64,000 nt of DNA from Methylobacter tundripaludum SV96 (GTDB lineage: Bacteria > Pseudomonadota > Gammaproteobacteria > Methylococcales > Methylomonadaceae), in the NCBI RefSeq assembly GCF_000190755.2, contig NZ_JH109154.1, positions 124,001-188,000 on the forward strand, in the 5' to 3' direction. Under the pieces are notes generated by a model that was given only the letters and a program-made list of their open reading frames with translations, was not told where the DNA came from and made no database searches. Below are positions 1-64,000 of the stretch, piece by piece. Both the position numbers and the translations under genes were made by a program. The first letter of the stretch is position 1. Every line of letters begins with the position of its first letter.

Positions 1-1
1 G

Positions 2-799
2 CAGGATCAGATTATCCCCGGTTGCGACAAGGATCTGGTCAGGCCGTTAATGCAGCGGATCAAAAAGCAATACGACAATATTTTTCTGGAAACCCAAGTA
101 ACAAATATTGAAGCGTTGCCGGAAGGCTTGAAAGTCAGCTTCAACGGTAAAGACGCTCCAGAAACCGATGTATTCAATAAAGTGCTGGTCGCAGTGGGCA
201 GACGGCCCAACGGTCATTTAATCGATGCCGACAAAGCCGGGGTTAATGTCGATGAGCGCGGCTTTATCAGCGTCGATAAACAACAGCGCAGTAACGTAAA
301 ACATATCTTTGCGATCGGCGATGTGGTGGGCAACCCGATGCTGGCACATAAAGCGTCGCATGAAGGTAAAATAGCGGCCGAAGTGATTGCCGGTATGGCG
401 ACCGAGTGGCGGGCCTTGACCATTCCTTCCGTCGCGTATACCGATCCTGAAATAGCCTGGATGGGCTTGACTGAGAATGCCGCTAAAGCGCAGGACATCG
501 CTTATGAAAAAGCGGCCTTCCCCTGGGCGGCCAGCGGTCGGTCATTAAGCATCGGGCGCAAGGAAGGCGTAACTAAATTGCTTAGCGACAAACAAACCGG
601 ACGCATTCTTGGCGCCGGTATCGTCGGCACTCATGCCGGTGAATTGATTGCGGAAGCCGTATTGGCGTTGGAGATGGGCGCGGGTGTTGAAGATTTGGCC
701 TTAACGGTTCATGCGCATCCTACCTTGGCCGAAACCCTGGGCTTTTCAGCAGAAATGATGGAAGGCACTATTACTGATTTATTTATTAAGAGACGATGA
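2..799 (+). CDS. lpdA: Dihydrolipoamide dehydrogenase, 3' part (5' end outside window)
   Basis: E3 flavoprotein of 2-oxoacid dehydrogenase complexes; it reoxidises dihydrolipoyl groups with NAD+. The reading frame is open from base 2, ahead of the first internal ATG at 50, so the gene is cut by the window edge. Visible are the end of the NAD-binding region, the second FAD contact (IFAIGDVVGNPMLAHKA) and the C-terminal dimerisation domain with the catalytic His-Glu pair in HAHPTLAE. The N-terminal FAD site and redox-active cysteines lie upstream. Its last bases overlap the next gene by 4 bp (ATGA), so the two are translationally coupled. Family assignment is firm; which 2-oxoacid complex it serves cannot be seen. 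Confidence 0.95.
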   Translation, partial: QDQIIPGCDKDLVRPLMQRIKKQYDNIFLETQVTNIEALPEGLKVSFNGKDAPETDVFNKVLVAVGRRPNGHLIDADKAGVNVDERGFISVDKQQRSNVKHIFAIGDVVGNPMLAHKASHEGKIAAEVIAGMATEWRALTIPSVAYTDPEIAWMGLTENAAKAQDIAYEKAAFPWAASGRSLSIGRKEGVTKLLSDKQTGRILGAGIVGTHAGELIAEAVLALEMGAGVEDLALTVHAHPTLAETLGFSAEMMEGTITDLFIKRR

Positions 800-1521
800 A
801 AGAACAATTATTGAACAAAAGCTTTATGACCAATTTCCTATCGGTTGCCGTCATCGGTGTCGGCTATGTGAGTCCTGTGCAACCGGAGTTGATCAAATCC
901 ATCGGCTTTTTCGCCCTTTCCGGAGCCATTACCAATTGGCTGGCCATTTACATGCTGTTTGAAAAAGTGCCTTATTTATACGGTTCCGGCGTGATACCGG
1001 CCCGGTTTGAAGAGTTTAAACTGTCCATTAAGCAGTTGATGATGGTGCAGTTTTTTACCGCAAACAACATCGAACAGTTTATTGAAAACGAGGAACAACA
1101 AGGCAAAAACCTGCTGAATCTGGAACCTTTGCTGAATGCAGTCGATTATGACAAGGTTTACGAAGGCTTGGTGTCTTCGATTATGGGCTCTTCTTTTGGC
1201 GGTATGTTGATGATGATGGGCGGCGAAGAAGCGCTGGTACCGTTAAAAGAACCGTTTACCGAAAAAATGAAAATCACCTTGACCGAAATGGTCGAGTCCG
1301 ACCGCTTTAAATCCGCATTGAAGCAAGGTCTGGATGCCCACAAAATCGGCGGCGACATTGTCGGTAAAATCGAATCAGTGATCGACAAGCGCCTGAATGA
1401 ATTAACCCCGCAGCTGGTCAAGGAAATGGTTCAGGCTATCATCCGTCAGCATCTGGGTTGGCTGGTTGTTTGGGGTGGTATTTTCGGCGGCTTGATGGGC
1501 GCATTATTCGATTTTGCCTGA
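796..1521 (+). CDS. DUF445 family membrane protein
   Basis: A 241-residue protein of the DUF445 family with no established biochemical role. It has hydrophobic segments near the N-terminus (about residues 13-55, including the family-typical GAITNWLAIYMLF stretch) and one at the very C-terminus (LVVWGGIFGGLMGALF). The middle is a soluble, mostly helical domain. The start overlaps the lpdA stop by 4 bp and the stop overlaps the next start by one base (TGATG), so it sits in the middle of a tight three-gene operon. The family call is clear; function is unknown. Confidence 0.85.
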   Translation: MKEQLLNKSFMTNFLSVAVIGVGYVSPVQPELIKSIGFFALSGAITNWLAIYMLFEKVPYLYGSGVIPARFEEFKLSIKQLMMVQFFTANNIEQFIENEEQQGKNLLNLEPLLNAVDYDKVYEGLVSSIMGSSFGGMLMMMGGEEALVPLKEPFTEKMKITLTEMVESDRFKSALKQGLDAHKIGGDIVGKIESVIDKRLNELTPQLVKEMVQAIIRQHLGWLVVWGGIFGGLMGALFDFA

Positions 1522-2285
1522 TGGAAACCATGGAACTGGCTTTTGAGGAATTCGGCGACCCGGATAATAGCCCGCTGATTATCCTGCATGGCTTTTTTGC
1601 CTCGTCGCGTAACTGGCGGCAGATAGCTCAAAGACTGTCTGCCCGGTTTCATGTTTATGTGCCGGACATGCGCAATCATGGGGTATCATCGCATCATCCG
1701 TTAATGGATTATCCGTCCATGGCCGCTGATTTGTTGCGGTTTATTGATGACCGCGGCTTGGAAACAGTCAGCTTGCTGGGGCACAGCATGGGCGGCAAGG
1801 TAGCCATGTGGTTTGCGCTTACAGCTCCGGACAGGGTCAATAAGCTGATTGTGGCTGATATTGCCCCGGTCAGCTACAAACACAGCTTTGATAACACCGT
1901 CCTGGCGTTAAAAACGCTGCCGCTGGCTGAAATCAATAACCGTAAACAGGCCGAAACACTGCTTGCGTCGCGCATACCCGAACTCAGTTATCGCCAATTT
2001 TTGTTGCAAAATCTTATTTTAAAAGACGGCAAATATTGTTGGCGGATCGATCTGGATATTTTTCACAGGATGGCGCCCAATATCGCAGCCTTTCCCAATG
2101 CCGATCATTTAGCGCCGTTTACCGGCAAGGCCTTGTTTATCGCAGGAGGCGATTCAGACTTCGTTAAGCTGGAGGATATAAAATCATTATTCCCAGAGGC
2201 GGCTTTCAGCACCATAGCCGACGCCGGACATTGGCTGCATGTTCAACAACCGGATGTTTTTACAACACTGGTTGAAAGTTTTTAG
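1521..2285 (+). CDS. Alpha/beta fold hydrolase (YbfF-like esterase)
   Basis: A 254-residue alpha/beta hydrolase resembling the YbfF esterase group. Visible are the oxyanion-region HGFFASSRNW, the nucleophile elbow GHSMGG with Ser89, an acid candidate in the GGDSDF loop and the catalytic histidine in DAGHWLH. No signal peptide is seen, so it is probably cytoplasmic. The start is the ATG that shares a base with the DUF445 stop; an upstream in-frame extension would overlap DUF445 by 63 bp and is unlikely. The substrate cannot be predicted. The operon ends here, followed by hairpins. Confidence 0.88.
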   Translation: METMELAFEEFGDPDNSPLIILHGFFASSRNWRQIAQRLSARFHVYVPDMRNHGVSSHHPLMDYPSMAADLLRFIDDRGLETVSLLGHSMGGKVAMWFALTAPDRVNKLIVADIAPVSYKHSFDNTVLALKTLPLAEINNRKQAETLLASRIPELSYRQFLLQNLILKDGKYCWRIDLDIFHRMAPNIAAFPNADHLAPFTGKALFIAGGDSDFVKLEDIKSLFPEAAFSTIADAGHWLHVQQPDVFTTLVESF

Positions 2286-2302
2286 CTTGAAATGAAAATA
2301 TA

Positions 2303-2319
2303 GGGCGATTTCATCGCCC
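2303..2319. other. Short perfect hairpin after the hydrolase gene
   Basis: GGGCGAT-TTC-ATCGCCC, a perfect 7-bp stem with a 3-base loop, 17 bases after the stop codon. It is followed by an A-run, so it would act as an intrinsic terminator only for leftward transcription. For the rightward operon it may stabilise the 3' end. Confidence 0.5.
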
Positions 2320-2350
2320 AAAAAATCGCTCTTTTAAGAGGGCAGGGATG

Positions 2351-2380
2351 ATCAAATGCTGCGTCCAGCATTTGATTTTT
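2351..2380 (+). terminator. Rho-independent terminator of the lpdA operon
   Basis: ATCAAATGCTG-CGTC-CAGCATTTGAT is a perfect 11-bp stem with a 4-base loop ending in a run of five T. It lies between the hydrolase and galU and would separate the two transcription units. Confidence 0.75.
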
Positions 2381-2400
2381 AATGATATGTATTGTCGAGA

Positions 2401-3291
2401 ATGTCTCAGATGAATCAAAAAATAAGAAAAGCAGTTTTTCCGGTTGCGGGTCTCGGAACCCGTTTTTTACCCGCTACCAAAGCCAGCCCCAAGGAAATGT
2501 TGCCGGTTGTGGACAAGCCCTTGATTCAGTATTGCGTTGAAGAAGCGGTAGCTGCGGGTATTGATACGATGATCTTTGTAACGGGCCGGACCAAAAACGT
2601 GATCATGGATCACTTTGACAAGGCCTACGAGTTGGAAAATGAACTGACTACCCGTGGCAAGACCGAAATATTGAAAATGGTTCGGGAGATGATGCCGCCG
2701 AATGTGTCATTCGTGTTTATTCGTCAGCCTGAGGCATTGGGACTGGGTCATGCGGTGCTTTGCGCCAAGTCTGTCGTTGGCGATGAGCCGTTTGCCGTTA
2801 TCCTGGCGGACGACTTGATTTCGAATCGTAACGGCGATGGCTGTATGGCTCAAATGGTCGAGCAATACGATAAAAATCAGTGCAGCATATTAGGCGTAGA
2901 GAGAGTAAATTCCCAGGAAACCGATAAATACGGCATTGTCAAAACCAAGGAAGTATCCCCCTCGGTAGGCCGGGTTGAGCTGATTATTGAAAAGCCTGCT
3001 CCTGAGCATGCTCCGTCAAACCTCGGGGTGGTCGGACGCTATATTTTAACGCCTGCGATTTTTGAGAAAATTGAAGCAACGGAACGCGGCGCCGGCGGCG
3101 AAATTCAGCTGACCGATGCTATTGCCGCATTGATGACTGATGAACAGGTATTGGCCTATGAGTTTGAAGGCAAACGTTATGATTGCGGATCAAAACTCGG
3201 TTATTTGCAGGCTACCGTTGAACACGGCTTGACGCATGCAGAGTTGAAAGGTGATTTTCTGAATTATTTAAAGAATTTGGTTCTCGATTAA
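2401..3291 (+). CDS. galU: UTP--glucose-1-phosphate uridylyltransferase
   Basis: Makes UDP-glucose from UTP and glucose-1-phosphate, a precursor for polysaccharide, lipopolysaccharide and osmolyte synthesis. The nucleotidyltransferase signature GLGTRFLPATKASPKEM is at the N-terminus, followed by LADDLI (metal-binding Asp), VEKP-type sugar site (IIEKPAPEHAP) and GGEIQLTDAI. Length near 296 residues is normal for bacterial GalU. Starts at 2401 or 2410 are possible; a TTG nine bases earlier is also in frame, and no strong ribosome-binding site decides. The stop overlaps the convergent ATP-grasp-like gene by 4 bp. Assignment is firm. Confidence 0.96.
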   Translation: MSQMNQKIRKAVFPVAGLGTRFLPATKASPKEMLPVVDKPLIQYCVEEAVAAGIDTMIFVTGRTKNVIMDHFDKAYELENELTTRGKTEILKMVREMMPPNVSFVFIRQPEALGLGHAVLCAKSVVGDEPFAVILADDLISNRNGDGCMAQMVEQYDKNQCSILGVERVNSQETDKYGIVKTKEVSPSVGRVELIIEKPAPEHAPSNLGVVGRYILTPAIFEKIEATERGAGGEIQLTDAIAALMTDEQVLAYEFEGKRYDCGSKLGYLQATVEHGLTHAELKGDFLNYLKNLVLD

Positions 3292-4622
3292 GTTAGCGCA
3301 AGGGCGACCGACCGGTCGCCCTTGCCGTCGTCTGAAATCACCACAACCCCGGCAAAACCGCTGCCTGGCGTGCGAAAATTGGTAGTTTGTCCCTGATATA
3401 AACGAGCGCTGGTCAACTGCGCCTGCGCCCTGTAAACATACTGCCTCAGATCAAGTTTAAGATCGACCATTTCATTTTCCACTTTCAATTGCCGTTCGGT
3501 AGGCCGCACCAAGGCCTGTGCCACATAATTCCCCTGTAGAACAATCTCACCGAATACTCGTTTGGTCACCCCGTCGCCCCGGTATGCGGCTTTGCTGCCG
3601 TAGCCTTTGGCCGGTTTGAAAAACAGATGCTTGCGCGCAGCCCATAAGGCTTCTGCGTCCTCCTTATGTACGCAATCGGTGTGGGCAATGCCGCCAAGAA
3701 GCAGCGCCCTGGTTTCAACGGCAACCCCCAACTCCCGCAACGCGGTTTCATCAGTCAATATCGCCAGATTTCTTTTATCTGCGTATAGCGCATGGGCTCT
3801 TGGATGGGGCGTGACCACGACTGCTTCAGCCAGGTAGGCCTCACGCAATGGTTTTAGCGCTCCAGCTTCCAGTCCGAAGTCGGTCAAGCGGTTGTAAACG
3901 AGATCGATAGGCATATCGCCATGCCAAAGAGCTCCGTCGCGGTAATCAAGCTCGGAAGGATCGCAAATAACGGTATTGATATTGTTTTGCTCGAACAGTT
4001 TTTTGAACAGTAAAAACTCCGGCAGCATGAATTGGGTCGGCGGATTTTCATCAACGATAGCGATTGAATGTAAGGGCCGTTGACCGCGTTCGGATTGCCA
4101 TTCTTCAAGAAACATCGCCATAAACGCCTGTTCCGGATTTTGGACCGCGGACGCATTCAGTCCGGCCGAATCGCAACAGGCTGTTTGCGCCCGAATCAGG
4201 ATGGCATTAAGCAACGCGCCTCCGGCATTACTGTTTATCTCAATTAATTGCGGACCTTTAGGGCTTAAATGAAAGTCATAGCCGAAAAAAACGCCGTGCG
4301 CTTTGGGAATAAATTGCGCCGCACCGGGTGCGTAAGCCAGAACGCGTTGCTGATAAGCTGGCATCGCGATAACACTTTCTATGGCGGTAATAATGTCGCG
4401 CTGGCTGCGTATGTTGCTTTCAGCGACAACAACTAAAGCTTCGGCGAATTGGTGAGGGCGCTCTTCAATGAGCATCCGGTACAACAAATCATCATCCAGT
4501 TGTTGCCGTAATGCTTTACGCATGGCGTCCCTGTCGAGTGAAAGGTAACGGCATTCGGCGTTGCGTTGATCTATCAATTGAGTGGATTCATGCTCGGTGG
4601 CGACTTGAGGAAGTGGGGTCAT
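3288..4622 (-). CDS. Conserved hypothetical, ATP-grasp-like ligase
   Basis: A 444-residue protein without a named homologue that I recognise. Features suggest an ATP-grasp ligase: LIEINSNAGGALLN looks like the metal-binding Glu/Asn strand, and HLFFKPAKGYGSKAAYRGDG looks like the lysine and glycine-rich nucleotide loop. The metal strand precedes the lysine/loop region, the reverse of the usual order, which would suggest a circular permutation. No signal peptide or membrane segment is seen. It converges on galU with a 4-bp overlap and is divergent from the SulP gene across a 303-bp spacer with a perfect inverted repeat. Peptide or amine ligation is a guess; substrate unknown. Confidence 0.6.
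   Translation of the reverse strand: MTPLPQVATEHESTQLIDQRNAECRYLSLDRDAMRKALRQQLDDDLLYRMLIEERPHQFAEALVVVAESNIRSQRDIITAIESVIAMPAYQQRVLAYAPGAAQFIPKAHGVFFGYDFHLSPKGPQLIEINSNAGGALLNAILIRAQTACCDSAGLNASAVQNPEQAFMAMFLEEWQSERGQRPLHSIAIVDENPPTQFMLPEFLLFKKLFEQNNINTVICDPSELDYRDGALWHGDMPIDLVYNRLTDFGLEAGALKPLREAYLAEAVVVTPHPRAHALYADKRNLAILTDETALRELGVAVETRALLLGGIAHTDCVHKEDAEALWAARKHLFFKPAKGYGSKAAYRGDGVTKRVFGEIVLQGNYVAQALVRPTERQLKVENEMVDLKLDLRQYVYRAQAQLTSARLYQGQTTNFRTPGSGFAGVVVISDDGKGDRSVALALT
3298..3325 (+). terminator. GC-rich hairpin after galU, inside the convergent gene
   Basis: GCAAGGGCGACC-GACC-GGTCGCCCTTGC is a perfect 12-bp stem seven bases after the galU stop. It lies within the last codons of the opposite-strand gene. 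It lacks a T-tract, so it may be a bidirectional block or mRNA stabiliser rather than a classical terminator. Confidence 0.5.
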
Positions 4623-4925
4623 TCAAATTTTATATGTTGTTGGGCTACTGTATACGACGGGATTAGCCGACAGATTATTACAGAAAAGCCCTGTCTTGTA
4701 GAGCAGTGCAGTCAATAAGGGGTTAACGCCAAAAATATCAGATCGTTTTTTCTGCACCGGTGCAAAACAACAACGGATCGGTTGTTTTGCACCCTCCTAT
4801 TTCTTATTTACGACCTGGCAATAAAAATACTGATAATTAAAATCAATTGGTTATAAGTAAAAAATCAGTTGGCACGGTTATCGCTTATGACTCGTTAGAA
4901 CCTTTTTATAATTACGAGGATTTGT
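4623..4925. promoter_or_regulatory. Divergent intergenic region between the ATP-grasp-like gene and SulP
   Basis: 303 bp separating two divergently transcribed genes, so it must hold both promoters. Its one strong feature is the perfect inverted repeat at 4759-4793. The stretch next to the SulP start is AT-rich. I cannot place -35/-10 elements with confidence. Confidence 0.55.
4759..4793. promoter_or_regulatory. Perfect 13-bp inverted repeat, candidate operator
   Basis: GGTGCAAAACAAC, a 9-base spacer, then GTTGTTTTGCACC. The arms match perfectly and are followed by no T-tract, so a terminator is unlikely. An overlapping small palindrome GCACCGGTGC abuts the left arm. Placement between divergent genes fits a dimeric regulator site controlling the SulP/Hyf-like block or the leftward gene. 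Confidence 0.5.
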
Positions 4926-6611
4926 ATGAGTGAACCATCCCTGTCAGAGTTACCAAAGTCCGGTTTAGCCGGTTTAAAAGAAAACTGGCGTAGCGATTTA
5001 TTGTCCGGTTTTCTGGTTTTTCTTATTGCCCTGCCGCTGTGCCTGGGTATATCGATGGCTTCCGGTTTTCCGCCATCGGCCGGTATTATCACGGCTATTA
5101 TCGGAGGGATGCTGGTTTCGCGTATCAACGGGTCGTTTATAACCATTAACGGCCCGGCCGCCGGCTTGATCGTGGTGGTGTTAAGTGCGGTGCAGGAACT
5201 GGGCGAAGGCGATGCGATGGCAGGTTATCGTTATGCCTTGGCGGCCATCGTGGTTGCCAGTGTAATACAAATTTTAATGGGCGTGTTTAAAGCCGGACGG
5301 TTAAGTTCGTTTTTCCCGGCATCGGTGGTACATGGCATGCTGGCGGCTATCGGCATCATTATTATGGCTAAACAGATCCATGTCATGCTGGGAACTACGC
5401 CGGAGAAAGGCAGTAGTCTGTTTTCGACTATCGCGCAAATCCCGCATAGCCTTCTGAATCTTAATCATGAAATTGCTATTATCGGTTTTACCGGATTGGC
5501 GATATTGATTATTTGGTCGATATTGAAAAACCCGACTTTAAAGATGATTCCGGCGCCGCTTATTGTGGTGTTGGCTGGAATGGGCTTGGCGCGGTATTTT
5601 GATCTGGAACATGAGCACATGTATTTGTTCCTGCCGGATGCGCATTTTTTACCGCATCATGAAGAAACCGTCGGACCGAAATTTTTGGTCGCGATTTCCG
5701 AAAATTTTATGTCCAGCTTTTATTTTCCCGACTTTTCAAAATTCGCCACCGTAGAGTTTTGGGAAGCCGTTATCAGTATCAGCTTGGTTGGTAGTCTGGA
5801 GAGTTTGCTTAGCGCCATGGCGGTCGATAAACTTGATCCGTATAAGCGCCATTCCAATCTTGATCGTGACTTAACAGCGGTCGGTGCGGGTAATCTGGTG
5901 GCCGGATTGATCGGCGGCTTGCCGATGATTGCCGAGATCGTGCGTAGTTCGGCAAACGTGAACAACGGGGCAAAAACCCAGTGGGCCAACTTCTTTCACG
6001 GCAGTTTTATGTTGTTGTTCGTGGTGTTGTTCCCGAGGCTGATTCATAGCATTCCCCTGGCTGCATTGGCGGCATTGTTGGTCTATACCGGTTTTCGCCT
6101 GGCCTCGCCCAAAGAGTTCGCTAAAGTCATGGGCGTTGGTAAAGAACAGTTGTTTATGTTCGTTGTTACGATTATCGGTGTGTTGGCGACCGATTTATTA
6201 ATCGGCGTCGCTATAGGTATCGTCACCAAATTTACTATCCATATGCTGCGCGGTGTCAGGCTAAATAACCTGTTCAAGATTCATTTTGTTATTGAACCCA
6301 AAAATGCCGATTCTGTTGTAGTATCGATAGTCGGCGCTGCCATTTTCTCCAACTTTATGTCATTGAAGACTGCTTTAGCCAATCTGGAGAACGGCAAAAC
6401 AGTTATCTTTCAATTGAACAATGCGTACCTGATCGATCATACCGTGATGGAGTTCATTCATGATTTTCAGCATAACTATGAAGGGCAGGGAGGACAGTGT
6501 CAGTTTATAGGAATGGAATATCATGATACCTTCTCAGAACACCCTTTGGCGGTGCGCAGAATGAAACGCAACAACATGAGCCGTCGTAAAAGCGATCATT
6601 ATGGCGTATAG
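4926..6611 (+). CDS. SulP family inorganic anion transporter with STAS domain
   Basis: A 561-residue membrane transporter of the SulP/SLC26 family, which carries sulfate, bicarbonate or dicarboxylates. The hydrophobic part covers roughly residues 20-430, with the early LPLCLGISMASGFPPSAGI and INGPAAGLIVVVLSA segments typical of SulP transmembrane helices 1 and 3. A C-terminal STAS domain follows (about 435-540). GAGGA sits 8 bases before the ATG. Downstream is the Hyf-like operon on the same strand, separated by 259 bp holding a repeat. Some bacterial SulP proteins, such as BicA, are sodium-dependent bicarbonate carriers; that role fits the context but substrate residues cannot be judged by eye. 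Confidence 0.92.
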   Translation: MSEPSLSELPKSGLAGLKENWRSDLLSGFLVFLIALPLCLGISMASGFPPSAGIITAIIGGMLVSRINGSFITINGPAAGLIVVVLSAVQELGEGDAMAGYRYALAAIVVASVIQILMGVFKAGRLSSFFPASVVHGMLAAIGIIIMAKQIHVMLGTTPEKGSSLFSTIAQIPHSLLNLNHEIAIIGFTGLAILIIWSILKNPTLKMIPAPLIVVLAGMGLARYFDLEHEHMYLFLPDAHFLPHHEETVGPKFLVAISENFMSSFYFPDFSKFATVEFWEAVISISLVGSLESLLSAMAVDKLDPYKRHSNLDRDLTAVGAGNLVAGLIGGLPMIAEIVRSSANVNNGAKTQWANFFHGSFMLLFVVLFPRLIHSIPLAALAALLVYTGFRLASPKEFAKVMGVGKEQLFMFVVTIIGVLATDLLIGVAIGIVTKFTIHMLRGVRLNNLFKIHFVIEPKNADSVVVSIVGAAIFSNFMSLKTALANLENGKTVIFQLNNAYLIDHTVMEFIHDFQHNYEGQGGQCQFIGMEYHDTFSEHPLAVRRMKRNNMSRRKSDHYGV

Positions 6612-6627
6612 GGCGGTTCCTGATGCT

Positions 6628-6785
6628 GGAGTGCAGGCTTTGTCTACATGGATGTAGGTAAGGGGCGTGAGCACGACTGCATGGATGCAGGAGGTAGAGC
6701 AACGCAGGGAGCTGTTGCCGAGGAGCGGAAGCTTCGCCTGCAGATTTTCGATACATTGCCAACGGGCAAGCGAAGCTTGCACTCC
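6628..6785. repeat. Composite inverted repeat between SulP and hyfB
   Basis: The 158-bp segment starts GGAGTGCAGGCTTTG and ends CGAAGCTTGCACTCC, forming imperfect terminal inverted repeats. The same arms occur as a minimal 44-bp palindrome at 50566-50609. Inside lies a module around GACTGCATGGATGCAGGAGG (6675-6694) that recurs within the IS3 transposase gene at 38386-38435. It fills most of the 259-bp gap before hyfB and probably moved in as a non-autonomous element. Confidence 0.7.
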
Positions 6786-6870
6786 TGTTATGCGGCGAAC
6801 GGCAATAGCACGGTTTGCTAACTTACAGGCAAGTGCGTTGAAGTGTGTTTATCAATAGAGTGAGAATTCC

Positions 6871-8994
6871 ATGATTCTTGTATTAGCTTATAGCGCTGTT
6901 CTGCTAAGTTTTTTTTCCGGCTTGCTGGGACTGATGATGCATCAGCGTCGGCATATACTGCTGTTTAGTCAGCATTGGTTTAAAAAATTCCCTAGCGACA
7001 ATAGTAGTCAGTCTGTGCTTACCGGCTGTCTGGAAGCACGGCGGTTTCCGGTTTTGTTACGGCAAGCCGTGTTTGTTTTACTGGGTTTGTCCGGTGTTTT
7101 TGCGGTATTGGCCGGATTGAGCGTGTTGATCGGTAAGGAGGTGGTTACCGATCAACTCAGTCTGGGGCTGCCTTGGTTGCCGTGGCATGTTCGTTTTGAC
7201 TGCTTGTCCGGCTTTTTCTTTTTAATCGTCGGTATTGCGGTGAGTGCGGTCAGTCTTTACGGACCGGGCTATGTGAACAGCTATCAGGAAAACCAGCATC
7301 CTTTTGCAATCTTGAGCTTATTCACCGGTCTGTTTGTTGCCGGGATGTTGCTGGTGCTGTTGGCCGATGACGCATTCTTTTTCATGATTGCCTGGGAGTT
7401 GATGTCGGTCGCCAGTTATTTTTTGGTGGCGTTCCAGCATGAAAACTCAGCCAATCGCCGCGCCGCTTTTCTTTATTTACTGATGGCAGAAGTCGGTGCA
7501 TTGGCCATTATTCTGGGCTTTGGCGTACTGGCCAGCTTTTCCGACGGCTTTACCTTCGATGCCTTGCGTGCGTCGCACTTGTCGACAACCTGGGCAAGCA
7601 TCGCCTTTATGTTGGCACTATTGGGTTTCGGTATGAAAGCCGGGATTGTCCCTGTGCATGTCTGGCTGCCGGAAGCGCATCCGGTTGCGCCTTCGCATAT
7701 TTCCGCGTTGATGAGCGGCGTGATGCTGAAGGTCGCACTTTATGGGCTGATCCGTTTTTGCTTCGATTTGATCGGCGACGTGCAATGGCAGTGGGGCGTG
7801 GTGTTGCTGATACTGGGTACTATCTCCGCGCTGGGCGGTATTTTGTACGCGATGATGCAGCCCAATTTAAAACGCCTTCTGGCCTACAGTTCGGTCGAAA
7901 ACATCGGCATAATTTTTATGGTGCTGGGTCTGTCGATGATTTTTATGTCCAACGGTCATCCGCAGCTGGCAGCGCTGGGTTTTTTGGCGGCGCTGTTTCA
8001 TGCCTTCAACCATGCGCTGTTCAAGAACCTGCTGTTTCTTGGGGCCGGTATGATTCATCACCAAACCCATGAGTTAAATATCGACATGATGGGCGGGCTG
8101 ATTAAAAAGATGCCGAAAACCAGTGTGTTGTTTTTGATCGGTTGCATGAGTATCTCGTCATTACCGTTGTTTAACGGCTTCGTTTCGGAATGGCTGGCAT
8201 TTCAGACCGCATTGCAGGTCGATGTGCTGGACAATGGCGTATTGCGCAGTTTGATACCCGTCGCCGCCGCTGCATTAGCGCTGACGGCGGCATTGGCGGC
8301 CGCCTGTTTTGTCAAAGTATTCGGCTTGATCTTTTTGGGTCAACCCCGGTCCCATCATTGCGATAAAGCGCATGAAGTCCAGGACAAAGGCATGCTGGCA
8401 GGCCCTGCGCTACTGGCCGGATTGTGCTTTTTGTTCGGCATTTTCCCCGGTCCGGTCATCAGCCTGATCAACGGCGTTTCCGGGCAATTGTTAGGCGAGA
8501 CTTTGCCGAATGACGCGGCGTTAGGCTGGTTGTGGCTGGCACCGGTTTCGGCTAATCAAGCGTCTTATGCTCCCCCATTGGTTTTGATCGGTGCGCTGAT
8601 TGCCGGCTGCATCAGTTTTTGGTATCTGCGGCGTAATCCGGCAACGGCGTTGCGCATCTCTGAAACCTGGGATTGCGGTTTCGGCGGATTAACGCCCCGT
8701 ATGCAATACAGCAGCAGCGCTTTTACCATGCCATTCCGGCGGATTTTCGCCAAAGTCTGGATTATTGACGAGCAGATCGATAAAGACATGCAAGGCGCAA
8801 TGAATCAGGACGTGGCGGCCGTTCATTATCACTTGCAGATTCAGGATCATAGCTGGCCGCGTTTGTATCATCCGATTGAACACGCGGTAAACAAATTAGC
8901 CCAATTAGTGGGACGTATTCAAACGGGAAATATCCGGGTTTATCTGGGTTATTCGTTTGCAACTTTACTATTACTGTTATGGGTGATCAGCTGA
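6871..8994 (+). CDS. hyfB: Hydrogenase-4-like antiporter subunit (HyfB/NuoL type)
   Basis: A 707-residue polytopic membrane protein of the Mrp-antiporter/NuoL/HyfB class, the ion-translocating type of subunit. Conserved charged residues of the proton path are visible: Glu in FFFMIAWELMSVASY, the Lys of the LMSGVMLKVALYG helix after HVWLPEAHPVAPSHISA, and Lys in HALFKNLLFLGAG. It opens the operon hyfB-C-E-F-G-I. Its stop overlaps the hyfC start by one base (TGATG). The symbol follows the closest E. coli subunit; the complex as a whole is not a hydrogenase (see hyfG). Confidence 0.9.
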   Translation: MILVLAYSAVLLSFFSGLLGLMMHQRRHILLFSQHWFKKFPSDNSSQSVLTGCLEARRFPVLLRQAVFVLLGLSGVFAVLAGLSVLIGKEVVTDQLSLGLPWLPWHVRFDCLSGFFFLIVGIAVSAVSLYGPGYVNSYQENQHPFAILSLFTGLFVAGMLLVLLADDAFFFMIAWELMSVASYFLVAFQHENSANRRAAFLYLLMAEVGALAIILGFGVLASFSDGFTFDALRASHLSTTWASIAFMLALLGFGMKAGIVPVHVWLPEAHPVAPSHISALMSGVMLKVALYGLIRFCFDLIGDVQWQWGVVLLILGTISALGGILYAMMQPNLKRLLAYSSVENIGIIFMVLGLSMIFMSNGHPQLAALGFLAALFHAFNHALFKNLLFLGAGMIHHQTHELNIDMMGGLIKKMPKTSVLFLIGCMSISSLPLFNGFVSEWLAFQTALQVDVLDNGVLRSLIPVAAAALALTAALAAACFVKVFGLIFLGQPRSHHCDKAHEVQDKGMLAGPALLAGLCFLFGIFPGPVISLINGVSGQLLGETLPNDAALGWLWLAPVSANQASYAPPLVLIGALIAGCISFWYLRRNPATALRISETWDCGFGGLTPRMQYSSSAFTMPFRRIFAKVWIIDEQIDKDMQGAMNQDVAAVHYHLQIQDHSWPRLYHPIEHAVNKLAQLVGRIQTGNIRVYLGYSFATLLLLLWVIS

Positions 8995-9938
8995 TGAACT
9001 GGTTAATAGCTATTTTACAAACCATACTGTTTGTCGCGTTGGCGCCGTTGCTGGCGGGCTGGGTTAAATGCTGCAAATGCCGGTTACAGAACCGCAAAGC
9101 GCCTTCCGTTCTTCAGCCTTACCGGGATTTGCTTAAATTGACCTATAAACAACCGGTAGTCTCGGAACAGGCTTCATGGTTATTTACCAAAGCGCCGTAC
9201 ATTATTTTTTCGGCAACGGTGCTTGCAGCAACCGTTGTGCCGCTGATTGCCGTTGATTTACCGACTTCGGCCAGCGCCGATGTGATTGTGATGGTCGGTT
9301 TTTTCGCTTTTGCCCGGTTTTTTCTGGCGCTGGCCGGATTGGACGTCGGCACCGCATTCGGCGGTATGGGCTCATCGCGGGAAATGACCATTTCATCGTT
9401 GGCGGAACCTGCGATGTTGATGGCGATTTTTACGCTGACCATGACCGCCTCAACGACTAATTTATCGTTGGCTATCGCCCATGTGCTCAATGAAGGCTTG
9501 GTGTTACGGCCTTCGTTTGTATTTGCTTTAGCGGCCCTGGTACTGGTTGCCGTCGCTGAAACAGGACGTATTCCGGTAGACAATCCGGCGACGCATCTGG
9601 AGCTGACCATGATTCATGAAGCGATGATTCTTGAATACAGCGGTCGCCATTTAGCGCTGATCGAATGGGCAAGTCAGTTGAAGCTGATGCTGTACGGCGT
9701 CCTGATTGCCAATATCTTTTTCCCTTGGGGCATTGCCGAAACCCTTAGCATTCAAGCGTTAGGCTATGGCTTGCTGGCTATTATGGGCAAGCTTGCGGTA
9801 TTGGCGGTTGTTCTGGCGATAGCGGAAACGCTGGTTGCAAAAATGCGCCTGTTTCGCGTGCAGGAATACCTCAGTTTCGCCTATTTATTAGGGCTGCTTG
9901 GGTTGTTGAGCCACATTATTTTGGAGGCGGCACGATGA
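8994..9938 (+). CDS. hyfC: Hydrogenase-4-like membrane subunit (HyfC/NuoH type)
   Basis: A 314-residue integral membrane protein of the NuoH/HyfC/HycD family, which links the soluble arm to the membrane arm in complex I-like machines. Family segments seen are LQPYRDLLKL, GLDVGTAFGGMGSSREM, VAETGRIPVDNPATHLELTMIHEAM (acidic loop facing the redox module; interrupted here only for length limits in citation) and MRLFRVQEYLSFAYLL. The start is the ATG overlapping the hyfB stop; a GTG 15 bases upstream is less likely. Beyond its stop lies a palindromic insert that separates it from hyfE. Confidence 0.9.
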   Translation: MNWLIAILQTILFVALAPLLAGWVKCCKCRLQNRKAPSVLQPYRDLLKLTYKQPVVSEQASWLFTKAPYIIFSATVLAATVVPLIAVDLPTSASADVIVMVGFFAFARFFLALAGLDVGTAFGGMGSSREMTISSLAEPAMLMAIFTLTMTASTTNLSLAIAHVLNEGLVLRPSFVFALAALVLVAVAETGRIPVDNPATHLELTMIHEAMILEYSGRHLALIEWASQLKLMLYGVLIANIFFPWGIAETLSIQALGYGLLAIMGKLAVLAVVLAIAETLVAKMRLFRVQEYLSFAYLLGLLGLLSHIILEAAR

Positions 9939-9964
9939 ACATGAAAAATGTAAAAGCCCGCTCT

Positions 9965-10083
9965 GTAGGCCGGAATAAGCCGGTTCGAGCGATAGCGAGA
10001 ACCGGTGTTTCCGGCGAACACCTCCCGGACTTTGCCGGAAACACCATCGCGCGCTACGCTTGGGTGGCCTTATTCCGGCCTAC
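9965..10083. repeat. Palindromic repeat inserted between hyfC and hyfE
   Basis: A 119-bp element starting GTAGGCCGGAATAAG and ending CTTATTCCGGCCTAC, with an inner inverted pair GGTGTTTCCGGC / GCCGGAAACACC. It would form a long cruciform or RNA hairpin in the operon transcript. The flanks carry a 15-bp direct repeat, ATTATTTTGGAGGCG, at 9915-9929 and 10112-10126. The 66-codon open frame across it (9935-10135) ends in the same residues as HyfC (IILEA) and is best read as a by-product of the insertion. Confidence 0.75.
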
Positions 10084-10134
10084 GATGTTCCTGTCTGGAA
10101 TGTTGAACGATATTATTTTGGAGGCGTCACGCTG

Positions 10135-10812
10135 ATGAACATCGAACAACTGGATTTTTATACCCAGGCCATTTTATCGATGGCCGCATTGGTGGGGCTT
10201 ACCTCGTTTCTTATGTTAGGGCAGGGAAGATTACTCAGACTGATCTTTGTGTTTGCGATGCAGGGTTTTTTATTAACCTTGACCACAGCATTGGCGGCAT
10301 ACAGCTTGAATAATCATCATCTCTATATTTCAGCCGTGCTGACTTTAGTGCTGAAAGTAACTTTTATTCCGTGGATGTTAAGACGGGAGGTTCTGCGAAT
10401 GAATATGCATCGCGATGTCGAAGCATTAAAAAACAATACTGCCGTGATGCTGGGCGGCGCCAGTCTGATGGTATTCAGTTATTACGTGTTGCATCCTATT
10501 GTGCAATCCTCATCAATCGTCATGCTGAATGCCTTGGCGGTCAGCCTTTCCGTGATGCTGTTGGGTATGCTGTTGATGATTTCGCATCGGCAGGCTATCG
10601 CTCATGTGGTTGGCTTTATGTCGATAGAAAACGGCTTGTTCTTCGCGGCTATCGTCGCCACCAACGGCATGCCGATGGTGGTTGAACTGGGCGTGGCGTT
10701 CGACGTACTGGTGGCTGCGGTGCTGTTCGGCATCTTTTTCCTGCATATACGCACCAGTATCGATTCTCTGGATGTCGATTTGTTAAACAAGTTACACGAG
10801 GTGGATAAATGA
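10135..10812 (+). CDS. hyfE: Hydrogenase-4-like membrane subunit (HyfE type)
   Basis: A 225-residue integral membrane protein similar to HyfE, whose C-terminal part corresponds to NuoK. About six or seven hydrophobic helices are visible, with FMSIENGLFFAAI (NuoK-like Glu) and ELGVAFDVLVAAVLFGIFF near the C-terminus. The ATG at 10135 is chosen because the sequence after it matches the family, while the upstream in-frame sequence is repeat. GGAG lies about 12 bases before it. The end overlaps hyfF by 4 bp (ATGA). Confidence 0.87.
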   Translation: MNIEQLDFYTQAILSMAALVGLTSFLMLGQGRLLRLIFVFAMQGFLLTLTTALAAYSLNNHHLYISAVLTLVLKVTFIPWMLRREVLRMNMHRDVEALKNNTAVMLGGASLMVFSYYVLHPIVQSSSIVMLNALAVSLSVMLLGMLLMISHRQAIAHVVGFMSIENGLFFAAIVATNGMPMVVELGVAFDVLVAAVLFGIFFLHIRTSIDSLDVDLLNKLHEVDK

Positions 10813-12272
10813 TTGCCGCCTATTTAGTCTTATTAATACCGTTGATCGGCATACTCTATTTCGCGCTGGCGGGACATAGAGCGGATACCGGAAAAATCAA
10901 TGTCAGGTTTAACGGAATTTGCTTGCTGGCGACCATCTGGCTGGCGATCAACGTGCTCAATCAAGGTACGATTATTTCATCAGGCAAGGCTTTTTTAATC
11001 GATCCGTTTAATGTGTATTTGATTGTGTTGACGGCTTTTGTCGGCTTCACCACGTCGATATTTTCTTCGCCTTATATGGCGCATGAAAAAGAAATCGGCA
11101 AGCTCAGTGACGGTCGCTTAAAGCTGTATCACTCGATGTTTCAGGGGTTTATGCTGGCCATGTATCTGGTGTTGACCACCAATAATATGGGCATCATGTG
11201 GGTGGCGATGGAAGGCGCGACATTGGCAACGGTGTTACTGGTCAGTTTGTATCGTACCCCGGAGTCTATTGAGGCGGCGTGGAAGTATTTTATTTTGTGC
11301 GGCGTGGGTATTGCCCAGGCCCTGTTCGGCACCATTTTGCTGTATTACGCGGCCGTGCAGATCGGCGACGGCGAGAATGCCTTACTGTGGTCGGTGCTTT
11401 ATGAAAATGCCGACAAATTAAACCCGGAAATTCTTGAAATTGCCTTTGTTTTTTTGCTGATAGGTTATGGCACGAAAATCGGTTTGGTGCCGCTGCATAA
11501 CTGGTTACCCGATGCCCATTCCGAAGGTCCGACGCCCATGTCTGCGGTGTTATCGGGATTACTGTTAAACGATGCCTTATACGCCGTGGTGCGTAATAAA
11601 ATGCTGGTGGATGGGGCGACGGATTCCAATATGGCCGGTTTTCTGATGATGGGCTTCGGCATGCTGTCGTTTCTGGTTGCCGCAATACTGCTGCACCGGC
11701 AAAAAGATATTAAAAGACTGTTCAGTTACTCATCTATTGAGCACATGGGACTGATGACTTTCTCCTTCGGTATCGGCGGCCCTTTAGCCACTTTTGCCGC
11801 GTTGCTGCACATGACCGTGCATTCACTGACCAAATCGGCCATTTTTGTGACGGTAGGCCACGCGGCTCAGCTTGCCGGAACCCAGCGCATAGACCAGATA
11901 CGCGGCCTGATTAAAACCCAGCCCAGGATCGGTTGGGGTTTATTGATCGGCACCATTGCCATTGCCGGGTTTCCGCCATTCGGTGTGTTTACCAGCGAGT
12001 TTCTGGTGCTGCTGGCGACCATGCACAGTTATCCCTGGTTAGCGCCATTGCTGTTGCTGGGTATCGGCATCGCCTTTGCCGGACTGTTCAGGCATATACA
12101 GCCGATGGTTTACGGCGACAAGCCTAAAGATCAACAACCGATTACAGCCAACTTGTGGCCGGTCATGATACATCTGGCCCTGGTGCTTTGGCTGGGTCTG
12201 GCCATCCCCGGTTTTCTGGCTAACTGGTTTTCACAGGCGACACTATTAATTTCCGGGAGTACGCCGTTATGA
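10809..12272 (+). CDS. hyfF: Hydrogenase-4-like antiporter subunit (HyfF/NuoN-M type)
   Basis: A 487-residue proton-translocating subunit of the NuoM/NuoN/HyfF class. Conserved residues include Glu in MGIMWVAMEGATLATVLL, the PLHNWLPDAHSEGPTPMSA loop, SGLLLNDALYAVVR, and HSLTKSAIFVTVGH with Lys. With HyfB this gives two antiporter-like channels. It overlaps hyfE by 4 bp and hyfG by 4 bp. E. coli Hyf has an additional HyfD; no such gene is present here. Confidence 0.9.
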   Translation: MIAAYLVLLIPLIGILYFALAGHRADTGKINVRFNGICLLATIWLAINVLNQGTIISSGKAFLIDPFNVYLIVLTAFVGFTTSIFSSPYMAHEKEIGKLSDGRLKLYHSMFQGFMLAMYLVLTTNNMGIMWVAMEGATLATVLLVSLYRTPESIEAAWKYFILCGVGIAQALFGTILLYYAAVQIGDGENALLWSVLYENADKLNPEILEIAFVFLLIGYGTKIGLVPLHNWLPDAHSEGPTPMSAVLSGLLLNDALYAVVRNKMLVDGATDSNMAGFLMMGFGMLSFLVAAILLHRQKDIKRLFSYSSIEHMGLMTFSFGIGGPLATFAALLHMTVHSLTKSAIFVTVGHAAQLAGTQRIDQIRGLIKTQPRIGWGLLIGTIAIAGFPPFGVFTSEFLVLLATMHSYPWLAPLLLLGIGIAFAGLFRHIQPMVYGDKPKDQQPITANLWPVMIHLALVLWLGLAIPGFLANWFSQATLLISGSTPL

Positions 12273-13843
12273 GTTCATCAAACTGGACTGCGGATTTTTT
12301 AAGCCGACTGAGCACCGATATTACGGTTGCAGAAATCGATACAGCCTCGGCAACACTCTGGCAAATAAAAAGCCACGCATGGCAACAATTTGCAGAACTG
12401 GCTATGCAGCAAAACCTGCGCTGGGCAGCAGGATGGGCGGAACAGGTTGATAACCGGTTTTTGATCAACGCCTGTTTTGAAAAACAGGGTGAATACATTC
12501 TTCTGCGCACGATTATCGATGATTCAAACCCCGAACTGCCGAGTCAGGCCACGGTTTATCCCGCCGCCAACCGCAGTGAGCGTCACACTCAAGACATGTT
12601 CGGGATCAAGTTTGTCGGGCATCCGGATAACAGGCGTTGGACGCGGCATCAAGCCTGGATTGAAAAAAACTATCCGTTACGAAAAGATTTTCCTGTTCAG
12701 GGTACACCGGTAGGCATCACACCACCCGATATGCATTATCCGTTTATTAAATCCCACGGTGCAGGTACGTATGAAATTCCGGTAGGCCCAGTGCATGCCG
12801 GTATTATTGAGCCCGGACATTTCAGGTTTCAGGCGGTTGGCGAACTTATCCTAAACCTGGAAGAACGTTTGGGCTACGTGCATAAAGGCATAGAAAAAAT
12901 TGCCGAAGGCAGAGAACCGGAGTCCTTAGCCAGGCTGGCGGGACGTGTCTCCGGCGATACCACCGTCGGGCATTGCTGGGCGGCTTGTAGGGCAATGGAA
13001 CAGACGGCGGGCGTGATAATTCCGCCTAGAGCCGCCTTAATTCGCGGCATTCTGGCGGAACGGGAACGCATCGCCAACCACATGGGCGATATAGGCGCAA
13101 TCTGTAATGACGTTGCTTTTGTGTTCGCGCAAATGCAGTTTACCCGTTTGCGCGAACTCTGGTTGCGCACCAATGCAACGGTTTTCGGTCATCGCCTGTT
13201 GATGGATAAAATTGTTCCCGGCGGTGTTGCGTGTGATCTGTCGGGTGAATCCTGCGCCCTGATCAAGAAGGAGATAACCGAATTAAGAAAAGAGCTGGCG
13301 GAAGTCATACTCGCGCTGGATCTCAATTCTTCACTGGAAGACAGATTGTATACGGCCGGTTTCTTGTCTGAACAAACTGCTGCCGCTTTTGGCACCTTGG
13401 GTTATGTCGGACGGGCCAGCGGACAGGATAAGGATGTGCGTCGCGATACGCCCTATGCGCCCTACGATCAAGTTACGGTTAAAGTCGCACTGGAAACACA
13501 GGGCGATATTGCCTCCAGATTATGGGTCAGGTACAAGGAAATCAGGGCGGCGTTACGTCTGCTAGAAGAATTTATCGACCGGCTTGTTGCCGGCGAACTA
13601 TGCAGCGAATGGCGAACGCCGGCGGCGGGTAGCGAAGGTCTGGGTATTGTTGAAGGCTGGCGCGGCGAAATTATCAGCTACATCCGTTTTGATGCCGATA
13701 ACAAAATCGCCCGTTTTTATCCGCGCGACCCTAGTCAACTAAACTGGCCTGCGTTGGAAAAGCTGGTGCTGAATAATATCGTGCCGGATTTTCCTGTGTG
13801 CAACAAATCCCTGAATGGCTCTTATTCAGGCAATGATTTATAG
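12269..13843 (+). CDS. hyfG: Hyf-like large subunit (NuoCD/HyfG type) lacking NiFe ligands
   Basis: A 524-residue soluble subunit. Residues about 20-150 are a NuoC (30-kDa) domain (ERHTQDMFGIKF, RKDFP), followed by a NuoD/hydrogenase large-subunit domain (GYVHKGIEKIAEG). In true group 4 hydrogenases two RxCGxC and DPCxxC-type motifs bind nickel and iron. Here the first reads R226-V-S228-G-D-T231 and the second D487-P-S489-Q-L-N492, so all four cysteines are absent. It therefore cannot carry a NiFe centre and resembles the hydrogenase-related (Ehr-type) complexes. No maturation endopeptidase gene is nearby. Activity is unknown; quinone reaction or purely structural energy coupling are possibilities. 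Confidence 0.88.
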   Translation: MSSSNWTADFLSRLSTDITVAEIDTASATLWQIKSHAWQQFAELAMQQNLRWAAGWAEQVDNRFLINACFEKQGEYILLRTIIDDSNPELPSQATVYPAANRSERHTQDMFGIKFVGHPDNRRWTRHQAWIEKNYPLRKDFPVQGTPVGITPPDMHYPFIKSHGAGTYEIPVGPVHAGIIEPGHFRFQAVGELILNLEERLGYVHKGIEKIAEGREPESLARLAGRVSGDTTVGHCWAACRAMEQTAGVIIPPRAALIRGILAERERIANHMGDIGAICNDVAFVFAQMQFTRLRELWLRTNATVFGHRLLMDKIVPGGVACDLSGESCALIKKEITELRKELAEVILALDLNSSLEDRLYTAGFLSEQTAAAFGTLGYVGRASGQDKDVRRDTPYAPYDQVTVKVALETQGDIASRLWVRYKEIRAALRLLEEFIDRLVAGELCSEWRTPAAGSEGLGIVEGWRGEIISYIRFDADNKIARFYPRDPSQLNWPALEKLVLNNIVPDFPVCNKSLNGSYSGNDL

Positions 13844-13852
13844 GAAGGGAAA

Positions 13853-14368
13853 ATGCTGAATATTTTTAAAAAAATCCTGACCACGGGTGTCGTTACTGAG
13901 CCGTTTAAAGCGCCCAAAGATGCCGAACTGGAGCAACTGGGCATTGAGATTAAAAGCCGTATAGACAAGAAATTTTCCGGCAGCATTGCGATACGCCAGG
14001 TCGATGCAGGTTCCTGTAACGGTTGCGAACTGGAAATTCATGCGCTGAATAATCCCTTTTACGATATTGAACGTTTTGGCGTTCATTTTGTCGCGTCGCC
14101 AAGACACGCTGACGTGCTGCTGGTCACAGGGCCGGTTTCAAGGCATATGCAGACCGCGTTACTGCGCACTTATGAAGCAACGCCGAACCCGAAATGGGTG
14201 ATTGCAGCCGGTGATTGCGCCGCTTGCGGCGGAGAGTTCGGCGTGTCTTATGCCAGTTGCGGCGCAGTGTCCAACGTCATTCCGGTCGACGTGGTGATTC
14301 CCGGTTGTCCACCCACGCCTTTGGCGTTGATGAAGGGATTGTTGGGTTTGATTAACGCTAAAAAATAA
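13853..14368 (+). CDS. hyfI: Hyf-like small iron-sulfur subunit (NuoB/HyfI type)
   Basis: A 171-residue NuoB-family protein. The four ligands of the proximal [4Fe-4S] cluster can be read: Cys55 and Cys58 in GSCNGCELE, Cys122 in GDCAACGG and Cys152 in GCPPTP. Thus a redox cluster is likely kept although the partner large subunit lacks a metal site. AAGGGAAA precedes the ATG. No polyferredoxin subunit (HyfA/HyfH or NuoI type) is encoded around, so the electron route to or from this cluster is unclear. It is the last operon gene of the complex. Confidence 0.9.
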   Translation: MLNIFKKILTTGVVTEPFKAPKDAELEQLGIEIKSRIDKKFSGSIAIRQVDAGSCNGCELEIHALNNPFYDIERFGVHFVASPRHADVLLVTGPVSRHMQTALLRTYEATPNPKWVIAAGDCAACGGEFGVSYASCGAVSNVIPVDVVIPGCPPTPLALMKGLLGLINAKK

Positions 14369-14449
14369 AAAGAGCGGTACTGCGAAACAGTTATAAATGG
14401 GGCAGGGCGGTTATTGGGAACCTGCCAAAAACTACAATGGGTAAACAAT

Positions 14450-15157
14450 ATGATCAAGAAAGTAAAGATATGGGGAATCGCTGCCGTGATTCTGGGTTCT
14501 TTCAGCATGGCCTCTATGGCAGACGACTTGCTTCAGGATGCCGGTAGCTGGATGCAAATCGTAGGTGAGGGCAGTTTGAAAGTCGTAGATCCCAAGTTGG
14601 AAAAAGGCCGTATCTGGCTGGAAGGTCAATCCCGTTTCGACGACAACTGGAATCATTGGTATCAGGGTATGGTACGCACGGCGGTGGGCTATTCACTCAG
14701 CGATCGAGCCACTATCTGGGCAGGTTACACCTGGTTGCCGACTCAGAACGTCGGCAAGAGCTATGTTTCTCAGCAAGATGTCTGGCCGGCGTTTCGTTAT
14801 GTCTTGCCCACCGATATAGGAACTTTCAGCTTTAGAACTATGTTCGAAAGCAACTTTATACAAGGCGATGATGTTCGTTTCAGGCCACGCCAGATGCTAC
14901 GGTTTATGCATCCGCTGGAGTTCGAGCCGCGTTTAAGCCTGATTACCTGGGACGAGTTTTTCATCCGGGTCAATTCAACAAAATTCGGCGGACAGTCCGG
15001 TTTCGATCAGAACCGAGTGTTTGCGGGCCTAGGCTGGACCTTCAATAAAAACTTCCGGGCTGAAGGCGGTTATCTCAACCAGTATCTGGATGATGCCACT
15101 CACACCAATAACACCATGCATCACTTGATTATGGGATCGTTGTTTATCAATTTTTAA
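14450..15157 (+). CDS. DUF2490-like outer-membrane beta-barrel protein
   Basis: A 235-residue protein with an N-terminal signal peptide (IWGIAAVILGSFSMASMA, cleavage near ADD) and a body of alternating aromatic strands ending in Phe (SLFINF), typical of outer-membrane barrels. FRPRQMLRFMHPLEF and GLGWTFNKNFRAEGGYLNQY are features of DUF2490. The ATG at 14450 is chosen because it places the signal peptide directly at the N-terminus; a longer in-frame start at 14414 is less likely. It lies 81 bp behind hyfI on the same strand, so it may be cotranscribed. Function is unknown. Confidence 0.78.
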   Translation: MIKKVKIWGIAAVILGSFSMASMADDLLQDAGSWMQIVGEGSLKVVDPKLEKGRIWLEGQSRFDDNWNHWYQGMVRTAVGYSLSDRATIWAGYTWLPTQNVGKSYVSQQDVWPAFRYVLPTDIGTFSFRTMFESNFIQGDDVRFRPRQMLRFMHPLEFEPRLSLITWDEFFIRVNSTKFGGQSGFDQNRVFAGLGWTFNKNFRAEGGYLNQYLDDATHTNNTMHHLIMGSLFINF

Positions 15158-15287
15158 ATGCCTGCTGCTTCAGAGAGACGGCCAGGATGATTCTCCTGCA
15201 ATCTTCGCAGTAACTGCCCCAGTTTTTGGCGTTCTACGTCGAGCACAGCGAAACGTATCTGATCCGCTTCGCTGTGTTCACCACATA

Positions 15288-15830
15288 TTACGCGCTGAGA
15301 TTCTCATAATCATAAATCAGCCGTTCCATTGCTTTTTTATCGTTTAAACACCGATCTATTTCAGTGAGCAGCATCATATGGTAATGACGGCATAAAATAG
15401 AATCAGTGGGACACTCAGGAGCAAGCGCTTCAATCATGGTGCATAAATGAGTGAAGTAATGCCGTCTCAGTATTGAATCTTGAGGAAATCCGCTACTGCT
15501 GTTTTCTACAGGTGAAACTGCCGCTTCTTTTACTTGCGGCTTTGCGGAAATCTCAATATTGCTTACGGGCTTATTGACGGACTCAGCAGCTGGTGAAGAA
15601 ATACTTGTCGTATCGGTTACTTGCGAGTTTACGACGCTAGATTCAGAATCAACTGAGTTCTTGGCGGTCGACTCGATTTCCGTCTGTTGCTTTTCCCGCT
15701 CTGGGGTTTTAGGTTTGCTTATGAGCGTTTCTTTTGATGAACATGATGAACATTTTTTTTGTCTTTTTAAAATGAACATTGTTATCAGCAAAACAATAAG
15801 TACGGATACAATTCCAAGTACGGTCTTCAT
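15288..15830 (-). CDS. Membrane-anchored hypothetical protein
   Basis: A 180-residue protein with one N-terminal transmembrane helix (about residues 4-22), a short cysteine-containing basic stretch (KRQKKCSSCSSK), a low-complexity Ser/Glu/Val linker of about 90 residues, and a C-terminal helical domain. That domain has two similar units, SILRRHYFTHLCTMIEAL and SILCRHYHMMLLTEIDRC, apparently an internal duplication. I do not recognise the family. It stands alone, head-away from the bacterioferritin genes. Confidence 0.6.
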   Translation of the reverse strand: MKTVLGIVSVLIVLLITMFILKRQKKCSSCSSKETLISKPKTPEREKQQTEIESTAKNSVDSESSVVNSQVTDTTSISSPAAESVNKPVSNIEISAKPQVKEAAVSPVENSSSGFPQDSILRRHYFTHLCTMIEALAPECPTDSILCRHYHMMLLTEIDRCLNDKKAMERLIYDYENLSA

Positions 15831-16168
15831 AATAGCTCTCCTGATTTTGAGTTGTAATTATTGGATGTTAAAGCATTTGATTTTTTAATAGTCGCCAATA
15901 AAAAAACTATCATGAATTGAGGGTAGGGGCAATAAGTATCAATGCTAGTTAACCACCGTGAATCCCTGCCGAAATCAAGGGTTACGTGGATAGCTATGGA
16001 GTATTTCATGGTGTTATCTACGCGATTGATATAATCAAAAAATATTTATCTGTCCAAAAGATTACTTTGACGGTAGGATCGGAGCGGATAAAATTATTAT
16101 TCAAATGCTTATTAACTCGCGCAAGCCGACTTGATAGGCTTTCGTCCGATTCACTTTAGGGGGCTATT
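15831..16168. promoter_or_regulatory. Divergent intergenic region upstream of the bacterioferritin genes
   Basis: 338 bp between the leftward hypothetical and the rightward bfr operon. AT-rich tracts near 16020-16110 could hold the bfr promoter. I see no convincing Fur box or hairpin. AGGGGG precedes the bfr start. Confidence 0.4.
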
Positions 16169-16648
16169 ATGAAAGGCGACAAGAATATTCTGAAAACGCT
16201 CAACAGTCTGCTTGCCGGAGAGCTGAGCGCATCTGATCAGTACCTGATCCATGGTGAGATGTACGCCGATTTTGGCCTTAGCCATCTTTCTGAAAAAAGT
16301 CTACACGAGTCTGAGCATGAACGGCAGCATGCCCGCGCTTTGATTCAGCGCATTTTATTTCTGGAAGGCACGCCCAACCTAGTCAAACGCGAAGCTTTAA
16401 CTATCGGCATCGGAGTACCGGAAATGTTAAAAGCCGATCTGGAAGTCGAATATCATGTCGTCGGCGAGCTAAAAAAAGCCATCGCCGCCTGCGAAAAAGC
16501 CGGGGATTATGTAACCCGCGAGATGCTGTCCGTTCAACTGGAGGATACGGAAATGGATCATGCTTACTGGCTGGAACAGCAATTGAGGCTAATTAACCTC
16601 GTAGGTCTGGAAAATTATCAGCAAAGTCAAATGAAACCAAGCATTTAA
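16169..16648 (+). CDS. bfr: Bacterioferritin, ferroxidase-type subunit without haem Met
   Basis: A 159-residue bacterioferritin for iron oxidation and storage in a 24-subunit shell. Di-iron ligands are kept: Glu18, Glu51, His54, Glu94, and an ExxH at Glu128/His131 (one residue later than E. coli numbering). The axial haem ligand Met52 is replaced by Arg52, so this subunit should not bind haem in the usual twofold site. The next gene, 18 bp downstream, has the opposite pattern. The two probably co-assemble, as described for paired bacterioferritins in Neisseria and Magnetospirillum. Confidence 0.93.
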   Translation: MKGDKNILKTLNSLLAGELSASDQYLIHGEMYADFGLSHLSEKSLHESEHERQHARALIQRILFLEGTPNLVKREALTIGIGVPEMLKADLEVEYHVVGELKKAIAACEKAGDYVTREMLSVQLEDTEMDHAYWLEQQLRLINLVGLENYQQSQMKPSI

Positions 16649-16666
16649 GCGATTGAGGGTAGACAG

Positions 16667-17134
16667 ATGAAAGGCAATAAAAAAATCATTGAAATTCTCA
16701 ACAAGGTACTCAAAAACGAGCTAACCTCGATCAACCAGTATTTCCTGCATGCTCGTATGTTCCGTAACTGGGGGCTGGAAAAACTTAACGACTACCAGTA
16801 TAAGCAATCGATCCGCGTCATGAAGGAAGCCGATGAGGTTATTGAGCGTATCCTGTTTTTAGAAGGCTTACCTAATCTGCAAAACCTCGGCAAGCTGCTG
16901 ATCGGCGAAAATGTCGTCGAATGTTTAAACGGCGATTTGGAATACGAAAAAAATATTCAGCGACCAATGCTGATAGATGCCGTCGCTTTATGTGAGGAAT
17001 TGCAGGACTACGTCAGTCGCGACCTGCTGGAAGAGCTGCTGGAGCACTGCGAACAAGCCATTGATTGGCTGGAAACCCAGCAAAGCTTAATGGAAAATAT
17101 CAGTCTGCCTAATTATTTGCAATCGCATATATAG
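16667..17134 (+). CDS. bfr: Bacterioferritin, haem-type subunit without ferroxidase centre
   Basis: A 155-residue bacterioferritin closer in sequence to E. coli Bfr. It keeps the haem-ligating Met52 (RVMKE), Glu18 and Glu94, but Glu51 is Val51, His54 is Glu54, and the ExxH of helix D is CEQA. The di-iron centre is thus dismantled while haem binding should remain. It probably serves as the electron-transfer subunit of a mixed shell with the preceding bfr, receiving electrons from Bfd during iron release. It follows the first bfr by 18 bp in an operon. Confidence 0.93.
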
Positions 17135-17290
17135 TACGGCAGCGATTAGCAGTGTCGCCACTTCCCAAATATCTGCAATTGATGACGCTGTTTTTGTTTT
17201 AGATGCTAATTGAGCTTGACAGATACTCGAAACTAAATAAGAATGCTTCTCAATAATTGTATGTTGTTGCGCTATCGAGGAGCTTGTTTT

Positions 17291-17491
17291 ATGTATGTAT
17301 GTGTTTGTCAGGCGGTGACGGAGTTCGATATTCATCAAGCCGCCAGAAACGGCGCAAAAACGCTGATGGATTTACGCCGCGATCTGCAGGTAAGCGTTGA
17401 GTGTGGGCGTTGCGCGAGTTGCGCCCGGAAGTGCTTAAAGTCAGCCAACGAAGATTTTTCGGAAAACCACAAATTACCCATCTACGCCTAA
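17291..17491 (+). CDS. bfd: Bacterioferritin-associated ferredoxin
   Basis: A 66-residue [2Fe-2S] protein that reduces haem in bacterioferritin to mobilise iron. The Cys pattern CVC near the N-terminus and CGRCASC near residue 40 matches Bfd. The ATG at 17291 has GAGGAG 8 bases before it; an upstream in-frame ATG at 17243 gives a non-family extension and is rejected. It lies 156 bp behind the second bfr on the same strand, possibly with its own promoter. Confidence 0.92.
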   Translation: MYVCVCQAVTEFDIHQAARNGAKTLMDLRRDLQVSVECGRCASCARKCLKSANEDFSENHKLPIYA

Positions 17492-18026
17492 CGCTAGGAT
17501 TATTGATTACTGGTACTATGATGGACATACAAGGGAGGGAAAGAGTTTAACTGACATTTTAGCCTTGCTAGCTAATTGCCGCTGTAAACGTTCACATCAC
17601 GCATAAAGTCGACAGTGAAGCTGCCAGCGTTTAGACGGCGCACATTATAAAACGCCCTATTTTACCTGATTGAAAAAACGTCAACAGAACCTGGTCCGAC
17701 ATCAAGACGCAACAGATAGAGGGTGTTTTAGTCGCTATCTAGTTAAAGAAATTAAGCCCTTGAGATAAAATGCATTCTGCTGCACTGATGACTGGAAAAT
17801 ATCGAATGGTGATTAACAACTTGCAAATAGTGAGTTGTGATACGGCGGTGTCAAATGCGTTGAATAAGTCGGATATTTGGAAGTACTTTACAAGGCCATA
17901 ATGTTAGCCGGTCAAAACGGTAAGGGGTTAGATGGGAACGGTTGCCTTCGATAAGGCAGTTTATATCGGACAAATCAATCTGATCGTAGCCTCAACTCAT
18001 TAACTTTAATAAGTAAGGATTTGACT
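17492..18026. other. Gene-poor spacer with mobile-element debris
   Basis: 535 bp with no convincing gene. It carries two short sequences shared with other parts of the window: CCGCTGTAAAC plus TCACATCACG (17579-17601), also at 37217-37239, and AACGTCAACAGAACCTGG (17686-17703), which matches the terminal sequence after the IS5-type remnant near 26124-26141. This suggests an old insertion followed by decay. The transketolase promoter should lie toward the right end. Confidence 0.5.
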
Positions 18027-19961
18027 ATGAATACATTTCCAATCGATCTTGGCGCTTATCAACACATCACTTTAAACGCAAGCAATACGACACTGACTGA
18101 CGAACAACGTGCCAGTCTCAAGGCTAATATTCAACTGTGCCGCGATGCGATCGTCTTTTTTACTGCGACCGGCGCAGCGAGAGGCGTCGGCGGACATACC
18201 GGCGGCCCCTACGATACCGTGCCGGAAGTCGTAATTATGGATGCATTGTTCCGGGGCGATGCCGATAAATACGTACCTATTTTTTTTGACGAAGCCGGAC
18301 ACCGCGCGGCCACTCAATACCTGATGTCTGCTCTTAACGGCGATCTACCCGCTGAACGTCTGATGGAGTACCGCGCCGCTCATTCCCATTTACCGGGTCA
18401 CCCTGAACTGGGTTTAACGCCTGGCGTAAAATTTAGCTCGGGACGGTTGGGTCACATGTGGCCCTATGTCAATGGCGTGGCTATCGCTAATCCAAGTAAA
18501 GTACTGTTTTGTCTGGGTTCCGATGGCTCGCAGCAGGAAGGTAATGATGCAGAAGCAGCACGCTTGTCAGTCGCTCAAAACCTGAATGTTAAATTGATTA
18601 TCGATGATAATGACGTAACCATCGCCGGTCACCCGTCCAAATATTTGCCCGGTTGCTCTATCGCTAAAACGTTGGCAGGTCATGGTTTAACCGTATTGGA
18701 AGGCGACGGCGAAAATATCGATGATCTTTATAAGCGTATTTGTACTGCCATTAACACCGACGGCCCTGTTGCCGTTATTAATCATCGCCCTATGTGTCCG
18801 GGAATTATCGGACTGGAGGGTTCAACCAACGGCCATGACGTAGTCTCGGTAAAAGTGGCGGTAGACTATTTAGAGTCCCGCGGTCGACAGGCTGCGGCAG
18901 ATCACCTCAAAGGCATTAAAGCACCGAAAAATGACGCTGTATTCCTGGGATCCGGCGACAAGTGGGATGCCAACCGCAACGTTTTCGGTGATGCGGTAGT
19001 CGCGATTATGGGCCGGATGAGCGAGGCCGAGCGTATCGAAAAAATCCGGGTCATTGACAGCGACTTGGAAGGCTCCTGCGGCCTGATCAAAATCCACAAC
19101 GCTTATCCCGAAGTGTTTATCTCTTCCGGAATTATGGAGCGCGGTAACTTCTCGGCAGCGGCCGGTTTCGGCATGGAGAAAGGCAAGCAGGGTATTTTTG
19201 GCACTTTCAGTGCATTCCTGGAGATGTGTATTTCCGAGATCACGATGGCCCGTCTAAATCATTCCAACGTGCTCAGTCATTTCTCGCACTCAGGGATTGA
19301 CGACATGGCTGACAACACCTGCCATTTCGGCCTGAACAACCTATTTGCGGATAATGGCTTGGATGACGGCTATGCGACCAACCTTTACTTTCCGGCTGAC
19401 CCACTGCAAATGAAAGCCTGCTTGGAAGCCATCTTCTTTAATCCGGGCTTGCGTTTTGTATTCTCGACCCGCTCTAAAGTTCCGACTATTTTGAATACTC
19501 AAGGCCAGGACTACTTTGGCGGTGACTACAAATTTGTTTCCGGCAAAGATGAAGTTATCCGCGAAGGAACTCAAGGCTATATTGTCAGCTTCGGCGAAGC
19601 ATTGTATCGGGCGTTGGACGCAGTAGAACGTTTAAAACAGGAAGGCATTGATGTCGGTTTGATCAACAAACCTACGTTGAATGTCATTGATGAGGAGATG
19701 ATGGTTAAAATCGGCAATTCGCCGATGGTGCTGATTGTCGAGTCGTATAACCGAAAAACGGGATTGGGTAGTCGCTTTGGCTCCTGGTTATTGGAGCGTG
19801 GGTTGACCCCAAAATACGCGCATATTGCAACACATAAAGAAGGTTGTGGCGGCCTATGGGAACAATTCCCACATCAAGGTATTGATCCGGCGGGGATTAT
19901 GACCAACGTTAAGGATCTACTAAAAGCTAATCCGGATGCCTCCGCCTTTCCGGTTCTATGA
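18027..19961 (+). CDS. Divergent transketolase-family enzyme
   Basis: A 644-residue thiamine-diphosphate enzyme of the transketolase family. A thiamine-binding motif GSDGSQQEGNDAEAA occurs near residues 165-180 with NDVTIAG further on. The cofactor-activating Glu is in SSGIMERGNFSAAAGF near residue 370, and the C-terminal domain has VLIVESYNRKTGLGSR. Instead of the common SNGHGS active-site stretch it has FFDEAGHRAA, so it is not the ordinary housekeeping enzyme. The ATG at 18027 is chosen because AAGGA lies 7 bases upstream; a TTG at 18021 is too close. It stands alone. Acceptor and donor sugars are unknown; a role in pentose phosphate or C1 assimilation is possible. Confidence 0.82.
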   Translation: MNTFPIDLGAYQHITLNASNTTLTDEQRASLKANIQLCRDAIVFFTATGAARGVGGHTGGPYDTVPEVVIMDALFRGDADKYVPIFFDEAGHRAATQYLMSALNGDLPAERLMEYRAAHSHLPGHPELGLTPGVKFSSGRLGHMWPYVNGVAIANPSKVLFCLGSDGSQQEGNDAEAARLSVAQNLNVKLIIDDNDVTIAGHPSKYLPGCSIAKTLAGHGLTVLEGDGENIDDLYKRICTAINTDGPVAVINHRPMCPGIIGLEGSTNGHDVVSVKVAVDYLESRGRQAAADHLKGIKAPKNDAVFLGSGDKWDANRNVFGDAVVAIMGRMSEAERIEKIRVIDSDLEGSCGLIKIHNAYPEVFISSGIMERGNFSAAAGFGMEKGKQGIFGTFSAFLEMCISEITMARLNHSNVLSHFSHSGIDDMADNTCHFGLNNLFADNGLDDGYATNLYFPADPLQMKACLEAIFFNPGLRFVFSTRSKVPTILNTQGQDYFGGDYKFVSGKDEVIREGTQGYIVSFGEALYRALDAVERLKQEGIDVGLINKPTLNVIDEEMMVKIGNSPMVLIVESYNRKTGLGSRFGSWLLERGLTPKYAHIATHKEGCGGLWEQFPHQGIDPAGIMTNVKDLLKANPDASAFPVL

Positions 19962-20292
19962 GGGAGATGAGAAAACGGGGTTTTGGCTCGACTATTGGTC
20001 ATCGCGAAACAAAAGGGGCGGAAACCGATAGGCTTGACCTAACGCTACCGCGCCAAATCTCTACTCTACCGATTGTTACTATTTGCAACAGACACAGTTA
20101 TCGGCCAAACTCGGGCATTTTGCGAATGCCGCAGTTTGGCCGGTCATTTCCAAGATAAACAAGGAATTTTATCAAATTGATTTGGAGCGGGTGCTCGTCT
20201 TTGTTTGCACGTAGAGCCCTATTGAGGTAGGCTCGGTTCAATCTATAATAAATCAACAGGTAACTGAAAGATTCTTTCTAATCAGGTAAAAA
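19962..20292. other. Spacer after the transketolase-like gene
   Basis: 331 bp without a supported gene. It contains the hairpin at 20103-20141, probably ending or stabilising the transketolase-like transcript, and presumably the GNAT promoter. Confidence 0.45.
20103..20141. terminator. Hairpin downstream of the transketolase-like gene
   Basis: GGCCAAACT...AGTTTGGCC outer arms enclose GGCATT...AATGCC, a stem of 15 pairs interrupted by a 2x2 internal mismatch. No T-tract follows, so termination is uncertain. Confidence 0.45.
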
Positions 20293-20865
20293 ATGGATGG
20301 TGACTATTTTGGCAGTATCGAAGAATTTACCCTACCCTTGCGTGATGGCGAGTTAGTCGATTTTAGGCCCGTTAAGCAAAACGACAAGGAAACGTTACAA
20401 AAGGGTATGTTGGCTTTGTCTTCGAAATCGCGCTACTTCCGCTTCTTTTCGCCCATTTTGAAACTTTCCGATACACAATTGTGTGATTTTACAGAAATCG
20501 ATCAACAGAATCATGTGGCGTGGATTGCGCTGGCTCACAATGAGCCTGAAGATCGTGGACTTGGCATAGCACGGTTTATCCGTATTCAGAATCAGCCCGA
20601 GATAGCCGAGTTTGGGGTGGCGGTTATTGACAGTTATCAACACAGGGGTTTGGGAACTATTCTGCTTGCAGTGCTGCATCGGATGGCAAGTATAAAAGGC
20701 ATTGAGATTCTGAGAGGCTACGTTCTTGCTGATAACACGGTTATGAGCAATTGGTTGGGCAGGCTAGGTGCGGTTGGTGTGTATGAAAATGGTGTCTATC
20801 GAATGGATTTAACCGTTAGCGACGACTTATTTTCTTCAAAATGCCGAAAAATCCTTACCGGTTGA
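20293..20865 (+). CDS. GNAT family N-acetyltransferase
   Basis: A 190-residue acetyl-CoA-dependent acetyltransferase of the GNAT superfamily. After VDFRPVKQNDKE comes the core with EFGVAVIDSYQHRGLGTILL, where QHRGLGT is the acetyl-CoA phosphate-binding motif A. The form resembles GNAT domains of the protein-acetyltransferase (Pat) type, but no ligase domain is fused. AGGT precedes the ATG closely. The substrate cannot be predicted. It ends before a hairpin at 20934-20959. Confidence 0.85.
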   Translation: MDGDYFGSIEEFTLPLRDGELVDFRPVKQNDKETLQKGMLALSSKSRYFRFFSPILKLSDTQLCDFTEIDQQNHVAWIALAHNEPEDRGLGIARFIRIQNQPEIAEFGVAVIDSYQHRGLGTILLAVLHRMASIKGIEILRGYVLADNTVMSNWLGRLGAVGVYENGVYRMDLTVSDDLFSSKCRKILTG

Positions 20866-20933
20866 GGCCTGAAACGATCTGCAAAAATCCGCTTTTTCGA
20901 CCCGAATTAATTGAAAACAAGAGAATTTGGACT

Positions 20934-20959
20934 ATTCCAATGAAAGCAACCATTGGAAT
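20934..20959 (+). terminator. Hairpin between the GNAT gene and IS630
   Basis: ATTCCAATG-8 bases-CATTGGAAT, a perfect 9-bp stem followed by TTAATAAATTT. It may act as a weak terminator for the GNAT gene. Confidence 0.45.
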
Positions 20960-21132
20960 TTAATAAATTTAGTTGACCTGCTGTAGTCGGCCAATAAAAA
21001 TCGGTCGTGATTGCTTTAAATATTGCCCGGTTTCCGGATAACATATAAGTTTTAAGTGTTACCGAGTCAGGTAGAACAGTTTTATTAGTGCTTGATAAGT
21101 AGTAATGCGAAAGTTATTAGGAAGTAAATTTA

Positions 21133-21606
21133 TTGTGTCAAACTGGAAACGATTGCAATAACAGACAAAAATTAGGAGTCCACCTGAAATTCATCGCCAA
21201 ACTGACCCCGGAAGAGGAAGTAACGTTAACCGAAGCCTATCGTAACCACCCATTATTCCGGGTTAGACAACGGGCACATGCTATCTTATTGAATAATAGA
21301 AGGTATGTAATTGCACGGCTGAGCGAATTGTTTGAGTCCCAGCATGAGACTGTCAGCTCATGGTTAGACAAATGGGAAACAGAGGGATTAATAGGGCTTT
21401 ACGATTGTCCACGAAGCGGTAGGCCTGTGCGCTTCACGGTTGAGGAACAAGCCGTTTTTCTGGGCTATATTGACAAAAACCCACACCAACCCAAGGCCGC
21501 CGCAGCACGATTGCTGGAGGAGACGGGCAAGGAAGCCAGCCTTGACACCTTTAAACGAATTTTAAAAAAAGTGCCTATGCCTGGAAACGTTGTCGGCAAT
21601 CAGTGA
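21133..21606 (+). CDS. IS630 transposase, upstream frame
   Basis: The 157-codon first frame holds the helix-turn-helix domain (LSELFESQHETVSSWLDKWE) and linker. At 21564-21570 the zero-frame codons read TTA AAA AAA G, a classic slippery heptamer. A -1 slip there gives a continuous protein that reads KKSAYAWKRCRQSVKGKRNE into the downstream frame. The second copy has the same heptamer, so this looks like programmed frameshifting, not decay. The start is a TTG in the present reading; the true start is uncertain. Confidence 0.8.
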   Translation: MCQTGNDCNNRQKLGVHLKFIAKLTPEEEVTLTEAYRNHPLFRVRQRAHAILLNNRRYVIARLSELFESQHETVSSWLDKWETEGLIGLYDCPRSGRPVRFTVEEQAVFLGYIDKNPHQPKAAAARLLEETGKEASLDTFKRILKKVPMPGNVVGNQ

Positions 21607-22202
21607 AGGGAAAGCGTAATGAAGCAGATTTCCAACGTGATAAGGCATATCTGAAGGCCTTGAAACAGCAAGAAGATGATGGGGAATTGAAGCTTTACTA
21701 CTTTGACGAATCCGGATTTAGCACGACACCCTGTGTACCCTATGGATGGCAACGGATTGGCGAGACCCGACAAATACCCTGCTATCGTAGCAAGCGCATG
21801 AATGTGTTAGGTTTTTTGAGTCGCAGCAATGATCTGTTTTTCCACAGCTCCGAACAATCGGTGACAACGGATACGGTTGTCAATGCCTTTGATGCGTTTG
21901 TCGAAACGTATGCAGGCAAGTACGAAGAAACTAAAGTGCCGTGCTGTGTGGTGTTGGATAATGCTTCCATTCATCGTAGCGGCGTATTCAAAGAAAAGCT
22001 GGCGGGCTGGCAACAACGTGGTGTGTGCTTACATTTTCTTCCGCCTTACAGCCCGGAGCTGAACCTGATCGAAATACTCTGGCGTAAAGTTAAGTACGAA
22101 TGGTTGCCGCTTGATGCCTATCAAAGTTACGGACACTTGAAAAAGTGGGTGTTGGAAATCCTGAGTGACGTCGGTAAAAAATTCCAAATAACTTTTGCGT
22201 AA
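21603..22202 (+). CDS. IS630 transposase, catalytic frame
   Basis: The 199-codon second frame carries the DDE catalytic domain: YYFDESGF (first Asp), VVLDNASIHRS (second Asp), and LPPYSPELNLIEILWRKVK (Glu). It overlaps the first frame by 4 bp and is probably expressed as a -1 fusion. All catalytic residues are present, so copy 1 may be active. Confidence 0.88.
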   Translation: MKGKRNEADFQRDKAYLKALKQQEDDGELKLYYFDESGFSTTPCVPYGWQRIGETRQIPCYRSKRMNVLGFLSRSNDLFFHSSEQSVTTDTVVNAFDAFVETYAGKYEETKVPCCVVLDNASIHRSGVFKEKLAGWQQRGVCLHFLPPYSPELNLIEILWRKVKYEWLPLDAYQSYGHLKKWVLEILSDVGKKFQITFA

Positions 22203-22260
22203 CTACTTAGTAAACTATGCCGATCTGGATCATAACGTGTTAAACAGAATGAGTTAAAGC

Positions 22261-22980
22261 ATGAACCCGACAAATAGAGCAAACGCCCTGATCTTGGGCA
22301 TATCGATTTTTCTTGGACTGACTGCGCTGGGGTATCTCCTTGGCCGGGCCGCTATCGACTTCAAAGAATACGAGCGCAGCGTTTCCGTCAAGGGCTTATC
22401 CGAGCGAGAATTTCCGGCAGATGTGATGATTTGGCCAATTTCTTTCACCGAGAGCAGCAACGACCTGGGGACGCTATATAATTCGATTGAAGTCAGTAAA
22501 AAGAGTATTGAAGCGTTTCTGGTTTCCAAGGGCATCGCGGCACCCGAGATATCATATTCCTTGCCCTCAGTTACCGACAAAGCAGCCCAGGAATTTAACA
22601 ACGGTCAAAAGGCCGAGTTTAGATATGTGGCTATTCAAACGGTTACAGTCTATTCATCGAATGTCTCTATAGTCCGTAAAGCAATGAATGAACTATCTGA
22701 ATTAGGCAAGACTGGGATAGCCTTTAAAGGTGAGGACTTTCAAAATCAGACCGAATATCTTTTCACTGACTTAAATAAAATTAAGCCGGAAATGATCCAG
22801 GAAACCACCACAAAAGCCAGGGAAGTTGCTTTAAAATTCGCTGAAGACTCAAATAGTAAACTGGGAAAGATAAAACAGGCATCTCAGGGCCAGTTTACTA
22901 TAGAGCCAAGAGATAAAAACAATCCGCACATCAAGAAAATTCGGGTAGTCTCTACCGTAGAATATTACTTGTCTGATTAG
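22261..22980 (+). CDS. SIMPL domain-containing periplasmic protein
   Basis: A 239-residue protein with an N-terminal membrane anchor or uncleaved signal (residues 8-28) followed by a SIMPL (DUF541) domain. VSVKGLSEREFPADVMIWPI and the C-terminal RVVSTVEYYLSD are typical. SIMPL proteins are linked to oxidative stress and cell-surface processes in some bacteria, without a defined reaction. It lies between IS630 copy 1 and the ISAzo13-type element and appears intact. Confidence 0.82.
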   Translation: MNPTNRANALILGISIFLGLTALGYLLGRAAIDFKEYERSVSVKGLSEREFPADVMIWPISFTESSNDLGTLYNSIEVSKKSIEAFLVSKGIAAPEISYSLPSVTDKAAQEFNNGQKAEFRYVAIQTVTVYSSNVSIVRKAMNELSELGKTGIAFKGEDFQNQTEYLFTDLNKIKPEMIQETTTKAREVALKFAEDSNSKLGKIKQASQGQFTIEPRDKNNPHIKKIRVVSTVEYYLSD

Positions 22981-23140
22981 CCTATTTGTTGGGTTACGGC
23001 TCTAACGCCGAACCCAACCTGCGTTGAATGACTGTTTTGGGCTGGTTGCTCAACGTTTACGGTACTTGCCGGATTATCCGGCCTTCTATCCGATTGTTAG
23101 GCAGCTTGCTAAGGATTTGGCTAAAAATAACTTCCCGAAA

Positions 23141-24031
23141 TCAGTAATCTTTAGGGATGGCTCGGTAGTTCCAACGAGGAAGATAGTCATCAAACGCAAT
23201 AGTCATGGTTTTGAGGAAATCAGTGGCGCATTTTTTACCCGTCGCATAGACCGCTGTCAAAATATCAACCGTCACGTTCAATCCCGTGTTAGTTTTCGCC
23301 TTCTCCATAAATTGCTTGGCGATGGTGAGCGAATGAAAAACAACACCCCGACAAGCACGCGTAATATGCGGAAACAACCGATGTTCGATGGGATTGTGTT
23401 TCGAGCAGTACGGTGGATAGTGCGCTATACGTATGTCCAGTCCCAGCCGGTCGGCCAGCTTTTGTAACGCTTCCTTGAAGACATGCCGATTACTGGCGTT
23501 GCTACCGCCACCATCACAAAGCAGCAACAAACGGCGGGCATTAGGATAATGCGTGCAGCCATGCTGCTGCCACCCATGTGCAACACTGTCACAGCAAAAC
23601 TCACTGGTGTCGTGGCTGGTATTGAGGTGGACATAGCCCTCGTTTCGCGCCAAATCATAAAGGCCATGCGGAATCACTTTGCCTTCGCCGGCACTGGGAA
23701 AATCATGGTCCAGCGTATCCACCTGAGTCTGCGTATAGGTGTGGCCTTCGCGGGCAAAATTTCCGAGCAACTCTTTCTTCTTGGTGTCCATGCTGATGAC
23801 CGGATCACCTGCATTCTGATACGCCGCCTTGAGTTTGGCAATATTTTGAAACTGCGCATCTCGGTCAGGGTGATTGCCCAGCGACTTTTTCTTACGCGCT
23901 TTATGCTGTCCTAAGCCGTGCTTTTTCAATAGCTTGCGAACCGTGTGCCGACTCGCTGGCGACCCCATCTCAGCCAGTCGTCGGCTGATCTCGCTCCGCG
24001 ACAAGTTCGTCCATAACACGCCTTCACGCAT
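23141..24031 (-). CDS. ISAzo13-type transposase, catalytic frame
   Basis: A 296-codon frame with features of ISAzo13 transposases: SRSEISRRLAEMGSPASRHT (DNA binding), VISMDTKKKELLGNF (first Asp), LLLLCDGGGSNASN (second Asp) and PPYCSKHNPIEHRLFPH (Glu). A -1 shift at the A7 run 24121-24127 joins it in frame with the upstream frame, without an intervening stop. Probably one protein made by frameshifting. Confidence 0.85.
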   Translation of the reverse strand: MREGVLWTNLSRSEISRRLAEMGSPASRHTVRKLLKKHGLGQHKARKKKSLGNHPDRDAQFQNIAKLKAAYQNAGDPVISMDTKKKELLGNFAREGHTYTQTQVDTLDHDFPSAGEGKVIPHGLYDLARNEGYVHLNTSHDTSEFCCDSVAHGWQQHGCTHYPNARRLLLLCDGGGSNASNRHVFKEALQKLADRLGLDIRIAHYPPYCSKHNPIEHRLFPHITRACRGVVFHSLTIAKQFMEKAKTNTGLNVTVDILTAVYATGKKCATDFLKTMTIAFDDYLPRWNYRAIPKDY

Positions 24032-24099
24032 CGGATCGCCCGCTGTGAATTCGCCAAGCAGTTTGAGAAAGTTGCTTTCCAGTGACTCACTTTGCCCGT

Positions 24100-24408
24100 T
24101 TATGCCTTTCCGTCCGCCCCTTTTTTTCGGATCCGGTTGGGTGCGGGATCCTCCGCTACATCCAATTCGGACAATCCACGTCGCACCGTTTTGGGATCAA
24201 TGCCAAACAGACCGGACACATATTCAATGCCACCATGCCCTAACTTGACTGACTCAATCGCCGCATAACTTCGCTTATCTTTTTCTGACAGCCTCGCAAA
24301 CAACCGTTGCATTTTTAGTTCAATGTCCTTTGGGTATGCTGTCACTCTATAACTTTTTTCAGTGTGAATTTTCCAGTAATTATCACTTAACTGGTTTCGG
24401 TATGCCAA
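24100..24408 (-). CDS. ISAzo13-type transposase, upstream frame
   Basis: A 102-codon frame giving the N-terminal DNA-binding part (SYAAIESVKLGHGGIEYVSG, DPKTVRRGLSEL). It terminates shortly after the zero-frame codons CGA AAA AAA G, a slippery heptamer at 24121-24127. Slipping -1 gives RKKRGGRKGINGQSE and continues into the catalytic frame. Confidence 0.78.
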   Translation of the reverse strand: MAYRNQLSDNYWKIHTEKSYRVTAYPKDIELKMQRLFARLSEKDKRSYAAIESVKLGHGGIEYVSGLFGIDPKTVRRGLSELDVAEDPAPNRIRKKGADGKA

Positions 24409-24439
24409 CTCGATTTCGGGAAGTAATAGTTAGCCATAT

Positions 24440-25048
24440 CCTTATTACACGTTCCTCGATGCAGGTGCTCGCATTACGGTTGCCTCCCCCAAAGGCGGCG
24501 AACCGCCGCTCGACCCCAAGAGCGACACGCCCGAGGGACAGACCGAGCTTACACGCCGATTTAAGAAAGATCCCAAAGCGCAGGCCGTACTGGCCGGCAC
24601 GACGAAATTGTCCGACGTGAAGGCTCAGGATTACGACGCGATCTTTTATCCGGGCGGTCACGGTCCGATGTGGGACCTGGCTGAAGATCCGGTCTCGAAT
24701 ACCTTGATCGAAACGTTTTACAACGCAGGCAAACCCGTCGCGGCGGTCTGTCATGGTCCTGCCGTATTGCATCACGCAATGTTTAACGGCGAACCGATCG
24801 TGAAGGGGAAACGCGTCACAGGCTTTACAAATACTGAAGAAGAGGCCGTCCACCTCACTGAGATAGTTCCGTTTCTGGTCGAGGACGAACTCAAGCGTCT
24901 AGGCGGCCACTTCGAAAAGGTCACCGACTGGCAGCCTTTAGCGATCGTCGACGGCCACCTGATCACCGGACAGAATCCGGCGTCTTCAACAGCGGCGGCC
25001 CAGGAACTAATCAAACTGTTGGCGTTGCCTAAAGTAAGCGCAGGTTGA
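24440..25048 (+). pseudogene. PfpI/DJ-1 family glutamine amidotransferase-like protein, 5' end lost
   Basis: The frame reads FLDAGARITVASPKGGEPPL from near 24450 and runs intact to 25048. It includes the DJ-1/PfpI core: YDAIFYPGGHGPMWDL and the nucleophile elbow AVCHGPAVL with the catalytic Cys. About the first 30 residues are missing because the ISAzo13-type element ends here. Relatives (Hsp31/YajL/PfpI group) act as chaperones, deglycases or proteases. Codon use is richer in G and C than the neighbours, as for the next gene, suggesting joint acquisition. Confidence 0.8.
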
Positions 25049-25078
25049 CCCGACCTCTTTCCCTATTCAAAGGAGTCG

Positions 25079-25793
25079 TATAAAACTGTCATCGTTACGG
25101 GAGCCTCGCAGGGTATTGGCGCGGGCGTTGTCCAAGCGTTTCTGGCGCGCGGATACAACGTTGTAGGAACCTCTCGGAGCGCGACGAAATCGAAAGAGCT
25201 TTCAGCTTCCGACCACCTTGCCTTGATCGACGGCGACATCGGTCAATTTGAGACAGCTCAGAAGGTCGCGGAACTCGCGATCAAGACGTTCTGCTCAATC
25301 GATGCTGTGGTCGCGAATGCTGGCATTTACACAGTGAAGTCCTTCATCGACTACACAGCAGAAGACTTTCGCGCGCTGGTCTCGACCAACCTCGAAGGCT
25401 TCATTTACATCACACAGCTTGCGGTCAAACAGATGCTGGCACAAAAGTCAGGCGGCAGTATCGTGAGTATCACCTCGTCGATGGTGGAGAATCCGATTGC
25501 CGGCGTTCCCATCCCTTCCTATGATTACTAAAGGCGGACTGGAAGCCGCATTGAGAAGTTTGGCTTCCGAGTACGCAAAAGAGCACATCCGGTTCAACGC
25601 CGTAGCCCCCGGGATCGTCGACACCCCGCTTCACGCCAACGATCCGAAGGGCTTACTGAAAACGCTTTCGCCCATGGGTTCAATCTCCACGGTTGATGAT
25701 ATTGCTGGCGCTGTCGTTTATCTGACGGAAGCTCGGCAGATCACAGGGGAAGTGCTGCACGTGGATGGCGGTGCGCACAGAGGCAAATGGTAG
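25079..25793 (+). pseudogene. SDR family oxidoreductase, no start codon and frameshifted
   Basis: A short-chain dehydrogenase in two frames. The first part has TVIVTGASQGIGAG (NAD(P)-binding TGxxxGxG) and VVANAGIY (NAG motif). Near 25510-25530 the frame shifts, and the second part continues MITKGGLEAALRSLASEYAK, PGIVDTPLH and GEVLHVDGGAHRGKW. The usual catalytic YxxxK region lies at the break and reads MITKG. AGGAG is present at 25071-25075, but no ATG follows: the frame begins TAT AAA ACT, consistent with loss of one G. Two lesions make it non-functional. Confidence 0.82.
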
Positions 25794-25829
25794 GAGAAGG
25801 CGACTCGCAGTCAATCGTCGCTGAACACA

Positions 25830-26141
25830 GCACACTTGCTGGAAAACGTTAATGCCTCAGCCGTTTTGACGGACAAAGCCTACGACACAAACACGTTGCG
25901 GGAAGGGTTAAAAAGTCGAGAAATAAAAGCCGTAATCCCACCAAAATCGAACCGGAAAGAAGAAATTGAGTGCGATTATTGGCATTATAAGGAGCGGCAT
26001 GCCGTCGAATGCATGTTTGGCAAGCTCAAGCACTATCGCAGAATTGCTACGCGACACGATAAAAAGGCTATTAATTACATGGGGATGCTGTCTTTTTCCT
26101 CGGTACTTTTATGGTTGAGATGAAACGTCAACAGAACCTGG
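25830..26141 (+). mobile_element. IS5-type transposase remnant (C-terminal part)
   Basis: About 95 codons of an IS5-family (IS427-like) transposase: AVLTDKAYDTNTLREGL, then VIPPKSNRKEEIE and the DDE-motif region HYKERHAVECMFGKLKHYRR. The 5' two-thirds are missing. The end sequence AACGTCAACAGAACCTGG at 26124-26141 probably is the right terminal repeat; a matching solo copy is at 17686-17703. It ends 18 bp before the glgC stop. Confidence 0.75.
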
Positions 26142-26159
26142 CTGAATTTAAATATCAAC

Positions 26160-27401
26160 TTAGCGCTGGACTGGAGCATTAGTCAGAAAATGATAATTCT
26201 TAGGAACCACAGTGATACCGGATTCCGAGATAACAAAGCGGGCTGCATCGGCGGCGTGGTTAAACCCAATTCGCTCGCCGGGCGGTATATGCACGTTTTT
26301 ATCGACGATACAGCGTGTCAAGTGCGCATCGGCGCCGACATGCACTCCGTCAAACAAGATCGAATCTTCGACGACAGCATTTTCATTCACCTGGACTTGA
26401 GTAAATAAGATCGAATGTCTGATAGTACCACCGGAAACAACGGTGCCGGTGCCGAGCAGAGAATTGATAACTTGCCCTTCCTGTCCGAGAGATCCAGGGG
26501 CCATGCGAGCTGGCGGGTTTTGTCCGTGGTAGGTGCGGATGGGCCAGCCGGGCTGATACAGGTCCAGCGGCGGAACCTGCGCGAGCAAATCCATGTTTGC
26601 TGTGTAATATGAATCAATTGTGCCAACATCGCGCCAGTACTTATCCTGCGTTACGCGCCCGGCTTCTCCACCGAACCGGTAAGCACATACGCAATGCGTA
26701 TCAATGAGTCGTGGGATGATGTCCTTGCCGAAATCATGGTTTGACGCAGTAAGGCAGTGGTCGGCTTGCAATTCATGAATGAGCAAGTCCATGTTGAAAA
26801 TATAGATACCCATTGATGCCAGCGCGCGGTGCGGGTCGTCCGGCATAGGCTTGGGATGTTTCGGCTTCTCGTCGAACGCACGAATTCGCTGTGTGTCATC
26901 CACTGACATGATACCAAAAGAGCTGGCACTGACAAGTGACACAGGCATGCAAGCAATCGTTAGCCCCGCTCCCTGGTCACGGTGGAACTGGAGCATGGCG
27001 GCATAATCCATCCGGTAGATGTGGTCTCCCGATAGAATCAGCACATGGCTGGCATTGCTGCGCTCAAGCAGGTACAGGTTCTGGCGGATAGCATCGGCTG
27101 TCCCGGAGTACCAGGATTGGTCGGTTCGCATCTGTGGCGGCACTGGCGTGATGTATTCGGAGATTTCCGGGTTGAAGATAGACCAGCCATCACGCAGATG
27201 CTTTTGTAGTGAGTGCGACTTGTATTGAGTCAGTACCAACATACGTCTCAAGCCAGAGTGTAGGCAGTTCGACAGTGTGAAGTCGATGATCCGATAATTG
27301 CCGCCGAATGGCACAGCTGGCTTTGCCCGGTCGGCTGTCAGTGGATGCAGCCGCGAACCCACGCCGCCGGCCAGTATGATGGTCAGGGTTTTATCGAGCA
27401 T
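26160..27401 (-). CDS. glgC: Glucose-1-phosphate adenylyltransferase
   Basis: A 413-residue enzyme that makes ADP-glucose for glycogen synthesis. Visible are LAGGVGSRLHPLTADRAKPA (nucleotide loop), the GTADAIRQNLYLL stretch, SGDHIYRMDY (metal Asp), FDEKPKHP (glucose-1-phosphate Lys) and YWRDVGTIDSYY, followed by a C-terminal left-handed helix region. The length is normal. No other glycogen gene is adjacent; the gene sits between an IS remnant and a 0.9-kb gene-free stretch. Confidence 0.95.
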   Translation of the reverse strand: MLDKTLTIILAGGVGSRLHPLTADRAKPAVPFGGNYRIIDFTLSNCLHSGLRRMLVLTQYKSHSLQKHLRDGWSIFNPEISEYITPVPPQMRTDQSWYSGTADAIRQNLYLLERSNASHVLILSGDHIYRMDYAAMLQFHRDQGAGLTIACMPVSLVSASSFGIMSVDDTQRIRAFDEKPKHPKPMPDDPHRALASMGIYIFNMDLLIHELQADHCLTASNHDFGKDIIPRLIDTHCVCAYRFGGEAGRVTQDKYWRDVGTIDSYYTANMDLLAQVPPLDLYQPGWPIRTYHGQNPPARMAPGSLGQEGQVINSLLGTGTVVSGGTIRHSILFTQVQVNENAVVEDSILFDGVHVGADAHLTRCIVDKNVHIPPGERIGFNHAADAARFVISESGITVVPKNYHFLTNAPVQR

Positions 27402-28319
27402 TTATCACCTCGCAAAATCGATCGAGAAGCATGAAGTTTTCTGGAGTGAGGCACCCCGTCGATTAGTTTCCTCGCATCGTGCATTTCTGTAAGGCTGACT
27501 TCAGATTTCCCTCAACTTTGAACGATAAGGTAACAACTCTTCAAGCCGGAATACCCCCATTATTAGTCTTCCTGAAGTCGGACGAGGCAATCAAGAAACA
27601 GCATTATTTGTGCCAATAGTTGATGATATTGCTTGGTTATTGCTAGTCCACAACCGGCGTGCTCTTCCAACCATTACCCCGTAATAGTAACTCTGAGTGT
27701 TCCGAAAAAGTGAACCAAAGTAGTGTTTTTAGACTGCTAGAACGCATTAAATCAGTGCATGTTGACGCAATTTGATAGGTTCGAGAGAATCCTGCCGATA
27801 TTCGACTGACCAGCTAAGTATCACAGCAATGCCTAAGTCAAGAATCTTAGACCCTGGTCAATCTGAGATCGTTACCCGCAGTCATTTCGTGATCGGCGAC
27901 AACAGTTAATCACTACACTATTAAATTTTTCATTGGTATAAACACAGTTATCCGTTTTGAAAACTGAGATTTAGTCGGGCAATATTAAGACAACGAACTG
28001 CTTCAATCGGCCAACACCGGACGATCAATTTTTTCGTTTTAAATCAATACTGACAATGCCTAACTTTACTTTTACCAGAGTCGCCATAATCGAGTCACTT
28101 TCTAATAATGATTTCAATTCAGGTCGCAACTGAAACTCTATTTATCAGGAGTGCAAGATTGCGTACCTTATGCGTCACCGGTTGATCTTTTTTTTGTTAA
28201 AAGTGCCGAAGAGTTTCGCAGCCGCATCATTGATTTCAAACTTATGCTAAAGGGAGCGACGAACACACAAAAGTGTACTTGCGCCGGACAACGAGTTCCA
28301 ATGTGACGCTGAAAGGTGT
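27402..28319. other. 0.9-kb gene-free stretch upstream of glgC
   Basis: No supported coding region on either strand; short frames at 28168-28429 run over the iorB 3' end and look random. It should contain the glgC promoter at its left. The rest is AT-rich and low in coding signal, probably decayed sequence. No hairpin or tandem array stood out. Confidence 0.5.
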
Positions 28320-30677
28320 TCAGTCTTTCCGCAACTGATCCCGGATAGGCAGTTGGCGGATACGTTGACCGGTAGCGGCAAAAATCGCGTTGCACAATGC
28401 CGGCGCAATGGGAGGGACGCCCGGTTCACCCACCCCGCCGAGCGGCGTGTCGAACTCGGGCGTGGGCATCAGATGAACCCGGATTTCGCGGGGCGCCTCA
28501 TCCATGCGGGTGAGTTGGTAGGTATGGAAGTTATCCTGCATTACAGCACCCTCCTTGAAGCTGATTTCGCCCAGCGTGGCTAGGCTGATCCCCATAATGC
28601 AGGCCCCCTCGATCTGGGAACGGATGCGCTCGGGATTGACCTGCGGACCGCAATCCACGGCCACATCAATGCGGGGTATGTTCAATTTACCGTCTTCGTT
28701 GACGGATACTTCCACCACAACCGCAATGTAAGTGACGAAGCTGTAATGGGCCGCCAGACCCAATCCCGCGCCCTTGGGTAGCGTGCGTCCCCAGCCCGTC
28801 TCGCGCGCAACGGTTTCGATCACCCTTCGCAGGCGTCCAGTGTCGACCGGGTACACCTCGGGGGATTCACCCTGATTCCAGGTATCGCCAAGGGTACGCG
28901 GATCAATACGGCGTGGCGGGCCGATCAGGTCAAGCAGGAAATCCTTGGGATCGCGTCCCGCAGCAGCGGCCAATTCGGCTACGAAGGACTGGATGGCGAA
29001 GGCATGTGGGATATTGGAAACCGAACGAAACCAGCCAATGCGGGTATGCGCTTCTGCCTCCGGATTTTCGATGCGTAGATTGGCAATGGCAAAGGGCACA
29101 TTGATGACACCCATTCCAAGTTCGGCCGGCATCTGGTGCTTGCTGTCGGGGGCGAAAGTGGACGAAATGGTCGGCGCCACCGTTCTGTGCAGCCAAGCTA
29201 CCGGTTTGCCCTGAGTATCCAGTCCCGCCTCCAGCCGTTCGACGGAAACCGTATGGAAATAAGAGTGGTGCAGATCGTCCTCGCGGGTCCAAGTCAGCTT
29301 GACCGGCTTGCCGTTCATGGCTTGCGATAATAGCGCAGCTTCGATGACGTAGTCGGGTATGGATTTGCGTCCGAAACCGCCGCCCAACAGGGTGACATGC
29401 ACCGTAACATTGTCTTCCGACAGTTTGAGCCATTTGGCCACGCGCTCGCGAGATGCCTGTGGGGACTGCGTGCAGGCCCATATTTCGCATTTTCCCTTGA
29501 CGATACGGGCTGCCGCCGCGGGCGGTTCCATGGTGGCGTGGGCGAGATGCGGAGCATAATATTCAGCTTCCACCTGTTTGGCCGCGCTTTTTAACGCAGT
29601 ATCAACGTCACCGTCGTTGCGGACCACCTTGCCTGGCTGGCGCGCGGCGGCTTCGAGCTCGGCCTTGTAGGCCACGGAATCGTAAGTGCCGTGCGGCCCG
29701 TTGTTCCATTCGATCTTGAGCGCCTTGCGCCCCTGGATGGCCGCCCAGGTGTTGCGGGCAATCACGGCGACGCCCCCGAGCGGGTTGAAGTCAGCGGGGG
29801 GAGGGCTGCTCGGCAGTTCGACCACCTTAACCACGCCCGGCACCTCGAGGGCATCCTTGGCATCGTAACGCAAGACCTTACCGCCGAATACGGGTGGGCG
29901 CGCGACCACGGCGTAAAGCATGTCTTCAAGACGGGTGTCGATGCCGTACTGGGCTCGGCCCGTGACTATATCCTGTCCGTCATAAATCCCGAGCTGCCCC
30001 TTGCTGATGTAGCGAAAATCCGCAGGCTTCTTCAGACGCAAGGTTTCCCGAGCAGGCACCGGCAATTTGGCCGCAGCCTTGGCCAGCTGACCGTAGCCGA
30101 GTGTCCTGCCGGTGGCAGGATGAAGGACTTGATGCTGCTCGGCACGGACTTCTTGGATCGGCACTTGCCATTGCGCTGCCGCCGCCGATTCCAGCATGGT
30201 GCGGGCAGCCGCGCCGACCCGGCGCATGGGCATAAAGAAATGACGCATGCTACGGGAGCCATCGGTGTCTTGGTTGCCGTAACGCGGTTCGTCGCCGGGC
30301 GCCTGCTCGACCCGTACGCGCTGCCAGTCGGCTTCGAGTTCGTCGGCCACCACCATCGGCAGACTGGTGCGTACGCCTTGTCCCATTTCCGAACGGTGGC
30401 AAATGATGGTCACCGTGCCGTCGTCCGCTATTGCGACGAACACCAGCGGGTTATCTACCCAGCCGTGCGGCATAGCATCGGCGCCATACTTACCCTTTTG
30501 TGAGGGCAGGGCAGTTTCGTCTGCCCTAATCAGCGAGGGAAAGCCGGCGGCCAGTACAAATCCGGTGAGGGCCAGATCCTTGAGAAAAGCGCGTCGGCTG
30601 ATGTTGGCGATATGCAGGATGTCATCTGCGATTGAGATGTCAGCACTCAATTCGGGGCGATCCAGTGGCTTTTTCAT
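28320..30677 (-). CDS. iorB: Isoquinoline 1-oxidoreductase-type molybdopterin subunit
   Basis: A 785-residue large subunit of a xanthine-oxidase-family molybdenum hydroxylase. It has a twin-arginine signal ([15 protein letters not shown]), so it is probably exported as a folded, cofactor-loaded complex. Cofactor-contact segments include [15 protein letters not shown] and the C-terminal [13 protein letters not shown] with the active-site Glu. The ATG at 30677 overlaps the iorA stop by 4 bp; upstream in-frame extension lies inside iorA and is rejected. Substrate is unknown: relatives oxidise N-heterocycles or aldehydes. Base composition is clearly more GC-rich than the surroundings, suggesting acquisition. 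Confidence 0.9.
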
Positions 30678-31141
30678 GGCTTGACCTCCGTTAATCCGGC
30701 AACCTGCTTGATTGCGGCGCGTATTCGGCAATAGGTGCCGCACCGGCAGATATTGCCGCTCATGGCCTTGTCGATATCGGCATCGGTGGGTTTGGGTTTT
30801 TGTTTGAGCAGCGCAGTGGCAGCCATTATCTGGCCGGGTTGGCAATAACCGCATTGCGGTACGCCTAGCGTTAACCAGGCTTCCTGGACCTTTTGCCCGG
30901 TTGCGTCCTGGTCGATGGCTTCGATCGTCACGATTTTCTTGCCGACGGCGGCTGAGATGGGCGTCACGCAAGCGCGAGTGGGTTCTCCGTCGAGATGCAC
31001 CGTGCAGGCTCCACATAAAGCCATGCCGCAGCCAAATTTTGTTCCGATCAAGCCCAAGTGGTCGCGCAATACCCAGAGGAGGGGAGTATCCGTCGGTAAG
31101 TCGATCTGACGGGGCTTGCCGTTGATATTGAACGTAATCAT
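30674..31141 (-). CDS. iorA: Isoquinoline 1-oxidoreductase-type [2Fe-2S] subunit
   Basis: A 155-residue small subunit with two [2Fe-2S] clusters. The plant-type ferredoxin site is [16 protein letters not shown]; the second site is [10 protein letters not shown] plus [12 protein letters not shown]. It passes electrons from the molybdenum centre to an external acceptor. The ATG at 31141 is preceded by AAGGAG and matches the family N-terminus (MITFNINGK). The stop overlaps the iorB start (ATGA). No FAD subunit gene is present, as expected for the two-subunit Ior type. Confidence 0.92.
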
Positions 31142-31280
31142 GGGGGGTTCTCCTTCCAATCATCAGAAGTGCGAGGTGCCCGCGTCGCATTGTGTAACTG
31201 GGCGCAAGTGCATTGGACGAAATCTTACACGGGTTCCATGGGCCAGTAAAGGCGCCTAAGCAGAGGTTCGTGACGGGGTT

Positions 31281-32093
31281 TTAATCGGCACTTATATTTA
31301 CCGTTGCCGACAGCTCCTTACTCAAGGGCTCGCCGTGGCCACCCCGTCTCACTAGCACCATTTCACTGACGATGGACAAGGCGATTTCCTCCGGCAATTT
31401 CGCGCCCAGATCCAGGCTGGCGGGAGCGCGCACCTTGGCAAGGCCGGATTCCGGGAAACCTTCCTGTGCCAATCGCGCCAAAACCAGATTCGCTCGCTTA
31501 CGGCTGGAAACCAGTGCGATATACAGGGCTTCGGATTGCAGTGCATAGGTGAGGGAGTCATAGTCGCCCTTGTGATGAGTGGCTATCACCACGAAATCGC
31601 CAGGCTGTGGCTGCAATTGTTGATAACGGCAATCGTCGCTAATGATACGGTGGGCGGCGGGAAAGCGCTCCGCCGTGGCCTGCGGGTCATTGACAACCAC
31701 CTCGAATCCTAATCGGCAGGCGAATTCGCAAAGACTTTCCACGATGCGCCCATGCCCCATGAGCCAGAGTAGCGGTTTGGGCAAGACCGGTTCCACATAC
31801 ACCCGCATGCTGCCGCCGCACGGCATGCCCGCGCCGAAAATTTCGTCGTTCAGGTCGATTTCAATCACGCGAGGTTCTCCTGTTTCAAGACATTCAAGTG
31901 CCGCATTGGACACCATGGATTGCGCACAACCGCCGCCGACCCAGCCGGCTATGACCTTGCCGGAGAGGTCGATCAGCGCCTTAGCCGCCGGTTTGGCCGA
32001 GGATGAGCCCAGTATTTCTACTACGGTGGCTAGAGCATAAGGACGGCGCGCTTTGCGCAGTTCAAACTGGAGGTCGAGAATGTCGCGGATCAC
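31281..32093 (-). CDS. XdhC family molybdenum cofactor insertion protein
   Basis: A 270-residue XdhC/CoxF-family protein. These bind molybdenum cofactor, promote its sulfuration and insert it into xanthine-oxidase-type enzymes. Typical segments are GWVGGGCAQSMV near residue 50, LLWLMGHGRIVESLCEFA (Rossmann start) and VVIATHHKGDYDSL. It lies 139 bp upstream of iorA on the same strand and overlaps the preceding gene by 4 bp. Context makes it the dedicated maturation factor of IorAB. Confidence 0.9.
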   Translation of the reverse strand: MIRDILDLQFELRKARRPYALATVVEILGSSSAKPAAKALIDLSGKVIAGWVGGGCAQSMVSNAALECLETGEPRVIEIDLNDEIFGAGMPCGGSMRVYVEPVLPKPLLWLMGHGRIVESLCEFACRLGFEVVVNDPQATAERFPAAHRIISDDCRYQQLQPQPGDFVVIATHHKGDYDSLTYALQSEALYIALVSSRKRANLVLARLAQEGFPESGLAKVRAPASLDLGAKLPEEIALSIVSEMVLVRRGGHGEPLSKELSATVNISAD

Positions 32094-32683
32094 GATGTTT
32101 TTTTAAATTTTGTCAGAAATTGCAAATCTTCCGGTTTATCGATGTCCCGAAGCACGCCTGCATCATCGCAATCAACGAGTCGAAGTTGATCAAGATGCGC
32201 CTGGATCACCGTTTTCGCACCGTCATCGCCACTCAACGCAGCTAGTTCCGGGCCTAAGATTTGTGAAAAGCCTACCGGGTGCCCGTGTCGGCCTTGCCAG
32301 CAGGGCGCGGCGATGGTCGCGCCCGAGCGAAGCGCATCCGCTACCTTGCGGATGGTGGCGGGTTCAATCCACGGCATATCAGCCAGAGTGATCAGCCAGC
32401 CAGCGGCGTCGGGGCACGCACGGATACCGAAAACAAGACTCGCGCTCATGCCTTGCTCGGCATCGGCGCAGACCCGGACTTCCGCTCCTTCGGCCTGCAA
32501 TAAAGCGGTCAGCTCCTCGCTACCTGGTCTTACCACCGCCAGCACCCCATCGGTGCCGGCTAATAGGTTGCGGCAGGCGCGCACCGCCACCAAGTTGCCA
32601 TCGGGCAAAATATGAGTCAGTTTGTCTGCGCCGAAGCGTCGGCTGGCTCCAGCGGCCAGCAAGATGCCGACAATCGAGCTCAT
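32090..32683 (-). CDS. MocA-like molybdenum cofactor nucleotidyltransferase
   Basis: A 197-residue NTP-transferase of the MobA/MocA class. LLAAGASRRFGADKL is the nucleotide-binding loop, LADMPWIEP the metal site, and GHPVGF the conserved patch. MocA attaches CMP to molybdopterin for xanthine-oxidase-type enzymes, which suits the IorAB operon. The ATG at 32683 gives the family N-terminus (MSSIVGILLAAG); a 40-residue upstream extension lacks family features. First gene of the four-gene molybdenum hydroxylase operon. Confidence 0.87.
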   Translation of the reverse strand: MSSIVGILLAAGASRRFGADKLTHILPDGNLVAVRACRNLLAGTDGVLAVVRPGSEELTALLQAEGAEVRVCADAEQGMSASLVFGIRACPDAAGWLITLADMPWIEPATIRKVADALRSGATIAAPCWQGRHGHPVGFSQILGPELAALSGDDGAKTVIQAHLDQLRLVDCDDAGVLRDIDKPEDLQFLTKFKKTS

Positions 32684-33103
32684 CAGCCTAAATGCAAGCG
32701 ACGGAGGACATTTCGGAGGACCAAGGTATGGGCAATCATCATCTTGTCTGGGGGTAGGTGAATCAGTGCTAAGGACATTATCACCGCACTCCCTGATTAG
32801 CAAGATTCTTCAGCCAGATGAAATAAAAGCATGGGACGCCGGCGCGGCGGAGAGGAATCGCATGGTAAGCGTCGTCACCAATAGGCTATTGATAAATAAC
32901 GAAAAAATCATATCGTGCATTAACAAATAAACAGAGCAAATTGCTCAGTTGTGCTTAACAGTACCGCCGGACCAAAAAACTACGATTAGTGGTATTCCTC
33001 AGCCTTTTGTTTTCGCATGCCGCTTAAGCCAACCTTTGAGTGTCTACTTCATGAAAAGTCTAATGGCCATTCAGGTTCGGGTTGAGCCTGTAAATCATCC
33101 TAG
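32684..33103. promoter_or_regulatory. Region upstream of the molybdenum hydroxylase operon, up to IS1182
   Basis: 420 bp without a supported gene; it must contain the operon promoter reading left. The 32622-32930 open frame on the plus strand is the antisense of the MocA-like gene and is rejected. No clear operator or hairpin was found. Confidence 0.4.
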
Positions 33104-34660
33104 GAGGCTGTCGGATTAATAGAGCGAGCCTCCCCACTTAATCACGATTAAAATTTAAAAAAGTGGTTTATTGGGATTTTTAATGCCCATAGTTCTGTTT
33201 TATGGGCAGCTCAATGCTCTTTTTCCTCTCTCACCCTCTTAATACATGCATTCTTTTTAAATTCCAGCCTATACAGACTAAATTCCATTCACTTTGGACG
33301 GATTCCAGGCCTCGAAGCTGGAATTGCCTGAATCCCTGGACGTGTTTAATGATGCCAAACACGGTTTCGACAGTAGATTTTCGCTTGCCGTAGAGTGCTT
33401 TGCCCGCTTTGGTTGTTAAGCGATGGGTCATGGCCTCAACCGGCGGTAAGGTGCTTTCGCCTATTTCCGGCTGATGCTGAAACCGGGCGTCAAGGGCTTG
33501 GTTATGGCTTTGCCGCTTTTGGGCGATGTACGGTTTTATCTTTGCATCAGCACACGCCTTTACATTGGCTTGGCTGAAGTAGCCGGTGTCGGCCAACAGG
33601 TTGTCAACACTCCCCAAGCATTCCGGGAGCTGTTCCAGTTTGGCTAAGGCCGGTTCGATTTCTTGTTTGTCGTTGGTGTGTTGGGTGATGTGATGAGCAA
33701 CGATCAGGTGGGTGGCAATATCAACACTGGCTTGGGCGTTATAGGCTTGTTCAAAACCATTAGGGGTCGGCATGATGCGGGACTCTTCATCGGTCAGGCT
33801 GACTTGATCTTTACCTTGAGGCGCATCGGTAGGCGCTTGGGGGGCCTTGCCGCCCATTTTCTTGCCGGTTTCACTCAGGTGTTGTTCACGCTTAGCCTGC
33901 TTTTCGTCATACTCGGCCTTTTCTTGCGCGTAACGTGCCTTGGCACGGGCCTGGATTTCCTGTTTGGCTTTGGCAATCACTGCTAAACGGTCTTGGCGGC
34001 GTTTGAGTTCCTTGGGTACATCCATGTCTTCTGGAAGCGGGGAATTGTCGGCGGCTTCAGCCAGTTTCATCAAGGTTTCAACTTCCTGTTTGAACTGGGC
34101 TTCCAGTTGATTGGCGTAATCCCAGCTCAAGGCTTTATGCTTGCTGGCATTGGCTTTAATCTTGGTGCCGTCCAGGCTCACCGTACCCAGCTTAAGCAGC
34201 CCCAAGGTTTGTGCAAGTACCAATATCTCGACAAATAGGCTTTCGATCTCTTTGCCAAAGCGCTTGCGAAAGCTGTTGATGGTGTCGTGATCTGGGTTTT
34301 CGTTGGCGCAGATGTATTTAAAGGCCATCGAGTCATGAGTGGCTTTCTCCAGTTTGCGACTGGAAAATACGCCGGTCGCGTAACCGTAGAACAGCAACGC
34401 CAACAGCATCGCCGGATGATAGGGGCGCTTTCCTTTGCCCGCATAGACGGCTGATAGCGTCCGTAAATCCAGTTGATCGACAATCTCGACAACAAAACGG
34501 GCCATATGATCTTCAGGCAAATAATCCTGAACACACGGGGGCAGAATGTAGGGGGTATCGCGATCAATCAGGATGAATTGGGTAGCCATTTTTGTTTTTT
34601 GATTTGGTGTTTCGATAGGGTTATTTTAACACTTTTTGCACTGCTAAATCCGACAGTCTC
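33104..34660 (-). mobile_element. IS1182-type insertion sequence, apparently intact
   Basis: A 1557-bp element with terminal inverted repeats GAGGCTGTCGGAT (left) and GAGACTGTCGGAT (right, reverse complement). CTAG occurs directly outside both ends (33100-33103 and 34661-34664), consistent with a 4-bp palindromic target duplication. It encodes one full-length transposase on the minus strand. Confidence 0.88.
33231..34589 (-). CDS. IS1182 family transposase
   Basis: A 452-residue DDE transposase. The N-terminal domain (DYLPEDHMARFVVEIVDQLD, LLALLFYGYATGVFSSRKLE) is typical of IS1182. Catalytic positions are near TVSLDGTKIKANASKHK (first Asp), NLLADTGYFS (second Asp) and RKSTVETVFGIIKH (Glu). 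The middle has a long charged helical insert. No frameshift or stop interrupts it, so the element may be active. Confidence 0.92.
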   Translation of the reverse strand: MATQFILIDRDTPYILPPCVQDYLPEDHMARFVVEIVDQLDLRTLSAVYAGKGKRPYHPAMLLALLFYGYATGVFSSRKLEKATHDSMAFKYICANENPDHDTINSFRKRFGKEIESLFVEILVLAQTLGLLKLGTVSLDGTKIKANASKHKALSWDYANQLEAQFKQEVETLMKLAEAADNSPLPEDMDVPKELKRRQDRLAVIAKAKQEIQARAKARYAQEKAEYDEKQAKREQHLSETGKKMGGKAPQAPTDAPQGKDQVSLTDEESRIMPTPNGFEQAYNAQASVDIATHLIVAHHITQHTNDKQEIEPALAKLEQLPECLGSVDNLLADTGYFSQANVKACADAKIKPYIAQKRQSHNQALDARFQHQPEIGESTLPPVEAMTHRLTTKAGKALYGKRKSTVETVFGIIKHVQGFRQFQLRGLESVQSEWNLVCIGWNLKRMHVLRG

Positions 34661-34664
34661 CTAG

Positions 34665-35147
34665 GGCAGGGTAGTTTCGAATGTCTGTTTTGTAGGATTT
34701 GCGGCGACTGCCTTTTCTAAAGCCACGAATAGCGAGTATCAGCCAAAATAAGTCATTGGGAGGTCGGTAAACTTTACAAGTTGCTTCCATGTTTAAAAAT
34801 GTGAACCGACTTTAGAATATAGATGCAGCTGAATTTTCGGGTTAATTCATATAAGTTTTCCTACATATTGTGCATTTAGCTCAAAATATGTACTGTCGAT
34901 CCTTGGTTGGGAAGATAGATCATCTGATAATGTGTGAGCATTTTGCGGCCAAAGACGATAACAAATATTCCCTGCGGGAAGCAATCGAGCGAGGATTGGG
35001 AGACAGACCACGATTTTCTATTCGTCCACTTTCAAGAGGCAGAATAACCGTGGTCAAGCTCCATTAATATTAAAGAATGCGAGCATGAACCCTTTAACCG
35101 GGTGATGTGATGGGAAGGAAAATAATCGGCTAAAGGAGGTAGATTGT
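34665..35147. other. Spacer between IS1182 and the GHKL ATPase gene
   Basis: 483 bp. A 65-codon open frame (34870-35067, plus) has no recognisable domain and no good ribosome-binding site, so I do not call it. The promoter of the ATPase gene should be here; AAAGGAGG stands just before its ATG. Confidence 0.45.
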
Positions 35148-37043
35148 ATGGCAATTGCAGCAGTGCCCGTTGACCAACGGGTAATCGATATCGATTCGCG
35201 CCGCTTTGCTTCTGTAGAAAAGGCATTGATCGAGCTGATTACCAACTCCGATGACAGCTATGCCCGTCTGGAAAAGACTGGGACGCAAGTGTCTGGCCAC
35301 ATTCGTATCAAGTATGAACGGCATCAGGCCGGCGCGCTGCTGGTGGTCACCGACCAGGCGGAAGGGATGTCCTTCGAACGGGTCTGTTCTATTTTGGCCT
35401 ATGGCGCTCCCCATAGCCCCTTGGCGCGCGGCGAAGGCGGCGGGCGCGGTTATTTCGGACGTGGCTTGAAGCAGGCTATTTATGGACTCGGTCACGGCTG
35501 GATCGAAACAATTCATGCCGGACGATTTTCCCGCATTGAATTATTCCGCAGTGAAGATGACGACTATTTATTTGAAGATTATGACGGTGACCGGCCGGCA
35601 AAGGCGATAGATTATAGCCGCTTAGGCCTATTTGACAGCGGCACTCAAGTAACCATCGTCATTGAGAACTCGCATGTGAACATATCCCACTATCGCTCCG
35701 TTGTGCAGGCGGTAGCCAATAATATCTATCTGCGCGATTTGCTGACGCGAAGAAATGTGGAACTGCTGCACCTACAGCATGGGAAAGAAATAGAGCGCCG
35801 AGGACCGGTGCTCCACGAGGAGCTACCTGCAATTTTACTGCTGGGTCCAGATCAGGCTGGGAGCTTTATCTATCAACAGCAGGAATACCCTTTTACACTG
35901 ACCCTGAAGCGCGCGCAGAATGTGGAATTAACCCTAAAGGGCGACGAACGGACGAATGGGCTGATTATCCTGTCTGACATGGCAGTGCTGGACTGTCAGC
36001 TGTTTGACTATGAAAACCAGGTGGGGACGGAGTATCTTTTTGGCACGGTGCGTTGTGCAGCCTTGCTCGAAAAATTAGGCCAAGGCATGGCAATTATTAG
36101 CGACGAAAGGGAGGGCCTGAATCATAAGCATGCCTTTGTCGAGGCTTTTTCCCAAGCCGTCAGTAAAATGATCGCGCCCTATGTGTTGGCGGAGCAAGAA
36201 AAACTGAAGCATCTGGAACGCGCTACAACGTCCGGTCGAACCGGTCATATGATCGAGCACCTGCTTCAACGCATGAGCCGGGCGGCGATACAAGACTTGG
36301 GCATCGTACTGCCGCCGGCCTCTGACCTGGAAGCGGGTGCTTTCGTTGAGAAAGAACTTCCGGCGGCGCTGCGTTTTACCACGCCTTTCTATTATCGCAA
36401 GGTCAATCATACCTTCCACGTTGCCTTGCTGCTTGATCCGAGCCAGTTTTCGGATGACGAGGTATTAACCTTCAACTATGTGCTGCCCGATTCCATGCAC
36501 ATCGAACCCGCTCCGACGGCGATAGCGGTTCGCGAGCTTGGTGAAACCCAGCGGATCGAATGGACAATTGTGGGCGATACAACAGGGGAGCATGGAGAGA
36601 TCAATGCACGGACGGGAACGTATTGGGCCTGGTGTGAAATTGCTGTGGCGGAGCATGCTTCCGGACACAGCCATGGCTATTCCAGTCATATTGCAAAAAG
36701 AGGGCAGCCTCGGGATCATGGTGCCGATATGTTCGTGGGCTATGAGTTCCGTAACCTTAATAACGAGCTGGACCGAGCGGTATATAGCGCTGAGGAACGT
36801 AAAATCATCATCAATACCGGTGCGCCGACAGTGCAACTTTATGTGGATGGCCGGGGACATTTTCGTGATGCAGCCAGACTGCTGCTCGCCGAGCTTTTCA
36901 TGGATGTGATTTCAGATGAGTTGGCTCGGCGTTCTGTAGAAAAGTCAGGCCATAAAGGTAATGTTGAGGCGTATCGTGCTGCTAAACAGGATATCATTCG
37001 CCGATACGGCAGTGAGATCCATCTTTCGTTCTTGACCTCATAA
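35148..37043 (+). CDS. GHKL (Hsp90/MutL/MORC-like) ATPase, orphan
   Basis: A 631-residue soluble protein with a GHKL ATPase domain at the N-terminus. N-box: Glu29, Asn33 and Asp36 in ALIELITNSDDSY. G1: Asp69 and Gly73 in VTDQAEGMS. G2: GRGYFGRGLKQAIYGLG with Gly101, Gly104 and Gly106. A transducer-like region follows to about residue 320; the remainder is unassigned with no nuclease motif seen. A very strong ribosome-binding site (AAAGGAGG) precedes the ATG. It stands alone between IS1182 and IS630/IS3 elements. MORC-like ATPases occur next to restriction systems, so a defence role is possible but is inference; a stand-alone DNA or protein remodeller is equally possible. Confidence 0.75.
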   Translation: MAIAAVPVDQRVIDIDSRRFASVEKALIELITNSDDSYARLEKTGTQVSGHIRIKYERHQAGALLVVTDQAEGMSFERVCSILAYGAPHSPLARGEGGGRGYFGRGLKQAIYGLGHGWIETIHAGRFSRIELFRSEDDDYLFEDYDGDRPAKAIDYSRLGLFDSGTQVTIVIENSHVNISHYRSVVQAVANNIYLRDLLTRRNVELLHLQHGKEIERRGPVLHEELPAILLLGPDQAGSFIYQQQEYPFTLTLKRAQNVELTLKGDERTNGLIILSDMAVLDCQLFDYENQVGTEYLFGTVRCAALLEKLGQGMAIISDEREGLNHKHAFVEAFSQAVSKMIAPYVLAEQEKLKHLERATTSGRTGHMIEHLLQRMSRAAIQDLGIVLPPASDLEAGAFVEKELPAALRFTTPFYYRKVNHTFHVALLLDPSQFSDDEVLTFNYVLPDSMHIEPAPTAIAVRELGETQRIEWTIVGDTTGEHGEINARTGTYWAWCEIAVAEHASGHSHGYSSHIAKRGQPRDHGADMFVGYEFRNLNNELDRAVYSAEERKIIINTGAPTVQLYVDGRGHFRDAARLLLAELFMDVISDELARRSVEKSGHKGNVEAYRAAKQDIIRRYGSEIHLSFLTS

Positions 37044-37062
37044 ATAAAACCATGGGGTTTCT

Positions 37063-37131
37063 ATGGCTCTAGCCTTACTCTGGATTGAACACGGACTCGC
37101 CAAAAGCGCCGAACCCCCAGGTAGAGGGTAA
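37063..37131 (+). other. Possible 22-codon remnant after the GHKL ATPase
   Basis: ATG at 37063 opens a short frame (MALALLWIEHGLAKSAEPPG...) ending at TAA 37131, 19 bp behind the ATPase stop. It could be the start of a lost partner gene cut by later insertions, or chance. Nothing else coding lies between it and IS630 copy 2. Confidence 0.2.
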
Positions 37132-37515
37132 AGTAATCGCTGAGGCTATAAGCGTACTGCTCAACCGCCTAACAAACCCGTTGTATTTAAGGCATTGGCA
37201 TTCATCACTTAATCAACCGCTGTAAACAATCACATCACGACATAAGTAGTTACGCAAAAGTTATTTGGAATTTTTTACCGATGTCACTCAGGATTTCCAA
37301 CACCCACTTTTTCAAGTGTCCGTAACTTTGATAGGCATCAAGCGGCAACCATTCGTACTTAACTTTACGCCAGAGTATTTCGATCAGGTTCAGCTCCGGG
37401 CTGTAAGGCGGAAGAAAATGTAAGCACACACCACGTTGTTGCCAGCCCGCCAGCTTTTCTTTGAATACGCCGCTACGATGAATGGTGATGTGTCAACACT
37501 TTTCCGGACACAAAG

Positions 37516-38328
37516 TTAAGCAGATTTTAGCTGCATTTCGTAGTCCACTGGCGACACATAGTGATTTGCGGAATGAAGTCGCTCACGGTTGTAAAACACC
37601 TCGATATATTCAAATATATCCTGCTTAGCCTCAGCTCTGGTTTGATAACGCTGATGATGAACCAGTTCTGTTTTCAAGGTATGAAAGAAGCTTTCTGAGA
37701 CGGCATTATCCCAGCAGTTGCCTTTGCGACTCATGCTTTGGATAATGCCATGCTCCTGCAATAGCGTTCGATGACTGTCAGAGGCGTACTGACTGCCTCT
37801 ATCGGTATGCCATATCAAGCCTTTACCGGGTTTACGCTGCCAAACGGCCATCAATAACGCATCGTTCACCAGTTTGGCCCGCATGTGCTCAGCCATTGAC
37901 CAGCCGACCACTTGCCGCGAGTACAGGTCAATCACGACAGCCAAATACAGCCAACCTTCCAGTGTATGAATATAGGTGATGTCGCCGACATAGGTTTGAT
38001 TCGGTTGCGCCACCGTGAATTGCCGATCCAAGTGATTGGGGGCAATGGGCAAATTATGCTTGGAATTCGTGGTCGCTTTGAATTTGCGCTTGGTTTTACA
38101 GGCTAAACCCGCAGCAGCCATTAACCGGCCGATACGACGTCGACTGACCTGCCGATCCCGGTTGATTAAGGCCTCCTTGAGGCGACGCGTACCGTAGTTT
38201 TTCCGACTCTTCTGGAACAGGGTCTTTATGACCTCAACCAGCTCGGCATCGTCTTTTTCAATGGCTGTCTGAGGGCGCTCCTGCCAAGCATAGTAAGCGC
38301 TACGAGAAACGCTCATGAACCGGCACAT
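37516..38328 (-). CDS. IS3 transposase OrfB
   Basis: A 270-codon frame with the integrase catalytic domain: [11 protein letters not shown] (Asp), [14 protein letters not shown] (Asp) and [20 protein letters not shown] (Glu). The frame actually begins upstream ([20 protein letters not shown]), where OrfA-OrfB fusion would enter by -1 frameshift. The 44-bp insertion in orfA puts it out of register, so the fusion transposase is probably not made. Confidence 0.88.
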
Positions 38329-38350
38329 CGATTTAACCGAAAATTCGCTC

Positions 38351-38734
38351 TCATGTTGTTTGACCCAGGCGTACTTCTCGGCAACTGCTCCTGCGTTGCT
38401 CTACCTCCTGCATCCATGCAGTCGACCGTTGCTCCTTGGCAAAGTACGCCGCTGCTTTTTTTAACAGGTCACGTTCCTCTATTAATCGGGCGTTTTCCTT
38501 CTTCAGCCGCTTCAATTCTTCGTATAGATGCTCATCGGTTCGCACGGTTTTGCTGTACTCCTTCGGCTGGCTATATTTGTTGATCCAGGTATGGAGCGTA
38601 TTGGCATTGACTCCTAAATCCCTGGCTGTTTGGGTAATCGGCTTATCAGAACCTATCGCCAGCTTCACCGAGGATTCTCTAAATTCGGCGCTATATATTT
38701 TTACTTTTTGTTTTTCTTGATCCATTTTCGACAC
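38351..38734 (-). CDS. IS3 transposase OrfA, with 44-bp insertion
   Basis: A 127-codon frame with the OrfA helix-turn-helix ([20 protein letters not shown]) and the leucine-zipper-like helix ([20 protein letters not shown]). The zero-frame codons TTA AAA AAA G at 38456-38464 form the frameshift site. After it, an inserted module (38386-38435) changes the C-terminus to an unrelated [11 protein letters not shown] sequence. Confidence 0.82.
38386..38435 (-). repeat. 44-bp repeat module inserted in IS3 orfA
   Basis: The insert is flanked by a 6-bp direct repeat (TGCTCC at 38386-38391 and 38430-38435). Its core, GACTGCATGGATGCAGGAGG and onward (reading the minus strand), is also present at 6675-6720. 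Removing 44 bp puts OrfB exactly in the -1 frame of OrfA, with [13 protein letters not shown] across the join. Confidence 0.75.
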
Positions 38735-38787
38735 ACTCTCTATTTTCAGATTATTTTAGATTGTGTGTCCGGTTTAGTGTAGCCACT

Positions 38788-39102
38788 TCATGGAAGCATT
38801 TCGACAAACGCATCAAAGGCATTGACAACCGTATCCGTTGTCACCGATTGTTCGGAGCTGTGGAAAAACAGATCATTGCTGCGACTCAAAAAACCTAACA
38901 CATTCATGCGCTTGCTACGATAGCAGGGTATTTGTCGGGTCTCGCCAATCCGTTGCCATCCATAGGGTACACAGGGTGTCGTGCTAAATCCGGATTCGTC
39001 AAAGTAGTAAAGCTTCAATTCCCCATCATCCTCTTGCTGTTTCAAGGCCTTCAGATATGCCTTATCACGTTGGAAATCTGCTTCATTACGCTTTCCCTTC
39101 AC
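38788..39102 (-). pseudogene. IS630 transposase copy 2, catalytic frame 5' part
   Basis: Matches the start of the copy 1 catalytic frame through VNAFDAFVE and then breaks at a 55-bp deletion (equivalent to 21906-21960 of copy 1) and the IS3 insertion. The remaining 3' part (NASIHRS onward) lies at 37245-37485 beyond IS3. The second catalytic Asp region is partly lost. Confidence 0.85.
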
Positions 39103-39416
39103 TGATTGCCGACAACGTTTCCAGGCATAGGCACTTTTTTTAAAATTCGTTTAAAGGTGTCAAAGCTGGCTTCCTTGCCCGCCTCCTCCAGCAATCGTGC
39201 TGCGGCGGCCTTGGGCTGGTGTGGGTTTTTGTCAATATAGCCCAGAAAAACGGCTTGTTCCTCAACCGTGAAGCGCACAGGCCTACCGCTTCGTGGACAA
39301 TCGTAAAGCCCTATTAATCCCTCTGTTTCCCATTTGTCTAACCATGAGCTGACAGTCTCATGCTGGGACTCAAACAATTCGCTCAGCCGTGTAATTACAT
39401 ACCTTCTATTATTCAA
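39099..39416 (-). pseudogene. IS630 transposase copy 2, upstream frame
   Basis: Nearly identical to the first frame of copy 1 (helix-turn-helix LSELFESQHETVSSWLDKWE) but cut by a premature stop near its start. The slippery A7 run before the downstream frame is preserved. Confidence 0.85.
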
Positions 39417-39602
39417 TAAGATAGCATGTGCCCGTTGTCTAACCCGGAATAATGGGTGGTTACGATAGGCTTCGGTTAACGTTACTTACTCTTCCGGGGT
39501 CAGTTTGGCGATGAATTTCAGGTGGACTCCTAATTTTTGTCTGTTATTGCAATCGTTTCCAGTTTGACACAATAAATTTACTTCCTAATAACTTTCGCAT
39601 TA

Positions 39603-39875
39603 CTACTTATTACTGAGCTGTGCGTATTGCGACAAATCCACGGTATAAGGCAAAAACAAATCATCAATCTGGTCTTCTATTTGCATTAACTCGGCAAATT
39701 CAAGTACGTCGCCTTTGATGGTTAAGTCTATATCCAAGCCTGGGCGATAATTACCCTTGGCGCGTGAACCGTAAACCAGCAAAGAGTTAATGCCTTTGTG
39801 CCGCAAGAAAACACTGTTAAGTTTATCTAACGTGGTTTGCGACAAGCCCAGTTTGGCCGCAGCAGCTGTTTTCAT
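39603..39875 (-). pseudogene. mntA: MntA-type nucleotidyltransferase antitoxin, 3' end cut by IS630
   Basis: A 90-codon frame with the minimal nucleotidyltransferase motif GSRAKGNYRPGLDIDLT (GS plus DxD). MntA AMPylates its partner HepT to neutralise it. The last codons (AAG TAG) come from the end of IS630 copy 2, so the natural C-terminus is missing. The motif itself is intact. The start overlaps the original hepT stop (ATGA). Confidence 0.85.
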
Positions 39876-40551
39876 GTCAGGTATTTTTGCATGTCCGTTT
39901 GCAGCAGTTCAAACATCGGGGAGTCGCTATTTTTGCGAAAGCTTTTATGGGCATCCTTGCCCAACAAGCGGCAAAAGCTACGCGACCGCTAATGCCTGCG
40001 GCTGCCCCAGCCGTCCTGCTTCTTTCGTTGGATACCCAACAAGGGGTATCCAACATCATTCTCGCAATGACTCGACGCGATTTCGGAAAGCCTGCATTTT
40101 CACTACGCAAAAAGCGCTTCGTGAAAACACATGCACTATCGCTTCTGGGGACTACTCGACTCCTGTCTCGCAGCGACGGAAAATAATTATTTATTATCGC
40201 TACAACCAGTTGTTCGGCGGTTTGCTCATCGTAGGTATGCGAAGATACATTCCTGCTCTGAATCATCGCCATCCATTGTTCGCCGTCAGCTATCAATGCC
40301 ACTTTAAAAGCTTCGCGGGTAGCATCTTTTGAGCCTTTGATGGATTGATTGCCCTGGTCTTCCAGATAGTCCTTCAGGACATTCCAGGCCAATTCATGAG
40401 TAAACTCAAACGCCTGAATAACGCCTTGTTTCTCCAGTAAAGACAATGGACGCTGCTTGCTGAGTTCTACGGCATTTTTAAGCTGCACCAAGACTTTTTT
40501 AAAGTTAGCAAAGCGTTGCTGCCAACGAATATCCGGGGCATTCATAAACAA
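39872..40551 (-). pseudogene. hepT: HepT-type HEPN toxin, interrupted by a 260-bp palindromic element
   Basis: The 5' part (to codon 125 or so) is a HEPN RNase with the catalytic motif RNVSSHTY (Rx4HxY). After VVAIINNYFP the family sequence stops; it resumes as MFELLQTDMQKYLT in a different frame at 39872-39916. Between them is a palindromic insert of about 260 bp. The present open frame continues to 39877 with an unrelated tail. If made, the protein would keep the RNase motif but not the normal C-terminal helix. Confidence 0.82.
39917..40176. repeat. 260-bp palindrome-rich element inside hepT
   Basis: It is bracketed by CGG at both ends (39917-39919 and 40177-40179). It contains a perfect hairpin, GTTGGATACCCC / GGGTATCCAAC, and a TCATTCTCGCAATGA palindrome similar to GTCATTGCGAG-type dispersed repeats of other Gammaproteobacteria. 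Deletion of the segment would restore the HepT frame NNYFP-MFELL. No coding function is apparent. Confidence 0.7.
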
Positions 40552-40593
40552 AATCCTTGCTAAATTCTCAATGGAATAACGTTAATCACGGTT

Positions 40594-40938
40594 TTACTCA
40601 AAAAAACCATATAAATACATAACCTCATCTTCACCTTCCAAGATGAACTTAACATCATCATCGGAAATTTCAACATCCATAGGGTAAGGTTCTGCGGCAT
40701 CGTCAAAATAATCGGATTTTATGTAAAACTCGTCATCGCCCTCTTTTACCAGAACTACCGAATAAACATCTTTGTCTTCACTTTGATCGATATTTCTTAA
40801 GTTAAAACTGATGCTCTTGCCATCAGCGGCAACGACGGGGATTGGCTCTGTTTGCTCATATTCGCAGGCTATGTCTTCTTCATCCATGAACACATAGGTC
40901 ATGGAAAAATGCTTTAAATGATTAAAATCTACTGTCAT
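40594..40938 (-). CDS. Acidic hypothetical protein
   Basis: A 114-residue, strongly acidic, beta-rich protein without signal peptide or membrane segment (MDEEDIACEYEQ, ISDDDVKFILEGEDE). I do not recognise the family. Its ATG shares a base with the nadA stop (TAATG), so it is cotranscribed with nadA. Function unknown. Confidence 0.6.
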   Translation of the reverse strand: MTVDFNHLKHFSMTYVFMDEEDIACEYEQTEPIPVVAADGKSISFNLRNIDQSEDKDVYSVVLVKEGDDEFYIKSDYFDDAAEPYPMDVEISDDDVKFILEGEDEVMYLYGFFE

Positions 40939-42035
40939 TACATCACTCCCAACATGTTATCCAGCGCTTTCTTGGCATACTTCGCTATGTCCTCAGGCAC
41001 CGAAATCCGGTTAACTACATGTCCTGCCGCCAGGTTTTCCAGCACCCAGGCCAAATGTTGCGGATCGGTTCTGAACATGGTTGAGCACATGCATAACGTA
41101 GGCGACATAAAATGGACATTTTTGCCCTGCGCTTTGCATTCGTCATGCAGACGGTTGACCAAATTGAGTTCCGTCGCAACCAGCCAGCGGGTGTTCGGTT
41201 CGGCTTCGCGCACTGTTTTTAAGATGTATTCGGTAGAACCGATGTATTCCGATTTTTGGCACACTTCAAACGACGCTTCAGGGTGAGAAATGACTTTGGT
41301 TTCCGGGTAACGCTTTAAGAACTCATCAATATGTTCCGGCTTGAATACCTGATGCACGGAACAATAGCCATTCCATAGAATGATTTTGGCGTTGCGGATT
41401 TGCTGCTCGGTCAAGCCGCCCATCGGCTTGGTAAAATCCCAAGTAACCATCTCTTCCAATGGAATGCCCATCCGGTAACCGGTATTGCGTCCCAGATGCT
41501 GGTCGGGGAAAAACAGCACTTTCGATTTTTTGGCAAAACTCCATTCCAATATTTTTTGGGCGTTGGATGAGGTGCAGACGATGCCGTCATGCTTGCCGCA
41601 AAAGGATTTAAGGTCGGCCGCAGAGTTGATGTAGGTAACCGGGGTAACTTCGGCTTCCACGTCAATTATTTGCGCCAATTCATCCCAGCACTTTTGCACC
41701 TTGATCAGATTGGCCATATCGGCCATCGAACAGCCCGCCGCCATGTCCGGCAGGATCGCAATCTGCTCGGGACGGGACAGTATATCGGCGACTTCGGCCA
41801 TAAAATGCACACCGCAAAATACGATGTATTCGGCATCGGACTTGGCCGCATCTCTGGACAGTTTTAACGAATCGCCGGAAAAATCGGCATGTTTGAATAC
41901 TTCATCGCGCTGATAATGATGTCCGAGCACTACGCATCGGCTGCCAAGCTTGGCTTTGGCGGCGATAATCCGGGCATCGCATTCCTCATCGCTGAGTAAG
42001 GCGTAATCTTGAATGGGAAATGGGGTATTGGTCAT
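40938..42035 (-). CDS. nadA: Quinolinate synthase
   Basis: A 365-residue [4Fe-4S] enzyme of NAD biosynthesis that condenses iminoaspartate with dihydroxyacetone phosphate to quinolinate. Cluster cysteines are visible in VFCGVHFMAEVA and in the C-terminal CMCSTMFRTDPQHLAW; other signature stretches are GHHYQRDEVFKHADFSGDSL and YINSAADLKSFCG. AGAGGAG precedes the ATG by 9 bases. The downstream acidic protein is translationally coupled. Assignment is firm. Confidence 0.96.
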   Translation of the reverse strand: MTNTPFPIQDYALLSDEECDARIIAAKAKLGSRCVVLGHHYQRDEVFKHADFSGDSLKLSRDAAKSDAEYIVFCGVHFMAEVADILSRPEQIAILPDMAAGCSMADMANLIKVQKCWDELAQIIDVEAEVTPVTYINSAADLKSFCGKHDGIVCTSSNAQKILEWSFAKKSKVLFFPDQHLGRNTGYRMGIPLEEMVTWDFTKPMGGLTEQQIRNAKIILWNGYCSVHQVFKPEHIDEFLKRYPETKVISHPEASFEVCQKSEYIGSTEYILKTVREAEPNTRWLVATELNLVNRLHDECKAQGKNVHFMSPTLCMCSTMFRTDPQHLAWVLENLAAGHVVNRISVPEDIAKYAKKALDNMLGVM

Positions 42036-42336
42036 AAATGATACTCCTCTAGGGAGACGATTTTGGGGTAACTGCTTAATAACAGGTCAATTCATAAAAG
42101 AAAAAAGCATATCACCACGAAGACACGAAGAACACGAAGTTTTATTTCTTCGTGTTCTTCGTCGTAGTACTCTCAGCGGAGCGAGGTTTGCAACCCCGCT
42201 CCTAATGTTTCTGCGATGCCTAAGTAAAGTGACTGCACTTAACTAGCGCAAAACGTTTCGGACGGGGCAACATGCCCCGTCCGGCTTGGGAGCACGAGTT
42301 TTATTTCTTCGTGTCCTTCGTAGTGAATAAAAGCCT
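42036..42336. repeat. Repeat-bearing spacer between aspS and nadA
   Basis: 301 bp with no gene. It has a 25-bp near-identical direct repeat (AGTTTTATTTCTTCGTG plus T/C-TTCGT) at 42138-42162 and 42297-42321; the first copy is preceded by a partial inverted copy, ACACGAAGAACACGAAG. A perfect hairpin, GGACGGGGCA-ACA-TGCCCCGTCC, is at 42260-42282 and could terminate aspS transcription. The nadA promoter should lie near 42040-42110. Confidence 0.65.
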
Positions 42337-44127
42337 TTAATCCTTAGCTTTTTCTTTTCCTGCAGGCTTAATCAACCGAATACCCAACTCTTTCAACTGC
42401 TCGTCGGTGACGACCGCCGGTGCGCTGACTAAAGGACAAGCCGCTGACTGAGTTTTAGGGAAAGCTATCACGTCGCGAATAGACGTTGATCCTGTCATCA
42501 GCATGACCAAACGGTCAAGACCGAAGGCAAGGCCGCCATGCGGAGGCGCGCCGTATTTCAACGCATCCAGCAGGAAGCCGAATTTTTCCCTGGCTTCGTC
42601 TTCGCCGATGCCTAATATTTCAAGCACGGTTTGCTGCATGGACGTACGGTTGATACGAATCGAACCGCCGCCGACTTCGGTGCCGTTCAACACCAAATCA
42701 TAAGCGCGCGATAATGCCGCGCCCGGATTGGCGACCAGCTCTTCGACTGAGCAACTTGGCGCGGTGAAAGGGTGATGAATGGCATTCCAACGCTGACTTT
42801 TCTCATCCCAATCGAACATCGGGAAGTCAATCACCCAAACCGGTTTCCAATCGCCTTGCAGCAGGTTAAGGTCGTGCCCCAACTTGACCCGCAATGCGCC
42901 CATCGCTTCATTAACGATGCCGGCTTTATCCGCGCCGAAGAAGATTAAATCGCCGTTTTGTGCGCCGGTTTTGGCCAGAACACTGTCCCAAACTTCAGCA
43001 GGGGCGAATTTGACAATAGGCGATTGCAAACCGTCGACACCGGCGGCCAGGTCGTTGACCTTGATATAAGCCAAACCTCTTGCGCCGTAAATGCTGACAT
43101 ACTTGGTTAACGCATCGATGTCTTTGCGGCTTAAATCACCTGCATTCGGTACGCGCATCGCAACGACGCGGCCTTTCGGGTCGTTGGCCGGTGCGGAAAA
43201 GACTTTGAAATCGACGTCTTTCATGTCCTCGGCAATATCGACCAATTCCAGCGGAATCCGCAAATCGGGACGATCGACGCCATAGCGCGATACGGCTTCC
43301 TGATGGGTCATGCGCGGAAATTTGTCACCCAGGTTCACGCCGATCACTTTGATGAACAACTGGCGGATCATTTCCTCCATGATATGCATGATCTCGTTTT
43401 CATCCATGAACGAGGTTTCGATATCCAGCTGGGTAAATTCAGGCTGACGGTCGGCACGCAAGTCTTCATCGCGGAAACAGCGCACGACTTGATAATAGCG
43501 ATCCATGCCCGCCACCATCAACATCTGCTTGTACAATTGCGGCGATTGCGGCAGCGCGAAAAATGAATTTTCGTGGGTGCGGCTCGGCACGATGTAATCG
43601 CGCGCGCCTTCGGGTGTGGCTTTAGTCAGGTAAGGCGTTTCAATCTCGAAGAACTCGTTATCATCGAGGAAATTTCTTAACACCCGCGTCACATCGCGGC
43701 GCACTTTCATCTTTTCCTGCATTACGGTACGGCGCAAGTCGATATAGCGATAGCGCAAACGCAATTCTTCGTTGACCTCGATCTCGCTTTCGACCGGGAA
43801 CGGCGGGGTTTCCGACTCGTTCAGCACGACAATGTCTTTAGCCAGTATTTCAATCGCGCCGGAATGCATATTGGCATTAACCGTGCCTTCGGGACGGTGA
43901 CGAACCAGTCCGGTAATTTGTAATACATATTCACTGCGGACGCTTTCAGCAGTGGCGAAGGTGTCAGCCATGTCGGGATCAATCACGACCTGGACCAATC
44001 CGGCACGGTCCCTCAAATCGATAAAAATAACGCCGCCGTGGTCTCTGCGTCTGTGTACCCAACCGCAGATTGAAACTGTTTCGCCTAGCTGTTGTGTGTT
44101 TAATTCTCCGCACTTGTGAGTACGCAT
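42337..44127 (-). CDS. aspS: Aspartyl-tRNA synthetase
   Basis: A 596-residue class IIb synthetase that charges tRNA(Asp). It has the N-terminal anticodon-binding OB fold ([20 protein letters not shown]), motif 2 ([20 protein letters not shown]), the bacterial GAD insertion and motif 3 ([16 protein letters not shown]). Length matches the bacterial type. CAGGGAAAA precedes the ATG. Firm. Confidence 0.97.
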
Positions 44128-44159
44128 AAATTTTCCCTGTTGATTTGGTTAAGATGAAA

Positions 44160-44216
44160 GGCGAAAGGCTCAAGGCGAAGGCCTGTTTTTTTGCCTTTCG
44201 CCTTGAGCCTTTCGCC
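44160..44216. terminator. Long hairpin between fmdB-like gene and aspS
   Basis: Arms GGCGAAAGGCTCAAGGCGAA and its complement pair over about 23 bp with one bulge around a T-rich loop. It lies in the 96-bp gap between the two genes and probably stabilises or attenuates the transcript. Confidence 0.5.
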
Positions 44217-44223
44217 TGTTTTA

Positions 44224-44490
44224 TTATTTGCAGCCGCCGCCTGAACAGCCGCCGGTGGATGGTGCGGAACTTGAACAACTCGCTTCGCCCGCTACATTTT
44301 TCTTGGTGCCGCTTTTAAAATCAGTTTCGTACCAGCCGGTGCCTTTCAATCGGAATCCCGCCGCAGAAATCTTTTTCATTAACTCCGGCTTGCTACAGGC
44401 CGGGCAGATAGTTAGGGGCTCGGCACTGAGTTTTTGTAACGCTTCGTGCTCATGACCGCATGATTGACATTGGTACTCGTATATTGGCAT
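44224..44490 (-). CDS. FmdB family zinc ribbon protein
   Basis: An 88-residue protein with the FmdB zinc ribbon at the N-terminus: MPIYEYQCQSCGHEHEAL, then CPACSKPELMKKISAAGF, giving four Cys ligands. The C-terminus is Ser/Gly/Cys-rich (GGCSGGGCK), common in this family. The ATG at 44490 is chosen by family match; the upstream in-frame GTG/ATG extension is rejected. It precedes aspS, a neighbourhood common in Proteobacteria. Molecular role unknown. Confidence 0.88.
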   Translation of the reverse strand: MPIYEYQCQSCGHEHEALQKLSAEPLTICPACSKPELMKKISAAGFRLKGTGWYETDFKSGTKKNVAGEASCSSSAPSTGGCSGGGCK

Positions 44491-44596
44491 TAACCGCTCC
44501 GATAACAAAAATAATAACCACAATAAGTGCTGCGCTTAGTTTTTCAAGGCACTTACTATAAAATAACCGCCTATTTTACAGAATTTACCTCCAATA

Positions 44597-45628
44597 ATGA
44601 AAACATTAACCATCACAAGGCCGGATGACTGGCATTTACATGTCAGAAACGGCGCAGTTTTAAAAACAGTTATGCCGCATACCGCCAGGCAATTTGCCCG
44701 CGCAGTCATCATGCCCAATCTCAAACCGCCTGTTACTACGGTGGCTCAGGCTTTGATTTATCGGGAAGAAATTCTACAAGCGGTTCCGGTTGGTCTTGAT
44801 TTTACGCCGTTGATGACGCTTTACCTGACCGGTTCGACAACCGCGGATGAAATCCAAAAAGCCGCCGAATCCGAACATATCCATGCCTTTAAACTGTATC
44901 CGGCAGGCGCCACCACCAATTCCGATTCCGGTGTTGCCGACATCAAGGCTGTTTATCCGTTATTGGCGGCAATGGAACAATATGATATGCCGTTGCTGAT
45001 TCATGGCGAAGTCACCGATGACGCGTGCGATATTTTCGACCGGGAACGGGTGTTTATCGACACCTACCTGACCGACATCACGAATAACTTCCCCGGTTTG
45101 CGCATCGTGGTCGAACACGTAACCACGACTGAAGCCGTACAATTTGTGCTGGCTTCCGGCGCCAATATTGCCGCAACCATCACCCCCCAGCATTTGCTGT
45201 TTAACCGCAATGCGATTCTGGCGGGCGGCATCAGGCCGCACCATTACTGCCTGCCGATCATCAAGCGCGAGTCGCATCGTCTGGCCTTGGTCGCCGCAGC
45301 CACCAGCAGTAACCCGAAATTTTTTCTGGGCACGGACAGTGCGCCGCACCTGACTTCATTAAAGGAAACCGCCTGCGGTTGCGCCGGTTGTTACAGCGCC
45401 CATGCGGCTTTGGAGCTTTATGCGGAAGCGTTTGAGCGAGCGGACGCATTGGACAAACTGGAAGGTTTCGCCAGTTTTTACGGGGCCGACTTTTACCGAT
45501 TGCCCAGAAATTCAGGCACGGTCACCTTGGAAAAAACCGGCTGGAAAGTGCCGTCCGCTTACGGAGAAAACGGCCTGTCCATCACGCCGCTCAAGGCGAA
45601 TGAAGAGTTGGGCTGGAAGTTACAATAA
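44597..45628 (+). CDS. pyrC: Dihydroorotase
   Basis: A 343-residue class II dihydroorotase of pyrimidine synthesis (carbamoyl-aspartate to dihydroorotate). Metal ligands are seen in DWHLHVRNG, the carboxylated Lys in AFKLYPAGATTNSDSG, His in LIHGEV and VEHVTT, and Asp in GTDSAPH. Length and order match E. coli PyrC. It is a single gene transcribed away from the fmdB-like gene. Confidence 0.96.
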   Translation: MKTLTITRPDDWHLHVRNGAVLKTVMPHTARQFARAVIMPNLKPPVTTVAQALIYREEILQAVPVGLDFTPLMTLYLTGSTTADEIQKAAESEHIHAFKLYPAGATTNSDSGVADIKAVYPLLAAMEQYDMPLLIHGEVTDDACDIFDRERVFIDTYLTDITNNFPGLRIVVEHVTTTEAVQFVLASGANIAATITPQHLLFNRNAILAGGIRPHHYCLPIIKRESHRLALVAAATSSNPKFFLGTDSAPHLTSLKETACGCAGCYSAHAALELYAEAFERADALDKLEGFASFYGADFYRLPRNSGTVTLEKTGWKVPSAYGENGLSITPLKANEELGWKLQ

Positions 45629-45648
45629 TCTGCCGGAAAACCACAAGC

Positions 45649-45725
45649 GTAGGGCGTGCCGCGCGCCAAAGATGAGCGTCAATTTAATCCAAATCTGAGG
45701 AAAAGGCGCGCACGGCGCGCCCTAC
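45649..45725. repeat. GC-rich inverted repeat between pyrC and mlaA
   Basis: GTAGGGCGTGCCGCGCGCC at the left and GGCGCGCACGGCGCGCCCTAC-type right arm (split here: GGCGCGCACGG, CGCGCCCTAC) pair imperfectly over about 19 bp. TTTTT follows. It is a REP-like repeat that may terminate pyrC. Confidence 0.55.
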
Positions 45726-45767
45726 TTTTTCAAGGTAATAACGTATTTTTCGCCCTTTGCCTGTTTT

Positions 45768-46529
45768 TTAATACGGCTTAACCGGAGCCAAATTATCCTC
45801 ATTAAAGTCATCATCAATCTCCAGGTAATCCGATCCCTCCGGCACATTGCCATCGTGAATCAGGTATTCACGATGTTGAAAATAAGCGCTTTTAAAAAAC
45901 GCATACCGGTCTACCGCAGCTTCCGTTGCTATCTTTTCAGTCGTCAAATTGTCTGCGCGCAAATCGATGGCATTCACCCCGAACAGTCCACTGCTGATAA
46001 CACCGCTGTCAAGATAGCTGATCGGATTCATCGCAGCATCGCCGATCAGACCGCCCACGCCGCGAGGGGAACTCGGCCCGAAAAACGGCAGCACCAGGTA
46101 AGGGCCGGTCGGTACACCCCAAACACCCATGGTTTGGTCAAAATCTTCATTATGCTTTGGCAAATCGATCATCGCCGCGACATCGACAAAACCGGCAACC
46201 CCGGCGATGGTATTGACAATAAAGCGCGAACCATCCAGGCCGGTTTGCGAGATTTTAAACTGCATCAGGTCATTGAGTGTTACGCCGATGTCGTTAATGT
46301 TACTGAAAAAATTGGTCACGCCTTGATCGACAAACGATGGCGTTACCCACTGATACCCCTTGGCGACAGGCTTCATCGCATAATCGTCAAGCTTATCGTT
46401 AAAGGTCTGCACTCCCCTATTCCAGCCTTCCAATGGATCTTGGGGGTCTTTTGCGGTGGTCGCACATCCTGCCAGTACACCCGATAAAACAAGACATCCG
46501 AATTGAGTCATCAATTTTTTCTGTTGCAT
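45768..46529 (-). CDS. mlaA: MlaA/VacJ family phospholipid-transport lipoprotein
   Basis: A 253-residue outer-membrane lipoprotein of the Mla pathway, which removes mislocalised phospholipids from the outer leaflet. It has a lipobox (LSGVLAGC, lipid Cys near residue 19), then DPLEGWNRGVQTFND, GRFIVNT-like SRFIVNTIAGVAGF and GPYLVLPFFGPSSPRG, all family hallmarks. The ATG at 46529 has GAGGAG 8 bases upstream; a GTG three codons earlier is less likely. The rest of the mla operon is not here. Confidence 0.93.
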   Translation of the reverse strand: MQQKKLMTQFGCLVLSGVLAGCATTAKDPQDPLEGWNRGVQTFNDKLDDYAMKPVAKGYQWVTPSFVDQGVTNFFSNINDIGVTLNDLMQFKISQTGLDGSRFIVNTIAGVAGFVDVAAMIDLPKHNEDFDQTMGVWGVPTGPYLVLPFFGPSSPRGVGGLIGDAAMNPISYLDSGVISSGLFGVNAIDLRADNLTTEKIATEAAVDRYAFFKSAYFQHREYLIHDGNVPEGSDYLEIDDDFNEDNLAPVKPY

Positions 46530-46643
46530 GTCATCCACTCCTCAACGCTATTATTTTTATAATGGGGCAATTTTCGCGTAACATACCATAAATCACCGCC
46601 TTCATTCCTCATCATTTCGACACCTCTTGGCATAACTCAAAAA

Positions 46644-47267
46644 ATGGATACACCTGTAATTCCCTTAGACAAACGTTTCCGAGGCTTCCTGCCGGTAGTC
46701 GTCGACATTGAAACAGCCGGGTTTAATCCCAAAAAAAATGCATTACTGGAAATTGCCGCCGTGATTGTCGAGCTTAACAGCAACAGCGATCTGGAAATTA
46801 CCGAACGTTATACAACGCATGTCATTCCCTTTAAAAATGCCGAACTGGACGAAGCAGCCCTCAAATTTAACGGCATAGACCCGCACCACCCGTTCCGCAT
46901 GGCCATTGAAGAGAAAGACGCGCTGCACATGCTGTTTAAACCGATTAAAGAGGCCGTCAAGCGTAACAACTGCACCCGGGCGATTCTGGTTGGACACAAC
47001 CCCGCTTTTGACATCGGTTTCTTAAATGCCGCCATTCAAAGAACCCAAATAAAACGCAGTCCTTTTCATCCGTTCAGCACTTTCGATACCGCGACATTGG
47101 GGGGATTGGTCTATCAACAGACGGTGCTGGCGAAAATTGCCCAAACAGCGGGATTGGATTGGGATAACGAAAAAGCGCATTCAGCGCTTTATGACGCCGA
47201 AAAGACAGCAGAGCTGTTTTGCATGATAGTCAACCGCTGGAAGCAGCTGGAATCAATCGGTAGTTGA
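46644..47267 (+). CDS. rnt: Ribonuclease T
   Basis: A 207-residue DEDDh 3'-5' exoribonuclease that trims tRNA and other stable RNA 3' ends. Exo I is VVVDIETAGFNPKKNALLEI, Exo II is LVGHNPAFDIGFL and Exo III is HSALYDAEKTAELF. It keeps the Phe residues typical of RNase T (FDIGFL, FHPF). Divergent from mlaA. Confidence 0.93.
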   Translation: MDTPVIPLDKRFRGFLPVVVDIETAGFNPKKNALLEIAAVIVELNSNSDLEITERYTTHVIPFKNAELDEAALKFNGIDPHHPFRMAIEEKDALHMLFKPIKEAVKRNNCTRAILVGHNPAFDIGFLNAAIQRTQIKRSPFHPFSTFDTATLGGLVYQQTVLAKIAQTAGLDWDNEKAHSALYDAEKTAELFCMIVNRWKQLESIGS

Positions 47268-47280
47268 TAATAAAACCGGC

Positions 47281-47308
47281 ACACGGATGACACGCGCGTC
47301 ATCCGTGT
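47281..47308. terminator. Bidirectional hairpin between rnt and grxD
   Basis: ACACGGATGAC-ACGCGC-GTCATCCGTGT is a perfect 11-bp stem in the 49-bp gap between the convergent genes. It has no long T-tract but is well placed to end both transcripts. Confidence 0.6.
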
Positions 47309-47316
47309 AGCATCGA

Positions 47317-47640
47317 TTATTCCTCTATTGCACCAACCGCAGCCAACATCTTTGCCAACTCACCTTTCTGGTACAGGTCAATAACGATATCGCAACCGCC
47401 GACTAGCTCACCGCCGATATACAGCTGGGGATAGGTCGGCCAGTTCGAATATTCTTTAAGCGCCTCGCGAAGTTCAGGATCCTCAAAAATATTAACGTAC
47501 ATAAATTTGGCATGACAAGCTCCCAATATTTGCACGGTTTGGCCGGAAAAGCCGCATTGAGGAAAATCCGGTGACCCTTTCATGTATAAAACAACCGGAT
47601 TATTTTCAATCTGGTCTTTAATTCTTTCTATAACGCTCAT
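47317..47640 (-). CDS. grxD: Monothiol glutaredoxin (Grx4 type)
   Basis: A 107-residue CGFS-type glutaredoxin used in iron-sulfur cluster trafficking. The active site is QCGFSGQ, followed by the WPTYPQLYIGGELVGGCDIV glutathione-binding part. The ATG at 47640 gives the family N-terminus (MSVIERIKDQIEN); a start four codons upstream is less likely. Single gene. Confidence 0.95.
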   Translation of the reverse strand: MSVIERIKDQIENNPVVLYMKGSPDFPQCGFSGQTVQILGACHAKFMYVNIFEDPELREALKEYSNWPTYPQLYIGGELVGGCDIVIDLYQKGELAKMLAAVGAIEE

Positions 47641-47949
47641 GCTGATAATCACCTAATAAATAAAAACCCACTAATTTTATCTACTTTGTAGCGATTAAAA
47701 AAGGAAATCTTGCAATCCAACCCTCAGGTAATCACTTGGCACAATCTTTGATGTCATTTACTAAGTGCTGTGTATTTGGGTTAGAAGCCGAAAGGGGCCG
47801 CGCAAAAGACTTTATATTTGTTCTGTAATATTTTTAATCTGGCTTGATAGCAGAGAGAAAACGTATTATAGGGGTAAGAACTATCCCGGTTAAGGCAGTT
47901 GTCGTCTGCGCTCTATTTAGAGAAATGAGGTATTTTATTTTTATGTCCC
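47641..47949. other. Divergent spacer between grxD and the hydroxylase gene
   Basis: 309 bp, AT-rich, without gene, clear hairpin or repeat. It presumably contains both promoters; I cannot place them. Confidence 0.4.
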
Positions 47950-48432
47950 ATGCTTAGCTTAGCCGCTCAATTCATTTTAGGCTTACTGTATGCCAATGCC
48001 GGTGAATGGCTGATGCATAAATACATTTTGCATGGACTGGGACAAAACCAGCACAGTTTCTGGGCTTATCATTGGCATGAGCATCACGCCGTTTGCGCTA
48101 AAAATGCCATGTTCGATCCGGGCTATCAATCCGTGACATTAACAACATGGAACGCCCAAACCAAAGAACTGGCGGCATTGTCGGGCATTGTGCTGCTGCA
48201 TGTGCCGCTGTTTTTACTATTTCCCCTATTTACCGGCGCGGTGTATGCATCCTTGATGCTGTATTACTACAAGCATCGCAAGGCTCATCTCGACCCAATC
48301 TGGGCTAAACAGCATTTACGCTGGCATTACGATCACCATCTCGGCGGCAACCGCGCCGCGAACTGGTGTGTGACCTGGCCCTGGTTCGATTACTTGATGG
48401 GCACTCGGATTAAAAACAACACGCTTGAATAA
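47950..48432 (+). CDS. Fatty acid hydroxylase / sterol desaturase family protein
   Basis: A 160-residue membrane di-iron protein. Histidine clusters characteristic of the superfamily are present: HKYILHG, HWHEHH and HLRWHYDHHLGGNRAANW. Two hydrophobic segments are visible (N-terminal and about residues 75-105). It is shorter than sterol desaturases and resembles small bacterial hydroxylases of lipid chains or carotenoids. Substrate unknown. Stands alone. Confidence 0.82.
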   Translation: MLSLAAQFILGLLYANAGEWLMHKYILHGLGQNQHSFWAYHWHEHHAVCAKNAMFDPGYQSVTLTTWNAQTKELAALSGIVLLHVPLFLLFPLFTGAVYASLMLYYYKHRKAHLDPIWAKQHLRWHYDHHLGGNRAANWCVTWPWFDYLMGTRIKNNTLE

Positions 48433-48595
48433 ACCATCCCCCGGCAAATCCGCCTGCTTGTAATCCCTCAAAAATAACAAGCCATTAACAAAAAAAAACA
48501 TTTATACTTTTCCTCCCACCGGCGGTTTGATTACGGATAATGACCAAGCTATCGGATGCAACCCAATAATAAAAATAATAGAACAAGGAATCACC

Positions 48596-50104
48596 ATGCC
48601 CATCTCTACCCGCCCGATCAGCCTTGCGCTGCCCTTTTTATTAACCATAACCCTGTCCGGCTGTTCGGTAATGCGCAGTTACGATGACGAACTCAAACAA
48701 ACCATTGATCTGGTCGGAAAAGGCCAAATAGATCAAGCTTTAACTCACCATGAAGCCAATAATACCGGCGGCGATTTCGATCTGCTTTATTACCTGGAAA
48801 AAGGCGAATTGTTGCGCTTGAAGAGCCAATACAAGGACAGTGCAGGTGCGTGGCTGTTGGCCGATCAAAAGGTCAACGAATGGGAGAATGAAGCTAAAGT
48901 CAGGGCCGGTGCCATTTTAGAAAATGTCGGCGCGGTGGTGTTAAACGATAAAACCCGTCGCTACGATGGTCATGATTATGAAAAAGTCATGCTGTCTACC
49001 CGGCTTGCGCTGGATCACTTGTCGGCAGGCGACTGGAATGCCGCCAGAACCGAGATCAAGAAAACCCACGAGCGGGAAGCCATTATCGCGGAAATTAATG
49101 CGAAAGATACCGAGGCGCTGGAACAGGAAAGCAAGGAAAAAGGTATCACCACGACCTTTAAGGATCTGAACGGTTATCCGGTCGAAACGCTTAACTCGGC
49201 CGAAGTCACCACGCTAAAAAACGGCTACCAAAGCGCTTTCAGTCATTATCTGGCCGGTTTTGTCTACGAAGCCTTGAATGAACAGGGTCTCGCCTCACCC
49301 GGTTACCGGCAGGCGATTGAGCTACAGCCCAATATTAAAATCCTGGAAGACGGCTTGGCTACATTGGAATCGCGTCCCAGCCTGCGTAAACCTACGGAAA
49401 CCGATGTGTTATTTGTGGTCGAATCAGGCGCCGCGCCTGCGCTTAGCTCAATCACCATTCCTGTCCCGGTGATCGTCAGCAATTTGGGCGTTATTCCTAT
49501 ATCGTTCCCGGTGCTGCATTCTGACCCTAGCCATACGTTACAACCCAGCACTATCGGCATTGACGGCAAGGATACCCTGCCGTTAGCCGGCGTGACCAGT
49601 TTGGACACCATGTCCAAGCGGGCATTAAGGGATGATATGCCGGGGATTATTGTCAGGGGTATTCTTCGCGCCGCTGCAAAAACCATGTCGCAAAAGGCCT
49701 TGATGGATCAAGGCGGCGGTGTGGCGATTGCGGGTATTGCCTTGAATATCGCCAATGTCATTACCGAATCTGCGGATGAACGCACTTGGCGCACTTTGCC
49801 TGCAACCATCAGCATTGGCCGTGTAACGCTGCCTTCCGGCAAGCATGACATAGCCATTGGCAGCAGCAAACAATCCATTGATATTCAAGGCTCACACGCC
49901 ATCGTGGTGACACGGTTGCTGGGTAATCAGGTTTATTGGTCGCAACCTGCTTTTGGGCCGCAAATGCCGGTTTATACCGCACCCTCTGCAATTCAAGCCA
50001 TTGAAAATACCGATAGCCCGGCAATAACGGGTCCCAACAAGAAAGCCCCGTCAAAATCCAAAAAGAAAAAAGCCTCAAAACCTGCCCAACAAGCAAAAGG
50101 ATAA
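48596..50104 (+). CDS. COG3014-type outer-membrane-associated lipoprotein
   Basis: A 502-residue lipoprotein: signal peptide with lipobox LTITLSGC (Cys near residue 23), then a region with TPR-like helices (LVGKGQIDQALTHHEA, YLEKGELLRLKSQYKDSAG), a middle domain (GYQSAFSHYLAGFVYEAL) and a C-terminal beta-rich domain, ending in a Lys/Ser tail. The ATG at 48596 has AAGGA 6 bases upstream. It is the first gene of a four-gene locus (COG3014, YcfL-like, LpoB-like, CsgG-like) known in several Gammaproteobacteria; its exact role is not established. Confidence 0.8.
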   Translation: MPISTRPISLALPFLLTITLSGCSVMRSYDDELKQTIDLVGKGQIDQALTHHEANNTGGDFDLLYYLEKGELLRLKSQYKDSAGAWLLADQKVNEWENEAKVRAGAILENVGAVVLNDKTRRYDGHDYEKVMLSTRLALDHLSAGDWNAARTEIKKTHEREAIIAEINAKDTEALEQESKEKGITTTFKDLNGYPVETLNSAEVTTLKNGYQSAFSHYLAGFVYEALNEQGLASPGYRQAIELQPNIKILEDGLATLESRPSLRKPTETDVLFVVESGAAPALSSITIPVPVIVSNLGVIPISFPVLHSDPSHTLQPSTIGIDGKDTLPLAGVTSLDTMSKRALRDDMPGIIVRGILRAAAKTMSQKALMDQGGGVAIAGIALNIANVITESADERTWRTLPATISIGRVTLPSGKHDIAIGSSKQSIDIQGSHAIVVTRLLGNQVYWSQPAFGPQMPVYTAPSAIQAIENTDSPAITGPNKKAPSKSKKKKASKPAQQAKG

Positions 50105-50107
50105 GTC

Positions 50108-50509
50108 ATGCATTTGTTTAAAATTATACCGTTAGTTATCGCTTTGTCGCTGGTCAGCGCCTGCGCCAGTCACAAGCCGCCGCCACGCCCCGGCAGCATC
50201 AATGCCAAGGTCGAGCAGCTGAGTGAAATGTCGTATCTGCAAGTGACCGACCTGCGCGCCGTAAAACGCAATCATCTGTTAACCGTGCAGGCCGAGATCA
50301 ACAATACGGACTCGGATAACCAACAACTTTACTATCGCTTTAAATGGCTGGATGCCGCCGGTTTTGCGGTCGGCGGTGAAGAAGCCTGGAAGCCCGTACT
50401 GGTTTACGCTTATCAGAAACAAACGCTATCGGCTGTCGCGCCGTCGCCTCAGGTTACGGATTTCAGACTGGTTGTGCAAAGCCCTGATAACACGGGTGAC
50501 CTGCCTTAA
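50108..50509 (+). CDS. YcfL family (DUF1425) lipoprotein
   Basis: A 133-residue small lipoprotein with lipobox LVSACAS (Cys near residue 18) and a single DUF1425 domain (LLTVQAEINNTDSDNQQLYY, RFKWLDAAGFAVGGEEAW). It starts 3 bp after the preceding stop with AAGGA upstream, so it is cotranscribed. In E. coli ycfL sits next to lpoB, as here. Confidence 0.85.
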   Translation: MHLFKIIPLVIALSLVSACASHKPPPRPGSINAKVEQLSEMSYLQVTDLRAVKRNHLLTVQAEINNTDSDNQQLYYRFKWLDAAGFAVGGEEAWKPVLVYAYQKQTLSAVAPSPQVTDFRLVVQSPDNTGDLP

Positions 50510-50565
50510 GCGATTCCCAAAAAATAAGACTATGCCATCGTTAAGTGTGAAAGCAACTGACTACT

Positions 50566-50609
50566 GGAGTGCAGGCTTCGCCTGCAAGCACAAGCAAAGC
50601 TTGCACTCC
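50566..50609. repeat. 44-bp palindromic repeat
   Basis: GGAGTGCAGGCTTCGCCTGC on the left and GCAAAGCTTGCACTCC on the right form an inverted repeat with an inner GCAGGC/GCCTGC. The same arms bound the 158-bp element at 6628-6785. It lies in the gap between the ycfL-like and lpoB-like genes. Confidence 0.7.
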
Positions 50610-50686
50610 GACATAGCCCAAAATAATAATGTTCTGTAGAGGCGACCAGAAGCCGCCCTTCAACATACTTTAAGAGAGATAATCCC

Positions 50687-51307
50687 ATGCATAAATCAAA
50701 CATCATGAAGTCAAATGCCTTCAAAGCCACTGCGATAGCGCTGCTGTTAAGCGGCTGTGCAACGCAATCACCAACGCTCAGTTCCGGCAACGTCGAGTAC
50801 GGCGACAGTAAAGCCGTTGAAACCTTAACCAACGAATTCGGCTCTACCGACCTGCAAGCCATAGCGGAATCGATGGCCAGCTCGCTATTACAATCCCCTG
50901 CCCTGTTTGCAAAATCGCGTCCTTTGGTGACCGTTGCGGAAGTTAAGAACCGAACCAGCGAATACATAGACACAAAGTCGGTCACCGATTCGATACGCAC
51001 CAAAATCGTAAAAAGCGGCATGGTGCGCTTTGCGGTAGACACCAGCGCCATGCAAACCCAAGTCGATGAATTGACCCGGCAAAATCAAACCGGCCTGTAC
51101 AAAAAAAGTAAGTCAAAAAAAATGGGTAACATGGAAGGCGCCGATTTCCGCATCGAAGGCACCATAACCTCTATCGTAAAACGAGCCGGCGATGTCAAAG
51201 ACGTGTATTACAAATTCAGCTTGCAGCTGGTGGATATTGAATCCGGCACCATGGAATGGGCGGATGAAAAAGAAATACGCAAGACTTCCAATAAATCCAT
51301 GTTTTAG
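50687..51307 (+). CDS. lpoB: LpoB-like penicillin-binding protein activator
   Basis: A 206-residue lipoprotein (lipobox LLLSGCAT, Cys near residue 24) with an LpoB-type domain: DLQAIAESMASSLLQSP, VAEVKNRTSEYIDTKSVTDS, ADFRIEGTITSI and DIESGTMEWADEKEIRK. LpoB reaches through the periplasm to stimulate PBP1b. AGAGAG precedes the ATG. It is separated from the ycfL-like gene by a repeat but stays on the same strand. Homology is clear; PBP partner is inferred. Confidence 0.85.
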   Translation: MHKSNIMKSNAFKATAIALLLSGCATQSPTLSSGNVEYGDSKAVETLTNEFGSTDLQAIAESMASSLLQSPALFAKSRPLVTVAEVKNRTSEYIDTKSVTDSIRTKIVKSGMVRFAVDTSAMQTQVDELTRQNQTGLYKKSKSKKMGNMEGADFRIEGTITSIVKRAGDVKDVYYKFSLQLVDIESGTMEWADEKEIRKTSNKSMF

Positions 51308-51318
51308 TGAGATAGCAA

Positions 51319-52122
51319 ATGAAACCGTTACGTTTGTTATTCCTGCTGTCGTCATTGCTTGGGGCGAGCAACGCACTAGCGGCCAAAATCGCCGTTACCG
51401 ACCTGGCTTATGCCGAGCGGGTCAGCGGTTATTTTCATCTTGTTGATTATCACAACAAGTCATCGGCGCGAGCCAGCCATAGCGAGCGCGAACGGGATAG
51501 TTTCGAAAGCTCCTCAGCTTCGAGTCGTTCATCGTATAGCGGAAAATCGGAGACTGATTATACCGAGGTCGAAAGCAGTTACAGCTATATCGAATATGGC
51601 GAACTGCGTAAATTTGTCGGCGATATTAAGGGGGAAATCCTTAAAACCGGCGGTTTCCAGGTATCTCAGGCCAAACCTTACACAGCCAAGGGCAGCGAAC
51701 AAATCTACGACATTATCAGCCGCATCAAAAAAGGCGCTTATCCCGGGGCCGATTATGTATTGTTCGGAACGGTCAGCGAGCTTGATTTTCGCGACGAAGC
51801 TAATCCCATTATCGGTACCGACACGCTGTCCAACACTTTCAGCCTGATGCTGGTGGCAGAGTTTAGCCTGATCAATACCCGCACTTACGAGGTGAAAGCC
51901 GCATTTAGCGCTACCGGCGAAGGGCAGGATGTGCGCGTTGTGACCGGAGGAAGCCATGTCGTGCCCAGTCGCGGCCGGGTAGTCTCGGAAGTGTCTAAAA
52001 GCTTAGGCGTGGATGTAGCGCGGCAGATTAATGAACAACTGGGCGGCAGCGCATATCAAAACGCCAACCCTGTAACCGGCAATACCATGCAGGAAGGTGA
52101 AGTCATGCATTTTAGCCAGTGA
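51319..52122 (+). CDS. CsgG/FlgO-like periplasmic protein of the LpoB locus
   Basis: A 267-residue protein with a cleavable signal peptide (LLFLLSSLLGASNALA) and a domain similar in outline to CsgG/LpoB (KIAVTDLAYAERVSGYF, ADYVLFGTVSELDFRD, VAEFSLINTRTYEVKAAFSA). A Ser-rich insert lies at about residues 50-90. It follows the lpoB-like gene by 11 bp. Probably works with the other locus members at the outer membrane; function not established. Confidence 0.75.
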   Translation: MKPLRLLFLLSSLLGASNALAAKIAVTDLAYAERVSGYFHLVDYHNKSSARASHSERERDSFESSSASSRSSYSGKSETDYTEVESSYSYIEYGELRKFVGDIKGEILKTGGFQVSQAKPYTAKGSEQIYDIISRIKKGAYPGADYVLFGTVSELDFRDEANPIIGTDTLSNTFSLMLVAEFSLINTRTYEVKAAFSATGEGQDVRVVTGGSHVVPSRGRVVSEVSKSLGVDVARQINEQLGGSAYQNANPVTGNTMQEGEVMHFSQ

Positions 52123-52185
52123 AATAACTGATATGCATGCTTAATTAAATCCGGCCCGGCTGAATTCGGCGTTACAATGGTAACC

Positions 52186-53175
52186 ATGAATACTAATCTG
52201 ACTCCTTTTTCAGCCCTGACTCCCGATATAATTTTGAATGCGCTCGACAGTATCGGCCTGCATAGCGACGGCCGACTGTTGGCGCTGAATAGTTATGAAA
52301 ACCGCGTCTACCAGGTCGGCATGGCAGACGCATCTTTTATTGTCACCAAGTTCTACAGACCCGAGCGCTGGACGACTGCCGCCATTCTTGAAGAACACGC
52401 GTTCGTTCAGGAATTGTTCGAGTCTGAAATCCCTGTGGTACCGGCAATGCCATTCGGCGATAATCAGACCTTAATCCACGCCGACGGTTTCCGCTTTTCC
52501 GTATTTCCAAGGCAAGGCGGCCGTGTACCTGAGCTTGAAGGCCGCGAAAAGCTGGAATGGATGGGACGGTTTATCGCTCGCATTCATGCCATCGGCGCTT
52601 TAAAGCCTTTCAAGGAGCGCCCGACTCTCGATATCGCCAATTTCGGTGATGAACCCAGAGCTTATCTGCTGGCAAATAATTTCATCCCTGCCGATCTTAT
52701 CGAAGCTTATCGTAGTGTCACTGAGCATGCGCTGGATGGCGTGAGGCGTTGCTTTGAACGTGCCGGTAAGGTAAAAACCTTGCGCCTGCACGGCGACTGT
52801 TATCCCGGCAATATTTTATGGACCGATGACGGCCCGCATTTTGTTGATTTCGACGACAGCCGAATGGGACCTGCGATACAGGACTTATGGATGTTGCTGT
52901 CCGGGGATCGAGCCGAAATGACCGTGCAATTGAACCACCTGCTAACCGGTTACCGAACTTTTTACGATTTCGATACCCGGGAACTGCATCTTATAGAAGC
53001 CCTGCGTACTTTGCGCCTGATTCATTATTCGGCGTGGATTGCACGGCGCTGGGATGATCCTGCGTTTCCGATGGCGTTCCCGTGGTTTGATACGCCGCGT
53101 TATTGGCAGGACAGGATCATTGAACTGCGCGAGCAAATCGCGTTAATGAACGAAGGTCCGCTTGAGTTGGCTTAA
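52186..53175 (+). CDS. srkA: Stress response serine/threonine kinase YihE
   Basis: A 329-residue kinase of the aminoglycoside phosphotransferase-like fold (SrkA/RdoA). E. coli SrkA protects from stress-induced cell death. [12 protein letters not shown] is the nucleotide-binding loop, [13 protein letters not shown] the catalytic loop, and [18 protein letters not shown] the metal-binding segment. The ATG at 52186 matches the family N-terminus; an ATG three codons earlier is possible. The stop overlaps convergent rnhB by 4 bp. Confidence 0.93.
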
Positions 53176-53783
53176 CCTATGCCTTGCTGTATCAGCATGG
53201 TTTTTACCGGATTGAATGTTCTTCTGTGTACGGCTAAAAAGCCGAACTGTTCGATTTCGGCCAGATGCTGTTTGGTGCCGTAGCCCTTATGCACATGAAA
53301 CGCAAAGTCGGGGTATTGTTGATGATAGTCAACCATCAGTTTATCTCGTTCGACTTTCGCTAATATTGACGCCGCGCTGATCGCCTGGACCTTACTGTCC
53401 CCTTTAACGATAGCCTGAGCAGGCATGGACAATTTAGGGAGCCTGTTGCCATCCACTAAAACTTCATCAGGCTGGATGTTCAAGCCCTCTACTGCCCTTT
53501 GCATTGCCAATAGCGTTGCCTGAAGAATATTGAGTCCATCAATCTCGTCAACGCCGGCTTGGGCAATCGACCAACTTAAAGCGGCTTCCTTGATGATGAT
53601 ATAAAGACTGTTCCGTTTGCTTTCGCTAAGAATTTTGGAATCGGCCAATCCGGCTATCGGCCGCATCGGATCCAGGATAACCGCTGCCGCGAAGACCGGG
53701 CCTGCAAGCGGTCCACGGCCTGCTTCGTCAACTCCGGCAACGATACAACCTTGAGGGATTTTTATTGAAAATTCATCATCCAT
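53172..53783 (-). CDS. rnhB: Ribonuclease HII
   Basis: A 203-residue enzyme that nicks RNA in RNA-DNA hybrids and at misincorporated ribonucleotides. Acidic catalytic residues lie in [15 protein letters not shown] (Asp-Glu), LVDGNRLP and [12 protein letters not shown]-like [13 protein letters not shown]. Length is normal. Last gene of the bamA-skp-fabZ-lpxA-rnhB run. Confidence 0.96.
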
Positions 53784-53839
53784 AACTTTTTCGGTCCTGA
53801 GGCAATTTAAGCGCGATTTTACTCACGCCAAGGCGGCGC

Positions 53840-54610
53840 CTAGCGCAATATGCCGCGATTTACATTGCGTAAAAAGCTGACCATATCGGACAATTCCTTA
53901 CTTTCACCGGCCAGGTCTTCCATTTGATCAATGGCATCTTCCAGACGCAGGTTGGTCTTGTAAATTATCTTGTAGGCTTTTCTGATTAACCTGATGTCTT
54001 CAGGAGAAATGCCGTTACGTTCCATGCCGACTGAATTTATGCCGTGCGGCCTGGTAGGCTTGCCGCCGACCATAACAAAGGGGGGAATATCCTGGGTAAT
54101 CGCACTGCCCATCGCAGCAAAGCTGTACTGGCCTATTTGGGTAAACTGATGCACCAGGGTAAATCCACCCAAAATGGCATGGCTATGTAAATGCACATGC
54201 CCGGCCAATGAGGCCCCGTTGGCCATAATGACATGATTGCCAATAATGCAATCATGCGCCACATGGGTATACGCCATAAACAGGTTGTCATTGCCTATCT
54301 TGGTAAGGCTACGATCCTGCTTCGTCCCTCTGTGCATAGAGGTGTACTCACGTATCGTATTTCTATCGCCGATTTCCAGGCGGGTTATTTCAGCCGCATA
54401 CTTTTTGTCTTGGGGATCTTCGCCGATGGAGGTGAATTGATAGATGCGATTATCTTTACCTATCGTAGTAGGTCCTTTGATAACAACGTGGGAACCTATC
54501 ACCGTACCGGCGCCGATTTGTACACCGGCCCCTATGACGGAAAACGGGCCAACCGACACGTCGTCAGCCAGCTCCGCTTTGCTATCAACTATCGCTGTTG
54601 GATCGATCAA
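53840..54610 (-). CDS. lpxA: UDP-N-acetylglucosamine acyltransferase
   Basis: A 256-residue left-handed beta-helix acyltransferase, the first step of lipid A synthesis. Hexapeptide repeats run through the N-terminal two-thirds (VGPFSVIGAGVQIGAGTVIG). The catalytic His is in YTHVAHDCIIGNH, and the C-terminal helical domain is present. The apparent start is TTG at 54610, one base after the fabZ stop, so translation is probably coupled. lpxB, which often follows, is absent here. Confidence 0.96.
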   Translation of the reverse strand: MIDPTAIVDSKAELADDVSVGPFSVIGAGVQIGAGTVIGSHVVIKGPTTIGKDNRIYQFTSIGEDPQDKKYAAEITRLEIGDRNTIREYTSMHRGTKQDRSLTKIGNDNLFMAYTHVAHDCIIGNHVIMANGASLAGHVHLHSHAILGGFTLVHQFTQIGQYSFAAMGSAITQDIPPFVMVGGKPTRPHGINSVGMERNGISPEDIRLIRKAYKIIYKTNLRLEDAIDQMEDLAGESKELSDMVSFLRNVNRGILR

Positions 54611-54611
54611 A

Positions 54612-55055
54612 TCAATTTACCACTGCTGCACATCTGATTTCGGCACTTGCGACGAACTCGCCATCGACTTCTGCACGGCATTCAAATGCCCAGATGTTAC
54701 GCTTACTTTTAAGGAATCGTGCTTCCAGCATTAATTGATCGCCGGGTACAACGGGTCTTTTAAACTTGGCCTTATCAATGCCGACCAGATAATAAATCAT
54801 CCCGGCCAATTCATCCCCAGCCGTTTCCGATGCCAGCAATCCCGTGGATTGGGCCAGCGCTTCCAAAATCAGCACGCCCGGCATAATGGGTTTTTGTGGA
54901 AAATGTCCTTGAAAAAACGGTTCGTTATAAGTAACGTTTTTCACTCCCAGCAATCTAACGCCAGGTTCGCACTCAACAACCTTATCAACCAATAAAAAAG
55001 GGTAACGATGTGGCAAGAATTCTTGTATTTGTAAAATATCTAGCTTAATGGACAT
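54612..55055 (-). CDS. fabZ: 3-hydroxyacyl-ACP dehydratase FabZ
   Basis: A 147-residue hot-dog-fold dehydratase of fatty acid synthesis. The catalytic His is in [13 protein letters not shown] and the Glu in [12 protein letters not shown], both conserved. It is the gene between skp and lpxA; lpxD, usual between skp and fabZ, is missing. Confidence 0.96.
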
Positions 55056-55116
55056 ATTTGAGGATGCTTCTCTTAAAAGTTGATGACTATGCGATTAAAT
55101 AAAAACCCGTATGTAA

Positions 55117-55617
55117 TTATTCCGGCATGGTTGACAACTTTTGTTGAACTTGACTGGTTACGTCGATTTTGTCACTGGCATAAATAACGCCATCGGTAAG
55201 TAACAAATCAAAATTTTGATCCTTGGCTATTTCACGAATAGCTTCAACGATACGGCGTTGTAATTTACCCAATTCTTCATTACGACGCGCATTAAAATCC
55301 TCGCTAAACTCCTGCTGGGCTCTTTTTGCATCTCTTTTCTTATTTAGAATATCTTTTTCCAGATTGACTCGCGCCGACTCGCCCATCACTGCCGCGTCTT
55401 TGGCCATTCTTTCGTCCATGCTTTGGATTTCTTTTTGCTGGGCGACTAATTGCTTATCTCGCGGTGAAAATTCTTGTTCCAGGCGTTTTTTGGCTTTTTC
55501 TGCCTGAGGTGCTTTTTCAAGAACGGCTGGTATATTGACAAAGCCAATTTTTAAATCAGCATAGCTTGCATTAGCAGCAAGCAACAATCCTAAGAATAAA
55601 GCAATTTTCATTTTCAT
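55117..55617 (-). CDS. skp: Periplasmic chaperone Skp/OmpH
   Basis: A 166-residue periplasmic chaperone for outer-membrane proteins. Signal peptide (ALFLGLLLAANASYA) is followed by the beta core start (DLKIGFVNIPAVLEKAPQ) and long charged coiled-coil helices (QQKEIQSMDERMAKDAA). Follows bamA, its usual neighbour, after a palindrome. Confidence 0.93.
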   Translation of the reverse strand: MKMKIALFLGLLLAANASYADLKIGFVNIPAVLEKAPQAEKAKKRLEQEFSPRDKQLVAQQKEIQSMDERMAKDAAVMGESARVNLEKDILNKKRDAKRAQQEFSEDFNARRNEELGKLQRRIVEAIREIAKDQNFDLLLTDGVIYASDKIDVTSQVQQKLSTMPE

Positions 55618-55690
55618 TGTTAAACGGGTCTCTGGTGAAATTAAAATAAATAATGATTAAAAATACGGCTATTGCGTTAAATTATAACCG

Positions 55691-55716
55691 TAGGGGCTAC
55701 CGGCCGGTAGCCCCTA
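55691..55716. terminator. 26-bp perfect palindrome between bamA and skp
   Basis: TAGGGGCTACCGG followed directly by CCGGTAGCCCCTA, a perfect self-complementary sequence. It may attenuate or stabilise transcription between bamA and skp, or be a small dispersed repeat. Confidence 0.55.
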
Positions 55717-55734
55717 TAACAAAAACATCTTCTT

Positions 55735-58116
55735 CTAGAAATTCTGACCGAAATTGAATTGAAACATCTGTTTTTGATCCCCTGTAATAGTGCCATCAGC
55801 TGCCGTTGCGGAAGAAGCGGCATTTAATGGTAACGCGGCACTGACGGATAAAGCGCCGAAAGGCGACAACCACTCCCCTGAAACCCCGACAGAATACTTC
55901 AAGTTGTTAGCTTTAAAGCCATTATTAATGGATCCTGCATCCAAAAAGGTGCCCAACCTGACTGATTTTGTCTCCGGCATAAAAGGCACCGGAAAAAACA
56001 TTTCGGCATTACCGATAATTTTACTGGAGCCGCCAAATGCAAAACCATTGGAGTCTCTGGGCCCCACCGTATTATTCTTGAAGCCGCGTATAGATCCCGT
56101 GCCGCCGCCGAAATAATTTTCAAAGAAAGGCAAGCTCGCTGTGTTTCCATAACCGTCGCCGTACCCCACCTCACCCTGCAGCCTGAACGTAAAGTCTTTA
56201 GCCAATGGAAAATAAAGTTGATGCTTATAACCGACTTTATAATATTCCAGATCGCTGCCTGGGACTGTCGCCAACGCAGAAAAACGCTGCTGTTGACCCC
56301 TGTTCGGGAAAATTGCCCGATTAAGCGTATCGTGGGTCCAGCCCACTGCTGGCGCCAGCGTCAGAAACGTATCGCCGGTAGCCTTAACTATTGGCCGGGT
56401 ATTGGCAGCTCCTATAGTGCCCGAATTATTTGTACACTGATTTGTACCATTATTGCCATAAATGAAATCGCAAATTTCATTGGATGAATAATCAGTGGTA
56501 CTCAGCTCGGTATGTTTTGCATCAACATCAAAACGCAAACTGTCGAATTCATTCAACGGTATACCAAAGTTCACCCCTGCATTCATCACATTGGTTGAAT
56601 AATTGGCAATATTAATTTGTCCGGCATTTCGTTTGGTATAGCCCAAGTTATAGCCCTGACTCACCCCGTCCACGGTGAAATAAGGATTGAAAAAACCAAA
56701 CTGATAACTTGTAGCATAAGAACTATTATTAAAGGCGACATTCACCCGCTTGCCCGAGCCGAAAACGTTATCCTGGGCAATATTGGCATTCAACACTATC
56801 CCTTGGGTTTGGGAAAACCCGACACCGGCCGACAAATTGCCGGAGGGCTTTTCAACTACCGAATAATTAACATCAATCTGGTCGGCAGTGCCTGTAACCG
56901 GCGGCGTTTCAACATTCACCTCTTCGAAATAGCCCAAGCGTTCGAGGCGCGTTTTCGACCGTTCAATCTTTGAACTTGAAGCCCAACTGGACTCCATTTG
57001 TCGCATTTCGCGGCGCAGTACTTCATCACGGGTTTTGCTATTGCCTTTCATGTTGATGCGCCTGACATAAACGCGTTTGCCCGGATCGACAAAAAAAGTC
57101 ATATCCACTGTTTTTTTGGCTTCGTTGATTTCCGGCACCATGTTGACGTTAGCAAAAGCGTAGCCGTCATCCCCCAAGCGATCGGAAATTGCTTTAGAGG
57201 TTTCAGTAGCGTTTTTTCTGGAAAAAGTTTCTCCCGGACCGACCTTTACCAGCTTAATAAGCTCTGGAGGAGCCACCACCAGATTACCGGCTAATTTAAC
57301 TTTTTCCAGCTTATAAATATCACCTTCTTTAACATTGATGGTGACATAAATGTCTTTTTTATCCGGGGTAATCGCCACCTGCGTGGACTCGATGTTAAAG
57401 TTGATATAGCCGCGATCCAGGTAATAGGAGCGTAAAGTCTCCAAGTCTGCCTGCAACTTTTGTTTGGAGTATTGATCGTCCTTGGTATAGAACGATAATA
57501 AATTAGAAGTATTCAATTCAAGGTTGCGCAACAGCGTTTTATCATCAAAAACATTATTGCCGACAACATTGATCTGCTTGATCTTTGCTACCCTGCCCTC
57601 GGAAATCTTGATATGAATACCAACCCGGTTGCGGGTAAGGTTGGACACATCCGTAGTGATTTTCAAGCCGTATTTACCGTGACTGAAATATTGGCGGCTC
57701 AATTCCTGCTCGACTTTATCCAACACCTGCTGGTCGAATACCTTGCCTTCCGCCAAACCAATTTTCTTCAAGGCTTTGGTCAAGTCGTCTTTACTCAGGT
57801 CTTTATTGCCTTCAAAAATGATTTTTGCGATGGAGGGTCTCTCTACCACATTAACGATCAGCGTTGAGCCTTCTCTTTCCAGAGAAATATCCTTAAAAAA
57901 ACCGGTTTTGAATAATGCTTTGATTGCCGGAGCCACATTATCCAATGAAAACTTTTCGCCCACATTAACGGGGAGATAGTTATAGACGGTACCAACAGAG
58001 ATGCGCTGCAGGCCCTTGACTTTAATATCCTCTACAACAAACTCTTCATCACCTTTAACCGCCTGGGAAACAAGTAGAAATAACAATAGCAAGCGAGAAA
58101 GAGTATTTAATTTCAT
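55735..58116 (-). CDS. bamA: Outer membrane protein assembly factor BamA
   Basis: A 793-residue Omp85 protein, core of the BAM complex. It has a signal peptide (LSRLLLLFLLVSQAVKG), five POTRA domains (about residues 23-420) and a 16-strand barrel, with the GGTGSIRGFKNNTVGP segment (the conserved VRGF-like loop) and a C-terminal strand ending FNFGQNF. The ATG at 58116 places the signal peptide at the N-terminus; an upstream GTG-type start adds 11 residues and is rejected. No clear Shine-Dalgarno is seen. Confidence 0.95.
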   Translation of the reverse strand: MKLNTLSRLLLLFLLVSQAVKGDEEFVVEDIKVKGLQRISVGTVYNYLPVNVGEKFSLDNVAPAIKALFKTGFFKDISLEREGSTLIVNVVERPSIAKIIFEGNKDLSKDDLTKALKKIGLAEGKVFDQQVLDKVEQELSRQYFSHGKYGLKITTDVSNLTRNRVGIHIKISEGRVAKIKQINVVGNNVFDDKTLLRNLELNTSNLLSFYTKDDQYSKQKLQADLETLRSYYLDRGYINFNIESTQVAITPDKKDIYVTINVKEGDIYKLEKVKLAGNLVVAPPELIKLVKVGPGETFSRKNATETSKAISDRLGDDGYAFANVNMVPEINEAKKTVDMTFFVDPGKRVYVRRINMKGNSKTRDEVLRREMRQMESSWASSSKIERSKTRLERLGYFEEVNVETPPVTGTADQIDVNYSVVEKPSGNLSAGVGFSQTQGIVLNANIAQDNVFGSGKRVNVAFNNSSYATSYQFGFFNPYFTVDGVSQGYNLGYTKRNAGQINIANYSTNVMNAGVNFGIPLNEFDSLRFDVDAKHTELSTTDYSSNEICDFIYGNNGTNQCTNNSGTIGAANTRPIVKATGDTFLTLAPAVGWTHDTLNRAIFPNRGQQQRFSALATVPGSDLEYYKVGYKHQLYFPLAKDFTFRLQGEVGYGDGYGNTASLPFFENYFGGGTGSIRGFKNNTVGPRDSNGFAFGGSSKIIGNAEMFFPVPFMPETKSVRLGTFLDAGSINNGFKANNLKYSVGVSGEWLSPFGALSVSAALPLNAASSATAADGTITGDQKQMFQFNFGQNF

Positions 58117-58195
58117 GTAGAAGTCTAAAAATAAAACGGCATTGCCCAATGTTAAAGATCTGGCGGATTATATCACAGTAAATATTTAAACGAGC

Positions 58196-59173
58196 TTAAG
58201 CCCTGTGAATAGGAAAACTAAGCACATCCTCAATAGATTCACTGCCTGACAACAGCATCAATAACCGATCCAGGCCTATAGCCACGCCCGAGCATTCCGG
58301 CAATCCCGATTCCAGAGCCGAAACAAGGCGCTTATCTTTAACGGAAACAGCTAATTTTTGTTGTTGCCTGATAACCAGCTCCTTGTTAAAGCGCTTGCTC
58401 TGTTCATCGGCATCAACCAGCTCATAGTAACCATTACCCAGTTCAATGCCATTGATAAATAATTCAACTCGATCAGTAATCAGCGAACACTGTTCATTGA
58501 TTCTTGCTAATGACGACTGACAAGCGGGATAACCGTAAACCATACATAACGCATTGTCGCCCAAATGCGGCTGGACTTTATGACTGAAGATAAAATCAAG
58601 CCATACCGCATGGTCGTGTCCGCAAATAGCCACTGCCTCAGATAGTTGGAATTCTCTGGCAAAAGCACAGTAATCCTGATACGAAAATACCAACGGATCC
58701 AAGCCGGTAAACGAACCAAATATCTCCTGATAACTGACTCTTTGTGTTTCTTGTAAAGGCTGACCACTAAACAGCCCAGCGATCAGCTCGGCGATTTCAT
58801 CCATTAATTGAGGCAATGTAAATCCGACCCGATACCATTCAAGCATCGTAAATTCAGGATTATGGAACCGCCCCGACTCGCCGTTCCTGAATGCTTTACC
58901 TATCTGGTAAATAGAACCGCTGCCGGCTGCAAGTAGCCGTTTCATTGCAAACTCAGGCGATGTTTGCAAAAACAGTGTTTGCCGCAATGGCGACAAACAA
59001 TACTCAGTTGTAAAAAACGCCAACTGCGGATCCGTTCCGATGCTGTGGCTGAGCAGCGGCGTCTCCACCTCCAGCACCGATCTTTCAGCGAAAAACTGCC
59101 GTATCTCGGACAGCATCTGCGCTCTTAAACGCATCAGCTCTATGGCGCATGTCGGCCGCCAGTCAAGCAACAC
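58196..59173 (-). CDS. epmA: EF-P--lysine lysyltransferase EpmA
   Basis: A 325-residue paralogue of the class II lysyl-tRNA synthetase core without the anticodon domain. It attaches (R)-beta-lysine to EF-P. Motif 2 (GKAFRNGESGRFHNPEFTML) and motif 3 (GVAIGLDRLLMLLSG) are intact. The start is GTG, sharing one base with the efp stop (TAGTG). Operon with efp. Confidence 0.95.
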   Translation of the reverse strand: MLLDWRPTCAIELMRLRAQMLSEIRQFFAERSVLEVETPLLSHSIGTDPQLAFFTTEYCLSPLRQTLFLQTSPEFAMKRLLAAGSGSIYQIGKAFRNGESGRFHNPEFTMLEWYRVGFTLPQLMDEIAELIAGLFSGQPLQETQRVSYQEIFGSFTGLDPLVFSYQDYCAFAREFQLSEAVAICGHDHAVWLDFIFSHKVQPHLGDNALCMVYGYPACQSSLARINEQCSLITDRVELFINGIELGNGYYELVDADEQSKRFNKELVIRQQQKLAVSVKDKRLVSALESGLPECSGVAIGLDRLLMLLSGSESIEDVLSFPIHRA

Positions 59174-59742
59174 TATTCTTTTACGCGGGAAACGTATTCG
59201 CCGGTACGGGTATCGACCTTAATCACTTCACCGATTTGCACAAACAAAGGCACCCTGACTACCGCGCCAGTTTCCAAGGTCGCAGGTTTACCGCCGCCGC
59301 CCGAAGTATCGCCACGCACACCGGGATCAGTTTCAGTAATTGCCAAATCGACAAAATTGGGCGGCGAGATCGCAAGAGGCGCATCATTCCACAAGGTTAC
59401 CGTACAGGTATCCTGATCTTTAAGCCATTTACCGGCCTCACCCACAATCTTTTCATCAGTCTGATACTGCTCAAAAGTGTCCGGCACCATAAAATGCCTG
59501 AATTGACCGTCGTTATAGAGATATTGCATCTCGACATCGACAACATCGGCGCCTTCAAGCGACTCGCCCGACTTAAAGGTTCTTTCAATCACCCGGCCAG
59601 TTTTCAAGTTCCTGATTTTTACCCGGTTAAAGGCTTGACCTTTTCCCGGTTTTACGAATTCATTTTCAATAATTGCACAGGGATCGTTATCCAACATAAC
59701 TTTTAACCCGGCTTTAAACTCATTAGTACTATAACTGGCCAT
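59173..59742 (-). CDS. efp: Translation elongation factor P
   Basis: A 189-residue factor that relieves ribosome stalling at polyproline. The modification site lysine is in [11 protein letters not shown] near residue 34. Domains II and III follow, ending [14 protein letters not shown]. The ATG at 59742 gives the standard MASYSTNEF start. EpmA and EpmB encoded next to it indicate beta-lysylation, as in E. coli. Confidence 0.97.
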
Positions 59743-59825
59743 TTTATCCTCAAAGATGACAAACAATGTAAAACTTAACCATTATAATAGAGGCAACAAC
59801 CGATAGAAACTTTAAATAACCTCCC

Positions 59826-60836
59826 ATGCCCGAGCCACAGTCCGAAATCCAGCACTTTACTAAAAACTGGCAACAACAACTTGCCGAAGCTTTTAATAAT
59901 ATTGAAGACCTTTGCCGTTACCTGCACTTATCGCCGGATGACTTACCGGTTTCAGATATTGCTGCAGAAAATTTCCCTTTACGCGTTCCGTTAAGTTTTG
60001 CTGCCTGCATGGAAAAAGGCAATCCGCATGACCCTTTATTACGCCAGGTATTGCCTATTAAGGAGGAACTGTTCGCCTATCCGGGTTTTAGCAATGACCC
60101 TGTCGGCGATCTCGCGGCAGCCACCCAGGTCGGTGTTTTACACAAATATCATGGCCGGGTTTTGTTTATCAACACCGGCAGTTGCGCTATCAATTGCCGG
60201 TATTGTTTCCGTCGTAATTTTCCGTACGCTGATTTACAACTTAGCAAACAAAAAGAAGATGCCGCCATTCAAGCCATACAGGACGATCCGAGTATCTCGG
60301 AAGTTATTTTAAGCGGCGGCGACCCTTTACTGCTAAGCGATTCGAGACTCACTCGGCTTATTCGGCAACTGGACGGCATCAAGCACCTGAAACGCATCCG
60401 AATACACAGCCGGCTGCCTATCGTTCTGCCCGCCCGGATAACCGATGAATTCATTAACACACTGACCCAAAGCCCCAAACAAATAATCATCATCGTGCAT
60501 TGCAACCATGCCAATGAGATCAGTGACCGGGTTATTGCCGCCTGCGCCTCACTGAAAAACTCAGGCATCACCTTATTTAATCAATCCGTGCTGTTAAGAG
60601 GCGTCAATGACAATGCGGAAGTTCTAGGTGAGCTGAGCGAACAATTGTTCAGCCACGGCATTACCCCCTATTATTTGCATTTATTGGACAAAGCGACTGG
60701 AACGGGGCATTTTGAAGTTTCTGAAGCCGAAGCTCTGGCGCTTATGCACCAAGTTCAAGCCGCCCTGCCCGGCTATCTGGTTCCGAAACTGGTCAAAGAA
60801 CAAGCGGGAGCCACTTCAAAACAGACGATTTTATAG
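59826..60836 (+). CDS. epmB: EF-P beta-lysylation protein (lysine 2,3-aminomutase type)
   Basis: A 336-residue radical SAM/PLP enzyme that makes (R)-beta-lysine for EF-P. The cluster motif is NCRYCFRRNFPY (CxxxCxxC with the upstream Cys in GSCAINCRYC), and the PLP lysine lies in the C-terminal part after YYLHLLDKATGTGHF. It diverges from efp across 83 bp. Its stop overlaps the convergent nucleotidase gene by 6 bp. Confidence 0.94.
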   Translation: MPEPQSEIQHFTKNWQQQLAEAFNNIEDLCRYLHLSPDDLPVSDIAAENFPLRVPLSFAACMEKGNPHDPLLRQVLPIKEELFAYPGFSNDPVGDLAAATQVGVLHKYHGRVLFINTGSCAINCRYCFRRNFPYADLQLSKQKEDAAIQAIQDDPSISEVILSGGDPLLLSDSRLTRLIRQLDGIKHLKRIRIHSRLPIVLPARITDEFINTLTQSPKQIIIIVHCNHANEISDRVIAACASLKNSGITLFNQSVLLRGVNDNAEVLGELSEQLFSHGITPYYLHLLDKATGTGHFEVSEAEALALMHQVQAALPGYLVPKLVKEQAGATSKQTIL

Positions 60837-61742
60837 CCTAGTCTTCCGGTTAGTGATGCCATGCGGTACATGCGCAGCGGCGACGTGCCGGGCGGCAGAC
60901 TCGCAATGACCTTTTTGATCATCAAAGAAAATATCCGCACCGAATGCCTTCAAAAAAGCGCCCTTGTCTATGCCTCCCAAAAACAGCGCTTCATCGATAC
61001 GAATGCCCCAATCTCTTAGCGTCCTGACGACCCGTTCATGAGCCGGAGCCGCTCGAGCGGTCACTAATGCGGTTCTTATCGGGGACGATTGAGGATCAAA
61101 CTGCGTTTGAATATGATGCAAGGCGCTTAAAAAGTCTTTAAAGGGTCCTCCCGGCAAAGGTTTTTTGGCTTCGTTACGCTCATTTTCGGTAAACACATCC
61201 AGGCCTCGCTGCTGATAAATCCGCTCAGACTCATCGGAAAACAATACCGAATCACCATCAAAAGCGATGCGCAGCTGATCGGAATGATGCGTCGTGGAAG
61301 GTCCGCAAAGAATGGTCGCTGCCGCAAAACCCGCACCCAGCGCCTTGGCGACATCATCGGCATTGGTCGATAAAAACAGATGCGCACCGAATGCAGGAAT
61401 GTATCCATACGGAGATGCGCCGCTGGTAAATGCCGCGCGGATAATATTCAGCTGATAATGAGCAATGGAATTGAAAATCCTTAACCCCGTATCCGCACTA
61501 TTTTGTGATAACAGAATAATTTCAACCAGAGGATCATCGGGGCAGCTGTCATTTAAGCTCAAAAACTTTTTAACCAGGGCAAAGCCGTAACCCGGTTCCA
61601 AAGTTTCATCTTCATGTTCTATTTGATAACGGCAAAAGGCTTCCCGACCTTGCGTTTCAAATATCGCATGCGATTCATCCAGATTGAATAACGCTCTGGA
61701 TGACACCGCTACAACAAGTTTTTTCTCTCTCACAGCCGGCAT
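60831..61742 (-). CDS. 5'-nucleotidase family protein
   Basis: A 303-residue HAD-type enzyme similar to cytosolic 5'-nucleotidases (the bacterial/NT5C1 group). It keeps VAVSSRALFNLDESH at the N-terminus, LRIAFDGDSVLFSDESERIY (Asp pair), TALVTARAAPAHERVV (Thr-Arg) and LFLGGIDKGAFLKAFGADIFFDD (Lys and acidic pair). It hydrolyses nucleoside monophosphates; specificity unknown. It starts 5 bp after the stop of the SPOR-domain gene, so the two are likely cotranscribed. Confidence 0.85.
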   Translation of the reverse strand: MPAVREKKLVVAVSSRALFNLDESHAIFETQGREAFCRYQIEHEDETLEPGYGFALVKKFLSLNDSCPDDPLVEIILLSQNSADTGLRIFNSIAHYQLNIIRAAFTSGASPYGYIPAFGAHLFLSTNADDVAKALGAGFAAATILCGPSTTHHSDQLRIAFDGDSVLFSDESERIYQQRGLDVFTENERNEAKKPLPGGPFKDFLSALHHIQTQFDPQSSPIRTALVTARAAPAHERVVRTLRDWGIRIDEALFLGGIDKGAFLKAFGADIFFDDQKGHCESAARHVAAAHVPHGITNRKTRL

Positions 61743-61747
61743 TAGCT

Positions 61748-64000
61748 CTAGTTATCACTTACCCAAACCGAATCCAAATTCAGTGTCTTTTTTATCCTAT
61801 CCGTATTGGAAAACGCGTCCGCTTTGCTTTTAAAGCCCCCGACTCGCAACCGGTACATCGTTGTATTCTTTTCATGGACCGGGATTACTTCGGCAAAAAC
61901 ACCCAGTCGTGCAAATTCAGCCGCTTTGCTTTTGGCAAACCATTCCTGTTTAAATGCCACCAGATTTACCCCCCACTTTGCAGCAGCAGTTGTTTGCTTG
62001 CTTGGCTTTACAGGTTCCTCTTTAACAACAGCTTTCGGCGGTGTTATTGGTGTGGCCGGTACCGCTTCGGGCTGAGCTTTGACTTTGGTAAGCGCGGTTT
62101 CAGGCACAGCCTCTACTTTAGCAGGCGCAACTTCATGCTTGGCTCTTTCTTTGGTCGGTGCAATCTCATGCGCAGCTTCCTCCTTGGTTGATACGTGTTC
62201 GTGCGCCGCTTCCTCTTTGGTCGGCTTAGTAGGCGTCTGTTCCGGCGCTGTTCCGGTTTTGACCGGTGCAATCTTTCCTTCTTTAGCCGGTGCGGGCTCA
62301 TGCACCGCTTCAGCCTTGTGAGGTTCGGCAACCAATGACTCCAAAGGCATCTTTCCTTCCGCCCCCATTTTGACCTGTAGCATGTCAAGCGCCTTGCTTA
62401 CCATGCCCTGTTTAGCCACAATATCGGACACATTGTTGTTTAATAAATCAACAGGAATCTGGGGATTTCCTTTGAGTTCCGTTATAAAACCATAGACCTG
62501 ATGATTCAACTGCACAACAGAACTCATTACTGCGTTAATTTCTTCATTAGGATTATTTTCAGCAGTCTTTGCCAGGTTTGCCTCAAGCGTTGAAACCTGT
62601 TCAGTTAATTTTGAAACTTCAGCTTTTGCGCCGTAAGTCATTACACCCAATCCAGCTGCCGCACTTAACGCAACAGCGCCAAATCCCAGCGCCGCATAAC
62701 TGAAAAGCTTTGCTTTTTTTACTTTATTTTCAGCGTCTTCCAGCTTCTTTTTAACATCTTCCTGTTCAAACTCAAATGGACTCAATTTTACATTTTCAGG
62801 ATCTTCTATAGCGGCATCGGCAGCTTGTTTCGGTTGAGATTCGGCTATTATTGCTTCGTCAGCTCCCGCGTTAAGAGCCTGCACAGCTTCATCTTCGTTC
62901 AAGAAATCGGTGTCACCAAAGGCATCGGCTAAATCATCTTCTTTGATTCCTGAGCTCCCCCCCATGTCGGATATTTCCATGTCGGCGGTAATATCAAAAT
63001 CAGGTAAAAGAAAATCATCTTCATCTTGAATTGATTGTTCAGTTTCCGCTAACTGATCTGCCTCTGTCTCATTGGAAAAATCATCACTCACCTCATCCAA
63101 TTGAAAAAAGTCATCAATTTCGCTCAAATCCGCATCATCGCCAAATGCATCTTTCTTCCCGGCCGTTTGCTCTAACACATCCTCTGCATCAAAACCGGAA
63201 TCCATGAGTAAACTGTCAAGGCCACTTTCATCATTCAGCAAGTCATTAAATGATTCTTCAACGGCTACCTGCTGCTCTTGATTGGATGAGATTAAATCCG
63301 CTTCAATCGGAACCGATGCTGCAGCCCCATCATCCTGAATCATATCCGATATATCAAAATCATCGCCAAAGCCGGAGAATTCATCGACTTCATCCAACGC
63401 CTCATCGGAGGGTTGCTCAACTACTATTTGCGACTCTTGATTGGACCCGATTAAATCCGTTTCAGCCTGAACCGGTACGTCAGCCTCATCATCCTGAATC
63501 ATATCCAATTCGTCAAAATCAGCACTAAAACCGGAGAAATCATCAATTTCATCCGACAGCCCAACGGCATCTTCATCATCGGAGGATTGTTCATCTACTG
63601 TCTGCGGCTGTTGATTGGCCCCGATTAAATCCGTTTCAGTCTGAACCGGCACATCGGCCTCATCATCCTGAATCATATCCGATTCATCAAAATCATCGCT
63701 AAGACTAAAAAAATCATCAATTTCATCCGACAGGCCGACATCATCGACATGCGCAGATAAACTTTCTATAACTTGTTCAGGCTCATCAATTTCTACTACA
63801 GGAAGGATATCCGGTTCAGTGAAATCACTAAAGTCTGAAAAAACATCGAGTTCCTTATCCGTACCGACATCATCTTCCACATCTGATTCTTCAATTTCCC
63901 CCAAAGCCGGAGCCGACGCTTCAACCTCATGAATCACATCCGATTCGTCAATATCATCAGCAAGCGCGGATAAACTCCCCGCAGCCAATTCAGCCTCAGC
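61748..64000 (-). CDS. Large acidic repeat protein with transmembrane helix and SPOR domain (5' end outside window)
   Basis: At least 750 residues; the frame is open to the window edge, so the N-terminus is missing. The first 420 visible residues are extremely acidic with degenerate repeats of about 54-58 residues (units around DFDESDMIQDDEADVPVQ...NQ). A transmembrane helix follows (LFSYAALGFGAVALSAAAGL), then a coiled-coil (VSKLTEQVSTLEANLAKTAE), a Pro/Ala/Lys/Glu linker with KEEAAHE units, and a C-terminal SPOR domain (WGVNLVAFKQEWFAKSKAAE) ending at residue 750. SPOR binds denuded septal peptidoglycan. The acidic part would be cytoplasmic. Outline resembles FimV/DamX-like septal or polar proteins; precise role unknown. 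Confidence 0.8.
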   Translation of the reverse strand, partial: AEAELAAGSLSALADDIDESDVIHEVEASAPALGEIEESDVEDDVGTDKELDVFSDFSDFTEPDILPVVEIDEPEQVIESLSAHVDDVGLSDEIDDFFSLSDDFDESDMIQDDEADVPVQTETDLIGANQQPQTVDEQSSDDEDAVGLSDEIDDFSGFSADFDELDMIQDDEADVPVQAETDLIGSNQESQIVVEQPSDEALDEVDEFSGFGDDFDISDMIQDDGAAASVPIEADLISSNQEQQVAVEESFNDLLNDESGLDSLLMDSGFDAEDVLEQTAGKKDAFGDDADLSEIDDFFQLDEVSDDFSNETEADQLAETEQSIQDEDDFLLPDFDITADMEISDMGGSSGIKEDDLADAFGDTDFLNEDEAVQALNAGADEAIIAESQPKQAADAAIEDPENVKLSPFEFEQEDVKKKLEDAENKVKKAKLFSYAALGFGAVALSAAAGLGVMTYGAKAEVSKLTEQVSTLEANLAKTAENNPNEEINAVMSSVVQLNHQVYGFITELKGNPQIPVDLLNNNVSDIVAKQGMVSKALDMLQVKMGAEGKMPLESLVAEPHKAEAVHEPAPAKEGKIAPVKTGTAPEQTPTKPTKEEAAHEHVSTKEEAAHEIAPTKERAKHEVAPAKVEAVPETALTKVKAQPEAVPATPITPPKAVVKEEPVKPSKQTTAAAKWGVNLVAFKQEWFAKSKAAEFARLGVFAEVIPVHEKNTTMYRLRVGGFKSKADAFSNTDRIKKTLNLDSVWVSDN

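Follow-up and report, generated by a model that had tools for sequence, protein, structure and literature searches.

A six-gene hyfBCEFGI operon in Methylobacter tundripaludum SV96 encodes a putative hydrogenase-related complex with a large subunit that lacks the NiFe cysteines

Results

The hyfBCEFGI operon

The stretch of DNA analysed here (the window) comprises 64 000 nucleotides of the genome of the methanotroph Methylobacter tundripaludum SV96 and contains a six-gene operon, hyfBCEFGI, with all genes on the plus strand (Table 1). The hyfG ORF is intact, and its product consists of a NuoC-like N-terminal domain fused to a NuoD/HycE-like domain (Pfam). Many ORFs homologous to hyfE are of about 225 aa, which makes the ATG at 10135 its probable start. 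Among the ORFs of the window the operon has neither a polyferredoxin nor a flavin subunit, in line with the first-pass annotation, made from the sequence alone, which had reported that no ferredoxin-type subunit is encoded. No Rfam family matched positions 1–24000 of the window at gathering scores.

Table 1. Features of the hyf locus (window coordinates)
Feature	Position	Strand	Basis or remark
SulP-family anion transporter	4926..6611	+	Pfam Sulfate_transp; 259 bp upstream of hyfB
hyfB-like antiporter-type membrane subunit	6871..8994	+	NCBIfam PRK06521 (hydrogenase 4 subunit B) above cut-off; E176, K256, K287, K385
hyfC-like membrane subunit (NuoH/HycD family)	8979..9938	+	Pfam NADHdh; alignment to E. 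coli HyfC/HycD
hyfE-like membrane subunit	10060..10812	+	NCBIfam PRK11492, 79 bits, under cut-off of 136
hyfF-like antiporter-type membrane subunit	10809..12272	+	NCBIfam PRK06458.1-5 above cut-off; E135, K223, K342
hyfG-like large subunit, 524 aa, without NiFe cysteines	12269..13843	+	Pfam Complex1_30kDa, Complex1_49kDa, NiFeSe_Hases
RVSGDT, HyfG residues 226–231	12944..12961	+	Counterpart of HycE RVCGIC (MAFFT)
DPSQLN, HyfG residues 487–492	13727..13744	+	Opposite HycE RAATYAN and NuoCD RTPSFAH; not the distal NiFe motif
NKSLNGSYSGNDL, HyfG residues 512–524	13802..13840	+	Counterpart of HycE IGSLDPCYSCTDR (phmmer, MAFFT)
hyfI-like small subunit, 171 aa, without C-terminal extension	13853..14368	+	One [4Fe-4S] site: C55, C58, C122, C152
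DUF2490 protein, downstream of hyfI	14414..15157	+	Pfam

NiFe ligand positions of HyfG

In a phmmer alignment with HycE (7z0s) and a MAFFT alignment that took in E. coli HycE, HyfG and NuoCD, the four cysteine ligands of the NiFe site (C1–C4) are replaced in HyfG by S228, T231, S518 and G521, respectively, which bears out the earlier claim that all four are missing. That annotation had taken RVSGDT and DPSQLN as the two metal motifs; both sets of residues were read correctly, but the second is not the distal motif, as HycE DPCYSCTDR lies opposite NGSYSGNDL (residues 516–524), the final nine residues of HyfG, in both alignments. Large subunits of group 4 [NiFe] hydrogenases carry a C-terminal extension that is cleaved at maturation. 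Aligned with E. coli HycE and HyfG, the window protein has no such extension, and its C-terminal NDL is level with HycE TDR, where matured HycE ends (MAFFT).

Across the window and 80 further loci, S228 and D230 are invariant (81/81 sequences), which argues that the loss of the NiFe cysteines is not due to chance; position 231 is Thr in 63 sequences, Ser in 16, and Ala and Cys in one each. Neither RxCGxC nor DPCxxC is present in 75 of the 84 HyfG/HycE-type sequences compared, the nine with both motifs all being of HycE/HyfG type. A lone cysteine is found among wider relatives at the C1 site (L141, L142) or the C2 site (L102/L128, L169, L180), never at both together among the sequences listed. 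Stray CxxC motifs occur in three of the 81 family ORFs (L062, L076, L079). Displacement of the ligands to other positions had been set beforehand as a refuting test. Three cysteines are kept in Methylococcales (C240 and C279 in 81/81, C511 in all 77 sequences with a residue there), but none of the three holds throughout the wider relatives, some of which have Ala or Ser for C240, Gly, Ala or Ile for C279 or Ile for C511; no displaced set is conserved, and the cysteine-free reading stands.

Selection, phylogeny and fold of HyfG

Comparison with five relatives gave dN/dS values of about 0.08–0.12, indicating purifying selection on HyfG. At a cut-off of 97 % of sequences, D230, N270, D274, D281, R300, N512, K513 and N516 are invariant in a group of 67 sequences, which includes near-duplicates (window/L164, L143/L150) and omits eight clade-3 sequences that also lack the NiFe motifs; N512, K513 and N516 were found in 67/67, and position 228 fell below the cut-off in this wide set. 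All eight residues differ from the commonest residue at the same positions in nine hydrogenases. HyfG and these relatives have invariant residues of their own, several of which fall within the two stretches that once held metal ligands. In a tree of 86 sequences (the 67, the eight of clade 3, nine hydrogenases and two NuoCD), a single clade (support 0.998), next to the HycE/HyfG group, unites the relatives without NiFe motifs. Placement of HyfG among true hydrogenases, the other refuting test set beforehand, was thus not observed with a cysteine-bearing sample of FHL type only.

The best PDB match of HyfG, by sequence (phmmer) and by fold (Foldseek), is HycE (7z0s_E), with NuoCD next in the fold ranking. 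The modelled loops 162–204 and 503–524 have pLDDT values below 50, and the model was therefore not used for cavity geometry. The positions aligned with the His and Tyr of NuoD that bind the quinone head are 180 and 229; both NuoCD compared have His and Tyr there, and the HyfG group has I180 (67/67) and G229 (66/67), so a canonical quinone pocket is unsupported. The hydrogenase-type residues E181, H184 and F185 are invariant in the group.

Small subunit and antiporter-type subunits

The four [4Fe-4S] cysteines of HyfI (C55, C58, C122, C152) are conserved in 71/71 sequences. In HyfB, K256, K287 and K385 are present in 64/64 sequences and E176 in 63/64; in HyfF, E135, K223 and K342 are present in 76/76. 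The first-pass claims that HyfI keeps its cluster ligands and that both antiporter subunits keep key Lys/Glu residues are upheld by these counts. HyfF has N254 at the place of HyfB K287, and E. coli HyfF likewise has Asn.

Distribution

A strong HyfG match (E ≤ 1e-100) was found in 44 of 369 gammaproteobacterial genomes, the threshold having lowered the count from 45 by dropping G148 (best E 2.5e-78); the motif check covered 41 of the 44 carriers, with L109 and L112 partial and G133, G199 and G207 left out. The distribution of motif-free relatives is broad. A HypD match is absent from 24 carrier genomes and present in 20, with no association either way (P=0.33; 44 carriers among 369 genomes). 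The SV96 genome itself has a HypD match, three other NiFe hydrogenases that keep both Cys motifs, and a separate NuoCD; E. coli HycF has a single match in it, at a distance of 6 kb from that of NuoCD.

Gene neighbourhood

We counted SulP genes in the 56 of 80 Methylococcales loci in which hyfB gave a long match and was preceded by at least 2 kb of sequence. In 41 of these, hyfB is directly preceded by a SulP gene of the same orientation (gap –3 to 510 bp), and in 17 of the 41 there are two SulP matches upstream; of the rest, three have a divergent SulP, in two either gene is broken or the distance is larger, and ten have no SulP. To our knowledge, this Methylococcales neighbourhood, together with the DabA and DabB-like genes of two loci described below, is a new element; the first-pass annotation did not mention the SulP linkage. 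Over all 80 loci the flanking families were SulP (49), DUF2490 (26, or 27/82 with the window's own copy; upstream on the other strand in some), a sigma-54 regulator (21), a histidine kinase (20) and a cation efflux protein (6). At one locus, L029, which itself has no SulP, hyfI is followed by DabA and a DabB-like protein (Pfam), and ORFs of the same two sequence clusters occupy the equivalent place in L028.

Against curated BicA the window SulP reached 133.7 bits, far under the cut-off of 880 bits; DauA, the NCBIfam family that it matched best, was also below cut-off (205.8 of 614 bits). The sigma-54 regulators prompted a promoter search, but a sigma-54 promoter upstream of SulP was rejected: the window holds 26 consensus matches against a mean of 40 in shuffles, and a one-mismatch site at 4870–4885, upstream of SulP, carries little weight for that reason.

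Length-based ORF choice gave antisense frames in high-GC loci, and SulP and DabA were therefore sought with tblastn in 40 regions (4.7–19.5 kb) of other gammaproteobacterial genomes, one of them of the same order as the window (G136, L124); neither had a match. Carriers were not enriched in RuBisCO (22/44 versus 153/325, P=0.75) or DabA (12/44 versus 71/325, P=0.44), and together these results speak against a general carbon-concentrating or carbon-uptake role. Among 20 flanking proteins outside Methylococcales (Pfam), the sole recurrence was a small HTH protein (L123 and L138 by Pfam; five loci as a sequence cluster).

Discussion

We consider it probable that hyfBCEFGI encodes a six-subunit Ehr-type complex that couples cytoplasmic redox chemistry to ion movement and neither makes nor uses H2. 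The sequence features that point this way are the missing NiFe ligands, the C-terminus of HyfG without the extension of hydrogenases, the [4Fe-4S] site of HyfI, the Glu and Lys residues of the ion path and the new invariant residues of HyfG, and from them we infer that HyfBCEFGI transports ions and electrons, which supports the first-pass interpretation. In our working hypothesis HyfB and HyfF would carry ions, coupled to a cytoplasmic redox reaction. Since polyferredoxin and flavin subunits are both missing from the operon, the HyfI cluster presumably exchanges electrons with either a separate dehydrogenase or a soluble carrier of low potential, such as ferredoxin or flavodoxin. At the vacated cavity, HyfG would pass electrons on to a second partner or take them up from it, a transfer that may drive, or be driven by, the ion gradient; gradient-driven reduction of ferredoxin would be attractive for organisms having high-potential electron donors. 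Some observations count against this reading: a single cluster without HyfA and HyfH is unusual in a redox complex, HypD is found in 20 of the 44 carriers with no negative association, and the Nitrospira cluster is treated in the cited portion of its report as a putative group 4 hydrogenase (PMC5596200).

That HyfG nevertheless works as a true NiFe hydrogenase, its metals bound by displaced or alternative ligands, seems to us extremely unlikely. HycE is its nearest solved relative and the SV96 genome has HypD, but C240, C279 and C511 are not kept throughout the wider relatives, HypD is missing from more than half of the carriers and the motif-free proteins form a separate clade. We also think it very unlikely that the complex is a non-catalytic remnant, an ion channel or antiporter under an electron-inert HyfGI cap, as the absence of any known cofactor site in HyfG might suggest; purifying selection on HyfG, its new invariant residues, the fully conserved Fe–S ligands of HyfI and the broad distribution all speak against it. 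A small version of complex I, reducing quinone or oxidizing quinol with a ferredoxin-type donor, would agree with the complex I fold and subunits and with the retained HyfI cluster, yet it is unlikely given the Ile and Gly at the NuoD quinone-head positions and the invariance of the hydrogenase-type E181, H184 and F185 instead.

The neighbourhood data bear on a further proposal, that in Methylococcales redox-driven ion pumping by HyfBCEFGI energizes import of bicarbonate or another anion by SulP as one module, comparable in function to NDH-1-linked CO2 uptake or DAC. The upstream SulP in 41 of 56 loci, doubled in 17, the lower frequency of other flanking families and the DabA/DabB-like genes of L029 and L028 favour it. 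It is unlikely, however, since ten of the 56 loci, including L029, have no SulP, the 40 regions of other gammaproteobacterial genomes match neither SulP nor DabA, carriers are not richer in RuBisCO or DabA, and the profiles assign no substrate to the putative transporter. It is interesting to speculate that the Ehr complex of gammaproteobacterial methanotrophs joins one or two SulP proteins in a redox-powered uptake module for an anion, probably bicarbonate, with the former NiFe cavity of HyfG being not an empty pocket but a polar site (D230, N512, K513, N516) for an undescribed substrate; we regard this combined proposal as unlikely.

Returning to the Ehr-type reading, earlier annotations of such clusters read hydrogenase-4 or formate hydrogenlyase. 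In Methylococcus capsulatus, MCA1137–1142 were named a multisubunit formate hydrogenlyase, according to the cited part of the genome report (PMC517821), and these six locus tags may represent the same kind of cluster as the window operon. SGD[ST] together with NKS-x-N-x-SYSG-x-DL at the extreme C-terminus could help to separate such proteins from real hydrogenases and could keep H2 metabolism from being predicted wrongly. For methanotrophs, the SulP linkage offers a testable physiological lead, and the invariant HyfG residues open the question of the Ehr substrate to mutagenesis.

Comparison with known systems

The E. coli hydrogenase-4/formate hydrogenlyase systems have homologous subunits B, C, E, F, G and I, but the window operon has no hyfA, hyfD, hyfH or hyfJ, and its HyfG, unlike E. 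coli HyfG and HycE, lacks the four cysteines and the C-terminal extension; with HypD missing in 24 carriers and present in 20, Hyp maturation genes do not consistently accompany it. Respiratory complex I (NuoB, CD, H, L/M/N) shares the fold and subunit plan, but the window operon has no NuoE/F/G/I genes and has I180 and G229 in place of the quinone His and Tyr. HyfG also matches archaeal MBS/Mbx (6u8y_L, 67.8 bits by phmmer), in which the subunit set is different and the metal site altered. Mbx has been named a hydrogenase-related ferredoxin oxidoreductase (PMC6349859, cited part). The complex is best assigned to the Ehr class, known but unexplained, a match of described features rather than of published sequences: its large subunit is homologous to those of group 4 NiFe hydrogenases (phmmer, Foldseek), the N- and C-terminal CxxC motifs are missing, and the operon encodes Mrp/Nuo-type antiporter-like membrane subunits (hyfB, hyfF). 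The first-pass assignment to this class thus fits the published descriptions, in the sections cited, of Ehr or group-4-like complexes with missing metal-binding motifs (PMC6349859, PMC10284858, PMC4378227). The same hyfBCEFGI gene set is reported, again in the sections cited, from Cupriavidus, Acidithiobacillus and Nitrospira, with a similar one in Sulfobacillus (PMC2864759, PMC7735108, PMC5596200). Group-4-like subunits and antiporter-type membrane proteins are shared with these systems; compared with the clusters as described in those papers, the window cluster is distinguished by its occurrence in Methylococcales and by the SulP gene often found upstream.

Results

HyfG, the 524-residue hydrogenase-like large subunit, carries RVSGDT at residues 226-231, the counterpart of RVCGIC in Escherichia coli HycE (7z0s chain E), so that the first motif lacks cysteine, as the first-pass annotation had read. 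That annotation took DPSQLN (487-492) for the distal metal motif; this is ruled out, as both a phmmer comparison with HycE 7z0s and a MAFFT alignment (HyfG with E. coli HycE, HyfG and NuoCD) place it opposite HycE RAATYAN. Both methods set HycE DPCYSCTDR opposite the final nine residues of HyfG, NGSYSGNDL, and the four NiFe cysteines are thus replaced by S228, T231, S518 and G521; the claim that all four are missing stands, at a corrected distal site. In the MAFFT alignment HycE continues beyond TDR for 32 residues, the piece removed at maturation, and both HyfG and NuoCD end there.

Features of the window around the hyf operon
Feature	Position	Strand	Basis or remark
444-aa protein	3288-4622	-	no match in Pfam at E 0.001
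SulP	4926-6611	+	Pfam/NCBIfam profile matches
hyfB	6871-8994	+	profile matches
hyfC	8979-9938	+	profile matches
hyfE	10060-10812	+	profile matches
hyfF	10809-12272	+	profile matches
hyfG	12269-13843	+	profile matches
hyfI	13853-14368	+	profile matches
DUF2490 gene	14414-15157	+	Pfam
Two bacterioferritin genes	16169-17134		side by side
Transposase-like ORFs	21133-22202		HTH and DDE_3 parts, two adjoining ORFs
ISAzo13-type DDE transposase ORF	23141-24031

In named genomes HyfG finds its best matches on Methylobacter contigs (identity at most 93%). Comparison with five relatives gave dN of 0.035-0.105 and dS of 0.33-0.86, and S228 and D230 are invariant in all 81 sequences (the window and 80 loci). 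Eight residues invariant in 67 motif-less sequences (D230, N270, D274, D281, R300, N512, K513 and N516) differ from the commonest residue of nine Cys-bearing hydrogenases, and D230, N512, K513 and N516 sit in the two stretches that once carried metal ligands. Judged from these sequences, the replacement of the cysteines is not decay. In 1/81 sequences, and in a few wider gammaproteobacterial relatives (loci L141, L142, L102/L128, L169 and L180), a single Cys occupies the first or the second ligand site.

Two alternatives bear on this reading. Ligands displaced elsewhere might be sought in C240, C279 and C511, which are kept in methanotrophs; each is substituted in part of the wider set, making a displaced ligand set unlikely. 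Placement of HyfG within true NiFe hydrogenases is opposed by a FastTree phylogeny (86 sequences, rooted on two NuoCD, its Cys-bearing hydrogenases all of formate hydrogenlyase type), where the motif-less sequences form one clade (support 0.998) beside formate hydrogenlyase-type enzymes. Neither RxCGxC nor DPCxxC is present in 75 of 84 HyfG/HycE-type sequences, the nine with both being of HycE/HyfG type. A second motif-less subgroup (L134-L143 except L138) shares the order of the six genes and typically carries HxHDPSW and FPLINKSFNLxYxGxDL; a third type (L144-L149, L151) mostly has hyfB after hyfI and, where called, a longer small subunit.

Matches at E <= 1e-60 occur in 45/369 class-level and 52/101 family-level genomes. 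HypD is matched in 20 and unmatched in 24 of 44 class genomes with HyfG at E <= 1e-100 (motif check covering 41), which shows that the gene does occur without NiFe maturation; avoidance of maturation genes is not supported (p 0.33). The 4.85 Mb genome holding the window encodes three NiFe hydrogenase large subunits with both motifs intact.

As the first-pass annotation had it, the small subunit retains its four [4Fe-4S] cysteines (HyfI C55, C58, C122 and C152, 71/71), and the ion-path Glu and Lys of both antiporter subunits, HyfB and HyfF, are conserved. HyfI C136 (70/71) and C125 (67/71) are also near-invariant. Among the operon ORFs compared there are no counterparts of E. coli hyfA, hyfD, hyfH or hyfJ, and E. 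coli HycF, the one polyferredoxin query, has its sole own-genome match 6 kb from the NuoCD hit.

The AlphaFold2 model of HyfG (mean pLDDT 80.9) best matches HycE 7z0s_E (E 1e-30, TM 0.86 by query length), with NuoCD next; since residues 162-204 and 503-524 have pLDDT < 50, no cavity geometry is claimed. The quinone-site His and Tyr of NuoD correspond to I180 and G229, and hydrogenase-type E181, H184 and F185 are retained, a combination that makes a standard quinone site unlikely.

Discussion

Across 56 informative Methylococcales loci (within L003-L082, with 2 kb or more of sequence preceding hyfB), SulP lies directly upstream of hyfB on the same strand in 41, is divergent in 3, broken or farther off in 2 and absent in 10; 17 loci have two SulP hits. 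SulP occurs in 49/80 loci, against 26/80 for DUF2490, 21/80 for a sigma-54 response regulator, 20/80 for a histidine kinase and 6/80 for cation efflux. The kinase and regulator recur beside the operon, for example next to hyfI in L011, L014 and L063; neither is listed among the ORFs neighbouring the window operon. In Methylovulum miyakonense (L029), where the locus lacks SulP, Pfam identifies DabA and a DabB-like protein directly downstream of hyfI (12474-16966), and another Methylovulum (L028) has ORFs of the same two sequence clusters there (12685-17138), which suggests a connection with inorganic carbon. This reading is weakened because 40 regions from the class sample gave no match to SulP or DabA, and neither RuBisCO (22/44 versus 153/325) nor DabA (12/44 versus 71/325) is enriched in carriers. 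The genome holding the window has DabA on a different contig, and a RuBisCO search of it gave no match. SulP linkage is frequent in Methylococcales but does not hold for such complexes generally; a narrow literature search, with most subscription papers outside its reach, found no report of it. Outside Methylococcales, L132 has a SLAC1-type anion channel gene (1932-3053) just upstream of the operon.

On sequence grounds the complex belongs to the energy-converting hydrogenase-related (Ehr) class, as first proposed: it lacks the NiFe cysteines and falls in a separate motif-less clade. It is probably an ion-coupled oxidoreductase, not a hydrogenase. The corrected second motif and the SulP lead are what the present analysis adds.

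In the available excerpts of the sources, Ehr complexes are group 4 hydrogenase relatives without metal-binding residues or CxxC motifs (PMC6349859, PMC10284858), with formate dehydrogenase a proposed partner in other phyla (PMC6349859). Methylocaldum (PMC10974252) and inorganic carbon toolkits (PMC10880623) were covered in excerpt too. Likewise in excerpt, MCA1137-1142 are named formate hydrogenlyase (PMC517821); a Nitrospira cluster, one copy of which adjoins CO dehydrogenase, is reported as a putative hydrogenase (PMC5596200); an Acidithiobacillus ferrooxidans cluster earlier named a group 4 hydrogenase (PMC2621215) is a non-hydrogenase by HydDB (PMC7735108); Sulfobacillus large subunits lack the motifs (PMC4378227); and Cupriavidus has a six-gene hyfBCEFGI, for which a role in lithotrophic growth was judged very unlikely (PMC2864759).
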